Source of the DNA: Bacillota bacterium
GTDB lineage: Bacteria; Bacillota_I; Bacilli_A; RF39; UBA660
Direction of reading: 5' to 3'
DNA length: 64,000 nucleotides
NCBI GenBank assembly: GCA_015059285.1
Contig: SVAS01000001.1
Coordinates: forward strand, 132,217 to 196,216
The notes below the pieces were generated by a model. The model did not search any database and was not told the origin of the DNA. It saw only the letters and a program-made list of their open reading frames with translations. Both the position numbers and the translations under genes were made by a program. Positions 1-64,000 of this stretch are shown here, piece by piece. Position 1 is the stretch's first letter. Every line of letters starts with the position of its first letter.

Positions 1-2
1 AT

Positions 3-491
3 AAAATTATTAAAGATATTAATATGCCTAGAGGTAGTTTTTATTTATATTTTGAAAATAAAGAAGATATATATTTATATATTTTAGAAAATTATTTGAA
101 ATCATTTAAGAATGTTTTATTTGAGTTATTAAAAGAAAATAATAACGATATTTTTAAAAGCATGGTGTGTCTTTATGATTATATAGTAGATAATAAAAAG
201 TTAGACCATACTTTAATAACTAATATTTTTATTAATATGAATTCTAAACAAATAGAAATGGCTATTCCTAAACTTTTAAAAAAAGAAGTTGATGGTAGTA
301 TTATAAGTGCTACAGATTTTAAAAATTATAATGTAGAAGAAGATGAAATAGAAGTAATTATGAGTATTTTATTTCCTCTTTTATTTATGAGTATAGGAAA
401 AACTTATTCTAATACTTGTGATAAAAAAAATGTTAGAGAATTTTATATTAAACAAATAAATATAATTAAAAAGGGATTAGAAAGGAGATAA
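3..491 (+). CDS. TetR-family transcriptional regulator, 5' truncated by window edge
   Basis: The reading frame is open back to the window edge, and the residues before the first ATG (KIIKDIN) continue into the typical end of a TetR recognition helix (RGSFYLYFENKEDI), so the start lies outside the window. The rest is an all-helical ligand-binding domain without a recognisable ligand class. It ends two bases before an ABC exporter gene, so it very probably controls the two exporter genes that follow in the same operon; this role is inferred from position. No operator can be assigned because the upstream region is missing. Confidence 0.85.
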   Translation, partial: KIIKDINMPRGSFYLYFENKEDIYLYILENYLKSFKNVLFELLKENNNDIFKSMVCLYDYIVDNKKLDHTLITNIFINMNSKQIEMAIPKLLKKEVDGSIISATDFKNYNVEEDEIEVIMSILFPLLFMSIGKTYSNTCDKKNVREFYIKQINIIKKGLERR

Positions 492-493
492 TT

Positions 494-2689
494 ATGTTCA
501 AAATATTTAAATATTTAAAAACATCTATTATTTCAATTTTAATAATAATGGGATTATTAATATGTCAAGCAAATTTAGATTTAGCTTTGCCTGATTACAC
601 ATCTAAAATAATTAATATTGGTATCCAACAAAATGGTATAGAAAATGCTGCTTTAGAAGTTATTAGTGAAAGTACTTTTAATGAAATTTCTATTTTAGTT
701 GATTTTGAAGAGTTAGAATATTTAAAAGAAAACTATAAATTAATTAAAAAAGGAAATTCTAAATATATAAAAGAATATCCTATTTTAAAAGATGAAAATG
801 TATATTTATTAAATACTAAAAAAATAGATAAAATAGATGAAATATTAACTAATGCTTTTTCTTTGTTTTATGTAAGTGATATGCTTACAAAAATGGAAAA
901 CAATTCATTTAACATACCAGCAGGTATGAATTTAATTGATATGCTAACTAATATGGATGAGACTACAAAAGAAGAAACTATTAAAAAACTTGAAGACATT
1001 CTTTCTAATATGCCAGATACTATACTAAATTCATCTGCCATAGAATTTGTAAAAAACGAATATGAAAAAGTTGGTATTAATTTAGGTAAAATGCAAACAA
1101 ATTATATAATAACTAGTGGTGCTAAAATGCTTGGAATAGCACTTCTTATTATGCTAGTTGCAATAGGAGTTACTTTCTTTGGTTCTCGTTTAGCTGCAAA
1201 ACTAGCATATACTTTAAGAAGTAAAGTATTTGAAAAAATTGTTCATTTTTCTAAAAGTGAAATCAAAAAATTTGGTACAGCATCTTTAATAACAAGAACA
1301 ACTAATGATATCCAACAAATACAACAAGTAGTAGTATTTTTAATGCGTATAGTTTTTTATGCTCCAATTATAGCTATTGGCGGTATTTTAAAAACAACAT
1401 CTGCAGATAAATCAATGTTATGGATTATTGTTTTAGCAGTAATAACATTATTTATTATTTTAGGTACACTTTTTATAGTAACGTTGCCTAAGTTTACAAA
1501 ACTACAAGTTTTAATTGATAAATTAAATTTAGTAGCAAGAGAAACTTTATCAGGTATTCCTGTTATCAGAGCTTTTAGTAATGAAAAACATGAAGAAGAA
1601 AGATTTGATAAAGCAAATAAAACTTTAACGAAAGTAAATCTATTTGTTAATAGAACAATGGCTTTAATGATGCCTTTAATGATGCTTCTTATGAATGTTG
1701 TTTGTATAGCTATTGTATGGTATGGTGCTGTTGGAGTAGATAGTGGTACTATTCAAGTAGGAGATATTTTAGCATATATTCAATATTCTATGCAAATAAT
1801 TATGGCTTTCTTAATGATTTCTATGGTATCAATTATGCTACCAAGAGCAAATGTTTCTGCTAAAAGAATAGTTGAAATATTAGAAACAAAAGACACAATA
1901 ATTGATCCAAAAGAAGAACAAGAATTTGATGAAACTAAAAAAGGTTTAGTGGAATTTAAAAATGTATGTTTTAGATACCCAGATGCTAGTGAAGATATAA
2001 TTACTGATGTCAATTTTAAAGCATTACCTGGAACTACTACGGCTCTTATTGGTTCTACGGGAAGTGGAAAAAGTACTTTGATTAATCTTATTCCAAGATT
2101 TTTTGATGTGACAGAAGGTTCTATTTTAATTGATGGAGTAGATATTAGAAATATAAATCAAGAAACATTAAGAAATAAAATTGGTTATGTACCACAAAAA
2201 GGGATACTATTTAGTGGTAATATTGAAAGTAATGTTAAATATGGGAATAAAAGTGTAACTTTTAAACAAATGGAAGAAGCCGCAAAAATTGCTCAAGCTA
2301 CAGATTTTATTGAAGCTAAACCAAAAAAATATAAAGAAAGTATTGCACAGGGTGGGACTAATGTATCAGGTGGACAAAGACAAAGACTTGCAATTGCAAG
2401 AGCACTTGCTACTAATCCAGATATACTTATTTTTGATGATAGTTTTTCCGCACTTGATTTTAAAACAGATGCTAAACTTAGAAAAGAACTATCTAAAGTT
2501 ACAAAAGATAAAACAGTATTTATTGTAGCTCAAAGAATTTCTACTATCATGAATGCTGAACAAATTATAGTTTTAAATGAAGGAAAAGTAGTGGGAATAG
2601 GAACACATAAAGAATTAGTTAAATCTTGTGAAGTTTACCGTGAAATCGCACTTTCCCAAATAGGAGAGGAGGAGATAAATAATGGCTAG
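494..2689 (+). CDS. ABC multidrug exporter half-transporter, degenerate-site subunit (TMD-NBD fusion)
   Basis: A 731-residue type IV ABC exporter half: one N-terminal membrane helix, a long extracellular insert of roughly 150 residues, the remaining helices, then an ATPase domain. Walker A is GSTGSGKST, the signature is VSGGQ, and Walker B is ILIFDD, so the catalytic glutamate is an aspartate. In heterodimeric exporters such as TM287/288 and LmrCD the subunit with the altered Walker B pairs with a partner carrying an altered signature, which is what the next gene has. Start ATG follows AAAGGAGATAATT. It overlaps the next gene by 8 bp, implying coupled translation. Substrate unknown. Confidence 0.92.
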   Translation: MFKIFKYLKTSIISILIIMGLLICQANLDLALPDYTSKIINIGIQQNGIENAALEVISESTFNEISILVDFEELEYLKENYKLIKKGNSKYIKEYPILKDENVYLLNTKKIDKIDEILTNAFSLFYVSDMLTKMENNSFNIPAGMNLIDMLTNMDETTKEETIKKLEDILSNMPDTILNSSAIEFVKNEYEKVGINLGKMQTNYIITSGAKMLGIALLIMLVAIGVTFFGSRLAAKLAYTLRSKVFEKIVHFSKSEIKKFGTASLITRTTNDIQQIQQVVVFLMRIVFYAPIIAIGGILKTTSADKSMLWIIVLAVITLFIILGTLFIVTLPKFTKLQVLIDKLNLVARETLSGIPVIRAFSNEKHEEERFDKANKTLTKVNLFVNRTMALMMPLMMLLMNVVCIAIVWYGAVGVDSGTIQVGDILAYIQYSMQIIMAFLMISMVSIMLPRANVSAKRIVEILETKDTIIDPKEEQEFDETKKGLVEFKNVCFRYPDASEDIITDVNFKALPGTTTALIGSTGSGKSTLINLIPRFFDVTEGSILIDGVDIRNINQETLRNKIGYVPQKGILFSGNIESNVKYGNKSVTFKQMEEAAKIAQATDFIEAKPKKYKESIAQGGTNVSGGQRQRLAIARALATNPDILIFDDSFSALDFKTDAKLRKELSKVTKDKTVFIVAQRISTIMNAEQIIVLNEGKVVGIGTHKELVKSCEVYREIALSQIGEEEINNG

Positions 2690-4493
2690 AGGTCCAATGA
2701 AAAAAAATCATACAATTGAAGATGATAAAGTTAAAGATTTTAGAGGAACTTTAAAAAAATTAATTCATTATGTTAAAAGACATAGATTAGCTATTATTTT
2801 AATTTCTATCTTTGCTTTACTTAGTACAGTATTTTCAATTATAGGCCCTAATATTTTGGGAAATGTAACCACAGAAATATTTAATGGCTTAATTTTAAAA
2901 ATAACAGGGCAAGGGACTATGAATTTTACTTTCATAAAAAATACTTTATTAATTCTACTAGGTTTATATGTATTTTCATCAGTTTGTTCATTTATTCAAA
3001 GCTATATTATGAGTACTATATTTTGTAAGATGTCTTATGAATTAAGACAAGATATAAGTACTAAATTACATAAATTACCTCTTTCGTATTTTGAAAGAAA
3101 GACACATGGAGAAGTCCTTTCAAGAATAACTAATGATGTGGATACATTATCTTCAAATTTAAGTCAAGCTGTAAGTGAATTCGTATCTTCAGTCGCAACC
3201 TTAATAGGGACTTTAATTATGATGTTTAGAATAAGTGGTTCTATGACTATCGCATCTATTTTAGTTTTACCACTTTCTGTTATTTTAATGGGATTAATTA
3301 TGAGTAAATCTCAAAAATATTTTAACAAACAACAAAAAAATCTAGGCGATATGAATGGAATAGTAGAAGAGACTTATGGTGGTCATGATGTTGTTAAAGT
3401 ATTTAATCATGAAGATGAATCGATTGAAGAATTTAATAAAATTAATGATAAACTATATCAATCAGGATGGAAAAGTCAATTTATAGCAACCACAATGCAT
3501 CCGCTTATGAATTTCGTTGGTAATATTAATTATGTTTTAGTTTCTATATATGGTGGCTATTTAGTAATCAAAAGTAAAATACAAGTGGGAAATATTTTAT
3601 CTTTCTCACAATATGTTAGAAATTTAAATCATTCCGCATCTAATATGGCTCAAATATTTTCATTATTACAACCAACGATTGCAGCTGCTGAAAGAATATT
3701 TGAATTTTTAGATGAAAAAGAAGAAGTAGACGATATTTTAAATCCTGTTAGTGTAGAAAATATTAAAAGTGAAATCGAATTTAAAAATGTTCATTTTGGT
3801 TATAATCCAGATAAAATAGTTATTAATGATTTTAGTGCTAAAATAAAAGAAGGTCAAAAAATTGCTATAGTAGGACCTACTGGGGCAGGTAAAACAACAA
3901 TGGTAAAATTACTTATGCGTTTTTATGATGTAAATAGTGGTGAAATATTAATAGATGGTCATAATATTAAGGATTTTAAAAGAAATGAACTTAGAAGTTT
4001 ATTTGGAATGGTTTTACAAGATACATGGCTTTATAATGGAACTATTGCAGATAATATTCGCTACGGTAAATTAGATGCTAGTTTAGAAGAAGTAAAAGAT
4101 GCATGTCGTGCTGCTAGTGTTCATCATTTTGTTAAAACTTTACCTGATACTTATAACATGATTTTAAATGAAGAAAGCGATAATATTTCTAGTGGACAAA
4201 AACAATTATTTACAATTGCACGTGTAATTTTAGCTAATCCTAAAATACTAATTTTAGATGAAGCAACTAGTAGTGTTGATACGAGAACAGAAATTCTTAT
4301 TCAAAATGCTATGGATAAACTTATGGAAGGTAGAACAAGTTTTATTATTGCTCACAGACTTTCTACCATTAAAAATGCTGATTTAATATTAGTTATGGAT
4401 AAAGGAGATATTGTTGAACAAGGAACACATAAAGAACTATTAAATAAAGATGGTTTTTATGCTAAACTTTATAATTCACAATTTGAAAAATAA
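2682..4493 (+). CDS. ABC multidrug exporter half-transporter, consensus-site subunit (TMD-NBD fusion)
   Basis: A 603-residue ABC exporter half with an N-terminal six-helix membrane domain and a C-terminal ATPase. Walker A is GPTGAGKTT and Walker B is canonical (ILILDEATSSVD), but the signature is NISSGQ instead of LSGGQ. Together with the preceding subunit this gives one complete and one degenerate ATP site, the arrangement of heterodimeric drug or lipid exporters. The start overlaps the end of the partner gene by 8 bp. A terminator follows directly, closing the TetR-exporter operon. Confidence 0.93.
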   Translation: MARGPMKKNHTIEDDKVKDFRGTLKKLIHYVKRHRLAIILISIFALLSTVFSIIGPNILGNVTTEIFNGLILKITGQGTMNFTFIKNTLLILLGLYVFSSVCSFIQSYIMSTIFCKMSYELRQDISTKLHKLPLSYFERKTHGEVLSRITNDVDTLSSNLSQAVSEFVSSVATLIGTLIMMFRISGSMTIASILVLPLSVILMGLIMSKSQKYFNKQQKNLGDMNGIVEETYGGHDVVKVFNHEDESIEEFNKINDKLYQSGWKSQFIATTMHPLMNFVGNINYVLVSIYGGYLVIKSKIQVGNILSFSQYVRNLNHSASNMAQIFSLLQPTIAAAERIFEFLDEKEEVDDILNPVSVENIKSEIEFKNVHFGYNPDKIVINDFSAKIKEGQKIAIVGPTGAGKTTMVKLLMRFYDVNSGEILIDGHNIKDFKRNELRSLFGMVLQDTWLYNGTIADNIRYGKLDASLEEVKDACRAASVHHFVKTLPDTYNMILNEESDNISSGQKQLFTIARVILANPKILILDEATSSVDTRTEILIQNAMDKLMEGRTSFIIAHRLSTIKNADLILVMDKGDIVEQGTHKELLNKDGFYAKLYNSQFEK

Positions 4494-4510
4494 ATTATAA
4501 TTTAAAAAAT

Positions 4511-4542
4511 GATATGCTACTATTTTTGTAGTATATCTTTTT
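4511..4542 (+). terminator. Rho-independent terminator of the TetR-ABC operon
   Basis: Arms GATATGCTAC and GTAGTATATC (one G-U pair) around a 7-base loop, followed by TTTTTA. Confidence 0.85.
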
Positions 4543-4550
4543 ATATGTGA

Positions 4551-4744
4551 TTTATGTTATAGAAACCACTTTAAATAAACCTTTATGTATAATAAAAGTG
4601 TCAATGATAGTAAAGTAAAACATAATGTTATTGACACTAAAATATTTATGTTATAAAATTAATCTAGAACAATATGTTATACAAGATAAAAATGTATAAA
4701 AGAATAAAACTTGTTCAAGATAAGAAAGAGGGAGTGGAAAGAAA
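4551..4744 (+). promoter_or_regulatory. Promoter and structured leader of prepilin gene 1 (copy 1 of a duplicated element)
   Basis: A sigmaA-type promoter is visible: TTGACA at 4631-4636, a 17-bp spacer and TAAAAT at 4654-4659, leaving a leader of about 80 nt. The -35 lies in the right arm of an inverted repeat, GTGTCAAT (4598-4605) with ATTGACAC (4630-4637). Within the leader GAACAA and TTGTTC can pair. The 9-mer TATGTTATA occurs three times. The same layout recurs before prepilin gene 2, so this is a conserved regulatory unit; which factor acts on it is unknown. Confidence 0.7.
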
Positions 4745-5803
4745 ATGAATAAAAAAGGATTTACGTTAATTGAACTGTTAGCAGTAATCGTAATACTAGC
4801 AATTATAGCACTAATCGCAGTACCAGTAATTATGAATATAATAAGTAGTGCAAGAAAGAGTGCATTTGAGGATACTGCGTATGGACTAATTGATGCAGGA
4901 GAAATGTATTATGCAAGTTCATTATTAGAAAATGGAATGGCTTCAGATGTAGAGTTCACAATTGAAGATGGAAAGTTTGTAGGAGAAAACAAACTAGAAG
5001 TAAAAGGGGCACTTCCAACAAATGGAAAAATAACTGTAACAAAAGATGGACGTGTTGCAATAGCCGTAAATAATGGAGCGCATTGTGTAACAAAAGCAAC
5101 AAGCGAAAGCGCTATAACAACAGTAAAATATGAAGGAAGCTGTGAATATAAAAAAGCAGCAAATCCAATCATTACATCAACAGCAACATGTATCACAAAT
5201 GAAAACGAAACATGTAGTTTAGATGCAATCAAAGCAGGAATAGCAGTAAATGTTAAAGTAAACGCTAAAGAAGAAGCGAAGACATTCTATGTAGTAAAAG
5301 ATGATGCTACAACTAACACATTAACATTAATCATGGATAGAAACGTGGATGAAAACACAGTAGCATGGATCAGTGAAAAAGACTATGGATGTGGAGAAAC
5401 AGGAGATTATTGTTCAACAAACGAAAAAGGTCCACTAACAGCGTTAAATTACTTAGAAAGTAAAACAAGTAGTTGGACAAATATCCCAGCAAAAACATAT
5501 ACATTAGCAGACGATCAAGGACAATACACAATAGAAAGAACAAATGCAAGAGCTCGAATGTTAACACATGACGAAGCAATAGATTTATTAGGATGTGTAG
5601 ATTATGGTGTTGGATGTCCAGCATGGTTGTATGGAAATTTATCCAACCCACCATATGGTTTTTGGCTAAGCTCTGCTTATGTGGACGGTGGTGACTTCGC
5701 TTGGTATGTGAACAACGATGGTAGTTTTTTCTTCTACAATGTCTATCATGGCAGTGACTATGGTGTTCGTCCAGTAATAGAAATACAAAAAACGATTATT
5801 TAA
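4745..5803 (+). CDS. Prepilin-like protein with C-terminal DUF6273-type tail (1)
   Basis: A 352-residue protein starting with a class III/type IV prepilin signal: short basic leader, cleavage site KKG^FTLIELLAV, then a hydrophobic helix (about residues 8-30). The middle is a pilin-like globular region containing several cysteines; the last ~150 residues (LIMDRN..., GPxTALNYLES, WLSSAY...GVRP) resemble the DUF6273 domain often found at the end of surface proteins. The last 35 codons before GVRP are almost all NNY, unlike the A-ending codons of the rest of the gene, suggesting a diversified tail. No pilus assembly ATPase, peptidase or reverse transcriptase gene is in the window. Role as surface-displayed pseudopilin is inferred. 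Confidence 0.8.
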   Translation: MNKKGFTLIELLAVIVILAIIALIAVPVIMNIISSARKSAFEDTAYGLIDAGEMYYASSLLENGMASDVEFTIEDGKFVGENKLEVKGALPTNGKITVTKDGRVAIAVNNGAHCVTKATSESAITTVKYEGSCEYKKAANPIITSTATCITNENETCSLDAIKAGIAVNVKVNAKEEAKTFYVVKDDATTNTLTLIMDRNVDENTVAWISEKDYGCGETGDYCSTNEKGPLTALNYLESKTSSWTNIPAKTYTLADDQGQYTIERTNARARMLTHDEAIDLLGCVDYGVGCPAWLYGNLSNPPYGFWLSSAYVDGGDFAWYVNNDGSFFFYNVYHGSDYGVRPVIEIQKTII

Positions 5804-5824
5804 AATCAAATATTAGAATAAAAT

Positions 5825-5850
5825 AAAAGATGATGCAAGTCATCTTTTTA
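5825..5850 (+). terminator. Rho-independent terminator after prepilin 1
   Basis: Perfect 9-bp arms AAAAGATGA and TCATCTTTT, 6-base loop, T-rich tail. Confidence 0.85.
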
Positions 5851-5977
5851 TAATATTTTTAAAACTAAGCTTTTTTCTACGTAAATGTTAATAAAAAACT
5901 TATAAATTTACAAGAATAAGTTTACTTAAAGTGTATAATTGTGATAAAATGAAAGCAAATATAAGAGGTGGGGCAGT

Positions 5978-6499
5978 ATGGAAAAATATGTACCAGATGT
6001 TTATCAAAAAAGTATATATACTATAAATTATAATAAATTAAAAAATAATGGGATTAAATGTTTATTGTTTGATTTAGATAATACTTTAGTTCCTTATAGA
6101 ACTAAAGTACCAACTAATAAAATAATAGAATTATTTAATGGTTTAAAAGAACAAGGATTTAAAGTGGTATTGTTTTCTAATAGCAGTCGTAAAAGATTGA
6201 AACCATTTAAAGAATTGTTAGAAGTTGATTGTTGTGCAAGAGCATGGAAACCATCTCCTAAAAAATTTGTTAAAGTAATTGAAGAATTAGGATTTAATAT
6301 TAGTGAAGTTGCTATTATAGGAGATCAAATTTTAACCGATGTATTAGGTGGTAATAGAGTAGGTATTACAACAATACTTATTAATCCTATTAGTAAGAAA
6401 GATTATTTTTTAACTTATATTAATAGAATAAGAGAAAAACATAAAATAAGAAAATTAAGTAAGTTAGATTTATTTTATAAAGGAAAATATTATGAATAA
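5978..6499 (+). CDS. yqeG: YqeG family HAD-IIIA phosphatase
   Basis: A 173-residue HAD-superfamily protein of the size of YqeG. Motif I is DLDNTLVPY, motif II is the FSNSS segment, a lysine precedes the acidic motif GDQILTDVLGGNRVG. The partner gene yqeH overlaps its 3' end by 8 bp, which is the conserved Bacilli order yqeG-yqeH; the downstream genes usually found in that cluster (aroE, yhbY, nadD, yqeK, rsfS) are absent here, replaced by a prepilin gene. Exact substrate of YqeG proteins is not established. Start ATG is preceded by GAGGTGGGG. Confidence 0.93.
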   Translation: MEKYVPDVYQKSIYTINYNKLKNNGIKCLLFDLDNTLVPYRTKVPTNKIIELFNGLKEQGFKVVLFSNSSRKRLKPFKELLEVDCCARAWKPSPKKFVKVIEELGFNISEVAIIGDQILTDVLGGNRVGITTILINPISKKDYFLTYINRIREKHKIRKLSKLDLFYKGKYYE

Positions 6500-7472
6500 A
6501 TGTTTAGGATGTGGTAGTTTACTTCAGTATGATAATCCCAACTTAGAAGGTTATACAAGTAATAAAGATGCTACTTATTGTGAAAGATGTTTTAGAATTA
6601 AAAACTATGGAGATTATAAAAGTATTGTTAAAGATAATAATACTTTTATTAATATTTTAAAAGAAATAAATAATACTAAATCGTTAGTTCTATTAGTAGT
6701 TGATATATTTAATTTGCCAGAAAATTTTGATGTTATAGTGGGTAATATTAATAATCCTATATTATTGGTTTTAACAAAAAGAGATATTCTTCCTAAATCA
6801 ATTTATGAAGAAAAATTACTAAATTATATGGATAATTATAATTTAAAGGTATTAGATAAAATAATTGTTAGTAGTAATAAAAATTATCAATTAGATGAAT
6901 TAATATCTAAAATAAAAATGTATCAAACCGATGATAAAGTTTATGTTGTTGGTTATACTAATGCAGGTAAATCCACTCTTATTAATAAACTTTTATATAA
7001 TTATTCTAACGTATTACCAACAATTACAACCAGTCTACTTCCATCAACTACTTTAAATAGTATTGAAATAAAATTAGATGATAAACTTACTTTAATAGAT
7101 ACTCCTGGATTACTTGAAGAAAACACTATAGATAATTTTATTGATGTAAACTTACTAAAAAAAGTAACGCCTAAAAAAGCTATAAAACCAATAACATATC
7201 AAGTTAAAACTAAACAATTTATTATAATAGAAAATTTAGCAAAATTATCGCTTAAAGATAATAACATTACTATATTTATGTCTAATGATTTAAAAATTGA
7301 ACGTTATTTTAAAGATAAAGAATTAGAATTAGAAACAAAACAAATTGAAGTAGAAGCAGGATATGATTTAGTTATTAGTGGGTTAGGATTTATTAAGTTT
7401 ACTAAAAAGGAAATAATAGAAATAAGTGTTTTAAAGGGTGTTAAAGTATATACAAGAAAATCATTTATTTAA
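6492..7472 (+). CDS. yqeH: YqeH circularly permuted ribosome-assembly GTPase
   Basis: A 326-residue GTPase with the YqeH layout: an N-terminal four-cysteine zinc finger (CLGCGSLLQ ... CERC), then permuted G motifs, G4 TKRD and G5 SSNK before G1 GYTNAGKST and G3 DTPG. A C-terminal domain of about 100 residues follows. In Bacillus, YqeH is needed for 30S subunit maturation. It is translationally coupled to yqeG by an 8-bp overlap. Confidence 0.95.
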   Translation: MNKCLGCGSLLQYDNPNLEGYTSNKDATYCERCFRIKNYGDYKSIVKDNNTFINILKEINNTKSLVLLVVDIFNLPENFDVIVGNINNPILLVLTKRDILPKSIYEEKLLNYMDNYNLKVLDKIIVSSNKNYQLDELISKIKMYQTDDKVYVVGYTNAGKSTLINKLLYNYSNVLPTITTSLLPSTTLNSIEIKLDDKLTLIDTPGLLEENTIDNFIDVNLLKKVTPKKAIKPITYQVKTKQFIIIENLAKLSLKDNNITIFMSNDLKIERYFKDKELELETKQIEVEAGYDLVISGLGFIKFTKKEIIEISVLKGVKVYTRKSFI

Positions 7473-7499
7473 ACAGTTAACAATCGTTAGCTGTTTTTA
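7472..7499 (+). terminator. Rho-independent terminator of yqeGH
   Basis: Arms AACAGTTAAC and GTTAGCTGTT (one G-U), AATC loop, T tail. Confidence 0.8.
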
Positions 7500-7506
7500 T
7501 ATGCAA

Positions 7507-7702
7507 TTTATGTTATAAAAAACACTCTAAGTAAAATTTTCTGTAAAATAAAAATGTTAATGATAGTAAAATAAAACATAATGTTATTGACACTAAAATA
7601 TTTATGTTATAAAATTATTCTAGAACAATATGTTATACAAACTAAACAAATGCATAAAAGAATAAAAATTGTTTAAGATAAAATAAGAAGGAGTGGAATA
7701 GT
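7507..7702 (+). promoter_or_regulatory. Promoter and structured leader of prepilin gene 2 (copy 2 of a duplicated element)
   Basis: Same arrangement as before prepilin gene 1: TTGACA at 7587-7592, 17-bp spacer, TAAAAT at 7610-7615, and long near-identical blocks such as AAAACATAATGTTATTGACA. The leader stem is kept with a compensating wobble (GAACAAT with ATTGTTT). The upstream inverted repeat is partly decayed (ATGTTAAT instead of GTGTCAAT). Confidence 0.7.
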
Positions 7703-8686
7703 ATGAAGAAAAAAGGATTTACCTTAATTGAGTTACTAGCAGTAATAGTAATACTAGCGATAATAGCACTTATAGCAGTACCAGTTATAATGAATATTAT
7801 AAGTAGTGCAAGAGAAAATGCATTTAAAGATACTATGTATGGAATAGTAAAAGCAGGAGAATTATATTATGCTGAGGAGTTATTAACAGAAGATGGGATG
7901 ACAGAAGATATAACATTTACATTCACAGAAGATGGAGTAAGTCCATCAGGATTAAATATAAAAGGAAGTTTACCAACAAGTGGTTCTATGACAGTGACAA
8001 AAGAAGGGAAAATAATATTAAATGCAACAGATGGTGTACATACAGCAACAAAAGAAGAAGATAATGAAGAAATAAAAGTTGTAAAAAAAGAAGAAATAGG
8101 AGAAACACCAGAAGCCCCTATAGAAAAAACACTAAGTGAACTTGCAAAAACAAATGATTTTGCAACAAGTATAGATGCGTGTGCAACAAGTGGTACTTGT
8201 GCAGTAGGAACAAAATTTGCTCTAGAAGTCGCACCAGGTAATATTCAAAATTTCTATGTGATAAGTGATACAGATAATACTGTGACATTATTGATGGATA
8301 GAAATATAGATGAAACAACAGTAACGTGGTCAACAACAAGTGATAATATGAACGGTCCAGACGCCGCTTTGAATTATTTAGAAAGTCAGACTACAGGATG
8401 GACAAATATAGTAGCTAAGGACTTTACATTAACAGATAGTGTATATGGAACGATTACAAGACAAAATGTGCGTACAAGAATGTTAACAGAAACAGAGGCA
8501 GAAAAGATTGTTTATACTTATGATTGGTCTTATGCAAATTTAACTGCTCCAACATATGGATATTGGACGAGCTCTGCTTATGGAGAATTTGCTTCAGGTG
8601 TTGATGACGTTGGTGGTATTTCCACCTATGCTGTTTACGATGATGTTGGCAATGGGGTTCGCCCAGTAATAGAACTTTCAAAATAA
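7703..8686 (+). CDS. Prepilin-like protein with C-terminal DUF6273-type tail (2)
   Basis: A 327-residue paralogue of the prepilin at 4745: the first 40 residues are nearly identical (KKKGFTLIELLAVIVILAI...), the central region is shorter and has fewer cysteines, and the last ~130 residues again show LLMDRN, GPDAALNYLES, YWTSSAY and GVRPVIE. The tail between SSAY and GVRP differs almost completely from paralogue 1 and again consists nearly only of NNY codons. Start ATG follows AGAAGGAGTGGAAT. Surface role and diversification are inferences. Confidence 0.8.
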   Translation: MKKKGFTLIELLAVIVILAIIALIAVPVIMNIISSARENAFKDTMYGIVKAGELYYAEELLTEDGMTEDITFTFTEDGVSPSGLNIKGSLPTSGSMTVTKEGKIILNATDGVHTATKEEDNEEIKVVKKEEIGETPEAPIEKTLSELAKTNDFATSIDACATSGTCAVGTKFALEVAPGNIQNFYVISDTDNTVTLLMDRNIDETTVTWSTTSDNMNGPDAALNYLESQTTGWTNIVAKDFTLTDSVYGTITRQNVRTRMLTETEAEKIVYTYDWSYANLTAPTYGYWTSSAYGEFASGVDDVGGISTYAVYDDVGNGVRPVIELSK

Positions 8687-8699
8687 GTATTAATATAAG

Positions 8700-8727
8700 C
8701 AATTGATTATTATATCAATTGTTTTTT
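8700..8727 (+). terminator. Rho-independent terminator after prepilin 2
   Basis: Perfect arms CAATTGAT and ATCAATTG, 6-base loop, TTTTTT tail. Confidence 0.85.
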
Positions 8728-8789
8728 CTTGAAAGAAAAAGTAAATTGGTATATAATTGATTTATAAATAATAATTGGGAGTTGGTAAT

Positions 8790-10454
8790 ATGAAGAAAAA
8801 AGGTTTTACTTTAGCTGAATTAGTAGGAGTAATAGTATTATTAGGTTTAATTACGATAATATCTTTTCCACTTCTTTTAAATCATATTAAAAATTCAAGT
8901 AATAATTTAGATAAAGCAACTCAAGATTTAATTATCGCAAATGCTTCTAATTATTTAGAAGAAAATAAGAGTAATTTTCCTAAAATAGAAGGTAATGTTT
9001 ATTGTATAACTTTAGGAACTTTAGTTGATAGTGGGAAACTATCATATGATTTGAAAGATACTAAGGGTGAAAAATTATCTTTAGATAAGTTTATACAAGT
9101 AAAAGTAGAAGATAAAAAGTATAATTATCTTATTACAGATACTTGTCAAAGTTCAAATTATCAAGAACCTATTTTGAGAGGTGCTGATCCAAAGCTTGGT
9201 AGTGGTATGATAGCTGTTACTATTAATGATAATGGAATAGTGAATAAAGCAGATGTTACTACGAAGTGGTATAGTTATGAAGATAAAATGTGGGCTAATG
9301 CAGTAACTGTAACCGATGAAAGTCGTGAAAAATATATGAATGCAGAAGTGGGTACAATAATAGCTGAAAGCGATATTTTAACTTATCTTGTATGGATACC
9401 AAGATATAAATATAAGTTATGGAATGTTGATAATGTTACTAATTCTGGTGCAGATTTATCTCAAATAAGAGAAATTAATGTGATTTTTGAAAGTAAAGGC
9501 AATACAAAATCTTTAGGAAATTCTAATGGAACTTATTTAACACATCCAGCATTTACATTTGGTGATGAAGAGTTAAATGGGTTTTGGGTAGGTAAGTTTG
9601 AAACTTCTAAAGAAGGAGATAGTGTTAATAATTCTATTGCAGGAAATGAAGTTAGAATAAAGCCTAATATCAAATCATGGACAAGTATTCAAGTAGCTAA
9701 TGCTTTTTATACTACTCGAGCTATGAGTGATGATGACAATGTTTTTGGTCTTTCAGCTGAAAGCGATAGTCATATGATGAAAAATATAGAATGGGGTGCT
9801 GTAGCATATTTGTCACATTCAAAGTATGGAAATAATTACGAAGTTAGACTAAATAATAACAGTGGACGTAAAACGGGTTGTGGAGCTAAAGAAGAAAATG
9901 GAACAGGTACTAGTGAATGTGAAATTCAATATGGTACGGCTATTAAATATCCACAAAGCACAACTGGAAATATAAGTGGGATTTTTGATATGAGTGGTGG
10001 TACTTGGGAGTACGTAATGGGAGTGATTTTAGATTCAACAAATATGAGACCAGTTAGTGGGAGAAATTCACTATATAATTCAGGATTTAACGGACCATTA
10101 AGTTGTGCAGAATGTGATGTTGATTCTGGCAATAACAATAGTATAGTTGAAATTAGTGATGGACAAATATGGCCAGAAGAAAAGTATTATGACACTTATG
10201 CCTATAGTAATAGTGAACAAGAATGGAATAGAGGATTTTTAGGTGATTCTACTAGAGAAATGGGTCCTTATCGTGCTGGAACAAGAAGTTCTTGGTATAG
10301 TGATTACGCATATTTTGTTTCATCCAATTTTCCTTGGATTGCTAGAGGAGGACAATATAGTAATGCAACTGGTACAGGAATATTTGCATTTTATCGCGAG
10401 CATGGGCGTGCATATGCTAGTAATACTTTCCGTGTTGTTATTTTAGGTAAATAA
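8790..10454 (+). CDS. Prepilin-like protein fused to an FGE-sulfatase (SUMF1/C-type-lectin-fold) domain
   Basis: The ORF track starts at a TTG at 8775, but GGGAG at 8777-8781 is well placed for the ATG at 8790, giving MKKKGFTLAEL, a prepilin signal with the cleavage site directly after the glycine. After the hydrophobic helix comes a short linker domain, then from about residue 170 to the end a formylglycine-generating-enzyme-like fold: GFWVGKFETS, GGTWEYVMG, RGGQYSN and the terminal FRVV. This fold also carries the variable regions of many diversity-generating retroelement targets, but this tail is not NNY-biased. A pilin-displayed binding module is more likely than a real FGE enzyme, because no sulfatase client is near. 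Confidence 0.82.
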   Translation: MKKKGFTLAELVGVIVLLGLITIISFPLLLNHIKNSSNNLDKATQDLIIANASNYLEENKSNFPKIEGNVYCITLGTLVDSGKLSYDLKDTKGEKLSLDKFIQVKVEDKKYNYLITDTCQSSNYQEPILRGADPKLGSGMIAVTINDNGIVNKADVTTKWYSYEDKMWANAVTVTDESREKYMNAEVGTIIAESDILTYLVWIPRYKYKLWNVDNVTNSGADLSQIREINVIFESKGNTKSLGNSNGTYLTHPAFTFGDEELNGFWVGKFETSKEGDSVNNSIAGNEVRIKPNIKSWTSIQVANAFYTTRAMSDDDNVFGLSAESDSHMMKNIEWGAVAYLSHSKYGNNYEVRLNNNSGRKTGCGAKEENGTGTSECEIQYGTAIKYPQSTTGNISGIFDMSGGTWEYVMGVILDSTNMRPVSGRNSLYNSGFNGPLSCAECDVDSGNNNSIVEISDGQIWPEEKYYDTYAYSNSEQEWNRGFLGDSTREMGPYRAGTRSSWYSDYAYFVSSNFPWIARGGQYSNATGTGIFAFYREHGRAYASNTFRVVILGK

Positions 10455-10467
10455 ATGTAAATAAATT

Positions 10468-10496
10468 GTATCTCTTAAGTGAGATACTTTTTTTTT
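10468..10496 (+). terminator. Rho-independent terminator after prepilin 3
   Basis: Arms GTATCTC and GAGATAC, 6-base loop, run of nine T. Confidence 0.85.
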
Positions 10497-10547
10497 AATC
10501 CAAAACATTGTATAATAATTATAGAATATAATAATAGGAGGAATATT

Positions 10548-12320
10548 ATGTTAGGAACTATAATAGGAATAGAAGAAGATATTGTTTTAGTTAGTTTAAA
10601 TGTTGATTTAGGCAAAATGCAAAATTTAATTAGTAGTTATGTAGTTATGGATAGTGAAGAACACAAAGTAATAGGTGAGATTATTGATATTAAAAATAAT
10701 ATTGCTAGTGTTAATTTATTAGGAGAGTTTATTAATGATAAATTTGTTTTTGGGGTTATTCATAAACCAAGTTTTTCATCAAATGTTAAATTAGTTTCTA
10801 AAGAAAGAATACCCTTGATAATTGGAATTGATAAATATAAAGAAAATAAACACTTATATTTAGGTACTAGCGCTATTTATGAAGGAGTAAAAATTGGAGT
10901 AGATGTAAATGATTTCTTTAGTAATCATTTTGCTATATTTGGTTCTACTGGTAGTGGTAAATCTTGTAGTGTAGCTCGTATTATTCAAAACTTATTTGAG
11001 AAAGAAAAATCAGTAGCGTATAAAGCAAGTTTCTTTATATTTGATGCATATGGTGAATATCACAATGCTTTTTGTAGCTTACATAGTAAAGTCCCAGAAA
11101 TTAATTTTAAAGCATACACTACTAATGTTTTTGATAAAGAACATGAAACATTAAGAATACCATTATGGCTTTTAGGTTTAGATGATATTGCTCTTTTATT
11201 AGAAGCTGAAAAATCATCACAGATGCCAATTATTGAAAAAGCTTTAAAATTAGTTACAATCTTTGGTCGTGAAGAAGAATTAGTTATTAAACATAAAAAT
11301 GATATTATTGCTAGAGCAATACTTGATATTTTATCTAGTGGAAAACCATCAAGTCAAATAAGGGATCAAATATTTTCTGTATTAACACACTATAATACTA
11401 AAGATTTAAATTTAGAAACTCCAGTATTTCAGCCTGGTTATACGAGACCTCTAAAACAGTGCTTACTAATTGATGCGACTGGTAAAATTAGAGAAATGGA
11501 GTTATTAACTTCATTTATGGAATCATTTTTATCTGATGATTTAGAACTTAATATGCCAGATGGTACATTTAAATATACCCTAAAAGATTTACAAGAAGCT
11601 TTTGATTTTGCTTTAATTTCAGAAGGTGTATTAAATAGTGACAAAGTATATGATGATTTTAATGTGTTAAAGGTTAGAATTCATAGTTTAGTTAGTAGTG
11701 ATTATAGTAATTATTTTGAATATGATGAATTTATTACTAAGGAAGAATATATTAGAAGATTGTTAACAGCAAAAGATGGTAAAAAAGTTCAAATTGTTAA
11801 TTTCAATATTAATTATATTGATGATAGGTTTGCTAAAACAATTACAAAAATTTATTCTAAATTATTATTTGATTATGCTAAAGACTTAAAGAAAAGAGCA
11901 AGCCTTCCATTTCATATAGTTTTAGAAGAAGCACATAGATATGTTCAAAATGACAATGATGTTAAGTTACTTGGTTATAATATTTTTGAACGTATTACTA
12001 AAGAAGGTCGTAAATATGGAGTTATATTAGGTCTTATTTCTCAAAGACCATCTGAACTTTCAGAAACGACTTTATCACAATGTAGTAATTTCTTAATATT
12101 TAAAATGCTTCATCCTAAAGATGTTGTTTATATAAAAGAAATGGTTCCTAATATCACAACAGAAATAGTTAAAAAACTAAAAATATTACAACCAGGTACT
12201 TGTGTAGCATTTGGTAATGCATTTAAAGTACCAATTATAATAAAGATGGAAATGCCTTCTCCTGCTCCGTCAAGTGAAAGTTGTGATATAAGTGGTATTT
12301 GGTTTATAGATAAAAAGTAA
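10548..12320 (+). CDS. HerA-like P-loop ATPase (HAS-barrel plus DUF87 domain)
   Basis: The ORF track opens at 10479, inside the preceding terminator; the ATG at 10548 has AATAGGAGG eight bases upstream and gives a 590-residue protein. Residues 1-90 form a small beta-barrel (HAS barrel) region, followed by a HerA/FtsK-type ATPase with Walker A GSTGSGKS, a Walker B region VLEEAHRYV and the sensor SQRPSEL. HerA proteins are hexameric DNA translocases, often paired with NurA nuclease or with SIR2 or DUF4297 effectors in defence. No such partner is next to this gene, so it may be a chromosomal DNA-processing ATPase. Confidence 0.85.
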   Translation: MLGTIIGIEEDIVLVSLNVDLGKMQNLISSYVVMDSEEHKVIGEIIDIKNNIASVNLLGEFINDKFVFGVIHKPSFSSNVKLVSKERIPLIIGIDKYKENKHLYLGTSAIYEGVKIGVDVNDFFSNHFAIFGSTGSGKSCSVARIIQNLFEKEKSVAYKASFFIFDAYGEYHNAFCSLHSKVPEINFKAYTTNVFDKEHETLRIPLWLLGLDDIALLLEAEKSSQMPIIEKALKLVTIFGREEELVIKHKNDIIARAILDILSSGKPSSQIRDQIFSVLTHYNTKDLNLETPVFQPGYTRPLKQCLLIDATGKIREMELLTSFMESFLSDDLELNMPDGTFKYTLKDLQEAFDFALISEGVLNSDKVYDDFNVLKVRIHSLVSSDYSNYFEYDEFITKEEYIRRLLTAKDGKKVQIVNFNINYIDDRFAKTITKIYSKLLFDYAKDLKKRASLPFHIVLEEAHRYVQNDNDVKLLGYNIFERITKEGRKYGVILGLISQRPSELSETTLSQCSNFLIFKMLHPKDVVYIKEMVPNITTEIVKKLKILQPGTCVAFGNAFKVPIIIKMEMPSPAPSSESCDISGIWFIDKK

Positions 12321-12372
12321 TTTGTTAAAGAAAATAAAAAGTGGTATAATGTTTGGTGCTAGAGGTGATTAG

Positions 12373-14391
12373 GTGAAAAATTTATTAAATAAATTTAAGA
12401 TAAATTCTAGAGCATATATAAAAACTAATATTTTATTTATGTCATATGTAATTGTGTCCTTATTAAATTCAACTATACTTAGATTTTTTACTGTTAATAA
12501 TTATTTTGCTATCAAACCTGTTTTAGCAGATTTAGCAGTTATATTATTAGTTGGGGCATTAGGTTATTTTATAAAACCTAAAAATCAATTTAAATATTTC
12601 TTTACATGGACAGTAATTTTTACCGCTGTTTGTGTAGTTAATTCTCTATATTATACTAATTATTTATCTTATGCTTCTTTTTCTTTATTAGCAACATCTC
12701 TTCAAATTGTAGACGTAGCAGATGCTGTAACTGAAAATATATTGGAAATAAAAGATTTTATATATTTAATTGCGCCTATAATTTTAATTATTGTACATAA
12801 TATACTTAAGAAAAAACAATATTATGAAGCTGTTAGTAAAATAGAAGTAGGAAAAGTGAGAGCATTAAATACATTAGTAGCAGGGTTAATTGTTTTAGGA
12901 TTTTTTATATCAATGTTAACAGCGGTTGATATTAGTCGTTTAAATAAACAATGGAATAGAGAATATGTTGTTATGCAATTTGGTATTTATACTTATCAAT
13001 TAAATGATGCAATTGCTTCTTTAAAACCGCAAATAAGTCCTTTATTTGGTTATGATGATGCGGCTAAAGAATTTAGAGATTATTATTCTAAAAATACAAG
13101 AGAAAAAAGTAACAATGATTATACAAATATTTTTAAAGGTAAAAACTTACTTATGATTCATGCTGAAAGCATCCAACAATTCTTAATTGGAAAAACATTT
13201 AATGGTGTAGAGGTAACTCCAACATTAAATAAATTATCTAAAGAAGGTTTATATTTTTCTAACTTTTATGCACAAGAAAGTGTTGGAACTAGTAGTGATA
13301 GTGAGTTTACATTAAACACTTCACTTATGCCAGCAAGTAGTGGTACCGTTTTTGTTAGTTACTGGGATCGTGAATATGTCGCAACACCTAAGTTACTAAA
13401 AGAAAAAGGTTATTATACATTTAGTATGCATGGTAATAATTCTACTTTCTGGAATAGAAGTAATATGCATAAAAAATTAGGCTATGACCGTTTTTATGCT
13501 TATTCAGATGATTTTGAAATAGATGAAACAATTGGATTAGGTCTTTCGGATAAATCATTTTTTAGACAAGCAGTTCCTTATATAAAACAAATTTCAGAAG
13601 AAAATAAAAATTTTTATGGGACTTTAATTATGCTTACTAATCATACACCATGGGCAGGGATTGAAGAACATACTGATTTCAGTGTTGATTATAAATATAC
13701 AAATGATAATGGTGTTGAGGTAAGTGCCCCATATTTAGAAGGAACTACGTTAGGTAAATATATTAAAGCTGTTCATTATGCTGATGAGGCTTTAGGACAG
13801 TTAATAAATGATTTAGATAAAGAAGGATTGCTTGAAGATACTGTTATAGTAATATATGGCGATCATGATGCAAAAATAAAAAAATCCGAATACATTCGTT
13901 ATTATAATTATGATCCATATACTGATAGTGTATTGGATGAAGATGATCCCAAATATGTAGATGTTGATTTTTATTCATATGAATTAAATAGAAAAGTTCC
14001 ATTTATTGTTTGGTCAAAAAATAATAAATTAAGAACAGAAGTAACTGAAGTAATGGGAATGTATGATGTTTTACCTACTTTAGGTAATATGTTTGATTTT
14101 TATAGTCCTTATGCTTTAGGTCACGATATGTTTAGTATTAATGAAAATGTTGTAGTATTTCCAGATGGTAACTGGTTAACAAATAAAATGTATTATTATA
14201 ATCAAAAAGAAGAAGGATTACTTTTAAAAGCTGATGAACCAGTTAGTGTAGAATATATCAATAAATATAATGAAATATCTGAAAATTTAATATCTGTTTC
14301 TGATAAAATAATTGTATATGATCTAATTAAGAAAACAAAAGAAACAGATGATTTATTAGAACAATATCAAAATAATAAAAAGAAAGAATAG
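12373..14391 (+). CDS. LtaS-like sulfatase, lipoteichoic-acid-synthase/phosphoglycerol-transferase family
   Basis: A 672-residue protein with five N-terminal membrane helices (to about residue 185) and a large extracellular sulfatase-fold domain. The start is GTG at 12373 after AGAGGTGAT. The metal-binding and nucleophile segments of the family are visible: LLMIHAES early, then GTSSDSEFT, which carries the catalytic threonine, SMHGNN, and VIYGDHDA near the C-terminal part. Family members polymerise glycerol-phosphate from phosphatidylglycerol onto lipid anchors or teichoic acids at the outer membrane face. Downstream terminator isolates it from the following membrane-protein genes. Confidence 0.9.
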   Translation: MKNLLNKFKINSRAYIKTNILFMSYVIVSLLNSTILRFFTVNNYFAIKPVLADLAVILLVGALGYFIKPKNQFKYFFTWTVIFTAVCVVNSLYYTNYLSYASFSLLATSLQIVDVADAVTENILEIKDFIYLIAPIILIIVHNILKKKQYYEAVSKIEVGKVRALNTLVAGLIVLGFFISMLTAVDISRLNKQWNREYVVMQFGIYTYQLNDAIASLKPQISPLFGYDDAAKEFRDYYSKNTREKSNNDYTNIFKGKNLLMIHAESIQQFLIGKTFNGVEVTPTLNKLSKEGLYFSNFYAQESVGTSSDSEFTLNTSLMPASSGTVFVSYWDREYVATPKLLKEKGYYTFSMHGNNSTFWNRSNMHKKLGYDRFYAYSDDFEIDETIGLGLSDKSFFRQAVPYIKQISEENKNFYGTLIMLTNHTPWAGIEEHTDFSVDYKYTNDNGVEVSAPYLEGTTLGKYIKAVHYADEALGQLINDLDKEGLLEDTVIVIYGDHDAKIKKSEYIRYYNYDPYTDSVLDEDDPKYVDVDFYSYELNRKVPFIVWSKNNKLRTEVTEVMGMYDVLPTLGNMFDFYSPYALGHDMFSINENVVVFPDGNWLTNKMYYYNQKEEGLLLKADEPVSVEYINKYNEISENLISVSDKIIVYDLIKKTKETDDLLEQYQNNKKKE

Positions 14392-14392
14392 A

Positions 14393-14427
14393 AAGGAAAG
14401 TGGATAATGCACCTTCCTTTTTTTCTA
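14393..14427 (+). terminator. Rho-independent terminator after the LtaS-like gene
   Basis: AAGGAAAGTG pairs with CACCTTCCTT with one internal mismatch, followed by TTTTTTTC. Confidence 0.7.
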
Positions 14428-14468
14428 TTTTAATTTATGATATAATGATAATATAAGGAGTTGTAGTT

Positions 14469-15131
14469 ATGAGAAAGAATATTTTAAAAGTATTAATTGT
14501 AACATTAATAATAAGTGCTATTCTAGGTATATCAATTATTTTCTTTGGATTATGGGGAGAAGTGTCTGGCAAAATTTTATTAACAACATCAACTATATTT
14601 GGATTTAGTATACCTGGATTGTCTTGTTCCACGATATATGAAAAAAAAGGTAAAGAAAAGTTCGCAAAATTGGGAATAATAATATGCATATTAAGTTGTT
14701 TATATATTTTATTTATTATTTGGGGATTATTTAGATTTTATGAAATAACATTAAAATTACTTGTTGCTGGAATTTTATTATCGTCATCATTTGGTCATTT
14801 AAGTTTATTAATGATGAATGAAAATAAAGATAATAAAGTTAGCATTTTTAGAGAAACAACCATCTTTTTATCTATTATAATTGATATATTATTTTTATTA
14901 ATGATTTTTTTGGAAATAGATGTTAGCTGGAAGATAGTAGCAATCTTATCTATTTTAATAGCACTGGGCACCATAGTGACACCTGTTTTAAGTAAGATTA
15001 ATAGTGGTAAAAAAGTTACAGTTGATGATAAATATAAACAATTAGAGCAATTAAAAAAATTATTAGATAGTAATGCAATAACTGAAGATGAATATAATAT
15101 AGAAAAAAATAAAGTTTTAAATGAAAAATAA
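14469..15131 (+). CDS. Four- to six-helix membrane protein with SHOCT-like C-terminus
   Basis: A 220-residue protein, hydrophobic from residue 8 to about 175 with roughly six membrane segments, then a short cytoplasmic helix-turn-helix hairpin (QLEQLKKLLDSNAITEDEYN) of the SHOCT type, which is common at the end of bacterial membrane proteins and probably mediates oligomerisation. No catalytic motif. ATG follows ATAAGGAGTTGTAGTT. Its stop codon is inside the stem of the terminator. Confidence 0.75.
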   Translation: MRKNILKVLIVTLIISAILGISIIFFGLWGEVSGKILLTTSTIFGFSIPGLSCSTIYEKKGKEKFAKLGIIICILSCLYILFIIWGLFRFYEITLKLLVAGILLSSSFGHLSLLMMNENKDNKVSIFRETTIFLSIIIDILFLLMIFLEIDVSWKIVAILSILIALGTIVTPVLSKINSGKKVTVDDKYKQLEQLKKLLDSNAITEDEYNIEKNKVLNEK

Positions 15132-15157
15132 GAGAACTTGTATTCTCTTATTTTTTG
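15128..15157 (+). terminator. Rho-independent terminator overlapping the stop codon
   Basis: Perfect 9-bp arms ATAAGAGAA and TTCTCTTAT, 6-base loop, TTTTT tail. Confidence 0.85.
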
Positions 15158-15214
15158 ATAGTAATATTTTTTTATTTGTTGTATAATTATAGTAGTTATA
15201 TAGTAGGTGAAAAT

Positions 15215-16453
15215 ATGCAGAAAAAATTAAAAAATGGGTTATTTATATTAGCTTTAATCCCTTATATTATTTTTTTAATATTAGGGGTTATAAATTGTAT
15301 TAAATATACTATAGATAATCAAGTGTTAGATTTATATGAATTAATAGCGCCTCTTAGTGATTTTTGGTTTGATACAATTGTAGAATTTAATTTTATATAT
15401 GTTATTTTAATAATTTTTTGTGTAGGTTATCCTATATTTTATTTGGTTGATAAATCGCATCAAAAACAAGAAAAACTAGAAAAAACAAAAAAATTTGATA
15501 AATATTTACTTTTATATATTTTAAGTTTTATCCCTTATTTATTTTTAACATATACTTGTATTTTTGGTATAGAATTTGGTTTCTTTACTACCGATATGTA
15601 TTATGGATTTGATGCTTTATTAATTGCATTAATAGCTGGTACTATTATACCAATTTATCCTTTAATATTAATTTATCAAATAGTTTATACTTTGAAACAG
15701 CATAAAAATTTTTCTAATAAGTTAAAAAAAAGTATTATTTTGATGGTGATATTATTAGTTGCATCAATTATTATTCCATCTTTAGTTCACTTAAATATTA
15801 AAAATAACAGAATTAATAATAATTATAAACAAGATAAAGTAATTATTGAAAAGTATTTGAGTGATACTTTTGGAAAATATTATGACGATATGGAAGTTTT
15901 AAAAAATAATAGTGAATCAGCATCCTATAGAATTAAGACTCCACTTTTAGATTATAGTTTTACTATAGAATTAAATAGAGAAAGAAATCAAGTAAATAAA
16001 AATACCTTTTATAAAGAGTTTGTAGAAGAAAATAATATGCAAGATAAATTTGATAGATATATTACTAATTTATATAATTTACCTAATAATGTTAAAATAA
16101 ATAGTGTAATTACAAGCTTTGATATAAATAATTATTCTGTAGGTGATTCGATAGATAATTTATTAAATACATGTGAATATAAAATAGATAGTATTTATAT
16201 ATATGATAGTAATTATAAAAAAGAAGAAATACTAAGTATAATAAAAGATTATTATAAAAAATATGACGTTTTATTAAAACCATATTATACAAAAGAGTGG
16301 TTAATGTTTTATGTTAAAATAAATGACAAAAATTATGCATCAATACAAGTAATTACATCAAATAATAATTTGACTATTCATTTTAGTGGTTATAACTATG
16401 GTGATGGTTACACTATTGCTTATGAAACAGAATATATAGATTTAAATAATTAA
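15215..16453 (+). CDS. Unrecognised membrane protein with extracellular C-terminal domain
   Basis: The track starts at 15155, but TAGGTGA at 15203-15209 places the real start at ATG 15215 (412 residues). Five membrane helices occupy residues 5 to about 205; the remaining ~205 residues are soluble, polar and tyrosine-rich with no motif I recognise. It is followed after 10 bp by a single-pass membrane protein gene and then another membrane protein gene with the same RBS style, so three envelope genes of unknown function probably form one operon. Confidence 0.75.
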   Translation: MQKKLKNGLFILALIPYIIFLILGVINCIKYTIDNQVLDLYELIAPLSDFWFDTIVEFNFIYVILIIFCVGYPIFYLVDKSHQKQEKLEKTKKFDKYLLLYILSFIPYLFLTYTCIFGIEFGFFTTDMYYGFDALLIALIAGTIIPIYPLILIYQIVYTLKQHKNFSNKLKKSIILMVILLVASIIIPSLVHLNIKNNRINNNYKQDKVIIEKYLSDTFGKYYDDMEVLKNNSESASYRIKTPLLDYSFTIELNRERNQVNKNTFYKEFVEENNMQDKFDRYITNLYNLPNNVKINSVITSFDINNYSVGDSIDNLLNTCEYKIDSIYIYDSNYKKEEILSIIKDYYKKYDVLLKPYYTKEWLMFYVKINDKNYASIQVITSNNNLTIHFSGYNYGDGYTIAYETEYIDLNN

Positions 16454-16463
16454 AGGTGATAAT

Positions 16464-17495
16464 ATGAAAAGAAAAAAAAGAATTTTAATGATAATTAGTA
16501 TTATTTTAATACTTGGAATATTAGTGTTTTCAGTATATTTATTATTATATTATAAAAAAATGAAAGATAGTAAAGAACAAACTCATAAGTTTATAGAAGA
16601 ATATAACGAGCTGGTAGAAAAGGAGCAAGCATCTTATGTTATTATAGAGATTAATCCTAAAGCTATATTAGAAGTAATTAATAATAAAGTAGTAAATTTA
16701 GGTTGTTTAAACGAAGACTGTGAAAATATATTTAATATAGATGTAGTTAATAAGGGACTTAATGAGACAATAGAAATTTTATATCAAACTGCTAAAGAAA
16801 AAGGAGTAGACGTGTCTAATGGTGTAAAAGTTTCATCAGTTAATAAAGAAATTGAAAAAGAAGTTAGTATTTTAGAATATACTAATTACCAAACAATTAA
16901 TCTAGAAGAAGAAAAAGAATGGTTAAGTAAAGTAAGAGACAATAAAGATATATTAAATCATACAGCTAAATATTACTATAATAATAAGCTATTAGAGTTT
17001 TATCAAAATGATAGTGATTATGGAGATGTATATACTTGTAATATTGTAAAAGAAGAAATAAGTTGTTATATAACACTAAAGTTTGAAAGAGAATTACCGT
17101 ATGATGTAACTTTAGCAAACCAATTTTCCTATAATGAAAAACATCAAAAACTAATGGATACTTTAGATAAGTTTAATATTGAATATAAAAATAAAATAGA
17201 AGACGTAGAAGGTATAGATTTATTTAAAATAAATAATATTGAAAAAATAAAGATTAATAATAAGTGGTATAGCGTTGGTGGTTCTTATCATGAAAAAGAT
17301 AGTTTTTATAAAGGAAATAATAATATTGTTTTAAATTCTGTTTTAGAAAGTGGTAGTTATGGATATAGTTTTACAACTTTACCACTATCAAAACTTGACT
17401 TAATTAGTTTAAGTTATAACGAAAGTGATTTAGTTATCTTAAAAAACTATCATAGTGAGACTATATCAATTCCAATGGTTCATGAAGAAAATTAA
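16464..17495 (+). CDS. Single-pass membrane protein with RsgI-like extracellular domain
   Basis: A 343-residue protein with a basic N-terminus, one hydrophobic helix (about residues 6-29) and a large extracellular part. Residues 58-130 (YVIIEINPKAILEVINNKVV ... LNETIEILYQTAKEKGV) match the pattern of the extracellular domain of RsgI-type anti-sigma-I factors, where an INPS-like strand precedes a short repeat and a helix. The cytoplasmic anti-sigma domain of true RsgI is missing because the helix is at the N-terminus, and no sigma gene is adjacent. An orphan sensor or structural domain is therefore the safest reading. Confidence 0.6.
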   Translation: MKRKKRILMIISIILILGILVFSVYLLLYYKKMKDSKEQTHKFIEEYNELVEKEQASYVIIEINPKAILEVINNKVVNLGCLNEDCENIFNIDVVNKGLNETIEILYQTAKEKGVDVSNGVKVSSVNKEIEKEVSILEYTNYQTINLEEEKEWLSKVRDNKDILNHTAKYYYNNKLLEFYQNDSDYGDVYTCNIVKEEISCYITLKFERELPYDVTLANQFSYNEKHQKLMDTLDKFNIEYKNKIEDVEGIDLFKINNIEKIKINNKWYSVGGSYHEKDSFYKGNNNIVLNSVLESGSYGYSFTTLPLSKLDLISLSYNESDLVILKNYHSETISIPMVHEEN

Positions 17496-17514
17496 TGTGT
17501 TATAGGTGATAAAA

Positions 17515-18048
17515 ATGATAATATTTATAATTTTATTTTCAATTGGTTTTATTGTTTCTTTAAAAAAATTTCATTACAATTTTAAAGGTGTAGAATTAGT
17601 TATATTTTGGTTGCTTTTTACCATATTTACATATTTTGACTTTGGAGTAGAAGGATTAATAGATATGGGATTAGTAGATATACCTATAATATTTATAGCT
17701 TTATATTATTTGATAAAAGTTATTAAAACAAAGCAATATATTGGTTTATTATCTTTTATAGTTCAAATAGTTTCATCAATTATTTTTATAATTATATTTA
17801 GTCAATATGAAAATTCTATTTGTGATGGAATGTGTTTTGGTAGTTTAATATTTTTCATTATTTTTATAGCTATAATAATTTACATGTTATTAGTTAATTT
17901 AGTTATGTTTATTGTAACTTTAATTAAAAATAAAAAGAAAATAAGTTTTACTTATAAAAATATTAATAAAAAATGGATAATAATTAGTATTATAGTTGTT
18001 TTTATAGTGTTATCTTTATTAGTTAAAGGGGTAATTGTCACTAATTAA
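17515..18048 (+). CDS. Small polytopic membrane protein, unrecognised
   Basis: The track uses a GTG at 17506, which lies inside the ribosome binding site TAGGTGAT; the ATG at 17515 is the better start (177 residues). Five hydrophobic segments with lysine-rich loops, no conserved catalytic residues. Nineteen bases after the preceding single-pass protein, so probably co-transcribed with it. Function unknown. Confidence 0.7.
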   Translation: MIIFIILFSIGFIVSLKKFHYNFKGVELVIFWLLFTIFTYFDFGVEGLIDMGLVDIPIIFIALYYLIKVIKTKQYIGLLSFIVQIVSSIIFIIIFSQYENSICDGMCFGSLIFFIIFIAIIIYMLLVNLVMFIVTLIKNKKKISFTYKNINKKWIIISIIVVFIVLSLLVKGVIVTN

Positions 18049-18091
18049 ATATTAATTTATTTTTAATAATGATTGTAGTAAGAGGGGTAGT

Positions 18092-18910
18092 ATGAATTTT
18101 TTTGAAAAGATACTTTATTTTTTACAAGGAGAAATGGTTGAACCAAAAACATTTGGATTATTTCACTTATTATGGTTAATTTTAGTAGTACTTGTTATTT
18201 GTATTTTATATACTAAAAAAAGTAATTATGGCGAAAAACAATTGAAGTTAGTATTAGGTATTTATGGCATAGTTGCTTTAATATTAGAAATATTAAAACA
18301 ACTAATTTGGTCATTTAATTATGATTTGATTTCAAATACTGTTAGTTGGGATTTTGAATGGTATGCGTTTCCATTTCAACTTTGTACAACACCTATATAT
18401 ATTAGTTTAATAAGTTTATGGTTAAAAAAAGGAGTTGTTAGAGATAGCCTTTTAGCATATATGTCATATATTACAATTATTGGAAGTATTACGACTATGA
18501 TTATGCCAGACAGTTGTTTTGTTAGTGATATATTAGTAAATATTCATACAATGTGGTTACATTTAGGAAGTTTTGTAGTATCAGTTTATCTACTTTTGAA
18601 TAAAGAAGTTAAAATAGATTTTTGTAGATTAAAACAAGCTATTATAGTATTTTTGATATTTGTTTTTATAGCTTTAAGTATGAATATTACAATATATAAT
18701 TTAGGTGTTTTAAATGGGGAAACATTTAATATGTTTTATATAAGTCCTTATTTTGTAAGTTCTTTACCAGTATTTGATATAATCCAAAAAAGTGTTCCTT
18801 ATATAATGTTTTTATTTATATATATTTTAGCTATCATTTTAGCATCTTTCATAGTTTTTGGTATTTCTAAATTGATAAGTAATAACTTATTAAAAAATAA
18901 TGAATTATAG
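18092..18910 (+). CDS. YwaF/TMEM164-family (TIGR02206) integral membrane protein
   Basis: A 272-residue protein with seven or eight membrane helices. The family hallmarks are present: an FHLLW segment at the first helix, the FPFQLCTTP segment in the middle and NIHTMWLH further on. The human relative TMEM164 is reported to act as an acyltransferase in lipid remodelling using a cysteine and a histidine; the equivalent C and H are present here, but activity of the bacterial proteins is not established. ATG follows AAGAGGGGTAGT. Confidence 0.8.
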   Translation: MNFFEKILYFLQGEMVEPKTFGLFHLLWLILVVLVICILYTKKSNYGEKQLKLVLGIYGIVALILEILKQLIWSFNYDLISNTVSWDFEWYAFPFQLCTTPIYISLISLWLKKGVVRDSLLAYMSYITIIGSITTMIMPDSCFVSDILVNIHTMWLHLGSFVVSVYLLLNKEVKIDFCRLKQAIIVFLIFVFIALSMNITIYNLGVLNGETFNMFYISPYFVSSLPVFDIIQKSVPYIMFLFIYILAIILASFIVFGISKLISNNLLKNNEL

Positions 18911-19064
18911 TTTATTAGCAGGTCTATAAAATGATTTGCTTTTTTCATGATATAATAAGGTTAAAAAATTATTTTGCAACCAATATTCAACAAAAAACAA
19001 CCAAAAAGTGGTGGTTTGCTACCAGTAGAAAACTGTAAAATGTTAATGAAAAGGAGGTATGAAA

Positions 19065-20597
19065 ATGAATAATAAATTTTCTGAAAATTTAAAAAAGATT
19101 AGAAAAGATAATAATCTTTCGCAAGAACAACTTGCAGATGAACTTGGTGTATCAAGACAGGCAATATCAAAATGGGAGTCATCTGTTGCATATCCTGAAA
19201 TGGATAAAATAATTACTTTATGTGAAAAATTCAATTTAAATATAGATGATTTATTGCATAAAGATATTAGAGAGATAAAAGGAGAAGAAGAAAGTAAAAG
19301 AAATTTAAATAAGTATGTGGATGACTTTTTAAACTTCATTACCAATACAATAAATATGTTTAGTAATATGAGTTTTAAAAGTAAATGTAAATGTTTATTT
19401 GAACAAATTATTATTGGAACAATATTACTTATTGTTTGTTTAATTATAGGAACCTTAGGACAAGATTTGTTATCTGGTATATTTGGTTTGATACCAAATA
19501 AAGTTTATTTTGTTCTTCATTCTATCCTTCATTTTATATATGGCATATTTGCTATTATGAGTTCAGTAGTAATAATGGTGCACATATTTAAAACAAGATA
19601 TTTAGATTATTATGAAAAGATAAAAAAAGATGTTACTAAAGATAAAAATGAAGGTAATAAAACTTTAGATCAAGAAGAAAAAACAGATAATAAGAATAAA
19701 GTATATTTTAAAAATAATGAAAACAAAATAATTATTAGAGATCCAAAACATAGTGAGTACAAATTTATAAATGGATTATTTAAGGGTATAGTTGGGACTA
19801 TTAAGTTTTTCACATTGTGCTTTTCATCTATTTTATTTGTATCATTAATTTCTTTATTTTGTTTCTTTGTGCTTTCATTTTTGATAGTTAAAACAGGATT
19901 AGTATTTGTAGGTTTATTATTAGTAATATTATCTTTAGCAATTATAAATATAGTATTGATATTACTTTTATTAAATTTTACATTTAATAGAAAAAATGAT
20001 AAAAAGAAAATGATATGGTCATTTGTTATATCACTTATTATGATTGGGGTAGGTAGTGGCTTAATTTTAGTAGGAACATTAAACTTTGAATATATTAAAA
20101 ATGATAAAGAAATTTTAAAAACAGAATATATAGAATTGGAAATGAGAAATGATTTAATATTTGGATATCATTATCCAGAAGTAGAATATATTGAAGCTAG
20201 TAATGATAATATTAAAATAGAATATACTGTAAATAAATATTGTGAGTTAAATCATTCGGATTTATCTGGTAAAGTAATGCATATATGGGCAAGTTGTGAA
20301 AACCCTATAAAATTAGTAAAGGAAGTAATAAATAAATTTAATGATAAAAAGATTATTTCAATAAATAATCAACTCCAAGATATCAAAATATATACTACAA
20401 AGGAAAATATTGATTTGTTAAAGATAAATTTTAGAGATTATAATGATTCTGAAGTACAAACACAAAATATGATTAACTCTTATGAAAACAAAATAAATGA
20501 ATTACAACAAAAAATAGATGAGTATGTAAAAAAAGAGTTGGAATACCAAGAAGAAATTAACAATTTAAAAGAAGAAACATATAATTGTAATGAATGA
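19065..20597 (+). CDS. XRE-family HTH regulator fused to a multi-pass membrane domain
   Basis: AAGGAGG at 19051-19057 is only one base from the ATG at 19059 and seven from the ATG at 19065, so I take the latter (510 residues). Residues 1-62 are a classical HTH_3 domain (LSQEQLADELGVSRQAISKWE). About six membrane helices follow between residues 110 and 345 with a lysine-rich loop, then an extracellular or cytoplasmic region ending in a coiled coil with heptads (NKINELQQKIDEYVKKELEY). Membrane-bound XRE regulators are uncommon but known in Bacillota. The target is unknown; the surface protein gene downstream is a candidate. Confidence 0.82.
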   Translation: MNNKFSENLKKIRKDNNLSQEQLADELGVSRQAISKWESSVAYPEMDKIITLCEKFNLNIDDLLHKDIREIKGEEESKRNLNKYVDDFLNFITNTINMFSNMSFKSKCKCLFEQIIIGTILLIVCLIIGTLGQDLLSGIFGLIPNKVYFVLHSILHFIYGIFAIMSSVVIMVHIFKTRYLDYYEKIKKDVTKDKNEGNKTLDQEEKTDNKNKVYFKNNENKIIIRDPKHSEYKFINGLFKGIVGTIKFFTLCFSSILFVSLISLFCFFVLSFLIVKTGLVFVGLLLVILSLAIINIVLILLLLNFTFNRKNDKKKMIWSFVISLIMIGVGSGLILVGTLNFEYIKNDKEILKTEYIELEMRNDLIFGYHYPEVEYIEASNDNIKIEYTVNKYCELNHSDLSGKVMHIWASCENPIKLVKEVINKFNDKKIISINNQLQDIKIYTTKENIDLLKINFRDYNDSEVQTQNMINSYENKINELQQKIDEYVKKELEYQEEINNLKEETYNCNE

Positions 20598-20623
20598 AAG
20601 ATAGTTAAAAACTATCTTTTTTT
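20597..20623 (+). terminator. Rho-independent terminator
   Basis: Perfect arms AAAGATAGTT and AACTATCTTT with an AAA loop and T tail. Confidence 0.85.
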
Positions 20624-20682
20624 GTAAACAAATGTATAAAAAATTAAAAATGTATAAATAGTTAGCACGTCTTCTATATTTA

Positions 20683-20691
20683 TGTTATAAT
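20683..20691 (+). promoter_or_regulatory. Extended -10 promoter of the surface protein gene
   Basis: TGTTATAAT is a perfect extended -10 element; no good -35 box is present at 17 bp, which fits an extended -10 promoter. Start codon is 25 bp downstream with AGAAGGAGATAGG between. Confidence 0.6.
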
Positions 20692-20716
20692 TAATAATAG
20701 AAGGAGATAGGATAAT

Positions 20717-22384
20717 ATGAAAATTGTAAAAAAAATATTAGGGGTTTTTGTATTGTTGATGGCTGTAATAATGTTCATGCCAAGCTACATTAAAGCGGCT
20801 GAAATGAGTGATGAGTTTAAATCATATTTAAATAAAGATGGAGAATTTGAAATTAATGCTGCAAAAGGGAAAACAGAAGAAGACTTAGCTTTATATTTAG
20901 ATTTTAAATATTCAAATGCAGATTTAGATTATAGTGTATGTTGGGATAAAATTTCAGATGATTTAAATTCATTTGAGTTTGGAATTCATTGTTGGGAAGA
21001 TGATGGAAAAGAAGAAAGACATACAGTAAACATCAAATATAATTATGATGAAAAAGTTAATAAAACAATCAATGAGTATTTGAATTCAGTTATTAAAGAA
21101 CAAAATATGTTCAAAGTATATGACTTAGAATTGGTAAGTTATTGGTTAAATACAGGTGCAGAAAATTCAGATGTTTTGGCTTTATATTCTGGGGAATTAA
21201 AAAAATTATTTGATTATAAAAATATTCAAGTATTTGCAGATGGTAGAGCGGGAGGAAACGATAAATTCATTACTAGTAATATGGGATTTGGTAGTTTCCA
21301 AAACAACGGAATAATTTATAAAATGGTTCCAGTATTAGGAGCAACAGCAGAGCATGTAATTTATATTGATGAAAACGTTGGTAATACTGAGGAAGAAGTA
21401 ATATCAGCTGTACAAAAGAGAATTGATAACTATTTTGGAAAAGGCAAAGTAACTGTTGAATTTGCCGGAGAAGGAATATATGACCTTTATATGGATGAAT
21501 ATGAATATGAAATAGAATATTGGCAAGAACAATATGATATTTTAAAACCGCAATTTGAGCAAGCTGAAGCAGATGTACAATTATATTGTGATACAAATTT
21601 ACCAGACTTTGATCAAAATATTTGTAATTCTAAACAAGAAATATGGTCTAATTTATTTCCACAAGTAGAAAATGCTAAATTTAATTTAGAATATGCTCAT
21701 ATTTATAAAGAAAATTTTATTGACGCTTGGAACGAAGAAAATGGCGAATATGAATTCTTAAAAGATGCTTATAATGGTTGGTACTTTTTCGCTCATATGC
21801 AATTTGGAGATTTAATGTATTCACCATTCTTTGTAGTAAAAAAAGATAGTTCAAAGATGGTAGAGCCATTTATTAAAACAGTTGACTCAACAACTAATGT
21901 AGAAATTAATACAAGTGCAACTTTACCATTAGATACTACTATTCAAGCTAACAAATTAACAAGTGGTACTGAATATGAAAGAATTCTTGAAATATTAAAT
22001 TTAACAGATAATGTAACATTTGATTTAAAATTATATTCTAATTCAATGGATAGATATATAACAAAATTAGAAGATGGTGCTTTTGAAGTAAAAATTCCGA
22101 TACCTGAAAATTTCAAAGGTAAAGATTTAGTTGTATATTACGTAAAAGAAGATGGAAAGAAAGAGTCATATACAGTTAATACAACTAAAGAACCAGGTTA
22201 TGCAATATTTACAACTAACCATTTTAGTATTTATACATTAGGATATACAGGAAATTCATCTATAGAAGTACCTGAAACATTTGATGGTATTAGTAGTAGT
22301 ATAATAATTTCAGTAATATCATTAATTGGTTTAACTTTAGCATCACTATATTTAAATAAAAGAAATAGTGTAAAATCAAATTAA
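20717..22384 (+). CDS. Large secreted, C-terminally anchored surface protein
   Basis: A 555-residue protein with an N-terminal signal peptide (MKIVKKILGVFVLLMAV..., likely cleaved after IKAAE) and a C-terminal hydrophobic helix preceded by VPETFDG and followed by LNKRNSVKSN. That layout mimics a sortase sorting signal, with VPETFD in place of LPxTG. The extracellular part is acidic, has a helical, possibly coiled-coil segment around residues 255-330 (YEYEIEYWQEQYDILKPQFEQ), and a late beta-rich domain of the kind seen in bacterial surface repeats (KNFKGKDLVVYYVKEDGKKE). Binding target unknown. Confidence 0.75.
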   Translation: MKIVKKILGVFVLLMAVIMFMPSYIKAAEMSDEFKSYLNKDGEFEINAAKGKTEEDLALYLDFKYSNADLDYSVCWDKISDDLNSFEFGIHCWEDDGKEERHTVNIKYNYDEKVNKTINEYLNSVIKEQNMFKVYDLELVSYWLNTGAENSDVLALYSGELKKLFDYKNIQVFADGRAGGNDKFITSNMGFGSFQNNGIIYKMVPVLGATAEHVIYIDENVGNTEEEVISAVQKRIDNYFGKGKVTVEFAGEGIYDLYMDEYEYEIEYWQEQYDILKPQFEQAEADVQLYCDTNLPDFDQNICNSKQEIWSNLFPQVENAKFNLEYAHIYKENFIDAWNEENGEYEFLKDAYNGWYFFAHMQFGDLMYSPFFVVKKDSSKMVEPFIKTVDSTTNVEINTSATLPLDTTIQANKLTSGTEYERILEILNLTDNVTFDLKLYSNSMDRYITKLEDGAFEVKIPIPENFKGKDLVVYYVKEDGKKESYTVNTTKEPGYAIFTTNHFSIYTLGYTGNSSIEVPETFDGISSSIIISVISLIGLTLASLYLNKRNSVKSN

Positions 22385-22400
22385 AAACTAATATAAGTAA

Positions 22401-22427
22401 AAAAAGTGGTAGAAATACTGCTTTTTT
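22401..22427 (+). terminator. Rho-independent terminator after the surface protein gene
   Basis: AAAAAGTGGTA pairs with TACTGCTTTTT (two wobbles), GAAA loop, T tail. The ~200 bp between this and the next terminator hold nothing I can identify. Confidence 0.75.
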
Positions 22428-22634
22428 GTGTGGAAAAAACAATATTATAATCAACTTCTGATTAAATTTTCACGATTATTAAAAAAAGAGTTTTTATTGT
22501 TATGTTAACAGTAACCATCAAAAAGATACGTTTAATATAGTTGTATAGTGTAGTGATTGAATTTAATTTTCTAGACTACTTTTGAATGAAAGTATATATA
22601 CTTTTAAAAGACGAAAATATGTTAATGAAAATTA

Positions 22635-22669
22635 AAAATAAGAATTTTAACTATTTTAATTCTTATTTT
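22635..22669. terminator. Bidirectional hairpin at the 3' end of the TetR gene
   Basis: Perfect 12-bp arms AAAATAAGAATT and AATTCTTATTTT; T-runs on both strands. It overlaps the stop codon of the minus-strand TetR gene. Confidence 0.8.
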
Positions 22670-23177
22670 TATATTCACTTATAATAATTTCATTTATTTC
22701 CTCAGGAGTTTCTTTACAACCATTATTTAACCATTTTTTAATAACGGCATTTAAACCTGATCTAAAAAATTCAATATGATAGTCTATATATTTATTATCG
22801 TAATATTTTTCTGCCAATTCAATACGATATTGAGCAGGGATGTTTAAAGAAATTGATTCTAATTTGAAATATGTTTTAAAGAAAATTTGGTTGTCTTTAA
22901 TGTATTTAAACATATTTAAATATCCATCAGGATTTTGTTTACTATTGTTAGATAATTGAAATCTAGCAAATTCAATTTCCATTTGTTGTTTTACTTTTTC
23001 TGCAAGATCATATATATCAATATAATTAGAATAAAAAGTAGAACGATTTAATCCAGCTATTTTACAAATGGTAGATACAGAAATTTCCTCAATGTTTTTC
23101 TTTTGAATCAATTGTAGAAACGTTTTTTCAATTTTTTCTACAGATGATTTTCTTTTTTTATTATTAGATATATTCAT
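22656..23177 (-). CDS. TetR/AcrR-family regulator
   Basis: A 173-residue regulator with an N-terminal TetR helix-turn-helix (ISVSTICKIAGLNRSTFYSNYIDIYDL, about residues 37-63) and a helical C-terminal domain of the short TetR_C type. GGAGG lies just upstream of its ATG on the minus strand. It is divergent from the operon at 23308, and the shared intergenic region contains two copies of CAACAANNGTTG, a plausible operator for this protein. Confidence 0.88.
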   Translation of the reverse strand: MNISNNKKRKSSVEKIEKTFLQLIQKKNIEEISVSTICKIAGLNRSTFYSNYIDIYDLAEKVKQQMEIEFARFQLSNNSKQNPDGYLNMFKYIKDNQIFFKTYFKLESISLNIPAQYRIELAEKYYDNKYIDYHIEFFRSGLNAVIKKWLNNGCKETPEEINEIIISEYKNKN

Positions 23178-23203
23178 ATTTAAACCTCCAAATTTTATTA
23201 TTC

Positions 23204-23283
23204 CAACAAAAGTTGAAAATTGTTGATTGTTTTTAAATATCCATAAACATTATAATATAAATGTAAGAAAACAACAAGTGTTG
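23204..23283. promoter_or_regulatory. Divergent regulatory region with two matching 12-bp dyads and a -10 box
   Basis: CAACAAAAGTTG at 23204-23215 and CAACAAGTGTTG at 23272-23283 are dyads with the same arms (CAAC/GTTG) at the same spacing. They bracket TATAAT at 23251-23256, the likely -10 of the rightward operon. The layout suggests that the TetR regulator represses both itself and the 23308 operon. Confidence 0.6.
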
Positions 23284-23307
23284 CTTTTTATAGATGGAGG
23301 TGAAAAT

Positions 23308-23571
23308 ATGTCTAAAATGGTAGAAGTTAATAAGAAAGTTGAAGAAACTTTAGTTGATGGATATAAGAAAGTAGAAGATACTGTTGTAGGTGGGTACAAA
23401 AAAATTGAAGATAAATTTGTTGATACTTTCTTAAAAAAAGAAGGAGAAACTACTGAAGAAGCAAAAGCAAGAATAATATCTGAACAAGAACAATTAGAAG
23501 AAAAAAATAAAGCCAAAGTAGAAGAAACATTAAAATTATCTAAAGAAATTAATGATAAATATGTAAAATAG
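23308..23571 (+). CDS. Small amphipathic helical-repeat protein
   Basis: The true start is ATG 23308 with GGAGGTGAAAAT upstream; the track's 23227 start is not supported. The 87-residue product has repeats of about 11 residues (VEETLVDGYKKV, VEDTVVGGYKKI, IEDKFVDTFLKK) that would form one long amphipathic helix, then a charged helix. Similar small proteins are frequent in Clostridia and Bacilli near TetR regulators; their function is not known to me. First gene of a three-gene operon with two membrane proteins. Confidence 0.75.
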   Translation: MSKMVEVNKKVEETLVDGYKKVEDTVVGGYKKIEDKFVDTFLKKEGETTEEAKARIISEQEQLEEKNKAKVEETLKLSKEINDKYVK

Positions 23572-23584
23572 TGTGGAGGAATAA

Positions 23585-23983
23585 ATGAAAAAAGAAACTT
23601 TACTAGAAATTATATTTGGTACAATTGGTGGATTAGTTTTCGCAATTGGTATGTGTATGTGTTTACTTCCTGAATGGAATTTATTGAAATCCGGTATTGT
23701 AGTGTCAACAATTGGGTTTATAGTTTTATTGTGTATTATACCTATCTATAGAAAAGATCGTCCCAAAAAAGTTAATAATAAAAAAACTGATTGGGGTTTG
23801 ATATTAACTTGGATAATTGGTGTAGTTGGGGCTTTAATTATGGGATTTGGTATGAGCAAAATAATGGTTGATAGTCCAGAAAAAATGGATATGATTATTG
23901 GAATGATAACAGGAGTTGTAGGACTATTAATTTGTGTACTAAATTATCCAATTTATTCATATTTAAAAAGTAATAAAAATTAA
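23585..23983 (+). CDS. Four-helix membrane protein
   Basis: A 132-residue protein with four membrane segments in two similar halves, each a pair of glycine-rich helices with a cytoplasmic lysine-rich loop between (IYRKDRPKKVNNKKTDW). Starts 13 bp after the helical-repeat gene with TGGAGGAATAA, and its TAA shares a base with the next ATG, so all three are one operon. Function unknown. Confidence 0.75.
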   Translation: MKKETLLEIIFGTIGGLVFAIGMCMCLLPEWNLLKSGIVVSTIGFIVLLCIIPIYRKDRPKKVNNKKTDWGLILTWIIGVVGALIMGFGMSKIMVDSPEKMDMIIGMITGVVGLLICVLNYPIYSYLKSNKN

Positions 23984-24648
23984 TGAATAAACTAATACAA
24001 CAGTTTAAAAAATTAAAAAAAGAAGATCGTATAATGTTCTTCTTGATATTTACAACAATAGGCAATATTTTTATGGCAATAGTAAAGTTTGTATTGTCAT
24101 TAACGTTACCATCTCTTTGGTTTTTTATCAATGCAATATTTATGATGGTTTTATCATTTGCTAGATTTTTTTCGATAAGGGATTATAAAAAAACCAAGTT
24201 AATTGAAGATAAAGAAGAAATACAAAAAATTGGATATAAAAATTATCTTACTAATGGGATTTTATTAGTAGTATTAGGAATAATGTATTTTTTTGTTAAT
24301 GTTTATATTTATTATAAAGGAACAAATACAACAATATATGAATATTTAACTTATTTAGTAGCATTAGTTGCATTCTGGTCTATTGGTTCTGCAATTTATG
24401 GAGTGGTTAAATATAAAAGAAATCATATGCCGATATTAAAGGCAGTAAAATTAACAAACTTTGCAAATGCTTTAACTTCGATAATGCTTACACAAATAGT
24501 ATTATTGGATACTTATGCTGATACAAAAGTTTATAATTCAAATTTAATAAATGGATTAACAGGTATGGGGATAGGAATAATAATTGTTATATTAGGTTTA
24601 TATATGATAATTGGTATAAATAAAATAAGAAAGATAGATGAACTTTGA
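23983..24648 (+). CDS. Six-helix membrane protein
   Basis: A 221-residue hydrophobic protein with about six helices and basic loops; no signature motif. The ATG overlaps the preceding stop (TAATG). It ends with TGA inside the terminator loop, one of several UGA stops showing the standard code. Last gene of the TetR-controlled operon. Confidence 0.75.
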   Translation: MNKLIQQFKKLKKEDRIMFFLIFTTIGNIFMAIVKFVLSLTLPSLWFFINAIFMMVLSFARFFSIRDYKKTKLIEDKEEIQKIGYKNYLTNGILLVVLGIMYFFVNVYIYYKGTNTTIYEYLTYLVALVAFWSIGSAIYGVVKYKRNHMPILKAVKLTNFANALTSIMLTQIVLLDTYADTKVYNSNLINGLTGMGIGIIIVILGLYMIIGINKIRKIDEL

Positions 24649-24661
24649 TTCTATCTTTTTT
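24630..24661 (+). terminator. Rho-independent terminator of the 23308 operon
   Basis: Perfect arms AAAGATAGA and TCTATCTTT, loop holding the TGA stop, long T-run. Confidence 0.85.
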
Positions 24662-24691
24662 TATGGTATCTTGTTGATGAATCAAGAGGGT

Positions 24692-24826
24692 ATAAAAAAA
24701 CTAACCCTAGTTAGGGGTTAGACTGTTACATCAATGGAGCGGTTGTCGAAGATATCTACAACTTTTCACTTCTTAACGATTTAATACATAAAATATCAAT
24801 CTCTAATAATATTTTATCACAAAAAT
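24692..24826 (-). ncRNA. Candidate noncoding RNA A downstream of hamB
   Basis: No ORF fits this interval. On the minus strand an extended -10 (TGATAAAAT, box at 24826-24821) leads into about 120 nt ending at a strong terminator, CTAACCC/GGGTTAG (24701-24721) followed by seven T. The body holds a hairpin with arms GTTGT/ACAAC directly followed by AACCGCTCCATTGA; the same 14-mer in the same orientation is found in candidate RNA B at 31.4 kb. Could alternatively be the 3' UTR of hamB plus an attachment-site remnant. Confidence 0.4.
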
Positions 24827-24846
24827 TAAAATTTGTATTAATAAAA

Positions 24847-27285
24847 TTAGTCAATATAATATTTTAACTCATTTAACAATATTTCATTTTCCTTGAAATT
24901 ATCTAATATAGTTTTTTTAATATAATAATAATCATTTTCTTTATATATATATTCTTTATATTTGTTTACAACCAATGAAGATAATTCAGGTGATAAACCA
25001 TCTTTAACGAAATAGATTTGAATTTCATCACTAGTACCATATTTTAGTGAATTATATTCATTATCGCTAATTAGTCCTTCTGAATTTAAAAACTCAACAA
25101 ATTTTAATAATGTAAAATCAATATAATTATCTTCTTCTTTAATTCTTAGTATGGCATAATTTATAATTTCTTTTTTTGTTAGTTTAGTTATATCTATATA
25201 TTGTGGTTTGAAGTCCTTTGGATTACGTTTTACTAATCCCCATCTTTCACCAACATAGATAGCGCGTTTGTTTTCAGAATGATGTATCCAATAATATACC
25301 ATGCGCGAGATTTTCTCTTTGAAGGTGGTATTGTTTTTTCTTTGCTCAAATAACATTTGATAATAATTTCTTGCTGCAATATTGTCTAAACGTCTGATGT
25401 TATTTTTATTATCAGAAATTAATTCTATATCTTTAAAGAAAACATAATAGACTTTATCAATTAACGAAATATCAGGATTTTTTTCTTTCAAGTATTGTAA
25501 TCTTTCTAGAATTTTTTCTTCGTTCTCTTTTATATTGAATTCTATAACATTAGCTTTTATTAACTTTTTTCCAATATCTGTTGTAACAGTTAGTTTTTCT
25601 TTTAATTCTTTCTCAACAGGATAATTAGATAAATTAATTAATGTTTGCAAATCGTTTTCAGAAATTTCCTTTTTGGATTTTTTTAATAGTGGATTATCTA
25701 CCTTATCATCTTTTATTCTTGGAAGAATGTTGTAGCGTAATCTTTCTTTAATAAAATCTAAATAATTATCATTAGAATTGACATCTTTTATAAAATAGAT
25801 ATTACTTATTAATTTAGAAATATTTATATTTTCAAAATTAAATATTTCACTATACCTATTTACTCTTCCTACAAGATTTTTTAATTGACCATAGGATAAA
25901 TTAGAATTTCCTATCTTCTTCTCGCATATAAACATTGTATCAAAAGGCATATTAACACCTTCTAGTAAAGTAGATGAGCAAAAAACATACTTTATAAACT
26001 CGTATTTTTTTACACAATCTTCTATATAAATTCTAACATTATCAGGCATTCCTCCAAAATGATAGACAATACCTTTTCTTAAATACGAAATTAAATCATA
26101 GTCTTTATCTATATATTCAGCTAGATTACTTATTATATTATCAATCTCAGGATCATCTATATCGTTTAAATATGTTGAAAATTCTTCAACAGCTTTTTTA
26201 ATCTTTACTGGTGAATTTAAATAAATAATATTCTTTTTACCTGAATGGTTTATAATAAATTTATATTTATCTTCTTCCATTTTTGAGTTAAATTGAACAA
26301 AATTATCAAACAATGAGTCATAATAATATTTTTGCTTAACGTTAAAGTCGGCTAAATAGTATTTGTTTGATTTTATAAGAGGGAGAGCTTTTATTTCTTT
26401 TAAAGTTAAAATATCACTACATTTTAATTGTAAATTTTCTGCTTTTTCTATAACAGGACTAAATAATTTTACAATTAAATTAGGATTTTTAAGTTGTAAT
26501 AAAATAATTACTTTGGTTAACAAAATGGAACGTTCTTTGTTATTAAAAATATTATGAGCTTCATCAATTAATAATGTATCAAAAGAGATCGAATTATTCC
26601 TATCAAAAACCAATTTAAATAATCTTTCTTGAGTTAAAACAAAAATATTATTTTTTCCCTTTATTATAGAATCATAATGAGTAATAATTTTAGGAGTTAA
26701 ATTGTAGTTTGAAAACATCTTTAATAAGTCATAGCGCACTTGATTTACTAGTACTTTAGTAGGCACAACGATACAAATATTTTTGCTTTTATAGTTATCT
26801 AATACATATTGTTTTATTAATTCAGTTTTTCCAAAAGATGTTGGAGCAATTATTACTGCATTTTCATCTGAATGCTTAAATTCTTTATTAATATCAATTT
26901 GTTGTTGTGTATAATATATTCCTGATGTCGTATTTTTGCTTTTTTCTAATGCTATCGTTTGAAATTTGTCATATATATTATTATCAAATTTTTGTTTGTC
27001 TAATAGTTTTAACATTTTAACAGTTGGTGAATTTTTTAAACAAGATGATATTTCATATAAAGGAGTATAATCTTTGGTCATTAATGAATAATTTAAAATT
27101 ATTTCATAACCAACAGAACGAGTTTCGTAATCATTACTATTCAATAATAAAAGTCCAACAGATAATAATTTAATATAATCACTATCATTAAGTTGTTCTT
27201 TTTTAAACAACATTAAATTTTCATATATTTCCTTAAAACCACTAGATTTTAATAAATTTTGAATTTGAATTTTACTATTATTCAT
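24847..27285 (-). CDS. hamB: HamB-like superfamily 2 helicase of a Hachiman defence system
   Basis: An 812-residue SF2 helicase. Walker A is APTSFGKTE (about residues 148-156), motif II is DEAH (241-244), the second RecA domain has CSSTLLEGVNMP and motif VI GRVNRY. The N-terminal ~120 and C-terminal ~250 residues are helicase-specific additions. The gene overlaps the upstream hamA-like gene by 8 bp. In Hachiman, HamB senses damaged or phage DNA and activates the HamA nuclease. The assignment rests on helicase type, gene order and the DUF1837-like partner; a search was not possible. Confidence 0.82.
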   Translation of the reverse strand: MNNSKIQIQNLLKSSGFKEIYENLMLFKKEQLNDSDYIKLLSVGLLLLNSNDYETRSVGYEIILNYSLMTKDYTPLYEISSCLKNSPTVKMLKLLDKQKFDNNIYDKFQTIALEKSKNTTSGIYYTQQQIDINKEFKHSDENAVIIAPTSFGKTELIKQYVLDNYKSKNICIVVPTKVLVNQVRYDLLKMFSNYNLTPKIITHYDSIIKGKNNIFVLTQERLFKLVFDRNNSISFDTLLIDEAHNIFNNKERSILLTKVIILLQLKNPNLIVKLFSPVIEKAENLQLKCSDILTLKEIKALPLIKSNKYYLADFNVKQKYYYDSLFDNFVQFNSKMEEDKYKFIINHSGKKNIIYLNSPVKIKKAVEEFSTYLNDIDDPEIDNIISNLAEYIDKDYDLISYLRKGIVYHFGGMPDNVRIYIEDCVKKYEFIKYVFCSSTLLEGVNMPFDTMFICEKKIGNSNLSYGQLKNLVGRVNRYSEIFNFENINISKLISNIYFIKDVNSNDNYLDFIKERLRYNILPRIKDDKVDNPLLKKSKKEISENDLQTLINLSNYPVEKELKEKLTVTTDIGKKLIKANVIEFNIKENEEKILERLQYLKEKNPDISLIDKVYYVFFKDIELISDNKNNIRRLDNIAARNYYQMLFEQRKNNTTFKEKISRMVYYWIHHSENKRAIYVGERWGLVKRNPKDFKPQYIDITKLTKKEIINYAILRIKEEDNYIDFTLLKFVEFLNSEGLISDNEYNSLKYGTSDEIQIYFVKDGLSPELSSLVVNKYKEYIYKENDYYYIKKTILDNFKENEILLNELKYYID

Positions 27286-28048
27286 TATTACACATCCCCC
27301 TAATTATATTTAATGTTCTTTCTATGGTGTTTTCTCGAATGCATACAATAATTAATTTTTCATCTTTCTTTCTAAATTGTTCTAATTTTTTTACTATTTT
27401 TTGCTCATCAATTTGTTCCATAGTTTTTCCAAAAATAACACTTACAATAATTTTATTTTTTACTTTTGGTAAACGCATATCTGAATCTAAAATTTTTGCT
27501 AAATTTGAAATTTCTGATGCATCATTAGTGCATAAAAGCAATTTAGATTTTGCAGTTGTCCAGTAATTTGTGTTTTTGTTTGTTCCATCAAGTTTAGAAC
27601 TAATATCGGAATAGGCACTATTTAATTTATCAATATTTATTTTATTTAAAAGTGTAGGGATAGGAATTGATATTTCACCAGATTTTACTTCAGAATACCA
27701 AATGTTTCCGTCTTCAATCGATAACATATCAAACCCTTTTTTAAAGGAACGTTCTTCTAAATTCATCATAGGATTTATTGATTTTAAGAATGGGAATTTA
27801 TATTTGGCAAATACATAATATAATAGTTCTCCTATGTATCCTATTTTATGCCTATTGTCTTTTGAATTTTCTTTATCAACACGGAACAAGAACTCCTTAG
27901 CAATTTCTGGAATATCATATATATTGCAGTTACAATAACCACAACAAATTTCTATTATTTCTTCTTTTATAATTTTCTCGAAGTTTTCAAAAGTTTTATC
28001 ATCTAAAAATTGTATGTAATATCCTTTATCATTAAAATTGTTATTCAT
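27278..28048 (-). CDS. hamA: HamA-like DUF1837 nuclease of a Hachiman defence system
   Basis: A 256-residue protein with the DUF1837 (HamA/AbpA) pattern: GYIGELLYY with E74, then GFDML with D107 and SEVKSG with E120 and K122, which together form a PD-(D/E)XK nuclease site. Homologues cut DNA without strong sequence specificity once released by HamB. ATG at 28048 follows GGTAGGTGATTTA on the minus strand. The promoter region is shared with the divergent gene at 28234 and contains two dyads. Gene order hamA then hamB with an 8-bp overlap is typical. Confidence 0.82.
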   Translation of the reverse strand: MNNNFNDKGYYIQFLDDKTFENFEKIIKEEIIEICCGYCNCNIYDIPEIAKEFLFRVDKENSKDNRHKIGYIGELLYYVFAKYKFPFLKSINPMMNLEERSFKKGFDMLSIEDGNIWYSEVKSGEISIPIPTLLNKINIDKLNSAYSDISSKLDGTNKNTNYWTTAKSKLLLCTNDASEISNLAKILDSDMRLPKVKNKIIVSVIFGKTMEQIDEQKIVKKLEQFRKKDEKLIIVCIRENTIERTLNIIRGMCNNE

Positions 28049-28113
28049 TAAATCACCTACCGCTTTACTAAAATGAACATTATAAGTTTTCTAAAATTGC
28101 TTTATATAATAGC

Positions 28114-28160
28114 ACAAAAATCAAATTTTGTCATTTTGTATTAGCAAAAATCAGATTTTT
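28114..28160. promoter_or_regulatory. Two dyads in the hamA/28234 divergent promoter region
   Basis: ACAAAAATCAAATTTTGT (28114-28131) and AAAAATCAGATTTTT (28146-28160) share the core AAAAATCANATTTT and lie about 30 bp apart, three helical turns. They may be operators coordinating both transcription directions. Part of the match could be due to AT richness. Confidence 0.4.
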
Positions 28161-28201
28161 AAGTTAATATGATAGGGAAATTATTCTTATTTAAAAAAAT
28201 A

Positions 28202-28210
28202 TGTTATAAT
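28202..28210 (+). promoter_or_regulatory. Extended -10 promoter for 28234
   Basis: TGTTATAAT is a perfect extended -10; the ATG is 24 bp downstream after AAGGGGGG. Confidence 0.55.
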
Positions 28211-28233
28211 ATATAATGTTAAGGGGGGACTTT

Positions 28234-29400
28234 ATGGAACAAATAAATGAAGAAATGCAAATGATTGCAGTTGAAAAAGTATTAGAAGAAATGCAAGAAG
28301 CTGAGAAAAATTTAATGAAATGGAATGCCTACTGGTGGGAAAGTTATGATAATATTGTAGTCCCTACAGAATATCTTTATGATTATCTTGATTTAAATGA
28401 TGTAAGAGAATGTGTCAAATTTTTTGGAGATATTGATATATATAACTTACGAACAGATAGACCTTTAGGCATACCTTTAAAAAGATTTATTTCGAATCCT
28501 GTATATAATCAAGATATATGTACAATTAAATGGACAGGAATTGAAACAAATAATTCATCTAGAAAAATTATATTTAATAATACTGGAGAAATAACTTTAG
28601 AAAAACACTCTAAAAAAAGAAAACAAAAAAAACAATCTAAGAGCATAGAATATGACGCTAATTACAATGTTTTATCTGATGATTTTTCAATTAATATTAC
28701 TATTATTGATATGTTAATACCAAGATGTTTTGCTCGATATAAGTATGGTGAAATGTCAATTAATTTGAAAGATGGTTTATTAACATGCAGATATAATGAT
28801 ATAGAAATAATACAAGATTTAAATACAGGCGTAAAAATAGTAAGAATTTCAAAAAAATATGATAGAAGAGATAAAGAAAATAATGCATCAGTAGTATTTG
28901 AAGCTGTATTAAATGCTGATGATAGTTTAGAAATGGGAGCAGTTGCTATTAATACACATAAAGGTAATGGTAAAGTTAATGGAACATATAGATTTGATGT
29001 TAGTAGAAAAAAAGGAATTCGTGCTAATTTCTATTCAAGAAAAGGTATTAAGATTGATTTAACAACCAATCCTATGTTATTAGGAACTGCTAATACATTA
29101 TTATTGCCTTCACCAAATAGTGAAAATAGTAGTGACATTATTGTTTCTAATTTTGCTAATTCTACACAAAATGCAATCGCTAAAAACTTAAGTGAAAAAG
29201 TTATAAGTTTTGATAATTCTGATTTTAATATGGAAGCAGTAAAACAAGCAAAATCTAATATAATAGAAATGTTAAAATGTATAAAAGGTGAACTCCCTTT
29301 GTGTGGATTAGTGGAAAGAATTGATAATTGTTTGTTATTACTTGATAGTAAAAAACAAGAAAAAATAGAAGGAACAGCAAAAACTTTGAAATTAAATTAA
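28234..29400 (+). CDS. Unrecognised protein next to the Hachiman pair
   Basis: AAGGGGGG at 28220-28227 fits the ATG at 28234 (388 residues) better than the one at 28216. The N-terminus is a charged helix (EKVLEEMQEAEKNLMKWNAYWW); the middle has a lysine-rich basic stretch (KKRKQKKQSK, about residue 125) and then beta-rich sequence; the C-terminus is helical with two cysteines. No motif points to an enzyme. It is divergent from hamA and runs into the frameshifted gene 14 bp downstream, so the two probably act together; a defence or mobile-element role is only suggested by location. Confidence 0.65.
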   Translation: MEQINEEMQMIAVEKVLEEMQEAEKNLMKWNAYWWESYDNIVVPTEYLYDYLDLNDVRECVKFFGDIDIYNLRTDRPLGIPLKRFISNPVYNQDICTIKWTGIETNNSSRKIIFNNTGEITLEKHSKKRKQKKQSKSIEYDANYNVLSDDFSINITIIDMLIPRCFARYKYGEMSINLKDGLLTCRYNDIEIIQDLNTGVKIVRISKKYDRRDKENNASVVFEAVLNADDSLEMGAVAINTHKGNGKVNGTYRFDVSRKKGIRANFYSRKGIKIDLTTNPMLLGTANTLLLPSPNSENSSDIIVSNFANSTQNAIAKNLSEKVISFDNSDFNMEAVKQAKSNIIEMLKCIKGELPLCGLVERIDNCLLLLDSKKQEKIEGTAKTLKLN

Positions 29401-29414
29401 TTAGGGAGGTTACT

Positions 29415-30829
29415 ATGAATTTAGAAGAAATTAGAGCAAAATATACTGAAGAAGAAATTTTAAAAATTAAAAAGAACTCAAGAGAAATACCTGCTTATGC
29501 TGGGGACTCACTAGATAAATTAGTTTTACAACTTGAAAATTTAAGAAGACAAGGAAAAATAAATTGCTTTGTTAATTTTAATGGTACTAAATTATATTCT
29601 ATAGATGTTACTATGGATAGTGCATATAAAGAATGCTTAGGTTGTACAAGAAAAACTTGGCTAAAAAAAGAAAAGAAATGGGCAGAAGATTATAAAACTA
29701 AAACAGAAAAATGGAAAAAAGAAGCTGAAGAAAACTTACCAATATGGATAGAAGAAGGAAAAAAATATACACATCCTGCTAAATTTGAAAGTTGGGAAAA
29801 AAATGTATTTCTTCTGCAAATGGAGATTATTATGGTTTAGAAATAAGAAATGCTTTAGAAATTATGAAAATGATTGAAGATGGTATTCCATTTGGCGATA
29901 TTAAATTAAAAATTAAACAACAAGGCCATAGCGGAATGACTTATTCAAAAATGATGAATATTATTTTATATTATGCAAAAAGAGGACCAGCTTTTTATAA
30001 TTTTATGAACAAAAATCATATGGATAAATTTGATAAGAAATATGTATCTAAAATTAAAGAATTAAATAAAAGAATTCTTTATGGAGAACCAATTGAAGAT
30101 GTGTGTGAAGATTTAAAAGACCATAGAATTATGGAAATATCAATAGTATCTGAATGTTATGACGGAATAGAAATATTTGACGGAACAATTTTGGTAAATG
30201 AAGATGGAACTTTTGAAGGAATTGTAGATGATAACAATGTTATCTCAGGTAAGTTGTTGGGAGAAAATGGTATTGTTTTTGCTAATTTTTGCAATTATGA
30301 AAAAGCATCAAATTATTGTGGAATAAATGAAGATGGTATTTATATGGGCAAACACGAAATATATTCATTTGATGGTAATATTGATAATGGTTCAATTCTT
30401 ATAGAAGTAAAAGATTCTCAAAGAAATTTTGCATCTGAAATTGGAGTAGAATATCAAATTGATAAAGTTAAAGGATATTTTGATGACTATGTAAAAGAAA
30501 TATATTATTGGTATAACAATAATATGGATTCTGAAATTGACAGAATTTTACTTTCATTACAAGATGGATTAGAAGAAAGATTATTAAATGCATTAAAATT
30601 AAGATTAAAAACATTAAAAGGCCCTCAAAGATTTGATGTGTTAGCAGTTCCTTGCAGAAGACCTTTCGTAGTTGCAGCTGATAAAGCAGAAGCATTTAAA
30701 AACTCAACTAATAGTAAGGAAGATAATGAACAAGTGAGAGAGATGGCTGAAACTTTTAGAAAAAATAATTTGGTTGTTGAAGAAGGACCGGTATTGAAAA
30801 AAGTAAAAAAAGATGATTCTAAGCATTAA
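29415..30829 (+). pseudogene. Unrecognised ~470-residue protein split by a frameshift at an A7 tract
   Basis: Two ORFs, 29415-29840 and 29792-30829, overlap and are read in frames differing by -1. They join naturally at TGGGAAAAAAATG (A7, near 29795): the first frame ends soon after with unrelated residues, while the second continues with CISSANGDYYGLEIRNAL. The second ORF has only a TTG with no RBS as start. Explanations are a homopolymer sequencing or assembly error, a real inactivating indel, or programmed -1 slippage on A AAA AAT. The product is helical with a lysine/tryptophan-rich segment in part 1 and a central beta domain (FDGTILVNEDGTFEG) in part 2. Function unknown. Confidence 0.6.
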
Positions 30830-31305
30830 TGCTCATAATCATCTTTTTCTATTTCTATATAATCTCTTGAACTATTAATAGGTTTAGAAAAATTTATTAA
30901 TTCGTTATAATCATCTTCATCTAAACCTCTATGCTCATATAAATCACGAGTAAGTTGAACATATTTATCTTTCTTTTTATGGTCTATAAGTTTAGTAATA
31001 ATGAAATGTTTTATAAAATAAAATTTGTCTTTTAATTTTTCTAAAAGAGATTTTAAATTAAAATTTTCTTTCTTAAGTTCAGATATTTCTTCGTCTTTTT
31101 CTTTAATATTTTTTATTAAATTATCTACTTTTAGAGATAAATCTTCGTTATTTTGTTCTAACAATTTTAATCTATCACGATTACTTAATAATTCTGATTC
31201 TAGTTCTTTTAAAGTGGCAGTTGTATTACAAAAATCACATATAAATTCTAACTTTTGTTTTAAACCATTTTCGATCTCAATTTCTTGTTTAATAATATTA
31301 AACAT
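30826..31305 (-). CDS. Coiled-coil protein resembling the C-terminal part of a mobilisation protein
   Basis: GGAAGG at the right distance selects the ATG at 31305 (159 residues). A short N-terminal segment with CDFC is followed by a long leucine-heptad coiled coil (ELESELLSNRDRLKLLEQ ... ELKKENFNLKSLLEKL), then a hydrophobic-basic segment and YVQLTRDLYEHRGLDEDDYNEL. That order resembles the tails of MobV/MobA-type relaxases, so this may be a remnant or small relative; I cannot confirm it. Its stop overlaps the convergent stop of the 29415 gene. The leader contains a tRNA-Gly-like block. Confidence 0.6.
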   Translation of the reverse strand: MFNIIKQEIEIENGLKQKLEFICDFCNTTATLKELESELLSNRDRLKLLEQNNEDLSLKVDNLIKNIKEKDEEISELKKENFNLKSLLEKLKDKFYFIKHFIITKLIDHKKKDKYVQLTRDLYEHRGLDEDDYNELINFSKPINSSRDYIEIEKDDYEH

Positions 31306-31343
31306 AAACACCATCCTTCCTTTAGGATGATTTCTTTGTATAA

Positions 31344-31366
31344 CTTCCAAGCTGATAACGTGGGAG
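31344..31366 (+). repeat. tRNA-Gly(UCC)-like fragment 1
   Basis: CTTCCAAGCT followed by AACGTGGG copies the anticodon-loop-to-T-arm part of the tRNA-Gly(UCC) gene at 50.2 kb (10 + 8 identical positions around a 3-base difference). The 5' half of a tRNA is absent, as in displaced tRNA halves left at integration sites. A second such block lies at 38801 in the same orientation. Confidence 0.45.
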
Positions 31367-31374
31367 AAATACAC

Positions 31375-31521
31375 AAAAAAATCAATCTTTCGATTGATTT
31401 TCTATATATCAATGTCCGAATAGTTCGAACAGATTCGTCAATGGAGCGGTTAAGCTACAGCTTACGAACTACAACGTTCTCTTTCTAAAAACATTATATA
31501 GTAATTCCTATATTTTTTCAA
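31375..31521 (-). ncRNA. Candidate noncoding RNA B
   Basis: A good minus-strand promoter is visible: TTGAAA (31521-31516), 17-bp spacer, TATAAT (31498-31493). About 110 nt later there is a terminator with arms AAATCAATC/GATTGATTT and seven T. No ORF fits. The predicted RNA has hairpins GAAC/GTTC and TAAGC/GCTTA, the 14-mer AACCGCTCCATTGA shared with candidate RNA A, and a GTTCGAAC palindrome. It lies just upstream of the 31305 gene on the same strand. Confidence 0.5.
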
Positions 31522-31592
31522 GGAAGTATGGGAATTTTTTGCAATTTATAGTATAATTTAATTAGTTTTTGAAGTATTCAGGAGTTTCATGT

Positions 31593-33287
31593 ATGAATGT
31601 TATAAATAAATTAGAACTAGAAAATATAAAAATTGGAATTAGATATTATGGACTAGAAGATTTATCTACTGGTATAACAGTTAAAGATTTATTAGAAGGA
31701 AAGGAAATTATATTAAGTAATTATACAAATAATAATATCTTATCCTTAGATGATTATATAAATTATGTTTTTTTGGATTATATTATGAAATTTCAAGAAG
31801 TTATACCATATGTTAAAGAAGAAAAAAAAGATGAATTTGAAAAATTTATAACTAATTGCAAATTAATGTATGATAAATATAAACTTGCAGATGTTGTAAA
31901 ATATATTCAAAAAAATTATAAAGAAATTTATAACTATAATGATGAAGATAAAGTTACTTGTTTGTCATTTGATTTAAAAGACTATACTTCAGAATTTATA
32001 GGAGAACATTTCAATTGTTTTAATGAGGATGTTATAAAATATGTAATTAATGAAGCGACATATGATGTAATAGACTGTTTTGAAAAATGGCAAAAATATT
32101 TTATTAAAAATCCAGAAAAACTAAAAATTTTATTTAGTGTGGAAAATATAAATAAAGTATTTTTTATGAGAATTCAAGAGCTTATAAATATAATTGAATC
32201 TTTACATAGCAATAACAAATTTGATGAAGCAATATTAACCGCTATGGATATTATTTATGACATATTGGAAAAACAATATTTTAATCCTGAAGGTGAGCAA
32301 CATATTTGGCAAAGTTATTTTATGATAAATGATTGTTTACCTTTTTATAGAAAAATGAGCTCACCCTATGCCTACAAACTAGAAAAAGAACTAGAAAAGC
32401 AAGAAATTATATTTAATGATAATTTAATTAAAAATGGTCACACTCAAACTATAGAATTTGATTTAAAACCATTCAGAGACTTTTTTGAAGATGATACAAA
32501 ACCCTGGGAAGTAAAAATTGTATTTTCAACTCATTCTAGAGATGAAAATGGTAAATTGGTAAGTTTTTTAGAACAGGGTGCAAAATGTGTTGCTAAAGGT
32601 TTAAGTGATGAATTGGCCAGAAAAAATCCAGGAACAGATGATTATTTTACAAGTTGGAGATTAAGAAACCTAGGATTATATTCAATGGAAGTAAAATCAA
32701 GATTTATGACTTTAATGAGTAATGATCATAATATTAGTGAATATTTATCCGACATTTATGGTGAATTACGATATATATGTGAAAATATTAATACAACGAT
32801 AGAACTTGAAGGACTAAATGAAAATGTGGAAATGTTATCTCAATTTTTATCTGACCTATTTATAAATTTACCAAATAACGAGAAACAATATCAATTATCA
32901 ATAAAAACTACTGTATATGGATGTGCTATGTTTATATGTGGACTAATTGAAAAAGTTTTACGTATTATTTATAAAAATAGTATGAAAGAAGTATCATATA
33001 TACCAGATTCAAGTATAACTTTGGGTAATTTGCTGATTGAAAGAGATAAACATACTTCTATAATCTTAGATATATTAGGAACTGAACAAATTAGGTGTCT
33101 CAGATATTATCTGCATAAAATAGATTTTTATAATGCAGTTGGACAAAATATACGAAATGATCTTGCTCATATAAATGGAAGAACAATGAAAAATTTAAAT
33201 CACGACTTAATTTTAGAATTACTATCTTATTTCACATCAATTCTTAATAGTTGTGTTTTATATTATCAAAACAAAAATAAAAATTAA
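31593..33287 (+). CDS. Large protein with C-terminal HEPN-like domain
   Basis: CAGGAG upstream supports the ATG at 31593 (564 residues) over the TTG at 31569. The N-terminal ~280 residues are helical and unrecognised; a middle beta-rich segment (WEVKIVFSTHSRDENGKLV) follows; the last ~140 residues are helical with R521-N-D-L-A-H526, the RNxxxH signature of HEPN ribonucleases. The domain order is reminiscent of DUF4209-type proteins. HEPN proteins often serve as RNase effectors in defence and toxin-antitoxin systems. It is the first gene of a tight five-gene operon whose other members are metabolic-type enzymes. Confidence 0.7.
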   Translation: MNVINKLELENIKIGIRYYGLEDLSTGITVKDLLEGKEIILSNYTNNNILSLDDYINYVFLDYIMKFQEVIPYVKEEKKDEFEKFITNCKLMYDKYKLADVVKYIQKNYKEIYNYNDEDKVTCLSFDLKDYTSEFIGEHFNCFNEDVIKYVINEATYDVIDCFEKWQKYFIKNPEKLKILFSVENINKVFFMRIQELINIIESLHSNNKFDEAILTAMDIIYDILEKQYFNPEGEQHIWQSYFMINDCLPFYRKMSSPYAYKLEKELEKQEIIFNDNLIKNGHTQTIEFDLKPFRDFFEDDTKPWEVKIVFSTHSRDENGKLVSFLEQGAKCVAKGLSDELARKNPGTDDYFTSWRLRNLGLYSMEVKSRFMTLMSNDHNISEYLSDIYGELRYICENINTTIELEGLNENVEMLSQFLSDLFINLPNNEKQYQLSIKTTVYGCAMFICGLIEKVLRIIYKNSMKEVSYIPDSSITLGNLLIERDKHTSIILDILGTEQIRCLRYYLHKIDFYNAVGQNIRNDLAHINGRTMKNLNHDLILELLSYFTSILNSCVLYYQNKNKN

Positions 33288-33300
33288 GGAGGATTTTATT

Positions 33301-34098
33301 ATGAATAACAATGATAATATTGCAGTAGTAGTAAGTAATGATAATAAAGATGTTACTATTTATGAAACGATAAATGCTATTAAAAATGCAGGATTTAAGA
33401 ATGTATTTATACAATGGTATAATAAAGATTGGAATCCTAGTCAAGAAGAACAATTAGAATATATAAGAAAATGTGGATTAAATGTTATTTTTGCTCACTT
33501 AGGATACCAAGGTATAAATAATTTATGGCTTGATAATGAGATTGGTAATAGTTTGGTTCAAAGATACAAAAATGATATTAAAATATGCAAAGACAACAAT
33601 ATACCAATGGTTGTAATGCACTTAACTAGTAAAAGTGATGCTCCTCAATATAATGAAATTGGTTTAAACAGATTAAAAGAAATTGTAAATTATGCAAAAG
33701 AACTTAATGTAAAAGTTGCGTTTGAAAATACGAAAATCAAAGGCTATCTAGACTATGTTATAGATAATATTGATAATGGTAACGTAGGCATATGTTTTGA
33801 TTCTGGACATTATCATGTTCATTTTAACGATGAATTGAATTTTAAAAAATTTAAAAATAAAATATTTGCAGTACATTTACATGATAATGACCAAAGTGAT
33901 GATTTGCATTTAATGCCATTTGACGGGACATTGAATTGGAAAGAAGTAATAAACAACTTAAAAGAATGTAATTATACAGGACCAATTACTATGGAACTTT
34001 GTTATAGATATGAATATCTAGATATGGGAATAGATAAATTTTATGAAAAAGGCTATGAGGTTGGAATACAATTAAATAAAATGATGAAGGAGGATTAA
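33301..34098 (+). CDS. Sugar phosphate isomerase/epimerase-like TIM barrel
   Basis: The start is ATG 33301 after AAGGAGGATTTTATT; the track's 33253 start runs into the previous gene. The 265-residue protein has the xylose-isomerase-like (AP endonuclease 2) fold with metal ligands in FENT, CFDSGHYHVH, HLHDND and MEL. Family members isomerise sugars or inositols, or act as endonuclease IV-like enzymes; the substrate here is unknown. Only 13 bp after the HEPN gene and 1 bp before the phosphatase gene. Confidence 0.85.
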   Translation: MNNNDNIAVVVSNDNKDVTIYETINAIKNAGFKNVFIQWYNKDWNPSQEEQLEYIRKCGLNVIFAHLGYQGINNLWLDNEIGNSLVQRYKNDIKICKDNNIPMVVMHLTSKSDAPQYNEIGLNRLKEIVNYAKELNVKVAFENTKIKGYLDYVIDNIDNGNVGICFDSGHYHVHFNDELNFKKFKNKIFAVHLHDNDQSDDLHLMPFDGTLNWKEVINNLKECNYTGPITMELCYRYEYLDMGIDKFYEKGYEVGIQLNKMMKED

Positions 34099-34099
34099 A

Positions 34100-34885
34100 A
34101 TGAAACAAGAATATTTAGAGTTTGCCAAAGATATAGCTTATAAAGCTGGAGAAATAATGATTAAATATTTCAAAGGTGATAATGAAGCAAGTTATAAATT
34201 TGACCAAACTATTGTTACAAAAGCAGATACAGAAATAAATAAGTATTTAATAAAAAGAGTTAAAGAAGCATTTCCTACACATTCAGTTGATGGTGAAGAA
34301 GAACAATTTGGAAAAAGTGATTATGTATGGGTATGTGATCCTGTTGATGGTACAGCTATGTATGCAAGACATATTCCTGTTGCTGTATTCTCTCTTGCTT
34401 TAGTTGTAGATGGAAGTTCAACTATAGGAGTTGTTTATGACCCTTTTACAAATAGTATGTATTCTGCAATTAAAGGTCAAGGAGCTTATAAAAATGGTGA
34501 AAAAATTAGAGTTAATGATATTGCATTAGATGATATGAAAAGCGTATCAAATTTTGATATGTGGCCTGAAGCAGAATATAATTTATATGACTCTATTAAA
34601 GAACTTGGAAAGAAAACATATTTTATTGGTATAGGTAGTGTTATAAGAGCTTGTATGTGTGTAGCAAATGGAGACTTTAACCTAGCTATATTTCCAGGAA
34701 CTAAACATAAAAATTGTGATATAGCAGCTGCTAAAGTTATTGTTGAAGAAGCTGGTGGTAAAGTAACTGATTTATTTGGTAATGAGCAAAGATATGATAC
34801 AGATATAAATGGAGCCATTATAAGCAATGGTCATGTTCATGATGAAGTTGTAGCGGTATTAAAAACTAGTTTGAAAGGAAATTAA
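34100..34885 (+). CDS. Inositol monophosphatase family phosphatase
   Basis: A 261-residue member of the FIG superfamily with all metal-site motifs: DGEEE, DPVDGTAMY and CDIAAAKVIVEEAGG. Relatives remove phosphate from inositol phosphate, histidinol phosphate or 3'-phosphoadenosine phosphate (CysQ type). The sequence does not reveal which. AAGGAGGATTAAA overlaps the end of the isomerase gene. Third gene of the HEPN operon. Confidence 0.9.
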   Translation: MKQEYLEFAKDIAYKAGEIMIKYFKGDNEASYKFDQTIVTKADTEINKYLIKRVKEAFPTHSVDGEEEQFGKSDYVWVCDPVDGTAMYARHIPVAVFSLALVVDGSSTIGVVYDPFTNSMYSAIKGQGAYKNGEKIRVNDIALDDMKSVSNFDMWPEAEYNLYDSIKELGKKTYFIGIGSVIRACMCVANGDFNLAIFPGTKHKNCDIAAAKVIVEEAGGKVTDLFGNEQRYDTDINGAIISNGHVHDEVVAVLKTSLKGN

Positions 34886-34889
34886 AAGA

Positions 34890-35231
34890 ATGAATATAAA
34901 TGTTAATAAAGTAAAAATAATTGTTACAATTCCTATTGAGAATGTAGAAGAAGTTAGAAATGCTATGTGTGAAGCAGGAGCAGGAATTATAGGAAATTAT
35001 ACACATTGTTCCATGTCTACAAAATGTATTGGTACTTTTAAACCTAATGATGATGCAAATCCATACATTGGTGAAAACAATAAAATGGAATTTGTAGAAG
35101 AAGAAAAATTAGAAGTAGTGTGTGATACAAACAAGGTTAAAAATGTTATTACAAAATTAAGAGAATTTCATCCTTATGAAGAACCTGCAATAGATATTAT
35201 TCCATTAATTGATGAAAGTGATTTTCAGTGA
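34890..35231 (+). CDS. Stand-alone NIF3/CutA-like domain protein
   Basis: A 113-residue protein of the type found as an insert in NIF3/YqfO proteins, structurally like CutA1/PII: KIIVTIPIENVEEVRNAMCEAGAG, GTFKPNDDANPYIGE, and the end motif FHPYEEPAIDIIPL. Biochemical role of such stand-alone forms is not established; trimeric ligand or metal binding is likely from the fold. Fourth gene of the HEPN operon, four bases after the phosphatase. Confidence 0.85.
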   Translation: MNINVNKVKIIVTIPIENVEEVRNAMCEAGAGIIGNYTHCSMSTKCIGTFKPNDDANPYIGENNKMEFVEEEKLEVVCDTNKVKNVITKLREFHPYEEPAIDIIPLIDESDFQ

Positions 35232-35248
35232 TAGGAGGAAAATAATAT

Positions 35249-35797
35249 ATGAATATAGGAAATTTAAAATTTAGCCCAATTATTGAGTCTAAAAATTTAG
35301 TACCTAGCTGTATTTATAATTTTGTTAGTAAATGGAATAATGAAATTGAAAAAAATAAATTTCTTGTTGCAGAGATTAATCCTGAATTTGCAGATGGTAA
35401 TAAATTATGCGATGAATATCATATAGATAAAAAAATTGGATTTAATTGTTTAATAGTAGAATGTAAAAGAAATGAAATAATAAAGTATTGTGCTTTAATT
35501 GTTCCTGTTGGATACAAATATAATATGGGAAGTGTTGTTAGAAAATACACTAATTCAAGAGTTGTTTCAGTTGCTTCACTTGAATATGTTTTAGATAAAA
35601 CTAAAATGGAATTTGGAAGTATTACTCCAATAGGATTGCCAGATGATTGGCAAATCTTAGTTGATCCTCTTATTAAAGAACAAGAAAATATAATAATTGG
35701 TGGAGGATTAGTAAAATCTAAAATTTCTTTACCTACGGAACTATTTTTAAAGCTACCTAATGTTGAGATAGTTGAAGGAATTGCTAAACAAGTTTAA
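35249..35797 (+). CDS. YbaK/EbsC-type aminoacyl-tRNA deacylase
   Basis: A 182-residue YbaK/ProX-fold protein: IKYCALIVPVGYKYNMG, the conserved lysine region, MEFGSITPIGLPDDW and IIGGGLVKSKISL. Members hydrolyse mischarged aminoacyl-tRNAs such as Cys-tRNA(Pro) or Ala-tRNA(Pro). Presence in an accessory operon behind a HEPN gene is unusual and suggests a tRNA-centred function, which is inference. Last gene of the operon, before a strong terminator. Confidence 0.85.
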   Translation: MNIGNLKFSPIIESKNLVPSCIYNFVSKWNNEIEKNKFLVAEINPEFADGNKLCDEYHIDKKIGFNCLIVECKRNEIIKYCALIVPVGYKYNMGSVVRKYTNSRVVSVASLEYVLDKTKMEFGSITPIGLPDDWQILVDPLIKEQENIIIGGGLVKSKISLPTELFLKLPNVEIVEGIAKQV

Positions 35798-35818
35798 TAA
35801 AAATCTTATAAATGTAAA

Positions 35819-35855
35819 AGGCAATGCAGAAAATAAATTCTGCATTGTCTTTTTC
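35819..35855 (+). terminator. Terminator of the HEPN operon
   Basis: Arms AGGCAATGCAGAA and TTCTGCATTGTCT (wobble pairs), 6-base loop, TTTTTC tail. Confidence 0.85.
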
Positions 35856-35874
35856 TAGTTATTATTTCAAATTT

Positions 35875-35930
35875 TCAAGGGGATTGGGGACTTTCCCCAC
35901 ATAAGAATTTGTACAGGAGTACAAATTCAT
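35875..35930. repeat. Cluster of short inverted repeats at the left side of the recombinase module
   Basis: GGGGACTTTCCCC and GAATTTGTACAGGAGTACAAATTC-type hairpins (arms of 10 perfect bases, AGGA loop) lie back to back. Their GC-rich first member stands out in this AT-rich sequence. Such clusters occur at element ends and in oriT regions, but nothing here proves either. Confidence 0.4.
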
Positions 35931-35977
35931 TGCTTGCTAGACACAACTTATACTCCCATTCAAAACCACAAAATAAA

Positions 35978-36018
35978 AAGAGGATTAAATTATTTTTATA
36001 ATTTTTTCCTCTTTTTTT
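35978..36018. terminator. Bidirectional terminator between HEPN operon and tnpV
   Basis: Arms begin AAAAAGAGGA and end TCCTCTTTTT, with an inner AAATTAT/ATAATTT stem and TTTT loop; only two mismatched positions. Confidence 0.8.
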
Positions 36019-36025
36019 AGATTAT

Positions 36026-36379
36026 TTATATAAAAATATATTCTTTTAATATAATATCTTCTGCTGTATTTTTATAATTATTCATAAGTTTTGCCCACTC
36101 AATATGATTTATTTTTTTATTCTTTTCAGATAGTCTTTCATCTGATTTTTTATAACTTTCCATCAAAGTATTTAATAAATCTTCTGAACTTTTACTTACT
36201 GAAATAAGATGATTAGTAAGTTTTTCTTTCATTAAAAGTGAAGTATATAGGGCTTTTTTATACTCTTTTAAATAGGCTAATCTCATTCTTCCATATTTGT
36301 TTATATTCCCTTTTTTAGTTTCTTTTAAAGTTAAATCTGGTAATAAATAATCTCCATGTTTTGTATAAGTTATTTCCAT
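36026..36379 (-). CDS. tnpV: TnpV transposon-encoded protein
   Basis: A 117-residue protein matching the TnpV family: MEITYTKHGDYLLPDLTL at the start, then KYGRMRLAYLKEYKKALYTSLL and a C-terminal IEWAKLMNNYKNTAEDIIL. TnpV accompanies large serine recombinases on mobilisable transposons of Clostridia; its function is unclear. It lies 27 bp behind the recombinase gene on the same strand. Confidence 0.9.
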   Translation of the reverse strand: MEITYTKHGDYLLPDLTLKETKKGNINKYGRMRLAYLKEYKKALYTSLLMKEKLTNHLISVSKSSEDLLNTLMESYKKSDERLSEKNKKINHIEWAKLMNNYKNTAEDIILKEYIFI

Positions 36380-36406
36380 AATTAAATCATTCCTTTCTTA
36401 TTTTTA

Positions 36407-38197
36407 TTAAATATTTATAATTGTTTTTGGTATTAATAGTAGGTTATCTACTATGTTGTTATCCTCAATATATGGACAATTTATAATGCCATCTTGATAA
36501 AAGTGTTGTTTTATTAATTCCATATATAAAGTTAAATCTGCTTCAGAATATTTATTATCTTCATATTTTTTAGTAGAAAATATAAAGTAATCTTGTTCTA
36601 ATTTTTTCAATTCTTGTTTATTAATTTGTTCTTTATATTTAATTCCAATTTCATTATTATTTAAAATTTCATTAAGATAATTTAAATATTCTTTATTACT
36701 TTTTGATATAAATTCATCCGTAAATTTTATATGTTTAATTTCAATATTATAGTTTTTATCTCTTGTTATTTCTAAATTTGCTATTAATCTTTGTATTAAT
36801 TCTTTCTTAGTTTTTCTATTTAAACTATCCCATAAAAATGAGAATCCAAGATTATTTTGAAATAAAATATTGTTATCATCTTGATAATCACAATCTAATT
36901 TTTTAAGTAATTCTACTGTGTAATCCTTAAAGTCATCATCCGGATCTAGTTTGTTTTTCTTTTGATTTAGTTTATCTATTTCTTTTTTTATAATTTCATT
37001 TTTATGATTAATAATTTCAATATTTAGAGTAGAACTTAAATATAAATCAACTAACTTTTTCTCTTGTTGTTTTAGTTTTTCAATAGCGTTATCTATATCC
37101 TTTATTTCTTTTGTTTTAGTAGAATTACATACTATAATTTCATTATTCTCATCATACATATATCTAGTTAATTCATTTAAAATACGTCCTAGTTTTTGTT
37201 CTATTTTATCCGAACTATAATGGAGTCCTTTTGATTTACAATTACTATTTTTACAAGTTAAATGATAATAAACTTTTTCTTTTTCAGTTCCGCTATTCTT
37301 AAAAGAATTAGTAGAAGAAAGTATTCCACCGCAATCAGGACATTTAACTATTGAAGTAAACAAATGAATATGTTCTCCATAATTTGAGTGTTTGTTTTTC
37401 TCTAAATTTGTCCTTGTAATATTCCAAGTTTGTTCATCAATTATAGGTTCACAATAGTTATTTACCCTTAAAATATCTTGTGGTTTTCTTTTATATTTAC
37501 CATATTCAAATATGCCTATATAAATAGAATTAGTTAGTACTTTATAGACTCTGTCACTTCGCCATTTACCTTGTTTTAAATACGAATTATTATCTTTCAT
37601 AATACTTGCTATGTTTCTTGTAGAATGTCCTTTTTTACATAGTTCAAATATTTCTTTAACTACTTGAGCTTCAATAGGTTCTATTTCTAAATGACCTGTT
37701 TCTTGATTTCTAATATAGCCGTAGGGTGCTTTACTAGGGTGTATTTTAGATAAAGCCATTTCTTCCATAGCACGTTTAGTTCTTGCTCCAATTTCTTTTC
37801 TTTCTCTTTGACCAAATACTAAATTCATTCCAAATATCATTTCACCATTAGCAGTAGATACATCATAAGGCTCTAATATTAGTTCAATTTTTACATCGTG
37901 TTCTTCACAATAATTAAGTAGCCAAAAACCATTATAATTATTTCTAGTTAATCTATCTACTTTAATTGCAACTAACTTATCAATCTTTTTAGATTTAATA
38001 TCTTTTAATAATCTTTGCATTTCAGGTCTCATTAAATCTTTTCCAGAATGCCCTGCATCATTATAGACATCAACTATTAAATAATCATTTTTCTCACAAT
38101 ATTCTTTAATCATTCTTAATTGCGAATCAATAGAATAACCATTATCTCTTTGGTCATCTGTACTTACTCTTACATATACTGCACATCTATTACTCAT
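36407..38197 (-). CDS. Large serine recombinase/resolvase
   Basis: A 596-residue large serine recombinase. The resolvase domain has catalytic Ser12 in YVRVSTDDQ and the conserved arginines in KVDRLTRN; a recombinase domain (SKAPYGYIRN) follows, then a zinc ribbon (CPDCGG ... CKNSNCKSK) and a long coiled coil (residues about 365-430) typical of TnpX-like enzymes. It would excise and integrate the element carrying it. ATG follows GAGGAGATGATTTT on the minus strand. All visible catalytic features are intact, so it may be active. Confidence 0.95.
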   Translation of the reverse strand: MSNRCAVYVRVSTDDQRDNGYSIDSQLRMIKEYCEKNDYLIVDVYNDAGHSGKDLMRPEMQRLLKDIKSKKIDKLVAIKVDRLTRNNYNGFWLLNYCEEHDVKIELILEPYDVSTANGEMIFGMNLVFGQRERKEIGARTKRAMEEMALSKIHPSKAPYGYIRNQETGHLEIEPIEAQVVKEIFELCKKGHSTRNIASIMKDNNSYLKQGKWRSDRVYKVLTNSIYIGIFEYGKYKRKPQDILRVNNYCEPIIDEQTWNITRTNLEKNKHSNYGEHIHLFTSIVKCPDCGGILSSTNSFKNSGTEKEKVYYHLTCKNSNCKSKGLHYSSDKIEQKLGRILNELTRYMYDENNEIIVCNSTKTKEIKDIDNAIEKLKQQEKKLVDLYLSSTLNIEIINHKNEIIKKEIDKLNQKKNKLDPDDDFKDYTVELLKKLDCDYQDDNNILFQNNLGFSFLWDSLNRKTKKELIQRLIANLEITRDKNYNIEIKHIKFTDEFISKSNKEYLNYLNEILNNNEIGIKYKEQINKQELKKLEQDYFIFSTKKYEDNKYSEADLTLYMELIKQHFYQDGIINCPYIEDNNIVDNLLLIPKTIINI

Positions 38198-38210
38198 AAA
38201 ATCATCTCCT

Positions 38211-38393
38211 CACTTGTTTCCTAACTAAAATGAGTTTTTTTACACACCAAGTTAAAATATTTATCTTCAATTGTTTCCTAACTAAAACGGAAAATAACAA
38301 ACACCTTCTCATATGTTTCCTAAGAAAATTGAAAAAAGTATAGTCTAAATTTTAAAATTTCTAATTATTCCTTCATATATTTCCTCAGTTAAA
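38211..38393 (+). repeat. Four-copy 20-bp repeat upstream of the recombinase gene
   Basis: CACTTGTTTCCTAACTAAAA (38211), CAATTGTTTCCTAACTAAAA (38268), CATATGTTTCCTAAGAAAAT (38310) and CATATATTTCCTCAGTTAAA (38374) are direct repeats with a decay gradient away from the gene. They are probably protein binding sites for the recombinase or its regulation. Confidence 0.65.
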
Positions 38394-38476
38394 AGTAATT
38401 TGTTAAGTTATAAATTTAAAATTTGTATATGTTTTCACTATATACTCACTTTTAATTAAAATTTTTACCCCTAAAG

Positions 38477-38755
38477 TTATAATTTTATGAGAATTTGCTT
38501 AATTTCTTTGAGATTATATTTTTCATTATGCTCTTTAATATAAAATGGTTTATTACTAATCTCATTTACTTTGTATTCAAGTATTGTAAGAGTAGTAGGA
38601 TATGTAATTATGTATTCGGTGGGTTCAACAAATTGTAGATTTGTTTTCAGCAAGTGTTTAACTTTACCATTTTTAGTTATGTAAGTGTAGCTTTTGATGA
38701 TTTCTAGAATTTCAGTATTTGGCTTTAATTCTTGTATTATTTTAAATTCAAGCAT
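38477..38755 (-). CDS. Small protein of unknown function between tRNA-Gly and the recombinase
   Basis: GAAAGGAGG selects the ATG at 38755 (92 residues) over the TTG at 38836. Beta-strand-rich, threonine/tyrosine-rich sequence (YIITYPTTLTILEYKV) with a lysine-rich end. No family recognised. Its leader has the same tRNA-Gly-like block as the 31305 gene. Confidence 0.55.
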   Translation of the reverse strand: MLEFKIIQELKPNTEILEIIKSYTYITKNGKVKHLLKTNLQFVEPTEYIITYPTTLTILEYKVNEISNKPFYIKEHNEKYNLKEIKQILIKL

Positions 38756-38800
38756 TAAAAATGTCCTCCTTTCTAGAAAGAGAACATTGTATTTATATAT

Positions 38801-38827
38801 CTTCCAAGCAACTACGTGAGTTCGATT
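38801..38827 (+). repeat. tRNA-Gly(UCC)-like fragment 2
   Basis: CTTCCAAGC, then ACGTGAGTTCGATT, parallels the 3' half of tRNA-Gly from the anticodon loop into the T-arm (about 23 of 27 positions with one gap). Direct orientation relative to fragment 1 at 31344. Confidence 0.45.
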
Positions 38828-38838
38828 AAAAGACAAAA

Positions 38839-38872
38839 TAAAAACTTACGACACCATATTGGTTCGTAAGTT
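38839..38872 (-). terminator. Terminator of the tRNA-Cys/tRNA-Gly transcript
   Basis: On the minus strand, arms ACTTACGA and TCGTAAGT with a 12-base loop, then TTTTATTTT. Confidence 0.75.
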
Positions 38873-38881
38873 GTTTTCAAA

Positions 38882-38956
38882 TGGAGCAAGTGATGGGAAT
38901 CGAACCCACGTCTCAGCCTTGGCAAGGCCGCGTACTAGCCGTTGTACTACACCTGC
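38882..38956 (-). tRNA. tRNA-Gly(GCC)
   Basis: Cloverleaf on the minus strand: acceptor GCAGGTG/CACTTGC, anticodon loop TTGCCAA (GCC), T-arm GTGGGTTCGATTCCCAT, encoded CCA. Confidence 0.95.
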
Positions 38957-38960
38957 ATTT

Positions 38961-39034
38961 TGGAGGGCCTAGTCGGATTTGAACCAACGATCAGGGAGTT
39001 GCAGTCCCACGCCTTACCACTTGGCTATAGACCC
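38961..39034 (-). tRNA. tRNA-Cys(GCA)
   Basis: Acceptor GGGTCTA/TAGGCCC, anticodon loop CTGCAAC (GCA), T-loop TTCAAAT, encoded CCA; 4 bp from tRNA-Gly, one transcript. Confidence 0.95.
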
Positions 39035-39187
39035 ATAAACGTAATACCATTTTATAATAAATTAGCTTAATTGTCAATGATGTATTATAAAAAATATTAA
39101 TTTCATAATATTATATTCATTACTTTTGTTTTGTTATACATAAATATTTAAAATGTGGTAAAATATTTATGGAAAAGGGATGATTAT

Positions 39188-39946
39188 ATGAATATAATAG
39201 CACTCTTACTTACTTTAGGAGTAGGTTTATTTATGATAGTAGGTGCTACTATTGTATTTGTTTTAAAAAATAATGAAAAAATAGTTAGTTTATCAATTAG
39301 TATGGCATTTGGAGTAACGATAGCTTTAGTTTTTGCAGAATTAATTCCAGAAGCTTTTGAATTGATGGAAAATAGTAATCGTATTATAACTGTTTTAATA
39401 GTTTTAGTATTTTCTTGTTTAGGCATAGTTATTTTAAAATGTTTAGACTTACTAATACCACATCATGAACACAATCATAAAGATAAACATGGAGATTTAG
39501 AAAACTTAGAACATATTGGTCTTGTTTCAAGTATTGCTTTAGTTATTCATAATATTATAGAAGGAATGGCTTTATATGGTACAGCCTTATCATCTATGAG
39601 TTTAGGATTAATGGTATGTATTGGTATTGGCTTACATAATATTCCAATGGGTTTAGTGATCGCATCTACTTTTTATAAGTCTAATAAAAGTATTAGTAAA
39701 ACATTATTTATAACTACCATTATTTCACTTTCAACTTTTTTAGGTGGAGTAGTAATGTTTGTTTTAAACAATAGTGTTATGAATAATTTTATATTAGGAA
39801 TGTTAATTTGTATAACACTTGGAATGATTATTTATATTGCTTTATTTGAGTTACTACCTAAAATGTTATGTAGTAAAGATAAAAAGACTACTATATTAGG
39901 AACCTCATTGGGTATATTAATTTTATTTATTAGTTCATTATTTTAA
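39188..39946 (+). CDS. ZIP-family metal (zinc) transporter
   Basis: The ATG at 39188 after AAAAGGGATGAT gives 252 residues; the GTG at 39155 would add unrelated residues. Eight membrane helices with the ZIP metal-site helices VIHNIIEGMALYG and GLHNIPMGLVIAS, and a histidine-rich cytoplasmic loop (HHEHNHKDKHGD). Family members move Zn(II) or other divalent metals into the cytoplasm. Single-gene unit ended by a terminator. Confidence 0.92.
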   Translation: MNIIALLLTLGVGLFMIVGATIVFVLKNNEKIVSLSISMAFGVTIALVFAELIPEAFELMENSNRIITVLIVLVFSCLGIVILKCLDLLIPHHEHNHKDKHGDLENLEHIGLVSSIALVIHNIIEGMALYGTALSSMSLGLMVCIGIGLHNIPMGLVIASTFYKSNKSISKTLFITTIISLSTFLGGVVMFVLNNSVMNNFILGMLICITLGMIIYIALFELLPKMLCSKDKKTTILGTSLGILILFISSLF

Positions 39947-39967
39947 ATCACTTTTGTGATTTTTTTA
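39945..39967 (+). terminator. Rho-independent terminator after the ZIP gene
   Basis: Arms AAATCAC and GTGATTT, TTTT loop, T tail. Confidence 0.85.
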
Positions 39968-40011
39968 TTTTTCAAACGTTTGTTTGTGTTATAATAACAT
40001 TAGGTGATATT

Positions 40012-41223
40012 ATGGATAGGATTATATTTCATATTGATGTTAATAATGCTTTCCTTTCATGGACAGCAATTGATCTTTTAAATAAGGGATATAAATATGA
40101 TATTCGTAATAGTTATGCTGTAATAGGTGGGGATGAAACTAGAAGAAGTGGAATTGTATTAGCTAAATCAACCCCAGCTAAAAAAGTAGGAATATATACT
40201 TCAGAAACTTTATATAGTGCTAGAAAAAAATGTAAAGTATTAAAAGTTTATCCACCGAATTATAAATTATATGGAGAAATGTCTCAGAAGTTATTTGAAC
40301 TTTTAAGCAAATATTCACCAGATATTGAAGTTGCTTCAATTGATGAATGTTATATGGATTATGGTAAAGTTAAAAATTTGTATGGAGATCCTATAGCATT
40401 TGCCTATAAACTAAAAAAAGAAATAAAAGAAACATTAGGTTTTACTGTAAATATTGGAATAGCTAATAATAAATTATGTGCAAAAATGGCATCTGATTTT
40501 TCTAAACCTGATAAAGTGCATACTTTATTTAAAGAAGAAATTGAAGAAAAAATGTATCCTTTAAAAATAGATGAATTATTTGGAATAGGAAGAAAAACTG
40601 CTCCTAAATTTCACGAACTAGGAATTCATACAATTGGTGATTTAGCGCATACTTTACCAGATACTTTATTTAAATATTTCAAAAACCAAGCTTTAACTTA
40701 TGTGAATATGGCTCAAGGTATAGATGAAAGTAAAGTTATTAGTGAAGATAGCATTCCTGATAGTATATCTAATGAAACAACCTTAAATAAAGATGTATCT
40801 AATAAATTAGAGTTATATCAAAGTTTACTTGCGCTATCTGAATTAGTAGGTCTTAGAATAAGAAGACAAAAAAAATATGCTTCAGTGATTGCTGTTATTT
40901 TAAAAGATAGATACTTTAAAAGAAGAACTCATCAAAAAAAGATAATTAACCCAACTAATATAACTGATGAAATATACAAATTTAGTAAAGAAATTTTTGA
41001 TGAAATGTGGGATGGAGAACCTATTCGTTTAATTGGAGTTAGGCTTGATGGTTTGACTGATAATTTATATTTTCAAACATCATTATTTGATAATAATAAT
41101 AGAAAAGATCAAGAACAAATTGATATAGTAGTAGATAATCTTAAGGAAAAATATGGTTATAAAATTATAAATAAAGCAGGCTTAGTTGATAGTAAAATTA
41201 AGCATAAAGAATGGAAAAAATAG
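40012..41223 (+). CDS. dinB: Y-family DNA polymerase IV/UmuC-type
   Basis: A 403-residue translesion polymerase. The catalytic acids are in FHIDVNNAFLS and SIDECYMDY; a helix-hairpin-helix (DELFGIGRKTAPKFHELGI) and a C-terminal little-finger domain follow. The 403-residue length and VNNAF motif suit the Bacillota YqjW/UvrX-like subgroup as well as DinB, so the subtype is not certain. No beta-clamp motif was assigned. RBS AGGTGATATT. Confidence 0.88.
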   Translation: MDRIIFHIDVNNAFLSWTAIDLLNKGYKYDIRNSYAVIGGDETRRSGIVLAKSTPAKKVGIYTSETLYSARKKCKVLKVYPPNYKLYGEMSQKLFELLSKYSPDIEVASIDECYMDYGKVKNLYGDPIAFAYKLKKEIKETLGFTVNIGIANNKLCAKMASDFSKPDKVHTLFKEEIEEKMYPLKIDELFGIGRKTAPKFHELGIHTIGDLAHTLPDTLFKYFKNQALTYVNMAQGIDESKVISEDSIPDSISNETTLNKDVSNKLELYQSLLALSELVGLRIRRQKKYASVIAVILKDRYFKRRTHQKKIINPTNITDEIYKFSKEIFDEMWDGEPIRLIGVRLDGLTDNLYFQTSLFDNNNRKDQEQIDIVVDNLKEKYGYKIINKAGLVDSKIKHKEWKK

Positions 41224-41256
41224 TTAAAAAATGATATTATATATTAGGAGGTACAT

Positions 41257-43407
41257 ATGAATAAAGACATAATAAAAAAACTAAGTATACAGTTAAATAT
41301 CAAAGAAAAAGGCGTTGAAGCAGTTTTAAAATTATTAGAAGAGGGAAATACTATTCCTTTTATAGCTCGTTACCGAAAAGAGGCAACTGGAGCTTTAGAT
41401 GAAGAACAAATTAGAAGTATTAATGAATACTATGAATATCAAGTAAATCTTTTAAAAAGAAAAGAAGATGTTATTCGTTTAATTGATGAAAAAGGATTGC
41501 TTACAGATGAATTGAAAACAAAAATAATGGAAGCTACCAAATTAGTTGAAGTAGAAGATTTATATCGTCCATTTAAAGAAAAGAAAAAAACCAAAGCTAC
41601 AGAAGCGATTAAAAATGGATTAGAACCAATGGCTAAAATTATGATGTCATTTCCACAAAAAGGAACAATAGACGAATTAGCTAGTCGTTTTTTAAACGAA
41701 AATGTAAAAACTAAAGAAGAAGCTATAACTGGAGCTTGTTATATTATTGCAGAATATATAAGTGATAATGCTTATTTTAGAAAATGGATTAGAAACTTCA
41801 TTTATAGAACAGGTATAATTAGCGCTAAAAAGAAAAAAGATGCAGTTGATGAAGCTAAAACCTATGAAATGTATTATGAATATAGTGAAGCTATAAAAGA
41901 AATAAAACCGCATAGAGTTTTAGCTATTAATAGAGCTGAAAATGAAAAAATTATTAATGTTTCAATTGAGGTAGATACTAAAAAAATACTTGAATTTTTA
42001 GAAGAAAAAGTAATTAAAAATAAAGAGTCTTTTGTATGGTCTTATATTGTAAAAGCTATTGAAGATTCTTATAAAAGATTAATAGAACCTAGTGTTAATC
42101 GTGAAATAAGAGCTGATTTAACCGAAAAAGCCGAAGTAGTTGCTATTGATAATTTTAGTAAGAATTTAGAAAATTTATTATTACAACCACCAATGAAAGA
42201 TAAAATGGTTTTAGGATTTGATCCCGCTTATAGAACTGGATGTAAACTTGCTGTAATTGATTACACAGGTAAAAAAATAGATATTAAAGTTATATATCCA
42301 CATGAACCGAAACGAGAATATGAAAAAAGTAAATTAATAGTATTAGATTTAATTAATAAATATAACATTGATATTGTAGCTATTGGAAATGGAACTGCAT
42401 CTCGTGAAAGTGAAGCTTTTATTGTTGATGTTATAAAGGAAGCTAAAAGAAAAGTAGAATATATAATTGTAAGTGAAGCTGGTGCAAGTGTTTATTCAGC
42501 ATCAAAATTAGCTATATCAGAATTTCCAGATTTACACGTTGAAGAAAGAAGTGCTATTAGTATCGGTCGTAGACTACAAGATCCTTTAGCAGAACTTGTT
42601 AAAATAGATCCTGAAAGTATTGGAGTAGGACTTTACCAACATGATGTTTCAAATAAAAAACTATCAGAATCTTTAGACTTTGTAGTAAGTAAAGCTGTTA
42701 ACTCAGTTGGTGTTAATATTAATACAGCAAGTCCTTCATTACTAAAATATGTATCTGGTATTACTAAAAAGAATATTGATAAGATAATAGAATACCGTGA
42801 TACTAAAGGTAAAATCAAATCAAGAAACGAAATTAAAAAAGCTAAACTTTTAAGTGATAAAGTTTATGAACAAGCGATTGGTTTTTTAAGAGTAGTTGAT
42901 GGAGATAATATTTTAGATGTTACTGATATTCATCCTGAAAGTTATAAAGCAACTATTTCTTTATTAGAAATGTTAAACTGTAGTGTTCAAGATATTGGAA
43001 CAGATAAATTAAATATAGCTTTAGATAACGTTGATTTAAATCAATTTTCACAAAAACTAAATATAGATATATATACATTAGAAGATATTATAAAATCTTT
43101 AAAAAAACCAAATCGTGATCCACGTGATGAAATGCCAAAACCAATTTTAAAAAGTGATATTTTACATATAGAAGATTTAAGAAAAGGGATGAAACTTCAA
43201 GGGACAGTTAGAAATGTAGTTGATTTTGGAGTATTTATTGATATTGGTCTTAAAAATGATGGACTAGCTCATATTTCTAAACTTACAGATAAATACATTA
43301 AACATCCTATGGAAGTTGTAAGTGTAGGAGATATTGTTGACTGTTATGTAGATGATATTTTCTTAGATAAAAATAAAGTAGCTTTATCACTTTTAGAACC
43401 AAAATAG
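41257..43407 (+). CDS. tex: Tex-family S1 RNA-binding protein
   Basis: A 716-residue Tex/YqgF-type protein: N-terminal helical region (FIARYRKEATGALDEEQI), YqgF-like nuclease-fold domain (GFDPAYRTGCKLAVID), helix-hairpin-helix region (VGVNINTASPSLLKYVSGI) and C-terminal S1 domain (GTVRNVVDFGVFIDIG). Tex is a nucleic-acid-binding factor linked to transcription and virulence-gene expression. AGGAGGTACAT RBS. Followed after 8 bp by a small gene with a similar RBS. Confidence 0.95.
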   Translation: MNKDIIKKLSIQLNIKEKGVEAVLKLLEEGNTIPFIARYRKEATGALDEEQIRSINEYYEYQVNLLKRKEDVIRLIDEKGLLTDELKTKIMEATKLVEVEDLYRPFKEKKKTKATEAIKNGLEPMAKIMMSFPQKGTIDELASRFLNENVKTKEEAITGACYIIAEYISDNAYFRKWIRNFIYRTGIISAKKKKDAVDEAKTYEMYYEYSEAIKEIKPHRVLAINRAENEKIINVSIEVDTKKILEFLEEKVIKNKESFVWSYIVKAIEDSYKRLIEPSVNREIRADLTEKAEVVAIDNFSKNLENLLLQPPMKDKMVLGFDPAYRTGCKLAVIDYTGKKIDIKVIYPHEPKREYEKSKLIVLDLINKYNIDIVAIGNGTASRESEAFIVDVIKEAKRKVEYIIVSEAGASVYSASKLAISEFPDLHVEERSAISIGRRLQDPLAELVKIDPESIGVGLYQHDVSNKKLSESLDFVVSKAVNSVGVNINTASPSLLKYVSGITKKNIDKIIEYRDTKGKIKSRNEIKKAKLLSDKVYEQAIGFLRVVDGDNILDVTDIHPESYKATISLLEMLNCSVQDIGTDKLNIALDNVDLNQFSQKLNIDIYTLEDIIKSLKKPNRDPRDEMPKPILKSDILHIEDLRKGMKLQGTVRNVVDFGVFIDIGLKNDGLAHISKLTDKYIKHPMEVVSVGDIVDCYVDDIFLDKNKVALSLLEPK

Positions 43408-43415
43408 GAGGTATT

Positions 43416-43754
43416 ATGTATAATATTAATTTAAATGAACTTGAAATGATAGTATATAATAACGATTCGGCTTATGTATTAAGTAATAATAAAAAAATAG
43501 AAGTATCGCTGGTCATAACTAATCAAAGATTAATACTTTTAGAAGATGGTAATAAACTTGGTAATTTAAATACCATTTTAAAAACTACTAAGGGCATGAG
43601 TTTTATACCAAATAGAGAAATTATTTTTGAAGTTTCTTTAGAACAAATTATTGCGACTATTCCAGGTGAATATGTTAAATTAATATTAAGTAATAGTACT
43701 TTTGTTGAAATACAAGATGTTAATATTATTCATATATTAGAAAATATAAACTAG
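43416..43754 (+). CDS. Small PH/GRAM-like protein
   Basis: A 112-residue beta-rich protein; VSLVITNQRLILLEDGNK is the typical strand pair of bacterial PH-like (YdbS/GRAM) domains. No membrane segment or enzyme motif. Co-transcribed with tex, 8 bp downstream. Function unknown. Confidence 0.65.
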   Translation: MYNINLNELEMIVYNNDSAYVLSNNKKIEVSLVITNQRLILLEDGNKLGNLNTILKTTKGMSFIPNREIIFEVSLEQIIATIPGEYVKLILSNSTFVEIQDVNIIHILENIN

Positions 43755-43776
43755 TAGACACTTAGTCTACTTTTTT
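43753..43776 (+). terminator. Rho-independent terminator of the tex unit
   Basis: Arms AGTAGAC and GTCTACT, ACTTA loop, TTTTTT tail. Confidence 0.85.
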
Positions 43777-43810
43777 AATTATTTAAAAGTATAATTTTAT
43801 ATAAAAACGA

Positions 43811-43839
43811 TTGACCTGACATGTTGTCAGTAGTATAAT
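43811..43839 (+). promoter_or_regulatory. SigmaA promoter with an operator-like palindrome in its spacer
   Basis: TTGACC (43811-43816), exactly 17 bp, TATAAT (43834-43839). The palindrome CTGACATGTTGTCAG (43816-43830) fills the spacer, so a bound dimer would block RNA polymerase. It precedes the MacB-type transporter gene. Confidence 0.8.
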
Positions 43840-43889
43840 TTTAATGTATGTTTTTGTTATTAAGTTCATAAAATAAAAATGGAGGAAAT

Positions 43890-46205
43890 ATGTTAGAATT
43901 AAAGAAAATAAAAAAGAGTTATACAACAGGTAATTTCACACAACATGCTTTAAAAGGTATAAATTTAGAATTTCGTGAAAATGAATTTGTGGCTATTTTA
44001 GGACCTAGTGGAAGTGGTAAAACCACTTTATTAAATATCATTGGTGGTCTAGATAGATATGATAGTGGTGATTTAATTATTAATAATAAGTCTACTAAGC
44101 AATTTTCAGATGTTGAATGGGATGCTTATCGTAATAATTGTATAGGTTTTATTTTTCAAAGCTATAATTTAATAAATCACATTAGTGTTTTAGAAAATGT
44201 AGAAATGGGTATGACATTAAGTGGTGTATCTGCTTCTAAAAGAAAAAAGAAAGCTTTACAAGTTTTAAAAAAAGTGGGCTTAAAAGATCATGCTTATAAA
44301 AAACCAAATCAATTATCAGGTGGTCAAATGCAAAGAGTAGCCATTGCTCGTGCTTTAGCTAATGATCCTGATATTATTTTAGCTGATGAACCGACTGGTG
44401 CACTCGATACTAATACTAGTAAGCAAATTATGGATTTAATTGAAGAAATAGCTAAAGATAAATTAGTTGTTATGGTAACACATAATCCAGAACTTGCTAA
44501 AACTTATGCTAATCGTATTGTTGAATTTAAAGATGGTGCGTTAATTAGTGATACTAATCCAGTAACACAAGAAGAAAAACAAGAAAATTCATATAATATC
44601 AAAAAAACATCTATGAGTTTTTGGACAGCTTTAAAATTATCATTTAATAATATAAAAACAAAAAAAGGAAGAACCTTACTTACAGCATTCGCATCTAGTA
44701 TTGGTATAATTGGTATTGCTTTAATATTATCTTTATCAAATGGATTTGATATTGAAATAGATAACTTTCAAGCATCAACTTTATCATCAATGCCAATCAT
44801 TATCTCTGAACAAGCCATGGATTTAGATGAAAATCAAATTAAAGAATTACAAAATGAGATGAATGTTTCTAAAGATAGTGGCGCATATCCAAATACTGAA
44901 AAAATATATCCTTTAAAATCCGTTCAAGAAGTAGTAACACATACTAACATTCTTACGAAAGATTATGTTGATTACATTGAAAAAATAAATTCTAAATATT
45001 TATCAGGATTATCATATACTAGATTAACTAGTTTAAATATGTTAATAAAAACAAATGATGGTTATAAAAAAATAGAAGCTAATTCTTTTAATGTAACTAG
45101 TATTCCAAAAACTTTAAATGATGATATTCCTACGGTTATTACAGATAATTATGATATCTTAAAAGGAAAAATACCTACTAATAAAAACGAACTATTATTA
45201 TATGTTGATAGTAAAAATAGAGTAGATGAAACATTCTTACAAAATTTAGGAGTGGATACTTCTAAAGAAAGTATTAGTTTTGAAGAAATAATGGATTTAG
45301 AAATAAAAGTAATTTTAAATAATGATTTTTATAAATCATTAGGTAATTATTTTACAATTAATACAGATTTTGAAACTATGTATAATAGTAATGATAATGT
45401 GACTTTAAAAATAGTTGGTATCGTTCGTGGCAAAGAAGATAAAGCTATGATTACAAGTGGTACAGGAATTGGGTATACAGAAGAACTTGTTGAATATATT
45501 GTTGAAAAAAATTCTAATTCTGAAATAGTTAAAAAGCAAAAGGAACAAGATTATAATGTTTTAACTGGTCAAAAATTTGATATTGATAGTGAAAGTGGAA
45601 TGACAAAAGAAACAATCCTTTCTTATTTAGGTTCAGATGATATTCCAGTTATGATTAATATCTATCCAAAAGACTTTGAAGCTAAAGATGAAATTATTAA
45701 TTATTTAGATAAATATAATAATAAACAAAAAGAAGAAAATAAAATTTTATATACAGATATGGCTGAATTAATATCTTCATTATCTGGAAGTATTATGGAT
45801 ACTATAACAATCGTTTTAATTGCTTTTTCAGCTATTTCCTTAGTTGTATCTTCAATTATGATAGGAATTATTACATATATTTCCGTATTAGAAAGAACCA
45901 AAGAAATTGGAGTACTTAGAGCTTTAGGTGCCCGTAAAAAAGATATTACGAGAGTATTTAATGCAGAAACCTTTATTATAGGAATTTGCTCTGGTGCATT
46001 AGGAATTATTATAGCAAGATTATTAATTATTCCAGCTAATATAATTATTGAAAATATGTCTGGTCTTCCTAATGTAGCTAAAATGAATCCATGGCACGCA
46101 ATTATGTTAATTATTATAAGTGTTATTTTAACCATTATTGGTGGTTTCATTCCATCTAAAATGGCAGCAAAAAAAGATCCAGTAGAAGCATTAAGAACAG
46201 AATAA
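43890..46205 (+). CDS. MacB-type ABC transporter, ATPase fused to FtsX-like permease
   Basis: A 771-residue fusion. Residues 1-230 are a LolD/MacB-type ATPase (GPSGSGKTT, LSGGQMQRVAIARAL, ILADEPTGALD). After a linker a first membrane helix (about residue 265) is followed by a ~340-residue extracellular domain and three C-terminal helices with the FtsX motif ERTKEIGVLRALGARKKDI. Members act as mechanotransmission machines in antibiotic-peptide resistance or cell-envelope work rather than classical transport. The promoter carries an operator-like dyad, so expression is probably induced; the regulator is not adjacent. Confidence 0.93.
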   Translation: MLELKKIKKSYTTGNFTQHALKGINLEFRENEFVAILGPSGSGKTTLLNIIGGLDRYDSGDLIINNKSTKQFSDVEWDAYRNNCIGFIFQSYNLINHISVLENVEMGMTLSGVSASKRKKKALQVLKKVGLKDHAYKKPNQLSGGQMQRVAIARALANDPDIILADEPTGALDTNTSKQIMDLIEEIAKDKLVVMVTHNPELAKTYANRIVEFKDGALISDTNPVTQEEKQENSYNIKKTSMSFWTALKLSFNNIKTKKGRTLLTAFASSIGIIGIALILSLSNGFDIEIDNFQASTLSSMPIIISEQAMDLDENQIKELQNEMNVSKDSGAYPNTEKIYPLKSVQEVVTHTNILTKDYVDYIEKINSKYLSGLSYTRLTSLNMLIKTNDGYKKIEANSFNVTSIPKTLNDDIPTVITDNYDILKGKIPTNKNELLLYVDSKNRVDETFLQNLGVDTSKESISFEEIMDLEIKVILNNDFYKSLGNYFTINTDFETMYNSNDNVTLKIVGIVRGKEDKAMITSGTGIGYTEELVEYIVEKNSNSEIVKKQKEQDYNVLTGQKFDIDSESGMTKETILSYLGSDDIPVMINIYPKDFEAKDEIINYLDKYNNKQKEENKILYTDMAELISSLSGSIMDTITIVLIAFSAISLVVSSIMIGIITYISVLERTKEIGVLRALGARKKDITRVFNAETFIIGICSGALGIIIARLLIIPANIIIENMSGLPNVAKMNPWHAIMLIIISVILTIIGGFIPSKMAAKKDPVEALRTE

Positions 46206-46231
46206 AGATATAGTTTTATATCTTTTTTTGT
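46204..46231 (+). terminator. Rho-independent terminator
   Basis: Arms AAAGATATA and TATATCTTT, GTTT loop, T tail. Confidence 0.85.
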
Positions 46232-46255
46232 GTTATACTTAAATAGAGGTGTAGT

Positions 46256-46744
46256 ATGGAAAGAGTAGATAAAATAAATTATTACTTAGACATTGCAGAA
46301 TCGGTTTTAGAAAGAGGTACATGTTTAAGAAGAAATTTTGGTGCTATTATAGTTAAAAATGATGAAATTATTTCAACTGGATATGTAGGTGCTCCAAGAG
46401 GGAGAGCAAATTGTTGTGATCTAAAATATTGCATGAGAGAAAAATTAAATATTCCTCGCGGCGAAAGATATGAATTATGTAGAAGCGTACATGCTGAACA
46501 AAATGCTATTATAAGCGCAGAACGCAAAGCAATGATAGGTTCCACTTTATATTTGGTTGGAAAAAATTATGGGGAAGATAAATATGTAGAAAATGCAAGA
46601 CCTTGTGCTTTATGTAAAAGGATGATTATTAATGCCGGAATTAAAGAAGTTATAGTTAGAAACAACAAGAAAGATTATACTAAAATTGATGTTAATGAAT
46701 TTATCACAAACGATGAAAGCCTTGATGGAGTATTAGGTTATTAA
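46256..46744 (+). CDS. Deoxycytidylate (dCMP) deaminase family protein
   Basis: A 162-residue zinc deaminase with the active-site motifs HAEQNAI and PCALCKRMI. Size and the CGR-like region (GAPRGRANCCDLKYCMRE) match ComEB/dCMP deaminase, which makes dUMP for dTTP synthesis. RBS GAGGTGTAGT. Stand-alone gene bracketed by terminators. Confidence 0.9.
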   Translation: MERVDKINYYLDIAESVLERGTCLRRNFGAIIVKNDEIISTGYVGAPRGRANCCDLKYCMREKLNIPRGERYELCRSVHAEQNAIISAERKAMIGSTLYLVGKNYGEDKYVENARPCALCKRMIINAGIKEVIVRNNKKDYTKIDVNEFITNDESLDGVLGY

Positions 46745-46751
46745 AACAAAG

Positions 46752-46777
46752 AGATTTATAAATAAATCTTTTTTTTT
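46752..46777 (+). terminator. Rho-independent terminator
   Basis: Arms AGATTTAT and ATAAATCT, 2-base loop, long T-run. Confidence 0.75.
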
Positions 46778-46912
46778 GGATTTTACTTCCCTAAATTAGT
46801 CAAAAAGTGATATAATTGTTTTAGAAAAAATGGTAAAATTTTCCATTTTTGAGAAATATCATTTCCTTATTAATATTTCTTATCAATTTTACTTATGTTA
46901 AGGAGTGATGAA

Positions 46913-48190
46913 ATGCCAAAAATATATAACGGTAAAGATGTTTACACTGCTGCAATGGAAAGATTTGAATATATTTTTAATAATTTTGATAACTACTATT
47001 TTTCCGTAAGTGGTGGTAAAGATAGTAGCGTAATGCTACAATTAGCTGCAAAAAAAGCACGTGAAATGAATAAAAAAATAAGCGTTTTATATGTTGACTT
47101 AGAAGCTCAATATAAAGCAACTATAGACCATATTTATGAACTTATTGATGAAGTTAAAGATGTTTTAGATAATTGGTATTGGATCGCTATGCCATTAGCT
47201 TTGAGAAATGCTGTTTCTATTATTCAACCTAAATGGATTTGTTGGAATACAAAAGAAAAACGTAAATGGGTAAGAGACTTACCAAAAAACGAATGGGTTA
47301 TTAATGAAAAAAACTATCCTAAAGAGTGGGATTGGTTTTATAAAGGTATGGAATTTGAAGAATTTATTTTGTATTTTGCTGATTGGTTTAATAAAAAAAA
47401 TGGTGGAACTACTGCTTGTTGTATTGGCATTAGAACCGCAGAAAGTTTAAATCGTTTTCGCACAATTACGAATAAAAAGAAAGAAAAATTTCAAAATAAA
47501 AGTTGGACAACTAGATTTCATATAAAAAATCATGCCATTAATGTTTACAACGTTTTTCCTTTGTATGATTGGAAAGCAGAAGATGATTGGACCGCTGTAT
47601 TTAAGTTTGATTTAAAATATAACGATATTTATGAACAAATGTATAAAAATGGTTTATCTATTTATGAACAACGCCTATGCCAACCTTATGGTGATGATCA
47701 AAAAAATGGTCTTAATCAATTTAAAGCATTAGAATATGATACTTGGGAAAAAGTTTTAAATAGAGTTCATGGTGTTAATTTTGGTAACATATATTGTAGA
47801 ACTAGTGTGTTAGGGTATATGAAAACAGAAAAACCAGATAATATGACATGGCAACAATATACAGTTTTTTTACTTGAAAGTTTAGGTCTTTATGTTCCAG
47901 AACTGAGAGATCATTATTATGTTAAGATAAAAGGTTTCTTCAGATGGTATGAAAAAAAAGCCGGAATATTACCAAATGAAATAAAAGATGAAGAAGACAA
48001 AAGGTTAGAAAACTTAAGAAGAGTGGCAAGTTGGAGAAGAATTGCTAGAGCTCTTGAAAGAAATGACTTTTGGATGAAACGCTTAAGTTACTGTCAAAGT
48101 AAAAAAGATGCTAAAAAACTAGTTGAACTTCAGAAAAAATATAAAAATCTAATTGATAAAAATGATAGCCACTTTCAAGGGATAGAGTAA
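46913..48190 (+). CDS. IbrA-like DUF3440 phosphoadenosine-phosphosulfate-reductase-family protein
   Basis: AAGGAG selects the ATG at 46913 (425 residues). The PP-loop SGGKDSSVMLQLA lies near residue 35, and the long tryptophan-rich middle (WYWIAMPLALRNAV, GMEFEEF, GGTTACCIGIRTAES) matches DUF3440/IbrA. IbrA-IbrB pairs are known as regulators of immunoglobulin-binding genes in E. coli prophages and are common on mobile elements, also beside DNA-modification genes. Its partner IbrB-like gene lies 450 bp downstream with a small GNAT-like gene between. Confidence 0.88.
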   Translation: MPKIYNGKDVYTAAMERFEYIFNNFDNYYFSVSGGKDSSVMLQLAAKKAREMNKKISVLYVDLEAQYKATIDHIYELIDEVKDVLDNWYWIAMPLALRNAVSIIQPKWICWNTKEKRKWVRDLPKNEWVINEKNYPKEWDWFYKGMEFEEFILYFADWFNKKNGGTTACCIGIRTAESLNRFRTITNKKKEKFQNKSWTTRFHIKNHAINVYNVFPLYDWKAEDDWTAVFKFDLKYNDIYEQMYKNGLSIYEQRLCQPYGDDQKNGLNQFKALEYDTWEKVLNRVHGVNFGNIYCRTSVLGYMKTEKPDNMTWQQYTVFLLESLGLYVPELRDHYYVKIKGFFRWYEKKAGILPNEIKDEEDKRLENLRRVASWRRIARALERNDFWMKRLSYCQSKKDAKKLVELQKKYKNLIDKNDSHFQGIE

Positions 48191-48201
48191 GGAGTAGTTT
48201 T

Positions 48202-48642
48202 ATGAATGCTGTAAAGAAATATGAAGTAAAAGAAAAATATAATATTAAAGTCTATATGGGAAAATATGATAAAAAAGAATTTTACGGACAAATGGGGGAA
48301 TTCTTTGCTGATCGTAATTATAGAAAACAATTACCATATTTAATCAATGATGTAGATAAAATTTGGTATTTAGTTTATGATAAAAATAAATTTATTGGTT
48401 TTTTTGGAGTTAAAATTTGTACTGAAAACACTTTGATTTCGGATATTTATTTTGAAGACGCTCCAAATAAAATAAACGCTTTTAAATATACAGCTGAATT
48501 TTTAGTTGACTTATATCAAGAAGAAGAATTAAAAGTACTAACAAAAATAAAAGAAGAACAAAACATTTGGTTAAAATTAGGTTTTGTCAAAGCAGGAACT
48601 AGAGGAAATTATTTAATATTAATTAAAGAAGGTAAAAAATGA
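48202..48642 (+). CDS. Small GNAT-like protein of the IbrA-IbrB cassette
   Basis: A 146-residue protein; residues 55-75 (KIWYLVYDKNKFIGFFGVK) and the end (WLKLGFVKAGTRGNYLILIK) follow the strand order of GNAT acetyltransferases, but the acetyl-CoA loop is weak. It overlaps the next ATG by 4 bp and starts 11 bp after the IbrA-like gene, so the three genes form one operon. Confidence 0.65.
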   Translation: MNAVKKYEVKEKYNIKVYMGKYDKKEFYGQMGEFFADRNYRKQLPYLINDVDKIWYLVYDKNKFIGFFGVKICTENTLISDIYFEDAPNKINAFKYTAEFLVDLYQEEELKVLTKIKEEQNIWLKLGFVKAGTRGNYLILIKEGKK

Positions 48643-49184
48643 AACCAATAACTTTTCCTGTCTTAGATGTAAAAATGGTGCCAATTAAGAAAGTTCTTGC
48701 TAATGATTACAACCCCAATAAAGTAGCTTATCCTGAAATGCAACTATTAAGATATTCAATTGAACAAGATGGGTACACTCAACCAATAGTTACATACTAT
48801 GATAAGAAAAATGATGCTTATATTATAGTAGATGGTTTTCATAGATATAGATGTGCTAAGGAGTATTTTCATTTAGACGAAATACCCGTAGTAGTAATAA
48901 GTAAAGATATTAAACATCGTATGGCTTCCACAATTCGTCATAATCGTGCCCGTGGAACTCATCAAATAAAAGATATGAGTGTAATCGTAAAAGATTTAAC
49001 AGAATTCGGTTGGAGTGATCAAAAAATATGTAGCGAATTAGGTATGGAATTAGATGAAGTTATTAGACTAAAACAAATAACAGGACTAAAAGAAGCTTTT
49101 CAAAATCATGAGTTTAGTAAATCTTGGGATGAATTTGAAAAAAAATATTATCCTGATGAAGTTTCTGAAGAAGTCAATTCATAA
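48639..49184 (+). CDS. IbrB-like ParB N-terminal domain protein
   Basis: A 181-residue protein with a ParB/sulfiredoxin-fold nuclease or NTP-binding domain: VDGFHRYRCAKE and the box IRHNRARGTHQ, then a short HTH-like region (SDQKICSELGMELDEVIRLKQI). This is the IbrB layout. ParB-fold domains bind CTP or ATP. Together with the PAPS-reductase-like protein it probably works on a nucleotide or nucleic-acid substrate; exact role unknown. Confidence 0.88.
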   Translation: MKPITFPVLDVKMVPIKKVLANDYNPNKVAYPEMQLLRYSIEQDGYTQPIVTYYDKKNDAYIIVDGFHRYRCAKEYFHLDEIPVVVISKDIKHRMASTIRHNRARGTHQIKDMSVIVKDLTEFGWSDQKICSELGMELDEVIRLKQITGLKEAFQNHEFSKSWDEFEKKYYPDEVSEEVNS

Positions 49185-49217
49185 AAGAATTAGTATTTAA
49201 ATTATGGTAAAAAAAAG

Positions 49218-49247
49218 CTAAAAAACAAATGTTTTTTAGTTTTTTTT
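49218..49247 (+). terminator. Rho-independent terminator of the Ibr-like operon
   Basis: Perfect arms CTAAAAAACA and TGTTTTTTAG, T tail. Confidence 0.8.
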
Positions 49248-49317
49248 GTATAAAATCATAAAAATAAAAAGGATTTTGTTAACTTCTTAGCGAATATTAA
49301 TAATAGGAGGTAATAAA

Positions 49318-50082
49318 ATGCATGAATTAACAGGAAAAGACAATGAATTTGAATTTGTTAAATATTTTAATGGTAAAAAAATTTCAGAATTGAATCCAAA
49401 ATTCAGAGAATTGGTAGATAAACTATATCCATTTGAAAACGAAAACTCAATAATCAAAAGTTGGCGTAATCATTATCCACAAAAAACTGATATATTTATC
49501 AGGATTAATGGTGTAATGAAAGGAATTAGTATAAAAAAAGGAATGAAAAATTCAGTTCATGTGGACAGAATAACAGATTTTATTCATTTTTTGATTGATA
49601 ATAAAGTTGATGAAGATATTGTAATTGAATATTTAAAGTATCACTATGCTGATGGAAGTATAAATGGAACTGGCAAAAAGAGATTATCTTGTGAAGAATA
49701 TAAAACAAATAATCAGTTAGGAATTGATAGTATTAACAAAGCTTTTAATGATGAGAAAATATTACGTAAAGCAATTGAGAAATTTGTTATAAAAGGAAAC
49801 AATTCAGATTTTTATATTGATGCAATGATTTATGGAACTATTGACGATTTTTTATGGATAACTAAAAAGGAAGTAATAAATATCATTTTGTCAAAGCGAA
49901 ATGTTTATTCAACTGCAGTTCATTTTGGTCCTTTAGTTTGTCAACCTAAAAATAGATGTTTAAACTTTAATTCTAAATATGAAAAAGACCGATTTTGTGT
50001 ACAGTTGAAATGGTATAGTTTGTTTGATGATATTATTGAATATATGAATATTAAGGAAATGAATAAGAGAGCTCAATGGTAG
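49318..50082 (+). CDS. Possible PD-(D/E)XK-type endonuclease
   Basis: A 254-residue protein I do not assign to a family. Residues 55-80 (KTDIFIRINGVMKGISIKKG) have the D-x(n)-(S/E)xK layout of PD-(D/E)XK nucleases, with serine where an acid is usual, and a conserved-looking SVHVDRI follows. Restriction-enzyme-like proteins often have this pattern. No methylase is adjacent. AGGAGGTAATAAA RBS. Its stop region coincides with a tRNA-Gly D-arm-like sequence. Confidence 0.5.
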   Translation: MHELTGKDNEFEFVKYFNGKKISELNPKFRELVDKLYPFENENSIIKSWRNHYPQKTDIFIRINGVMKGISIKKGMKNSVHVDRITDFIHFLIDNKVDEDIVIEYLKYHYADGSINGTGKKRLSCEEYKTNNQLGIDSINKAFNDEKILRKAIEKFVIKGNNSDFYIDAMIYGTIDDFLWITKKEVINIILSKRNVYSTAVHFGPLVCQPKNRCLNFNSKYEKDRFCVQLKWYSLFDDIIEYMNIKEMNKRAQW

Positions 50083-50097
50083 AACTCTCTTTATTTG
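50062..50097 (+). terminator. Hairpin overlapping the end of the 49318 gene
   Basis: AATAAGAGAG pairs with CTCTCTTTATT with one bulged T; the loop holds AATGGTAGAA of a tRNA-like remnant. Confidence 0.5.
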
Positions 50098-50133
50098 TTT
50101 TTAATAACTGACAGGTTAAGAAAGTGGGTCCGA
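50072..50133 (+). pseudogene. Decayed tRNA-Gly(UCC)-like remnant
   Basis: TCAATGGTAGAACTCT (50072-50088 area) is identical to the D-arm of the intact tRNA-Gly(UCC), and TAAGAAAGTGGGTCCGA (50115-50132 area) matches its variable loop and T-arm at all but one base, in the right order on the plus strand. The anticodon arm between them is replaced by unrelated sequence. It is inverted relative to the intact gene about 55 bp away and shares its unusual TCCGA T-loop. Confidence 0.6.
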
Positions 50134-50140
50134 AAAAGTA

Positions 50141-50178
50141 CAAAAAAAATGAACTAACTAAATAGTTCATTTAAACTA
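50141..50178 (-). terminator. Terminator of tRNA-Gly(UCC)
   Basis: On the minus strand, TGAACTA and TAGTTCA arms followed by TTTTTTTT. Confidence 0.8.
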
Positions 50179-50185
50179 TCAAATT

Positions 50186-50259
50186 GGAGCGGGTGATGGG
50201 AATCGGACCCACGTTCTTAGCTTGGAAGGCTAGAGTTCTACCATTGAACTACACCCGCA
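50186..50259 (-). tRNA. tRNA-Gly(UCC) with unusual T-loop
   Basis: Acceptor GCGGGTG/CACCCGC, D-arm GTTCAATGGTAGAAC, anticodon loop CTTCCAA (TCC), encoded CCA. The T-loop reads TCCGATT, so position 55, nearly always U, is C. The first anticodon-stem pair is C-A. Confidence 0.9.
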
Positions 50260-50314
50260 AAATAGTAGGCACCATTAATATTACTAGAAATAAAGAAAAA
50301 AGTCAATACTTTTT

Positions 50315-50968
50315 TTAAAATTTTTCTTCTTTCATAATCCACTTGATATCTTCTATGGCTTTATCAATATTAAATCTCCCATTTCCAACAGGATAGTATA
50401 CAGCATACATTTTATAAGTTTTATCATTAATAGTTTTTGAATAACATTTTTTTCTAACTAATGAGACTGATATTTTTTCTTGTAGAACAATTGAACTAAC
50501 TTGGTTTCCAAACAAAATAATCACCTTAGGTTTAATTATTTCAAACTCTTTATATAATAGATGTAAATATTTTTCATATGTAGAATTAGGTAATTCTCTA
50601 GCATCTATCTGTGTACACTTTCCCAAGTTAGTTATAAAGTACTTATGTTTTTTTACATTTTCGTACACTTGTTCAGCAAAATTTTCAGACCAATCTGAGC
50701 CTTTTAAATTTTTAATTTCAGTATATAACTTTTTATCTAATAATTTTAGTGAATAAAATAAGTCCCAAATATTTTTTGTGCCAATCCAAGGAGACTTTAG
50801 TCCCTTCCAATTTTTATTTGCGGCAATATTTCTTTTTGTAGGATTCATAAATACAAAACAAATATTTGGATTTGTCTCACATCCCCCATTGTATATAGAA
50901 TCTAAATTAATATCGCCATATGTTTTTTGTAGAATATCATATTCTTTATTTAATTCTTTTAGTGTCAT
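50315..50968 (-). CDS. Uracil-DNA glycosylase superfamily protein
   Basis: A 217-residue protein with the UDG-fold order: FVFMNPTKRN as motif 1, a central TNLGKCTQ, PKVIILFGNQV and a late YPVGNGRFN in the place of the HPSP motif. The catalytic residues differ from family 1 and 4 enzymes and no Fe-S cysteine set is clear, so it may act on another base or none. Divergent from spoVS. Confidence 0.72.
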   Translation of the reverse strand: MTLKELNKEYDILQKTYGDINLDSIYNGGCETNPNICFVFMNPTKRNIAANKNWKGLKSPWIGTKNIWDLFYSLKLLDKKLYTEIKNLKGSDWSENFAEQVYENVKKHKYFITNLGKCTQIDARELPNSTYEKYLHLLYKEFEIIKPKVIILFGNQVSSIVLQEKISVSLVRKKCYSKTINDKTYKMYAVYYPVGNGRFNIDKAIEDIKWIMKEEKF

Positions 50969-51074
50969 ATATTTTTACCTCTTATAAATTATATCACTTT
51001 TTGATTATATTTGTATATCATATTAATTATTAAACAACATATAATTAATTGTAGAAAGAGGAGGAATAATATAT

Positions 51075-51335
51075 ATGGAAACACTTAAAGTTGGTGCTAA
51101 ATCAAATCCTAATTCTGTTGCGGGAGCACTTGCTAATGTTTTTAGAGAAAAAGGAGCAGTAGAAATTCAAGCCATAGGTGCTGGAGCATTAAATCAAGCA
51201 ATAAAATCAATAGCTATTGCACGAGGGTTTGTGGCACCTAGTGGTAAAAATTTAATATGCATCCCAGCGTTTACAGACATCGTAATTGATGGTGAAGAAA
51301 GAACTGCTATAAAACTTATCGTAGAAGCAAGATAA
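51075..51335 (+). CDS. spoVS: Stage V sporulation protein S (SpoVS)
   Basis: An 86-residue Alba-like protein almost matching the highly conserved SpoVS (LKVGAKSNPNSVAGALA, EIQAIGAGALNQAIKSIAIARG, IPAFTDI). Widely kept in non-sporulating Bacillota, where it probably binds nucleic acid. AGAGGAGGAATAAT RBS; own terminator. Confidence 0.95.
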   Translation: METLKVGAKSNPNSVAGALANVFREKGAVEIQAIGAGALNQAIKSIAIARGFVAPSGKNLICIPAFTDIVIDGEERTAIKLIVEAR

Positions 51336-51351
51336 ACTTGCTTTTTTTTTG
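51325..51351 (+). terminator. Rho-independent terminator of spoVS
   Basis: Arms AAGCAAG and CTTGCTT, ATAAA loop holding the stop, T-run. Confidence 0.85.
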
Positions 51352-51386
51352 GTCAAATATTATAATGATTTTAGAAAGGAGATAAT

Positions 51387-51803
51387 ATGGATCCTAATTT
51401 AAAAAGAAGTATTATACTAGAACATTATCAAAATCCTAAAAATAAAGGATTAATTGATGATGAAAATTACATAAAAATAAATATGAACAATGAAAGTTGT
51501 ATAGATGAAATTGATTTAATGGTAAAAATTAAAGATAGTATTATTGAAGATATTAGATTTGATGGTGAGGCTTGTGCTATATGCACTAGCTCAACTTCAA
51601 TAATGATTAATACATTAATTGGTAAAACAATTGACGAAGTGCAAGAGATTTATACTAATTTTGAAAATATGGTTAATGAAAATGAATATAAGAGTGAATT
51701 ATTAGAAGAAGCAAATGTATATGATGATATATATAAACAGCCAAATAGAAAAAAATGTGCTTTACTTCCTTGGTGGGGTATAAATAAAATTATAAATAAA
51801 TAG
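51387..51803 (+). CDS. sufU: SufU-type iron-sulfur/zinc sulfur-transfer protein
   Basis: A 138-residue NifU-N-like protein with the SufU ligands: NESCIDEI (Cys and Asp), GEACAICTSS (Cys) and RKKCALLPW (Cys). In Bacilli SufU takes persulfide from SufS in a zinc-dependent way. Usually it sits in sufCDSUB; here sufC, sufD and sufS are missing from the neighbourhood, and a small unknown gene separates it from sufB. Confidence 0.9.
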   Translation: MDPNLKRSIILEHYQNPKNKGLIDDENYIKINMNNESCIDEIDLMVKIKDSIIEDIRFDGEACAICTSSTSIMINTLIGKTIDEVQEIYTNFENMVNENEYKSELLEEANVYDDIYKQPNRKKCALLPWWGINKIINK

Positions 51804-51815
51804 TAGGTGAATAAT

Positions 51816-52172
51816 ATGAATATTTATAAAGTTTCAACTTGTAAATTCACAGAAGCAGAAGACTGTTCATATATAACTCGTTTGGCTGTAGATAAATATG
51901 TGGATCACTTTTGTACTTTTGATTGTGAAACAAACATAGCTACAGATTTATTTAGTCAAGAACAGTTTTATGTGTTAAAAAAATCTTCAAACAATCGCAT
52001 TTTACAATCAGAAGTAGCAAAAATTAATTTTGTCGATAGCTTTGGAGTGAGGATAGAAAAATTAAAATTGAAATCATTATCGCGAAGTGAACAAATACAA
52101 CTAGGTTTAGCTTATTATAAATATCAAATACTAAGTAAAACGAAAGGTAAACAAAAAGTAATAAAAAGATAG
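51816..52172 (+). CDS. Small unknown protein between sufU and sufB
   Basis: TAGGTGA favours the ATG at 51816 (118 residues) over the GTG at 51807. It has five cysteines in the first 40 residues (VSTCKF, EDCSY, DHFCTFDCET), a pattern that might bind a metal, then a charged C-terminal half. Thirteen bases after sufU and before the sufB unit, so an Fe-S related role is plausible but unproven. Confidence 0.65.
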   Translation: MNIYKVSTCKFTEAEDCSYITRLAVDKYVDHFCTFDCETNIATDLFSQEQFYVLKKSSNNRILQSEVAKINFVDSFGVRIEKLKLKSLSRSEQIQLGLAYYKYQILSKTKGKQKVIKR

Positions 52173-52192
52173 ATTTTACTATCTTTTCTTTT
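52164..52192 (+). terminator. Rho-independent terminator between the sufU unit and sufB
   Basis: Arms AAAAGATAG and CTATCTTTT, ATTTTA loop. Confidence 0.8.
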
Positions 52193-52224
52193 GTTTTTAA
52201 TATATAATGTATATGGTGATATTT

Positions 52225-53538
52225 ATGAAAAGTACAAATGCATTAACTAGTGAAACGATAAAAAAAATATCAGCTTTAAAACAAGAACCAAACTGGATGT
52301 TAGAGTTTCGATTAAAATCATTAGATAAATTTAATAAACTTTCTAATCCAACATTTGGTCCAGAAATAAAGATAGACTTTTCTGATATCAATTATTATAA
52401 AAAAGTAATAGAAGAAATAAAAAATGATTGGAATGAATTACCAAATAATATTAAAAGCACATTTGATGAAATCGGGTTGCCACAAGCTGAAAAAAAGTAC
52501 TTAGCAGGGGTTCATGCACAATGTGAAAGTGAAACAGTATACCATAATATGCTTCAAGAAATAAAAGAAAAAAATATAATCTTTTGTGATACTGATACAG
52601 CATTAAAAAAATATCCTGATTTATTTAAACAATATTTTAACAATTTAGTCAAATATGATGAGAATAAATATACAGCATTAAATGGAGCGGTATGGAGTGG
52701 AGGAACGTTTATATATATTCCACCTAATACAACTTTAGATCGCCCTTTACAAAGTTATTTTAGAATTAATACTAAAAATATGGGGCAATTTGAGCGAACT
52801 ATTATTATTGTTGATGAAGGAAGTGACCTACATTATATGGAAGGTTGTACAGCACCAACTTATACTAGTGACGCACTTCATGCGGCTGTTGTAGAAATAT
52901 ATGTGAAGAAAAATGCGAAATGCAGGTACACAACAATTCAGAACTGGTCTAGTGATGTATATAATTTAGTTACCAAAAGGGCAATAGTTGATGAAAATGG
53001 GCTAATGGAATGGATTGATGGCAATATTGGTTCTAAAGTAAACATGAAATATCCAAGTTGTATTTTGAATGGCAAAAATGCTAAAGGAAATTGTATTTCT
53101 ATTGCTATTGCAAATAAAAGTCAATTTCAAGATACCGGTGCAAAAATGATTCACTTGGCTCCTAATACCCAAAGTAGTATTATTAGTAAGTCCATAGCTT
53201 TAAAGGGTGGAACTTCTAATTATAGAGGTACAGTGAAAATATCAAAAAAAGCAAATAATTCGTCAGCAAATGTAAAATGTGATACAATCATTATTGATAA
53301 ACATTCAAAAAGCGATACTATTCCTAAAAATATAGTTGATAATAAAACATCATATATTGAACATGAGGCAACTGTTTCAAAAATAGATGAAGAAAAATTG
53401 TTTTATCTAATGAGTAGAGGGTTATCAGAAGATAAAGCAAGAGAATTATTGATGATGGGATTTATTGAACGTTTTCGCGAAGAATTACCTATGGAATATG
53501 CAGTAGAATTAAATGCTCTACTAAAAAATTATTTTTAA
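52225..53538 (+). CDS. sufB: SufB Fe-S cluster assembly scaffold
   Basis: ATG 52225 follows ATGGTGATATTT (437 residues). Full SufB pattern: GGTFIYIPPNTTLDRPLQSYFRIN, GSDLHYMEGCTAP, CRYTTIQNWS, KCDTIIIDKHSKSDTIP and the C-terminal GFIERFREELPMEYAVE. SufB normally works with SufC ATPase and SufD; neither is near. RBS and spacing suggest its own transcript after the terminator. Confidence 0.95.
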   Translation: MKSTNALTSETIKKISALKQEPNWMLEFRLKSLDKFNKLSNPTFGPEIKIDFSDINYYKKVIEEIKNDWNELPNNIKSTFDEIGLPQAEKKYLAGVHAQCESETVYHNMLQEIKEKNIIFCDTDTALKKYPDLFKQYFNNLVKYDENKYTALNGAVWSGGTFIYIPPNTTLDRPLQSYFRINTKNMGQFERTIIIVDEGSDLHYMEGCTAPTYTSDALHAAVVEIYVKKNAKCRYTTIQNWSSDVYNLVTKRAIVDENGLMEWIDGNIGSKVNMKYPSCILNGKNAKGNCISIAIANKSQFQDTGAKMIHLAPNTQSSIISKSIALKGGTSNYRGTVKISKKANNSSANVKCDTIIIDKHSKSDTIPKNIVDNKTSYIEHEATVSKIDEEKLFYLMSRGLSEDKARELLMMGFIERFREELPMEYAVELNALLKNYF

Positions 53539-53551
53539 AGGAGAACAATAT

Positions 53552-53857
53552 ATGAAAAAGATAATAATAATTTTATTTTTAAGTGTAGTTTTACTAACAG
53601 GGTGTAAAAACAAAGAAGAAGAGTATAAAAACATATTACAAGATTATGCTAAGACATATTATGAAAAACACATGGTAGGTGTTGAAAATCAACAACAAGC
53701 TGAAATTACATTAGAAATGTTAAAAAAAGCTAATAATTATGGTGATAATTATGACTTATCTTTATTGAAAAAATGCGATAATAAAACATCAGTAACTATT
53801 AGTTTAAATAATCAAAAACAAATTATTAATTATGAATATGAATTAAAATGCAATTAA
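53552..53857 (+). CDS. Small lipoprotein
   Basis: A 101-residue protein with a lipoprotein signal peptide ending in LLTGC (lipobox, lipidated Cys18). The mature part is short and charged with no recognised domain. AAGGAGAACAATAT RBS, 13 bp after sufB. Confidence 0.85.
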   Translation: MKKIIIILFLSVVLLTGCKNKEEEYKNILQDYAKTYYEKHMVGVENQQQAEITLEMLKKANNYGDNYDLSLLKKCDNKTSVTISLNNQKQIINYEYELKCN

Positions 53858-53871
53858 TTCATATTTTTTTA
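53836..53871 (+). terminator. Rho-independent terminator
   Basis: Perfect 10-bp arms ATATGAATTA and TAATTCATAT, T-run. Confidence 0.85.
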
Positions 53872-53985
53872 AATATTACAAATTTTAAATAATTTGATAT
53901 AAAAAGTTATAATAATTTTACATTTTGTCTATAGGATATTTTAAAACGCACCTATACACATATCTAAAAATTTAAAATCTGTCAT

Positions 53986-54014
53986 TTGAACTTACTTTTA
54001 TTATTGTGTATTCT
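53986..54014 (+). promoter_or_regulatory. Probable sigmaA promoter of the ssb gene
   Basis: TTGAAC, 17-bp spacer, TATTCT; ATG 21 bp downstream of the -10. Confidence 0.5.
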
Positions 54015-54034
54015 TAATGTGAAAGGAGAATTTT

Positions 54035-54370
54035 ATGTTAAATAATACAGTAATAGTAGGTAGGATTGTTCGTGATCCTGAATTAAAAGAGACTGAAACA
54101 GGAAAGAAAGTTGCAAACATAACTTTAGCAGTCCCTCGTAGTTATAAAAATATGGAAGGAGAATATGAAACAGATTTTATTCCCTGTGTACTATGGTCGG
54201 GCATTGCAGAAAATACAGTTGCTTATTGCAAAGTTGGAGACTTAGTTGGTATAAAAGGCCGAGTGCAAAGCAGGTCTTATGAGACAGAAGAAACAAGACA
54301 TCATGTTGTGGAACTTGTTGCAGAAAAAGTAACCTTTTTATCTAGCAAAAAAGAACCAACAAACGAATAA
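54035..54370 (+). CDS. ssb: Single-stranded DNA-binding protein
   Basis: A 111-residue OB-fold SSB (NTVIVGRIVRDPELKETETGK, ITLAVPRSYKN, DFIPCVLWSGIAENTV, GRVQSR) that stops right after the OB domain. It lacks the flexible acidic tail (DDDIPF) through which typical SSBs recruit partners, so it looks like an accessory or second SSB. Own promoter and terminator. Confidence 0.92.
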   Translation: MLNNTVIVGRIVRDPELKETETGKKVANITLAVPRSYKNMEGEYETDFIPCVLWSGIAENTVAYCKVGDLVGIKGRVQSRSYETEETRHHVVELVAEKVTFLSSKKEPTNE

Positions 54371-54381
54371 TTGAAGTAAAA

Positions 54382-54426
54382 AAATAAAAGTAGCTACATA
54401 AAAATTACTGTGTACTACTTTTATTA
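54382..54426 (+). terminator. Rho-independent terminator of ssb
   Basis: Perfect 11-bp arms AATAAAAGTAG and CTACTTTTATT with a long inner loop. Confidence 0.75.
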
Positions 54427-54526
54427 ATATTTTTAATTATAATCTATTAATCTATTTTGAATATTAAAATAAATAATATATACAAAAGACTAATTTTAAT
54501 ATATAATTAAATTTAGGAGGTATATT

Positions 54527-55060
54527 ATGAAAAAAATAGAATTTGGATATTCAAATGATTTAGAACCAAGTGGTTCATGGGAAGGTATCGGCATAAAACA
54601 AGGCGTTTTGTTAACCGATGCAACATATTATGGAGCAATTGAATTTAATGGGGATTCTTTTGTGGTTGCTAAAGTTGAAAAAGATGAGTATGGTAGGTAC
54701 CCTGAATTAGTGGATAATTTTATTGTAAGAAATGCTATTGCAGATATGTATGCTGATGGGTCAGGGTCACTTTTATTAGATCAAGAAAAATCAATGGAAG
54801 CTACTAAAATAGAAAATCTTTTAAATGAACAATCAATAAAAAAACAAATTAATGGAATAAGTGATATACTAGCTGTTAGTAATGGTATTCATAGAGCTAA
54901 TAAATTTTTTACAATTTTAGAAACAGAAGAAAAAATTATTTCAACATCAATAACACATGATGCTTTTGAAGCAAAGAACAGTGCTTTAAAACGTTGCCAT
55001 AGAACTTTTTCTGAAATGCAAAGAACTTTAGAAAATCAAATAAGCCCTATGGAAAGATAA
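54527..55060 (+). CDS. Unrecognised soluble protein
   Basis: A 177-residue protein with an N-terminal beta region (GVLLTDATYYGAIEFNGDSFVVAKVE) and a C-terminal helical region (HDAFEAKNSALKRCHRTFSEMQRTLEN). Two similar weak halves might be present. No motif recognised. Strong RBS TTAGGAGGTATATT supports it as real. Confidence 0.65.
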   Translation: MKKIEFGYSNDLEPSGSWEGIGIKQGVLLTDATYYGAIEFNGDSFVVAKVEKDEYGRYPELVDNFIVRNAIADMYADGSGSLLLDQEKSMEATKIENLLNEQSIKKQINGISDILAVSNGIHRANKFFTILETEEKIISTSITHDAFEAKNSALKRCHRTFSEMQRTLENQISPMER

Positions 55061-55117
55061 GTGATAAAGATAGTTATTTGCTGAAATTTATAAACTAAGA
55101 AATTTTAAATAGGTGAT

Positions 55118-55579
55118 ATGATGGAAATTTTATGTTTAAAAGAAGCAGATGCTAAAGAAGTTTGTGCTTGGAGATATAATGAACCATATCAAATTTATAA
55201 TTTACCTGTATGGGAAGAAGTTGTTAGTAATAATTGGTCAATTGCAGACGAAGAAAGAAGAACAAGAGAATATAGAAAAATTGTTGATGAAAACGGCATA
55301 TTTTTAGGCTTTTTTAGATATAAAATGCAAGATGACAAAATAATTTTAGGACTTGGTTTGAACCCAAATTATTGCGGAAAAAAGCTAGGTAGTAAATTTA
55401 TCCAAAAAATACTTGATTATTTAAAAGTTTATAACTGTTTAATAGAACTAGAAGTTAGATCATTTAATGTAAGAGCTATTAAGTGTTATGAAAAGGTTGG
55501 ATTTAAAATTATTGATAAAAGTTACAAAAAAACTTTAAATGGCGAAGACGAATTTGTCGTAATGCAAATAAACTTATAG
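55118..55579 (+). CDS. GNAT-family N-acetyltransferase
   Basis: A 153-residue RimI-like acetyltransferase; the acetyl-CoA loop is seen as LGLNPNYCGKKLGSKFIQ and the last strand as VRAIKCYEKVGFKII. Substrate unknown. Start ATG after AATAGGTGATATG; a second ATG two codons on is possible. Confidence 0.88.
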   Translation: MMEILCLKEADAKEVCAWRYNEPYQIYNLPVWEEVVSNNWSIADEERRTREYRKIVDENGIFLGFFRYKMQDDKIILGLGLNPNYCGKKLGSKFIQKILDYLKVYNCLIELEVRSFNVRAIKCYEKVGFKIIDKSYKKTLNGEDEFVVMQINL

Positions 55580-55591
55580 CATATATACAAT

Positions 55592-55650
55592 AAAACAAGG
55601 AATATAGGCTAAACCTTTCAAAAAGGCTAGGACTTTAATCCTTGTTTTTT
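55592..55650. terminator. Bidirectional hairpin between convergent genes
   Basis: AAAACAAGGA pairs with TCCTTGTTTT across a ~37-base loop containing AGGCTAAACC-like inner pairing; A- and T-runs on both sides. Confidence 0.65.
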
Positions 55651-55839
55651 AATTTCTTCATAAAAAATTTCATCAGGAGATACTTTGAAAATTTTTGCAA
55701 TTTGAATAGCCCTTTCATATGAAAGACGACGTTTGTTATTTTCAATTTGCCAATAAAATGTTTTACTAATACCTAATAAATCCCCCATATTTTTATAACT
55801 TAGATTATATTTAATACGATATTTTTTTAGTGTTTCCAT
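55627..55839 (-). CDS. Small XRE-family HTH regulator
   Basis: A 70-residue single-domain Cro/CI-type protein (YKNMGDLLGISKTFYWQIENNKRRL). ATG follows GGAAGGTGAATT on the minus strand. Divergent from another XRE gene at 55977; the intergenic region has a tandem 11-bp repeat next to its start. Confidence 0.85.
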   Translation of the reverse strand: METLKKYRIKYNLSYKNMGDLLGISKTFYWQIENNKRRLSYERAIQIAKIFKVSPDEIFYEEIKKQGLKS

Positions 55840-55858
55840 AATTCACCTTCCATAGTCA

Positions 55859-55880
55859 ATTATACGTTAATTATATGTTA
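55859..55880. repeat. Tandem 11-bp repeat in the divergent XRE promoter region
   Basis: ATTATACGTTA and ATTATATGTTA are adjacent direct repeats with one difference, 20 bp before the minus-strand XRE start; plausible operators. Confidence 0.5.
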
Positions 55881-55976
55881 ATTTCAATAATAAATTCACT
55901 AAAAATTAATTTTATTTTCATTTGGCATGTTTACTGATATAATTAGATTAACAAATAGATAACGGAGGGATTATTG

Positions 55977-56330
55977 ATGTTAATAGGCGAAAGAATAAAA
56001 CAAGAAAGAATTAAAAGAGGTTTAACACAAGCTGAATTAGGTAATTTATTAGGCGTATCAAAAGTATCTATTTGTGGTTATGAAACAGGTGCTAGAACAC
56101 CAACTGTGGATACATTTTTAAGACTAATTGATATTTTATCTTTAACACCAGAATATGCATTAGGTCGAGATATGAATGTAGTAGCAGAAAAGGAAACAGA
56201 ATATCATGTTGTAATGGCTAAAGAAGATATGACAATAATTGAAGAACTAAAAAAGCATCGTGAACTTTACAATAAACTTTGTACAGATCCAAAAAGAGTA
56301 ATTGAACTTATTAGTAGAAAAATAAAATAA
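55977..56330 (+). CDS. XRE-family HTH regulator
   Basis: GGAGGGATTATTG favours the ATG at 55977 (117 residues) over the TTG at 55974. Residues 8-60 are a HTH_3 domain (LTQAELGNLLGVSKVSICGYE); the tail is a charged helical region (EELKKHRELYNKLCTDPKRV). Often found in Bacilli as stand-alone regulators. Divergent from the small XRE gene. Confidence 0.87.
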   Translation: MLIGERIKQERIKRGLTQAELGNLLGVSKVSICGYETGARTPTVDTFLRLIDILSLTPEYALGRDMNVVAEKETEYHVVMAKEDMTIIEELKKHRELYNKLCTDPKRVIELISRKIK

Positions 56331-56341
56331 TTTTAAACATA

Positions 56342-56367
56342 AAAATTGCTTAAAGGCAATTTTTTTT
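56342..56367 (+). terminator. Rho-independent terminator
   Basis: Arms AAAATTGC and GCAATTTT, 6-base loop, T tail. Confidence 0.85.
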
Positions 56368-56410
56368 AAATAATAAAATTTATTATGATATAATTATAAT
56401 AGGTGATAAT

Positions 56411-57685
56411 ATGAATATAGTGGATATAATAAATAAAAAAAGATTAGGTTATAAATTAACTAAGGAAGAAATTGCTTTTGCTATTAATAATTATATAGAT
56501 AAAAAAATAGAAGACTATCAAATGAGTGCATTACTTATGGCTATTTGCTTAAATGGCATGGATAGTGAAGAAACTTTTAATATGACGGATGTATTTTTAC
56601 ATAGTGGGGATATTTTAGATTTAAGTGAAATAAATACTACCAAAGTAGATAAGCATTCAACTGGTGGCATTGGAGATAAAACAACCTTAGTATTAGCTCC
56701 TTTAGTTGCATCTTGTGGTGTTCCAGTTGCTAAAATGAGTGGTCGTAGTTTAGGTTTTACAGGAGGAACTATAGATAAACTAGAAGCTATACCAAATTTA
56801 AGAACAGATTTGACGTTAGAAGAATTTATTAATCAAGTAAAAGAAATAGGTGTAGCAGTTGTTTCTCAAACAGGTAATTTAGTTCCTGCCGATAAAAAAA
56901 TTTATGCTTTAAGAGATGTTACGGGGACAGTACAATCGCTTCCTTTAATAGCATCATCAATCATGAGTAAAAAATTAGCAAGCGGTGTAGATAAAATTGT
57001 TATTGATTTAAAAATAGGTGATGGAGCTTTTGTTAAAACTGTAGAAGAAGCTAAAATTTTAGGCAACATAATGGTTGAAATAGGGAAAAACTATAACAAA
57101 GAAGTTATCTGTGTTGTAACTAGCATGGATCAGCCATTAGGTAAAGCAATTGGTAATTCGTTAGAAGTTATTGAAGCCATGGATACCTTAAAATGTGAAG
57201 GACCAAAAGATTTAGAAGAAGTTGTTTTAACCTTAGGTTCATATATGGTTTCTATGGGGAAAAATATTAGTTATCAAGATGCCCAAAAAGAGTTGATGGA
57301 AAACTTAAAAAATGGTAAAGCTTATAGTAAATTTGAAGAAATGGTTAAAATGCAAAAAGGTAACATAGAAGCATTAGAAATAAGTTCAAAAGTTTATTCT
57401 TTAAAAAGTAAAACAACTGGTTTTATTAAAGAAATAAAAGCTCAAAAGCTTGGTGAATTAGTTCGCTCAATTGGTGGAGGAAGATATACTAAAGAAGATG
57501 TGGTTGACTTTAAAGTAGGTATGGTTTTAAATAAAAAAGTTAACGATTATGTTTTAGAAGATGAAGAATTAGTAAAAGTATATCTAGGAGATAAGGATAT
57601 TAACATTAACGAAATATTAGATTGCTTTGTTATTGATATGGAGCAAAAAGAAGATAATCAATTAATTTATGGTGTTATTAAATGA
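56411..57685 (+). CDS. pdp: Pyrimidine-nucleoside phosphorylase (thymidine phosphorylase family)
   Basis: A 424-residue family II nucleoside phosphorylase: VDKHSTGGIGDKTTL near residue 80, GRSLGFTGGTIDKLE, and a C-terminal PYNP_C domain (SIGGGRYTKEDVVDFKVG). It splits thymidine, uridine or deoxyuridine to base and sugar-1-phosphate for salvage. RBS AGGTGATAAT. Overlaps the next gene by 4 bp. Confidence 0.95.
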   Translation: MNIVDIINKKRLGYKLTKEEIAFAINNYIDKKIEDYQMSALLMAICLNGMDSEETFNMTDVFLHSGDILDLSEINTTKVDKHSTGGIGDKTTLVLAPLVASCGVPVAKMSGRSLGFTGGTIDKLEAIPNLRTDLTLEEFINQVKEIGVAVVSQTGNLVPADKKIYALRDVTGTVQSLPLIASSIMSKKLASGVDKIVIDLKIGDGAFVKTVEEAKILGNIMVEIGKNYNKEVICVVTSMDQPLGKAIGNSLEVIEAMDTLKCEGPKDLEEVVLTLGSYMVSMGKNISYQDAQKELMENLKNGKAYSKFEEMVKMQKGNIEALEISSKVYSLKSKTTGFIKEIKAQKLGELVRSIGGGRYTKEDVVDFKVGMVLNKKVNDYVLEDEELVKVYLGDKDININEILDCFVIDMEQKEDNQLIYGVIK

Positions 57686-58290
57686 TTAATAGATTAGATG
57701 ATACTTTTGTATATATATTAACAGAACTAAAGTCTATACTAGGTCCAATTATAATAATAGTATTAGTGCTTACAATTATACAAATTTTAATTAATTATAT
57801 AAAATATGGTGGAAAAATATTTGATGTTTTTAAAAAACGGAAAAGTATTAATATAACATATGATAGTTTAGAAATAATAATTAAAAATTTAAAAGTTTAT
57901 TATAAATTGATTAAAATTAATAATGGTCAAGTAATTTTACTTTTAGAAAGCGGTATATACGTACTATATATATTAGATTATAATGGCATAATAACAGGTG
58001 ATATAAAAAAAGACACTTTAGTTTTAAAAGCTAACACTGAAAACCAACAGAAAATTGCTAATCCTGTCTATGTGATTAATAATCAAATTAAAAAATTAGA
58101 AAAAATTGTTAATGAAAATATAAAAGGTTATGTTCTATTAAAGAAAGGTTGTCTTTTTAGTGTTTTAAATAGAACTGATATAAAAGTAATTCCAGCTAAC
58201 GCTTTTTATTATCATTTTTCTAAATTCATTAAAAATAAAAAATTAAGTAAAAAACAAATAGATGAAATATATGAGAAAATAGTTGCTTAA
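57682..58290 (+). CDS. Membrane-anchored NERD-like domain protein
   Basis: A 202-residue protein with one N-terminal membrane helix (about residues 15-37) and a soluble domain. The end GYVLLKKGCLFSVLNRTDIKVIPANAFYYH follows the late strands of NERD (nuclease-related) domains; catalytic residues are not clear. Starts in the stop of pdp (ATGA), so translation is coupled. Confidence 0.55.
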   Translation: MINRLDDTFVYILTELKSILGPIIIIVLVLTIIQILINYIKYGGKIFDVFKKRKSINITYDSLEIIIKNLKVYYKLIKINNGQVILLLESGIYVLYILDYNGIITGDIKKDTLVLKANTENQQKIANPVYVINNQIKKLEKIVNENIKGYVLLKKGCLFSVLNRTDIKVIPANAFYYHFSKFIKNKKLSKKQIDEIYEKIVA

Positions 58291-58304
58291 AACTATTTTT
58301 TTCT
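58276..58304 (+). terminator. Rho-independent terminator
   Basis: Arms AAAATAGTT and AACTATTTT, 6-base loop, T-run. Confidence 0.8.
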
Positions 58305-58346
58305 TTTAATTTTAGGTATAATATTTATAGAAAAAGTAGGTGAATT

Positions 58347-60230
58347 ATGGCTATTACAAAAACAAATTTTATTAATTATAGTAGATGTCCTAGATATGTA
58401 GCGCTTGATGACTTGAAAAAAGAAAAATTAGATAGCGTAGTTACTTTAGAAGAATATAGAAAAGAAGAGGAAGCTGAATATATAAAAGAATTACTTGGTG
58501 ATATGTATGATGAAGATAATAATGATTTAATAGATGTTAAAAACGAGCATTTAGAAGTGATGCTTCCTTATTATAATAAAGTAGAAATCTTAGCAGGGCA
58601 ACTATCCCCTAAATATTTTGAAGGAACTTTTAAATATTCCGCTCATACACAAGCCCAAGAAAGTTTTGATTTTAAAAAAAATGGTATCAGGTATTTATGT
58701 TATGTGGATATTTATAATGAAACAAAAGATGCTTTTAATATTATAGAAGTAAAAGCAACAACTACTAATAAATATTTAGGTATAGGAAAAACAGTTAAAG
58801 ATGAGTTTGGCAATAAAAAAGTCAATTCTATCTTTCAAAGAGGGGACGATGGAATATATTATTTGTTAGAAGAACTTAATGTTAATATTAGTGACTATAT
58901 GGAAGAAGATAAATATTATACATACAAACAAAAATTATTTAAAAAATTAGATCCTTCCGGTCATTATGTTTTTGATTTAGCTGTTCAAAGATATATTATA
59001 GAAAACGATTTAAAGCAAAACAATATGAGTGATAAGATTGATAAAATTAAATACTATTTAGCTGTTTGCAATGCAGATTATGTATTTAATGGTAAATATG
59101 AAAATGATGAACCGCTTTATGAGACTGATGAAAATGGAAATGATATTATTTGTTATTTTGATATGACTAGCATTACAAAAGACTATTTAGATATAGTTGA
59201 TATTGAAAGAAAAAAAGTAGAAATGTATATTCAAAATTTAAAAATAGATCCTGTTCCTATTGGACAATATTGTGAAAATAAAAAGACAACAGTTTGTAAA
59301 TACAAAAAAATATGTTGGTCACATATTCCATCTTATAATTCAGTGTTTAATTATATTGATAGCCATCATGGATTTAAAGATGAAAACGGTAATAAATATG
59401 AATTATTTGATTTAGTTAGTGATGGTATTATCAAAATGGAAGATATTCCTACCAATTATTTAAATCGTCCTAAAAATGTAATTCAAAAAAATGCCTTAGT
59501 TAATGATGAGCCTTTTATTAATGAAAAGAAGATTATTGATGGTATAAAACAAATAACTTATCCAATATATCATTTGGATTTTGAAACGTTTCCTTGTCCG
59601 TTACCTCGTTATAAAGGCGAAAAATGTTATACTCAGTCAGTATTTCAATTTTCTCTACATATAGAAAAAGAACCAAATGTTTGTGATAAGGAAAAAGATC
59701 ATTATGAATTTTTAGCATATAATCATTCTGATTTGAGAGAAGAATTAGTTAAAAAAATGTGTGAATATATTGATACAAAAAGTGGAGGAACTGTTTTGGT
59801 TTATAATGAAGCTTTTGAAAAAACGAGATTGAAAGAACTAGCTAATATTTTTCCAGAATATAAACGAGAACTTTTAAAAATAAGAGAGATGATATTTGAC
59901 CTTATGAATATTACAAAAACCAAAAGTAGTTTATATGAAAATTTAGGATATGATAAAGAAGAAGCGAAAATGTTTAATTATTATCATAAAGATCAAAGCG
60001 GTTCATTTTCTATTAAAAAGTTTTTGCCCTTATTTAGTAATTTAACTTATAAAGGTATGGAAATAGGTAATGGCGTTGAAGCTATGATAGCGTACGCTAC
60101 ATTCCCTAAACTAAATGAAAGAGAATTTAAACATAAATATCAAAAATTAGTGGAATATTGTAAACAAGATACTTGGGCTATGTATGAAGTTTTAAAGGGG
60201 TTAAAAAAGAAAGTAGGATATCATGATTGA
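58347..60230 (+). CDS. DUF2779 protein: Cas4-like nuclease domain plus DnaQ-like exonuclease domain
   Basis: A 627-residue protein. The N-terminal half has a PD-(D/E)XK core (CYVDIYNE ... NIIEVKATT) and the cysteine layout of Cas4/AddB Fe-S nucleases: one Cys in SRCPRY near residue 13 and three in YCENKKTTVCKYKKICW near residue 310. The C-terminal half is DUF2779, a RNase H-fold exonuclease (HLDFETFPCPLPRY, VYNEAFEKTRL, YCKQDTWAMYEVL). RBS GTAGGTGAATT. Cellular role unknown; probably DNA end processing. Overlaps the next gene by 8 bp. Confidence 0.88.
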   Translation: MAITKTNFINYSRCPRYVALDDLKKEKLDSVVTLEEYRKEEEAEYIKELLGDMYDEDNNDLIDVKNEHLEVMLPYYNKVEILAGQLSPKYFEGTFKYSAHTQAQESFDFKKNGIRYLCYVDIYNETKDAFNIIEVKATTTNKYLGIGKTVKDEFGNKKVNSIFQRGDDGIYYLLEELNVNISDYMEEDKYYTYKQKLFKKLDPSGHYVFDLAVQRYIIENDLKQNNMSDKIDKIKYYLAVCNADYVFNGKYENDEPLYETDENGNDIICYFDMTSITKDYLDIVDIERKKVEMYIQNLKIDPVPIGQYCENKKTTVCKYKKICWSHIPSYNSVFNYIDSHHGFKDENGNKYELFDLVSDGIIKMEDIPTNYLNRPKNVIQKNALVNDEPFINEKKIIDGIKQITYPIYHLDFETFPCPLPRYKGEKCYTQSVFQFSLHIEKEPNVCDKEKDHYEFLAYNHSDLREELVKKMCEYIDTKSGGTVLVYNEAFEKTRLKELANIFPEYKRELLKIREMIFDLMNITKTKSSLYENLGYDKEEAKMFNYYHKDQSGSFSIKKFLPLFSNLTYKGMEIGNGVEAMIAYATFPKLNEREFKHKYQKLVEYCKQDTWAMYEVLKGLKKKVGYHD

Positions 60231-61377
60231 TAAAATAACTAATATTATAGAAAAATTAATAGAAAAAGGTTCAAATATTGAGCGTGAAAAAGATTACTTA
60301 ATAAAAAATAGTTTAAATATTTTAAAAAACAATAAATATGAAGAATTTGTTATAAATTTAAATCAGTTTATTGAAAGTAATATTAACAAAGAAACAGGAA
60401 TTAAAAATATATCAGTGGGTATTAAAGTAGGCAGTGCCAAGCTAATTATAAATAAGGGGAATTTTGAACCTAAAAATAGTGTATTTGATATAGCTAGTAT
60501 TACTAAATTATTTACTTTAAAACTTTGTTACGAGTTTAGAGAATTAGGCATTTTAGATTTCAATATAAAGATAAAGGATATAGATAATAGTTATATAAAT
60601 TTAGGTAATTATAAAATAATTGATATTTTGAAAATGCATGGATTAATTGAAACAGCAGGTAAATTATCAGAAACAAAGAATTACAATGAATTAATTGAAA
60701 GGTTAAAAACAGTTGAGGTAAAAAACTATGATAAATATGTTTATACTGATATTGGTTTTAATATTCTAGCTTTTCTTTTAGAAAAAATATATTATGATAA
60801 TTTTAATGAACATTTAACATTTGATAAACTATGTACAAAATATATTTTTAAACCTTATAATTTAATGAACACAGGTTTTAATTTGCAAGGCAAAGTTATT
60901 TTAGGTAATGATTTTGGAAATCTTCCGAGTGATAAAAAAGCCAAAATATTAGGTGGTGTTAGTGGAGCTGCTGGTATATATACAAATGTTTGTGATTTAT
61001 TACAGGTAGGAGAACTTTTAATTAATAAAAAATTTTTTAAAGAAGATTTTATTAATGAAATTCTAGATTATTATTTTTGGGATACGGTTGAAAGAAAAAG
61101 AAGTTATAGCGGAATTTATATTCATACACATAATCAAGATAAAAGTTATGCCCCAATTTATTTTTCTAATGAAACTATAGCGCATCAAGGGTATACCGGT
61201 GGAGTAGTTGCTTTTGATTTGAAAAATAAGATTAGTCAAGTAATACTTGTAGATGCTTTAGATAAAGAAAATAAAAAAACAGATAATTATTTTTACTATT
61301 TTCATCAAATTCAAAATCGTATTAGTTTGGATAGTTTAGTAATATATATTGTTAATGCATTAAAAGAACAAATGTAA
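60223..61377 (+). CDS. Serine hydrolase of the beta-lactamase/PBP-like family (1)
   Basis: A 384-residue class C-like serine hydrolase without signal peptide: SITK (SxxK) in FDIASITKLFT, YTDIGFN in the YxN position, and HQGYTGG in the KTG position. Cytoplasmic relatives hydrolyse esters, amides or D-amino acid peptides. A paralogue lies 320 bp downstream beyond rpoZ. Coupled to the DUF2779 gene by an 8-bp overlap. Confidence 0.88.
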   Translation: MIDKITNIIEKLIEKGSNIEREKDYLIKNSLNILKNNKYEEFVINLNQFIESNINKETGIKNISVGIKVGSAKLIINKGNFEPKNSVFDIASITKLFTLKLCYEFRELGILDFNIKIKDIDNSYINLGNYKIIDILKMHGLIETAGKLSETKNYNELIERLKTVEVKNYDKYVYTDIGFNILAFLLEKIYYDNFNEHLTFDKLCTKYIFKPYNLMNTGFNLQGKVILGNDFGNLPSDKKAKILGGVSGAAGIYTNVCDLLQVGELLINKKFFKEDFINEILDYYFWDTVERKRSYSGIYIHTHNQDKSYAPIYFSNETIAHQGYTGGVVAFDLKNKISQVILVDALDKENKKTDNYFYYFHQIQNRISLDSLVIYIVNALKEQM

Positions 61378-61453
61378 AATAATGTAAAAAAGAATTGAAT
61401 TACTTGAATTTAGTTAGAATATATTATATTATCATAATAGGGAGAGTGATAAT

Positions 61454-61654
61454 ATGATTCATCCTTCAATTGATAAGTTATTAAATAAAATAGGTTCTAA
61501 ATATTTACTTGTAAATATTGTATCTAATCGTGCAAAAAAAATGCAAGAAACAGAACATTATCAAATGAAAGAAAACGAATATAAATCTAAAAAAGCTATA
61601 GGAAAAGCTTTAGAGGAAGTATCAAAAGACTTAATCAAAATAAAAGAAGATTAA
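61454..61654 (+). CDS. rpoZ: RNA polymerase omega subunit
   Basis: A 66-residue omega protein: HPSIDKLLNKIGSKYLLVNIVSNRAKKM and the helix KKAIGKALEEVSKDLI. Promotes assembly of beta-prime into core polymerase. The common partners gmk or priA are not adjacent. The last codons form one arm of the terminator. Confidence 0.9.
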   Translation: MIHPSIDKLLNKIGSKYLLVNIVSNRAKKMQETEHYQMKENEYKSKKAIGKALEEVSKDLIKIKED

Positions 61655-61665
61655 GTCTTTTTATT
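61624..61665 (+). terminator. Rho-independent terminator overlapping the rpoZ stop
   Basis: Perfect 13-bp arms AAAAGACTTAATC and GATTAAGTCTTTT, 12-base loop. Confidence 0.85.
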
Positions 61666-61702
61666 CAATATAAAAGCATATATTTAAATAGGTGGTTTTA
61701 TA

Positions 61703-62893
61703 TTGAATGATGAATTATTTTTAAAAATTATCTCTAATAGTCCTAATCCTAATTTAGAACAATTAAAAAAAATTAGATTAGAATTACAAAAATATATTAA
61801 TAAAGACTATTCTTTTAATAGTGTTATGGAAATTATATTAAAAGAATTAAAAGAACAATCAGAACAAATTTTGTATAACTATAAACAAATTGTATCAGGT
61901 CTTTCTTCTTCTGTTTTTGTTAATGGTCACTATATAAATATAATAGGTGGTAATAAAAAAAGAGGTGTCCAAGATAAAATTGATGAACAAACTTTATTTG
62001 ATATCGCAAGTATCACTAAAATGTATATGGGATTATTAATTATGAAATTAAAGGAAATGGGATTAATAGATACAGCCAAAAAAATAAATGAATTAACTAA
62101 AACATTTAGTTTACCTAATTATTCTGTTGATGATTTAATTCATATGAGAGGCATTATTGTTACACCCATCAGATTAGATAGGTGTGAAAATTCTAAACAA
62201 GCTCTTAATATTTTAAAGAAAACTTATGTTGAAGATGAGAATAAAAGTATTTATACATATACAGATATTGGGTTAATAATTTTAACTTACATTTTGGAAG
62301 AGATTATGAATATGAAGTATAGTGAAATATTAGATAAGTATTTGTTAAGCCCTTTAGGACTTAGTGCTACTTATCATCCAAATTTTAATGTTACAGGTAA
62401 TGGAAGAAAAGACAATAAACCAAATGATCCAAAAGCTAATATTTTAAAACATGAAAATGGTTCAGCTGGCTTGTTTATAAATAGTAATGATTTAATTTTA
62501 TTAAGTAAACATTTATTTGATGGAAAATATTTATCTTTAGAGACATTAAAACAATTTTGTTGGAATAATGAAAGTAACTCAAAAGGAATATTTGGATGTT
62601 ATACATATCATAAACAAGGACTTGAAAAAACTTACGTCCCAGGTTTATATTCTAAAGATAGTTTTGCGTTTGAAGGATATACTGGAAGTGTAGTGGTATT
62701 TGATTTAATAAATAAAATTCATAACAATATTTTAGTAAATACAATGTTTGAAAACACTTTAGAAAAACATCCATTATATAATCGTGCTTTAAGAAGTTAT
62801 CAAGAAGTTCTTAGTGAAGCAAGTATCAAAATATGCGCGTTAGAAAAAATTTTTGAAGAACCTCAAAGTTTTGTCAAAAAAATAAAAATATAA
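61703..62893 (+). CDS. Serine hydrolase of the beta-lactamase/PBP-like family (2)
   Basis: A 396-residue paralogue of the 60223 protein with TTG start after AGGTGGTTTTATA. SxxK is in FDIASITKMYM, YTDIGLI in the YxN position (Asn replaced), FEGYTGS near the end. The shared N-terminal helical extension of about 70 residues marks the pair as a recent family expansion. No signal peptide. Followed by recX. Confidence 0.88.
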   Translation: MNDELFLKIISNSPNPNLEQLKKIRLELQKYINKDYSFNSVMEIILKELKEQSEQILYNYKQIVSGLSSSVFVNGHYINIIGGNKKRGVQDKIDEQTLFDIASITKMYMGLLIMKLKEMGLIDTAKKINELTKTFSLPNYSVDDLIHMRGIIVTPIRLDRCENSKQALNILKKTYVEDENKSIYTYTDIGLIILTYILEEIMNMKYSEILDKYLLSPLGLSATYHPNFNVTGNGRKDNKPNDPKANILKHENGSAGLFINSNDLILLSKHLFDGKYLSLETLKQFCWNNESNSKGIFGCYTYHKQGLEKTYVPGLYSKDSFAFEGYTGSVVVFDLINKIHNNILVNTMFENTLEKHPLYNRALRSYQEVLSEASIKICALEKIFEEPQSFVKKIKI

Positions 62894-62917
62894 TGGTATA
62901 ATTTAGTTGGTGGTAAA

Positions 62918-63694
62918 ATGAAAGTAGAAAAAATAAAAAAATTAAAAAACGGTAAATATAAAATAGAATTAGACGATGATTATAAAATTACTACATATGA
63001 TGATGTTATTTTAAAACATAATTTACTTTTTAATAAAGAAATAGACAATGATGAATTAAATGAAATGATAAAAGATAACGAATATTATGATATTTATAAT
63101 AAATGTATAAAATATATTAGTAAAAAACTAAGAAGCGAAAAAGAAATAAAAGAATATTTAAATAAATTTGAAATAGAAGAAAATACTAAAAATAAAATAA
63201 TAAAAGATTTAAAAAATATTAATATGATTAATGATTATAATTTTATGAAAGCATATATTTCAGATCGTATATATTTAAGTAACGATGGTTTAGATAAAAT
63301 TAAAACTGATTTAATAAGTCATAATATTGATATTTCATTAATTAATGATGAACTTGATAAAATAGATAAAAGTATTATCAAAGAAAAACTCACTAAATTA
63401 ATAATAAAAAAAGTTAAAAGTAATCATAAAAATTCTAGTTATATGATACGTCAAAAAATATATCATGATATGATTAACTTAGGATATAGTAGTGAAATGT
63501 TTAATGAATGTTACGACTTATTGGATGTTGACGATAATGATAATTTAAAGAAAGAATTTAATAAATTATATAAAAGGCTATCAACTAAAGAAATAAATGA
63601 TAATTTGTATTTAAAAATAAGACAAAAATTATATCAAAATGGATATAATTTGTCTGATATTGATAAATTGATACAAGAAAAAAGAGATTATTAA
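62918..63694 (+). CDS. recX: RecX family regulatory protein
   Basis: A 258-residue RecX with the repeated three-helix modules: YNKCIKYISKKLRSEKEIKEYL, then DYNFMKAYISDRI and two more repeats. RecX modulates RecA filaments. At the long end of the family because of an N-terminal beta extension (KIKKLKNGKYKIELDD). Convergent with the PrsA-like gene. Confidence 0.9.
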   Translation: MKVEKIKKLKNGKYKIELDDDYKITTYDDVILKHNLLFNKEIDNDELNEMIKDNEYYDIYNKCIKYISKKLRSEKEIKEYLNKFEIEENTKNKIIKDLKNINMINDYNFMKAYISDRIYLSNDGLDKIKTDLISHNIDISLINDELDKIDKSIIKEKLTKLIIKKVKSNHKNSSYMIRQKIYHDMINLGYSSEMFNECYDLLDVDDNDNLKKEFNKLYKRLSTKEINDNLYLKIRQKLYQNGYNLSDIDKLIQEKRDY

Positions 63695-63704
63695 CAATCT
63701 CTTT
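63681..63704. terminator. Bidirectional terminator between recX and the PrsA-like gene
   Basis: Arms AAAGAGATT and AATCTCTTT with the recX stop in the loop. Confidence 0.8.
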
Positions 63705-64000
63705 TATTTATAATCTTTAATAGTTTTTTTGTATTCAGAATTAATATCACTATCAATAATATCTAAATTATATTTTTCACGAATTTTAACCCAAGAAGTA
63801 ATTGTTAAATTAGCATCTGTACTAATTTTTTCTTGTGTTAAAGTATCTAAAATTTCTTCTTTTGAATCTTCTAAAGATGGTTTTTCAGCTTGTTTAACTC
63901 TTAAAATAACAAAGTAACCATAACTAGATTTAACAGGAGATGTAGTATAAGCACCATCTTTTAACGCAACTGATGCATTCCAGAATTCTTCTACAACATC
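63704..64000 (-). CDS. PrsA-like peptidyl-prolyl isomerase (foldase), 5' part outside the window
   Basis: The minus-strand frame is open from the window edge to a TAA at 63706-63704 and was missing from the ORF track. It encodes the last 98 residues of a parvulin-type foldase: SPVKSSYGYFVILRV is the end of a PPIC rotamase domain, followed by a charged helical tail (LEDSKEEILDTLTQEKI ... WVKIREKYNLDI), as in PrsA lipoproteins. The lipoprotein signal would be beyond the edge. PrsA aids folding of secreted proteins at the membrane-wall interface. Confidence 0.8.
   Translation of the reverse strand, partial: DVVEEFWNASVALKDGAYTTSPVKSSYGYFVILRVKQAEKPSLEDSKEEILDTLTQEKISTDANLTITSWVKIREKYNLDIIDSDINSEYKKTIKDYK

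Follow-up and report, generated by a model that had tools for sequence, protein, structure and literature searches.

The five genes at positions 31593 to 35797 of the window (the whole 64,000-nucleotide stretch analyzed here) very probably represent the cargo of a ~7.4-kb element at a tRNA-Gly gene, in which a HEPN protein acts alone and four enzyme genes are unrelated passengers. A first-pass annotation of the same DNA had instead proposed a tRNA- or nucleotide-centered five-part defense or toxin system, with unrelated cargo as its main alternative. It is this alternative that the comparative evidence favors: the enzymes occur separately in other genomes, relatives of the HEPN gene were found without any of them, and the five-gene set was detected nowhere else in our searches.

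Anatomy of the operon

All five genes lie on the forward strand with intergenic gaps of 13, 1, 4, and 17 bp, as determined from the open reading frames, and each is preceded by a plausible ribosome-binding site. They are followed on the same strand by an intrinsic terminator at 35816 to 35853 with a 16-bp stem (−21 kcal/mol); terminator-like sites in the region numbered 5 against 0.7 expected from shuffled sequences. A promoter scan was uninformative (36 sigma-70-like matches versus 45 expected by chance), and an Rfam scan returned tRNAs only. The source genome is ~1.04 Mb in five contigs, with the window on contig 3. The gene coordinates, gaps, and strong terminator given in the first-pass annotation were reproduced exactly, and the tight same-strand spacing together with the terminator supports a single operon. 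As for the location first assigned to it, between a Hachiman pair and a serine recombinase, several genes separate HamB and its partner from the operon, and a TnpV gene separates the operon from the recombinase.

The first gene (31593 to 33287) encodes the HEPN protein of 564 amino acids, discussed below. It is followed by a xylose-isomerase-like TIM barrel of the sugar-phosphate isomerase/epimerase type (33301 to 34098, 265 amino acids; AP_endonuc_2, PF01261, 7e-29), whose relatives have unrelated neighbors, and by a HisN-like phosphatase of the inositol monophosphatase (IMPase) family (34100 to 34885, 261 amino acids; Inositol_P, PF00459, 1e-45; TIGR02067, 2e-41, under the equivalog cutoff), which is the sole copy in its genome. 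The fourth gene (34890 to 35231, 113 amino acids) encodes a stand-alone NIF3 insert, or CutA-like, domain; it matches the insert domain (residues 162 to 263) of the solved NIF3-related protein 2gx8 at 1e-25 and CutA1 weakly (0.005). The fifth (35249 to 35797, 182 amino acids) encodes a YbaK-like aminoacyl-tRNA editing-domain protein (tRNA_edit/YbaK, PF04073, 1e-13) with a YbaK_EbsC score far under the equivalog cutoff. These profile and structure matches bear out the four enzyme families originally named.

Element ends at tRNA-Gly and a tandem neighbor

The operon is carried by an A-type serine-recombinase element of 7.4 kb spanning about 31440 to 38880. Its left end, at 31440, comprises an ATGGAGC core and a conserved ~80-nt leader, and its right end abuts the 3′ end of the insertion target, tRNA-Gly(GCC) (38882 to 38956, reverse strand; ARAGORN and Rfam). 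The remaining genes of the element are also on the reverse strand: a TnpV-family transposon protein (36026 to 36379; PF14198, 4e-30), the large serine recombinase (36407 to 38197; similar to CcrB and XisF models), and, at the right end, a small ORF (38477 to 38836) that is likewise found beside the recombinase in loci L103 to L109 and L111. Other genomes of the family contain recombinase relatives at 69 to 90% identity. In L105 and L111 the genes run tRNA-Gly, small ORF, recombinase, TnpV, and the last three keep this order in L103, L106, and L107, where the tRNA gene is not directly in view.

The core ATGGAGC, identical to the 3′ terminus of the tRNA gene, occurs at 24733, 31440, and 38880, and the 14-mer TCAATGGAGCGGTT has only two copies in the window, at 24733 and 31440. 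Left ends aligned over ~80 bp in nine loci and right ends over ~100 bp in eight, and a profile built from these nine left ends detected additional copies beyond its training set (L054, L111, L114, and L145). Given these aligned ends and profile matches, we therefore delimited the element at 31440 to 38880. The element has a large serine recombinase near one end, next to a tRNA 3′ end, and conserved ends with a short target repeat, as expected of an integrative element at a tRNA gene, and it is predicted from its sequence to be mobile and capable of excision and transfer. No uninterrupted homologous locus was found when ZIP synteny was followed in eight further genomes, none of which has tRNA-Gly beside ZIP, and conservation of the DNA on the left flank of the site was not found in G064, a genome of the same genus.

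Two observations concern a second target. The window contains another tRNA-Gly gene (TCC, 50185 to 50258) with a hairpin flank resembling the flanks of the element ends, and the same type of element also uses tRNA-Gly(TCC) in other genomes. Separately, integron gene cassettes were considered as an account of the locus and ruled out: gaps of 1 to 17 bp leave no room for attC sites, and the recombinase is a serine rather than a tyrosine recombinase.

A second element lies in tandem at 24733 to 31440, with the core TCAATGGAGCGGTT at both boundaries. It contains HamB and a partner gene (24847 to 28048), three ORFs without a recognized family, and a fused ORF. The Hachiman pair recognized in the first-pass annotation stands in its helicase half, as HamB matches PADLOC at 1e-68, but no model in Pfam, PADLOC, or NCBIfam recognized its neighbor (27278 to 28048), which occupies the HamA position and may be a divergent HamA or some other partner. 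The three ORFs (394, 345, and 141 amino acids; 28216 to 30829) are possible further cargo. The fused ORF (30826 to 31374, 182 amino acids) joins a recombinase-adjacent ORF (residues 11 to 51) to the C terminus of a Mob_Pre relaxase-like protein (residues 52 to 181). In G064 both source ORFs are intact and separate, with a recombinase between them, and this comparison suggests that a deletion removed the recombinase of the Hachiman element. In G064, the tRNA-Gly-tRNA-Cys-ZIP-polY locus likewise holds both element types, in swapped order, which supports independent insertion. The serine recombinase would have inserted its element at the 3′ end of tRNA-Gly(GCC), beside an element with a Hachiman helicase and no recombinase.

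Co-occurrence of the five families and turnover of cargo

Elements were compared across genomes by matching their ends, recombinase, or TnpV. In the compared elements, cargo is flanked by the left end on one side and the recombinase module on the other, and it differs from element to element: UDG and Ham1 genes in L108; an AbiEi/AbiEii pair with a transporter and two-component genes in L109; a C1-like peptidase in L104; GNAT and methyltransferase genes in L120; and YhcG, GNAT, and YbaK genes in L114, where the YbaK-like gene immediately precedes the TnpV gene as it does in the window. The HEPN gene comes first, ~145 to 155 bp past the common left end, in the window and in L055 and L054; after it come the four enzymes in the window, nothing in L055, and a nearby serine hydrolase in L054. 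A third independent relative (L056, from genome G096) is followed in its operon by a DUF4238 gene. These three relatives, with 84% (L055), 78% (L054), and 62% (L056) identity to the window protein, all occur without the four enzymes.

Relatives of the HEPN protein were sought in 145 genomes of the family, by means of two peptide patterns in ~85,000 species contigs, with a profile in 295 genomes of the phylum, and in 116 genomes from another family; the homologue contigs named here come from metagenome assemblies of Bacilli and Clostridia. Across all of these, no relative had any of the four enzymes alongside, with the reservation that the compared genomes are samples, mostly fragmented assemblies with many short contigs, whose ends hide some neighbors. 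For each enzyme, good matches were also counted in a single set of 288 genomes from the order, the window genome included. NIF3/CutA genes were present in 45 of 288 genomes, IMPase in 18, and the TIM barrel and YbaK in 11 each. Outside the window genome, the sole enzyme pair within 10 kb among these 288 genomes was NIF3/CutA with YbaK, adjacent in G288 and 3 kb apart in G038; neither the TIM barrel nor the IMPase was found near the other or near the remaining two. An operon-by-operon table gave each enzyme gene different partners from a common pool that includes serine hydrolases, NUDIX-like, ASCH-like, GNAT, and cupin-like proteins, and the YhcG nuclease, among others (names without a profile match were read from the sequence). 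The stand-alone NIF3 insert genes, in ~45 of the 288 genomes, have highly variable neighbors; many lie close to the end of a contig, a location suggestive of surroundings that are repeated or mobile.

A conserved five-gene defense system should recur as a set in unrelated genomes, which was not seen here, and none of the papers searched links these five families. The first-pass annotation had named homologues of the four enzymes occurring together without the HEPN gene as evidence against its proposal; the present result goes further, in that the enzymes are not even found together apart from the NIF3/CutA and YbaK pair. That the set is unique to the window locus within our searches argues against a functional unit.

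We consider it highly improbable that the operon is a real but recently assembled five-gene tRNA- or nucleotide-centered defense or toxin system, with the HEPN protein as effector and a sensor, modulator, or antidote role for the enzymes. The tight spacing with one terminator for all genes, and the context of a mobile element and Hachiman, would agree with such a system, as would the frequent targeting of tRNA by HEPN RNases and the editing of aminoacyl-tRNA by YbaK-like proteins. However, the set is absent elsewhere, the HEPN gene stands alone behind the same left end, and each enzyme has its own unrelated neighbors. Somewhat less improbable, but still unlikely, is that the four enzyme genes form a metabolic operon for sugar-phosphate or nucleotide salvage that the HEPN gene heads only by accident: each comes from a small-molecule or housecleaning family, they are tightly spaced, and they include the pair that is also adjacent in G288, but in no further sampled genome does the TIM barrel or IMPase gene lie near the other or near that pair, and no common pathway can be named for the four.

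Under the favored explanation, in which the operon is cargo, transcription probably starts near the left end and reads through the HEPN gene and those downstream. The TIM-barrel, phosphatase, NIF3-domain, and YbaK-like genes would be metabolic or housecleaning passengers that serve their own pathways and have the transcript alone in common, presumably drawn from the gene pool shuffled among such operons in the family. Cotranscription might nevertheless be functional in this one strain.

Tandem att-like left ends (ATGGAGC core plus ~80 nt) were observed at 24733, 31440, and 38880 in the window, at 878, 2460, and 5858 in L055, and at 8660, 12587, and 15247 in L114. They delimit small operon cassettes, some without a recombinase inside, as in L055 (878-2460-5858) and in L116, where an IMPase gene with 89% identity is the sole recognized gene between two att-like cores (9485 to 10940). 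The conserved ~80-nt left end is possibly a common leader. More tentatively, these loci may represent a serine-recombinase counterpart of cassette arrays, in which short operon cassettes, many with the ~80-nt left end, would amass in tandem at tRNA-Gly, with A-type recombinases mobilizing them in trans; one of the cassettes would be a new DUF4209-like HEPN defense gene.

The HEPN protein and comparison with known systems

The product of the first gene combines a helical-repeat N terminus with a C-terminal Ex3R motif (residues 453 to 457) and RNDLAH, which lies at residues 521 to 526 exactly as first annotated. The gene has no match of its own in Pfam, PADLOC, or NCBIfam, and relatives are few (six besides the window protein). 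In an alignment of these seven homologues, at 21 to 100% identity with the window protein included, R521, N522, and H526 are invariant, as are E453 and R457 (IEKxLR) in 7/7; all fall within the 39 invariant columns of 598. Rx4-6H with a polar residue after R, and Ex3[KR], are the active-site signatures of HEPN RNases (PMC3710099); the protein has both the Rx4-6H motif and the upstream acidic Ex3[KR] motif. The assignment to the HEPN superfamily, made from sequence, is therefore supported, with catalytic signatures kept down to 21% identity. Structure prediction contributed less: a model from 4 sequences reached a pLDDT of 47.7 and one from 7 sequences 71.3, the latter with confident N-terminal helical repeats and a helical C-terminal HEPN half at low pLDDT. 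Structure matches of the model were to generic helical repeats such as importins, at the N terminus, with no HEPN chain prominent; with the HEPN part poorly predicted, we therefore make no claim about the fold. A first HEPN profile gave only chance-level matches to solved structures.

Distribution of the gene is sporadic (2/145 genomes of the family), and no relatives were found in plasmid and phage collections or in viral contigs. Among the genes near the distant relatives are Abi_C, a GIY-YIG-like protein, an SLFN-group helicase, DUF2971, HNH, and ASCH genes; those of Abi_C, nuclease, and helicase type, together with DUF4238 in G096, fit a stand-alone defense gene. We infer such a role from the mobile-element context and these few defense-like neighbors. 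The gene is probably a portable one for a predicted stand-alone RNase at the left end of the element, with which it would travel; the protein most likely works by itself, as a metal-independent RNase that probably cleaves RNA upon infection and halts the growth of phage-infected cells, with the helical repeats as a likely sensor or regulator.

For this gene only, and compatibly with the cargo explanation, it appears rather unlikely that the product is not a defense RNase but serves RNA processing or regulation in the manner of C6orf70/DUF4209. Two distant relatives match DUF4209 weakly (E of 0.013 to 0.017; 15.6 to 16.0 bits versus a curated cutoff of 22.3), and that family, placed in the HEPN superfamily with TPR fusions, is conserved in eukaryotes as well (PMC3710099). 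The window protein itself gave no match to the profile (PF13910). The sporadic distribution, linkage to a mobile element, and neighbors such as Abi_C, HNH, the SLFN-type helicase, and DUF4238 speak against such a function.

These results avert the pursuit of a false five-gene defense system and indicate that tight operon spacing by itself misleads on mobile cargo. They leave two leads: a small HEPN family without its own profile, beside defense-type genes, and a type of element with mapped ends whose cargo position could be mined for defense genes in small-genome Bacilli.

Among known families and systems, C6orf70/DUF4209 (PF13910; PMC3710099) shares with the window protein the C-terminal Rx4H and Ex3[KR] motifs and helical repeats fused to a HEPN domain, but only distant relatives of the protein match its profile. 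Hachiman (HamA/HamB) resembles the adjoining element in its HamB-type helicase; that element is separate, its partner gene is unrecognized by models, and it is unrelated to the five operon genes. The window recombinase is CcrB-related (147 bits, far under the 900-bit equivalog cutoff), and the element targets tRNA-Gly rather than the target gene of staphylococcal SCC (ccr) elements. In SCC, as here, several units accrete at one site and cargo is varied. The closest known kind is that of tandem serine-recombinase islands, exemplified by the ssrA islands of Dehalococcoides, which stand one after another at an RNA gene's 3′ end, are bounded by short repeats of that gene, and include a CcrB-like serine recombinase module at one edge, diverse cargo, and recombinase-less units (PMC3146451). 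The window differs in its target (tRNA-Gly, not ssrA), in the TnpV and small ORF that accompany the recombinase, in its ends and cargo, and in the small size of its units; it has in common with these islands the tandem units, the RNA-gene repeats, the recombinase at the edge, the varied cargo, and the units without a recombinase.
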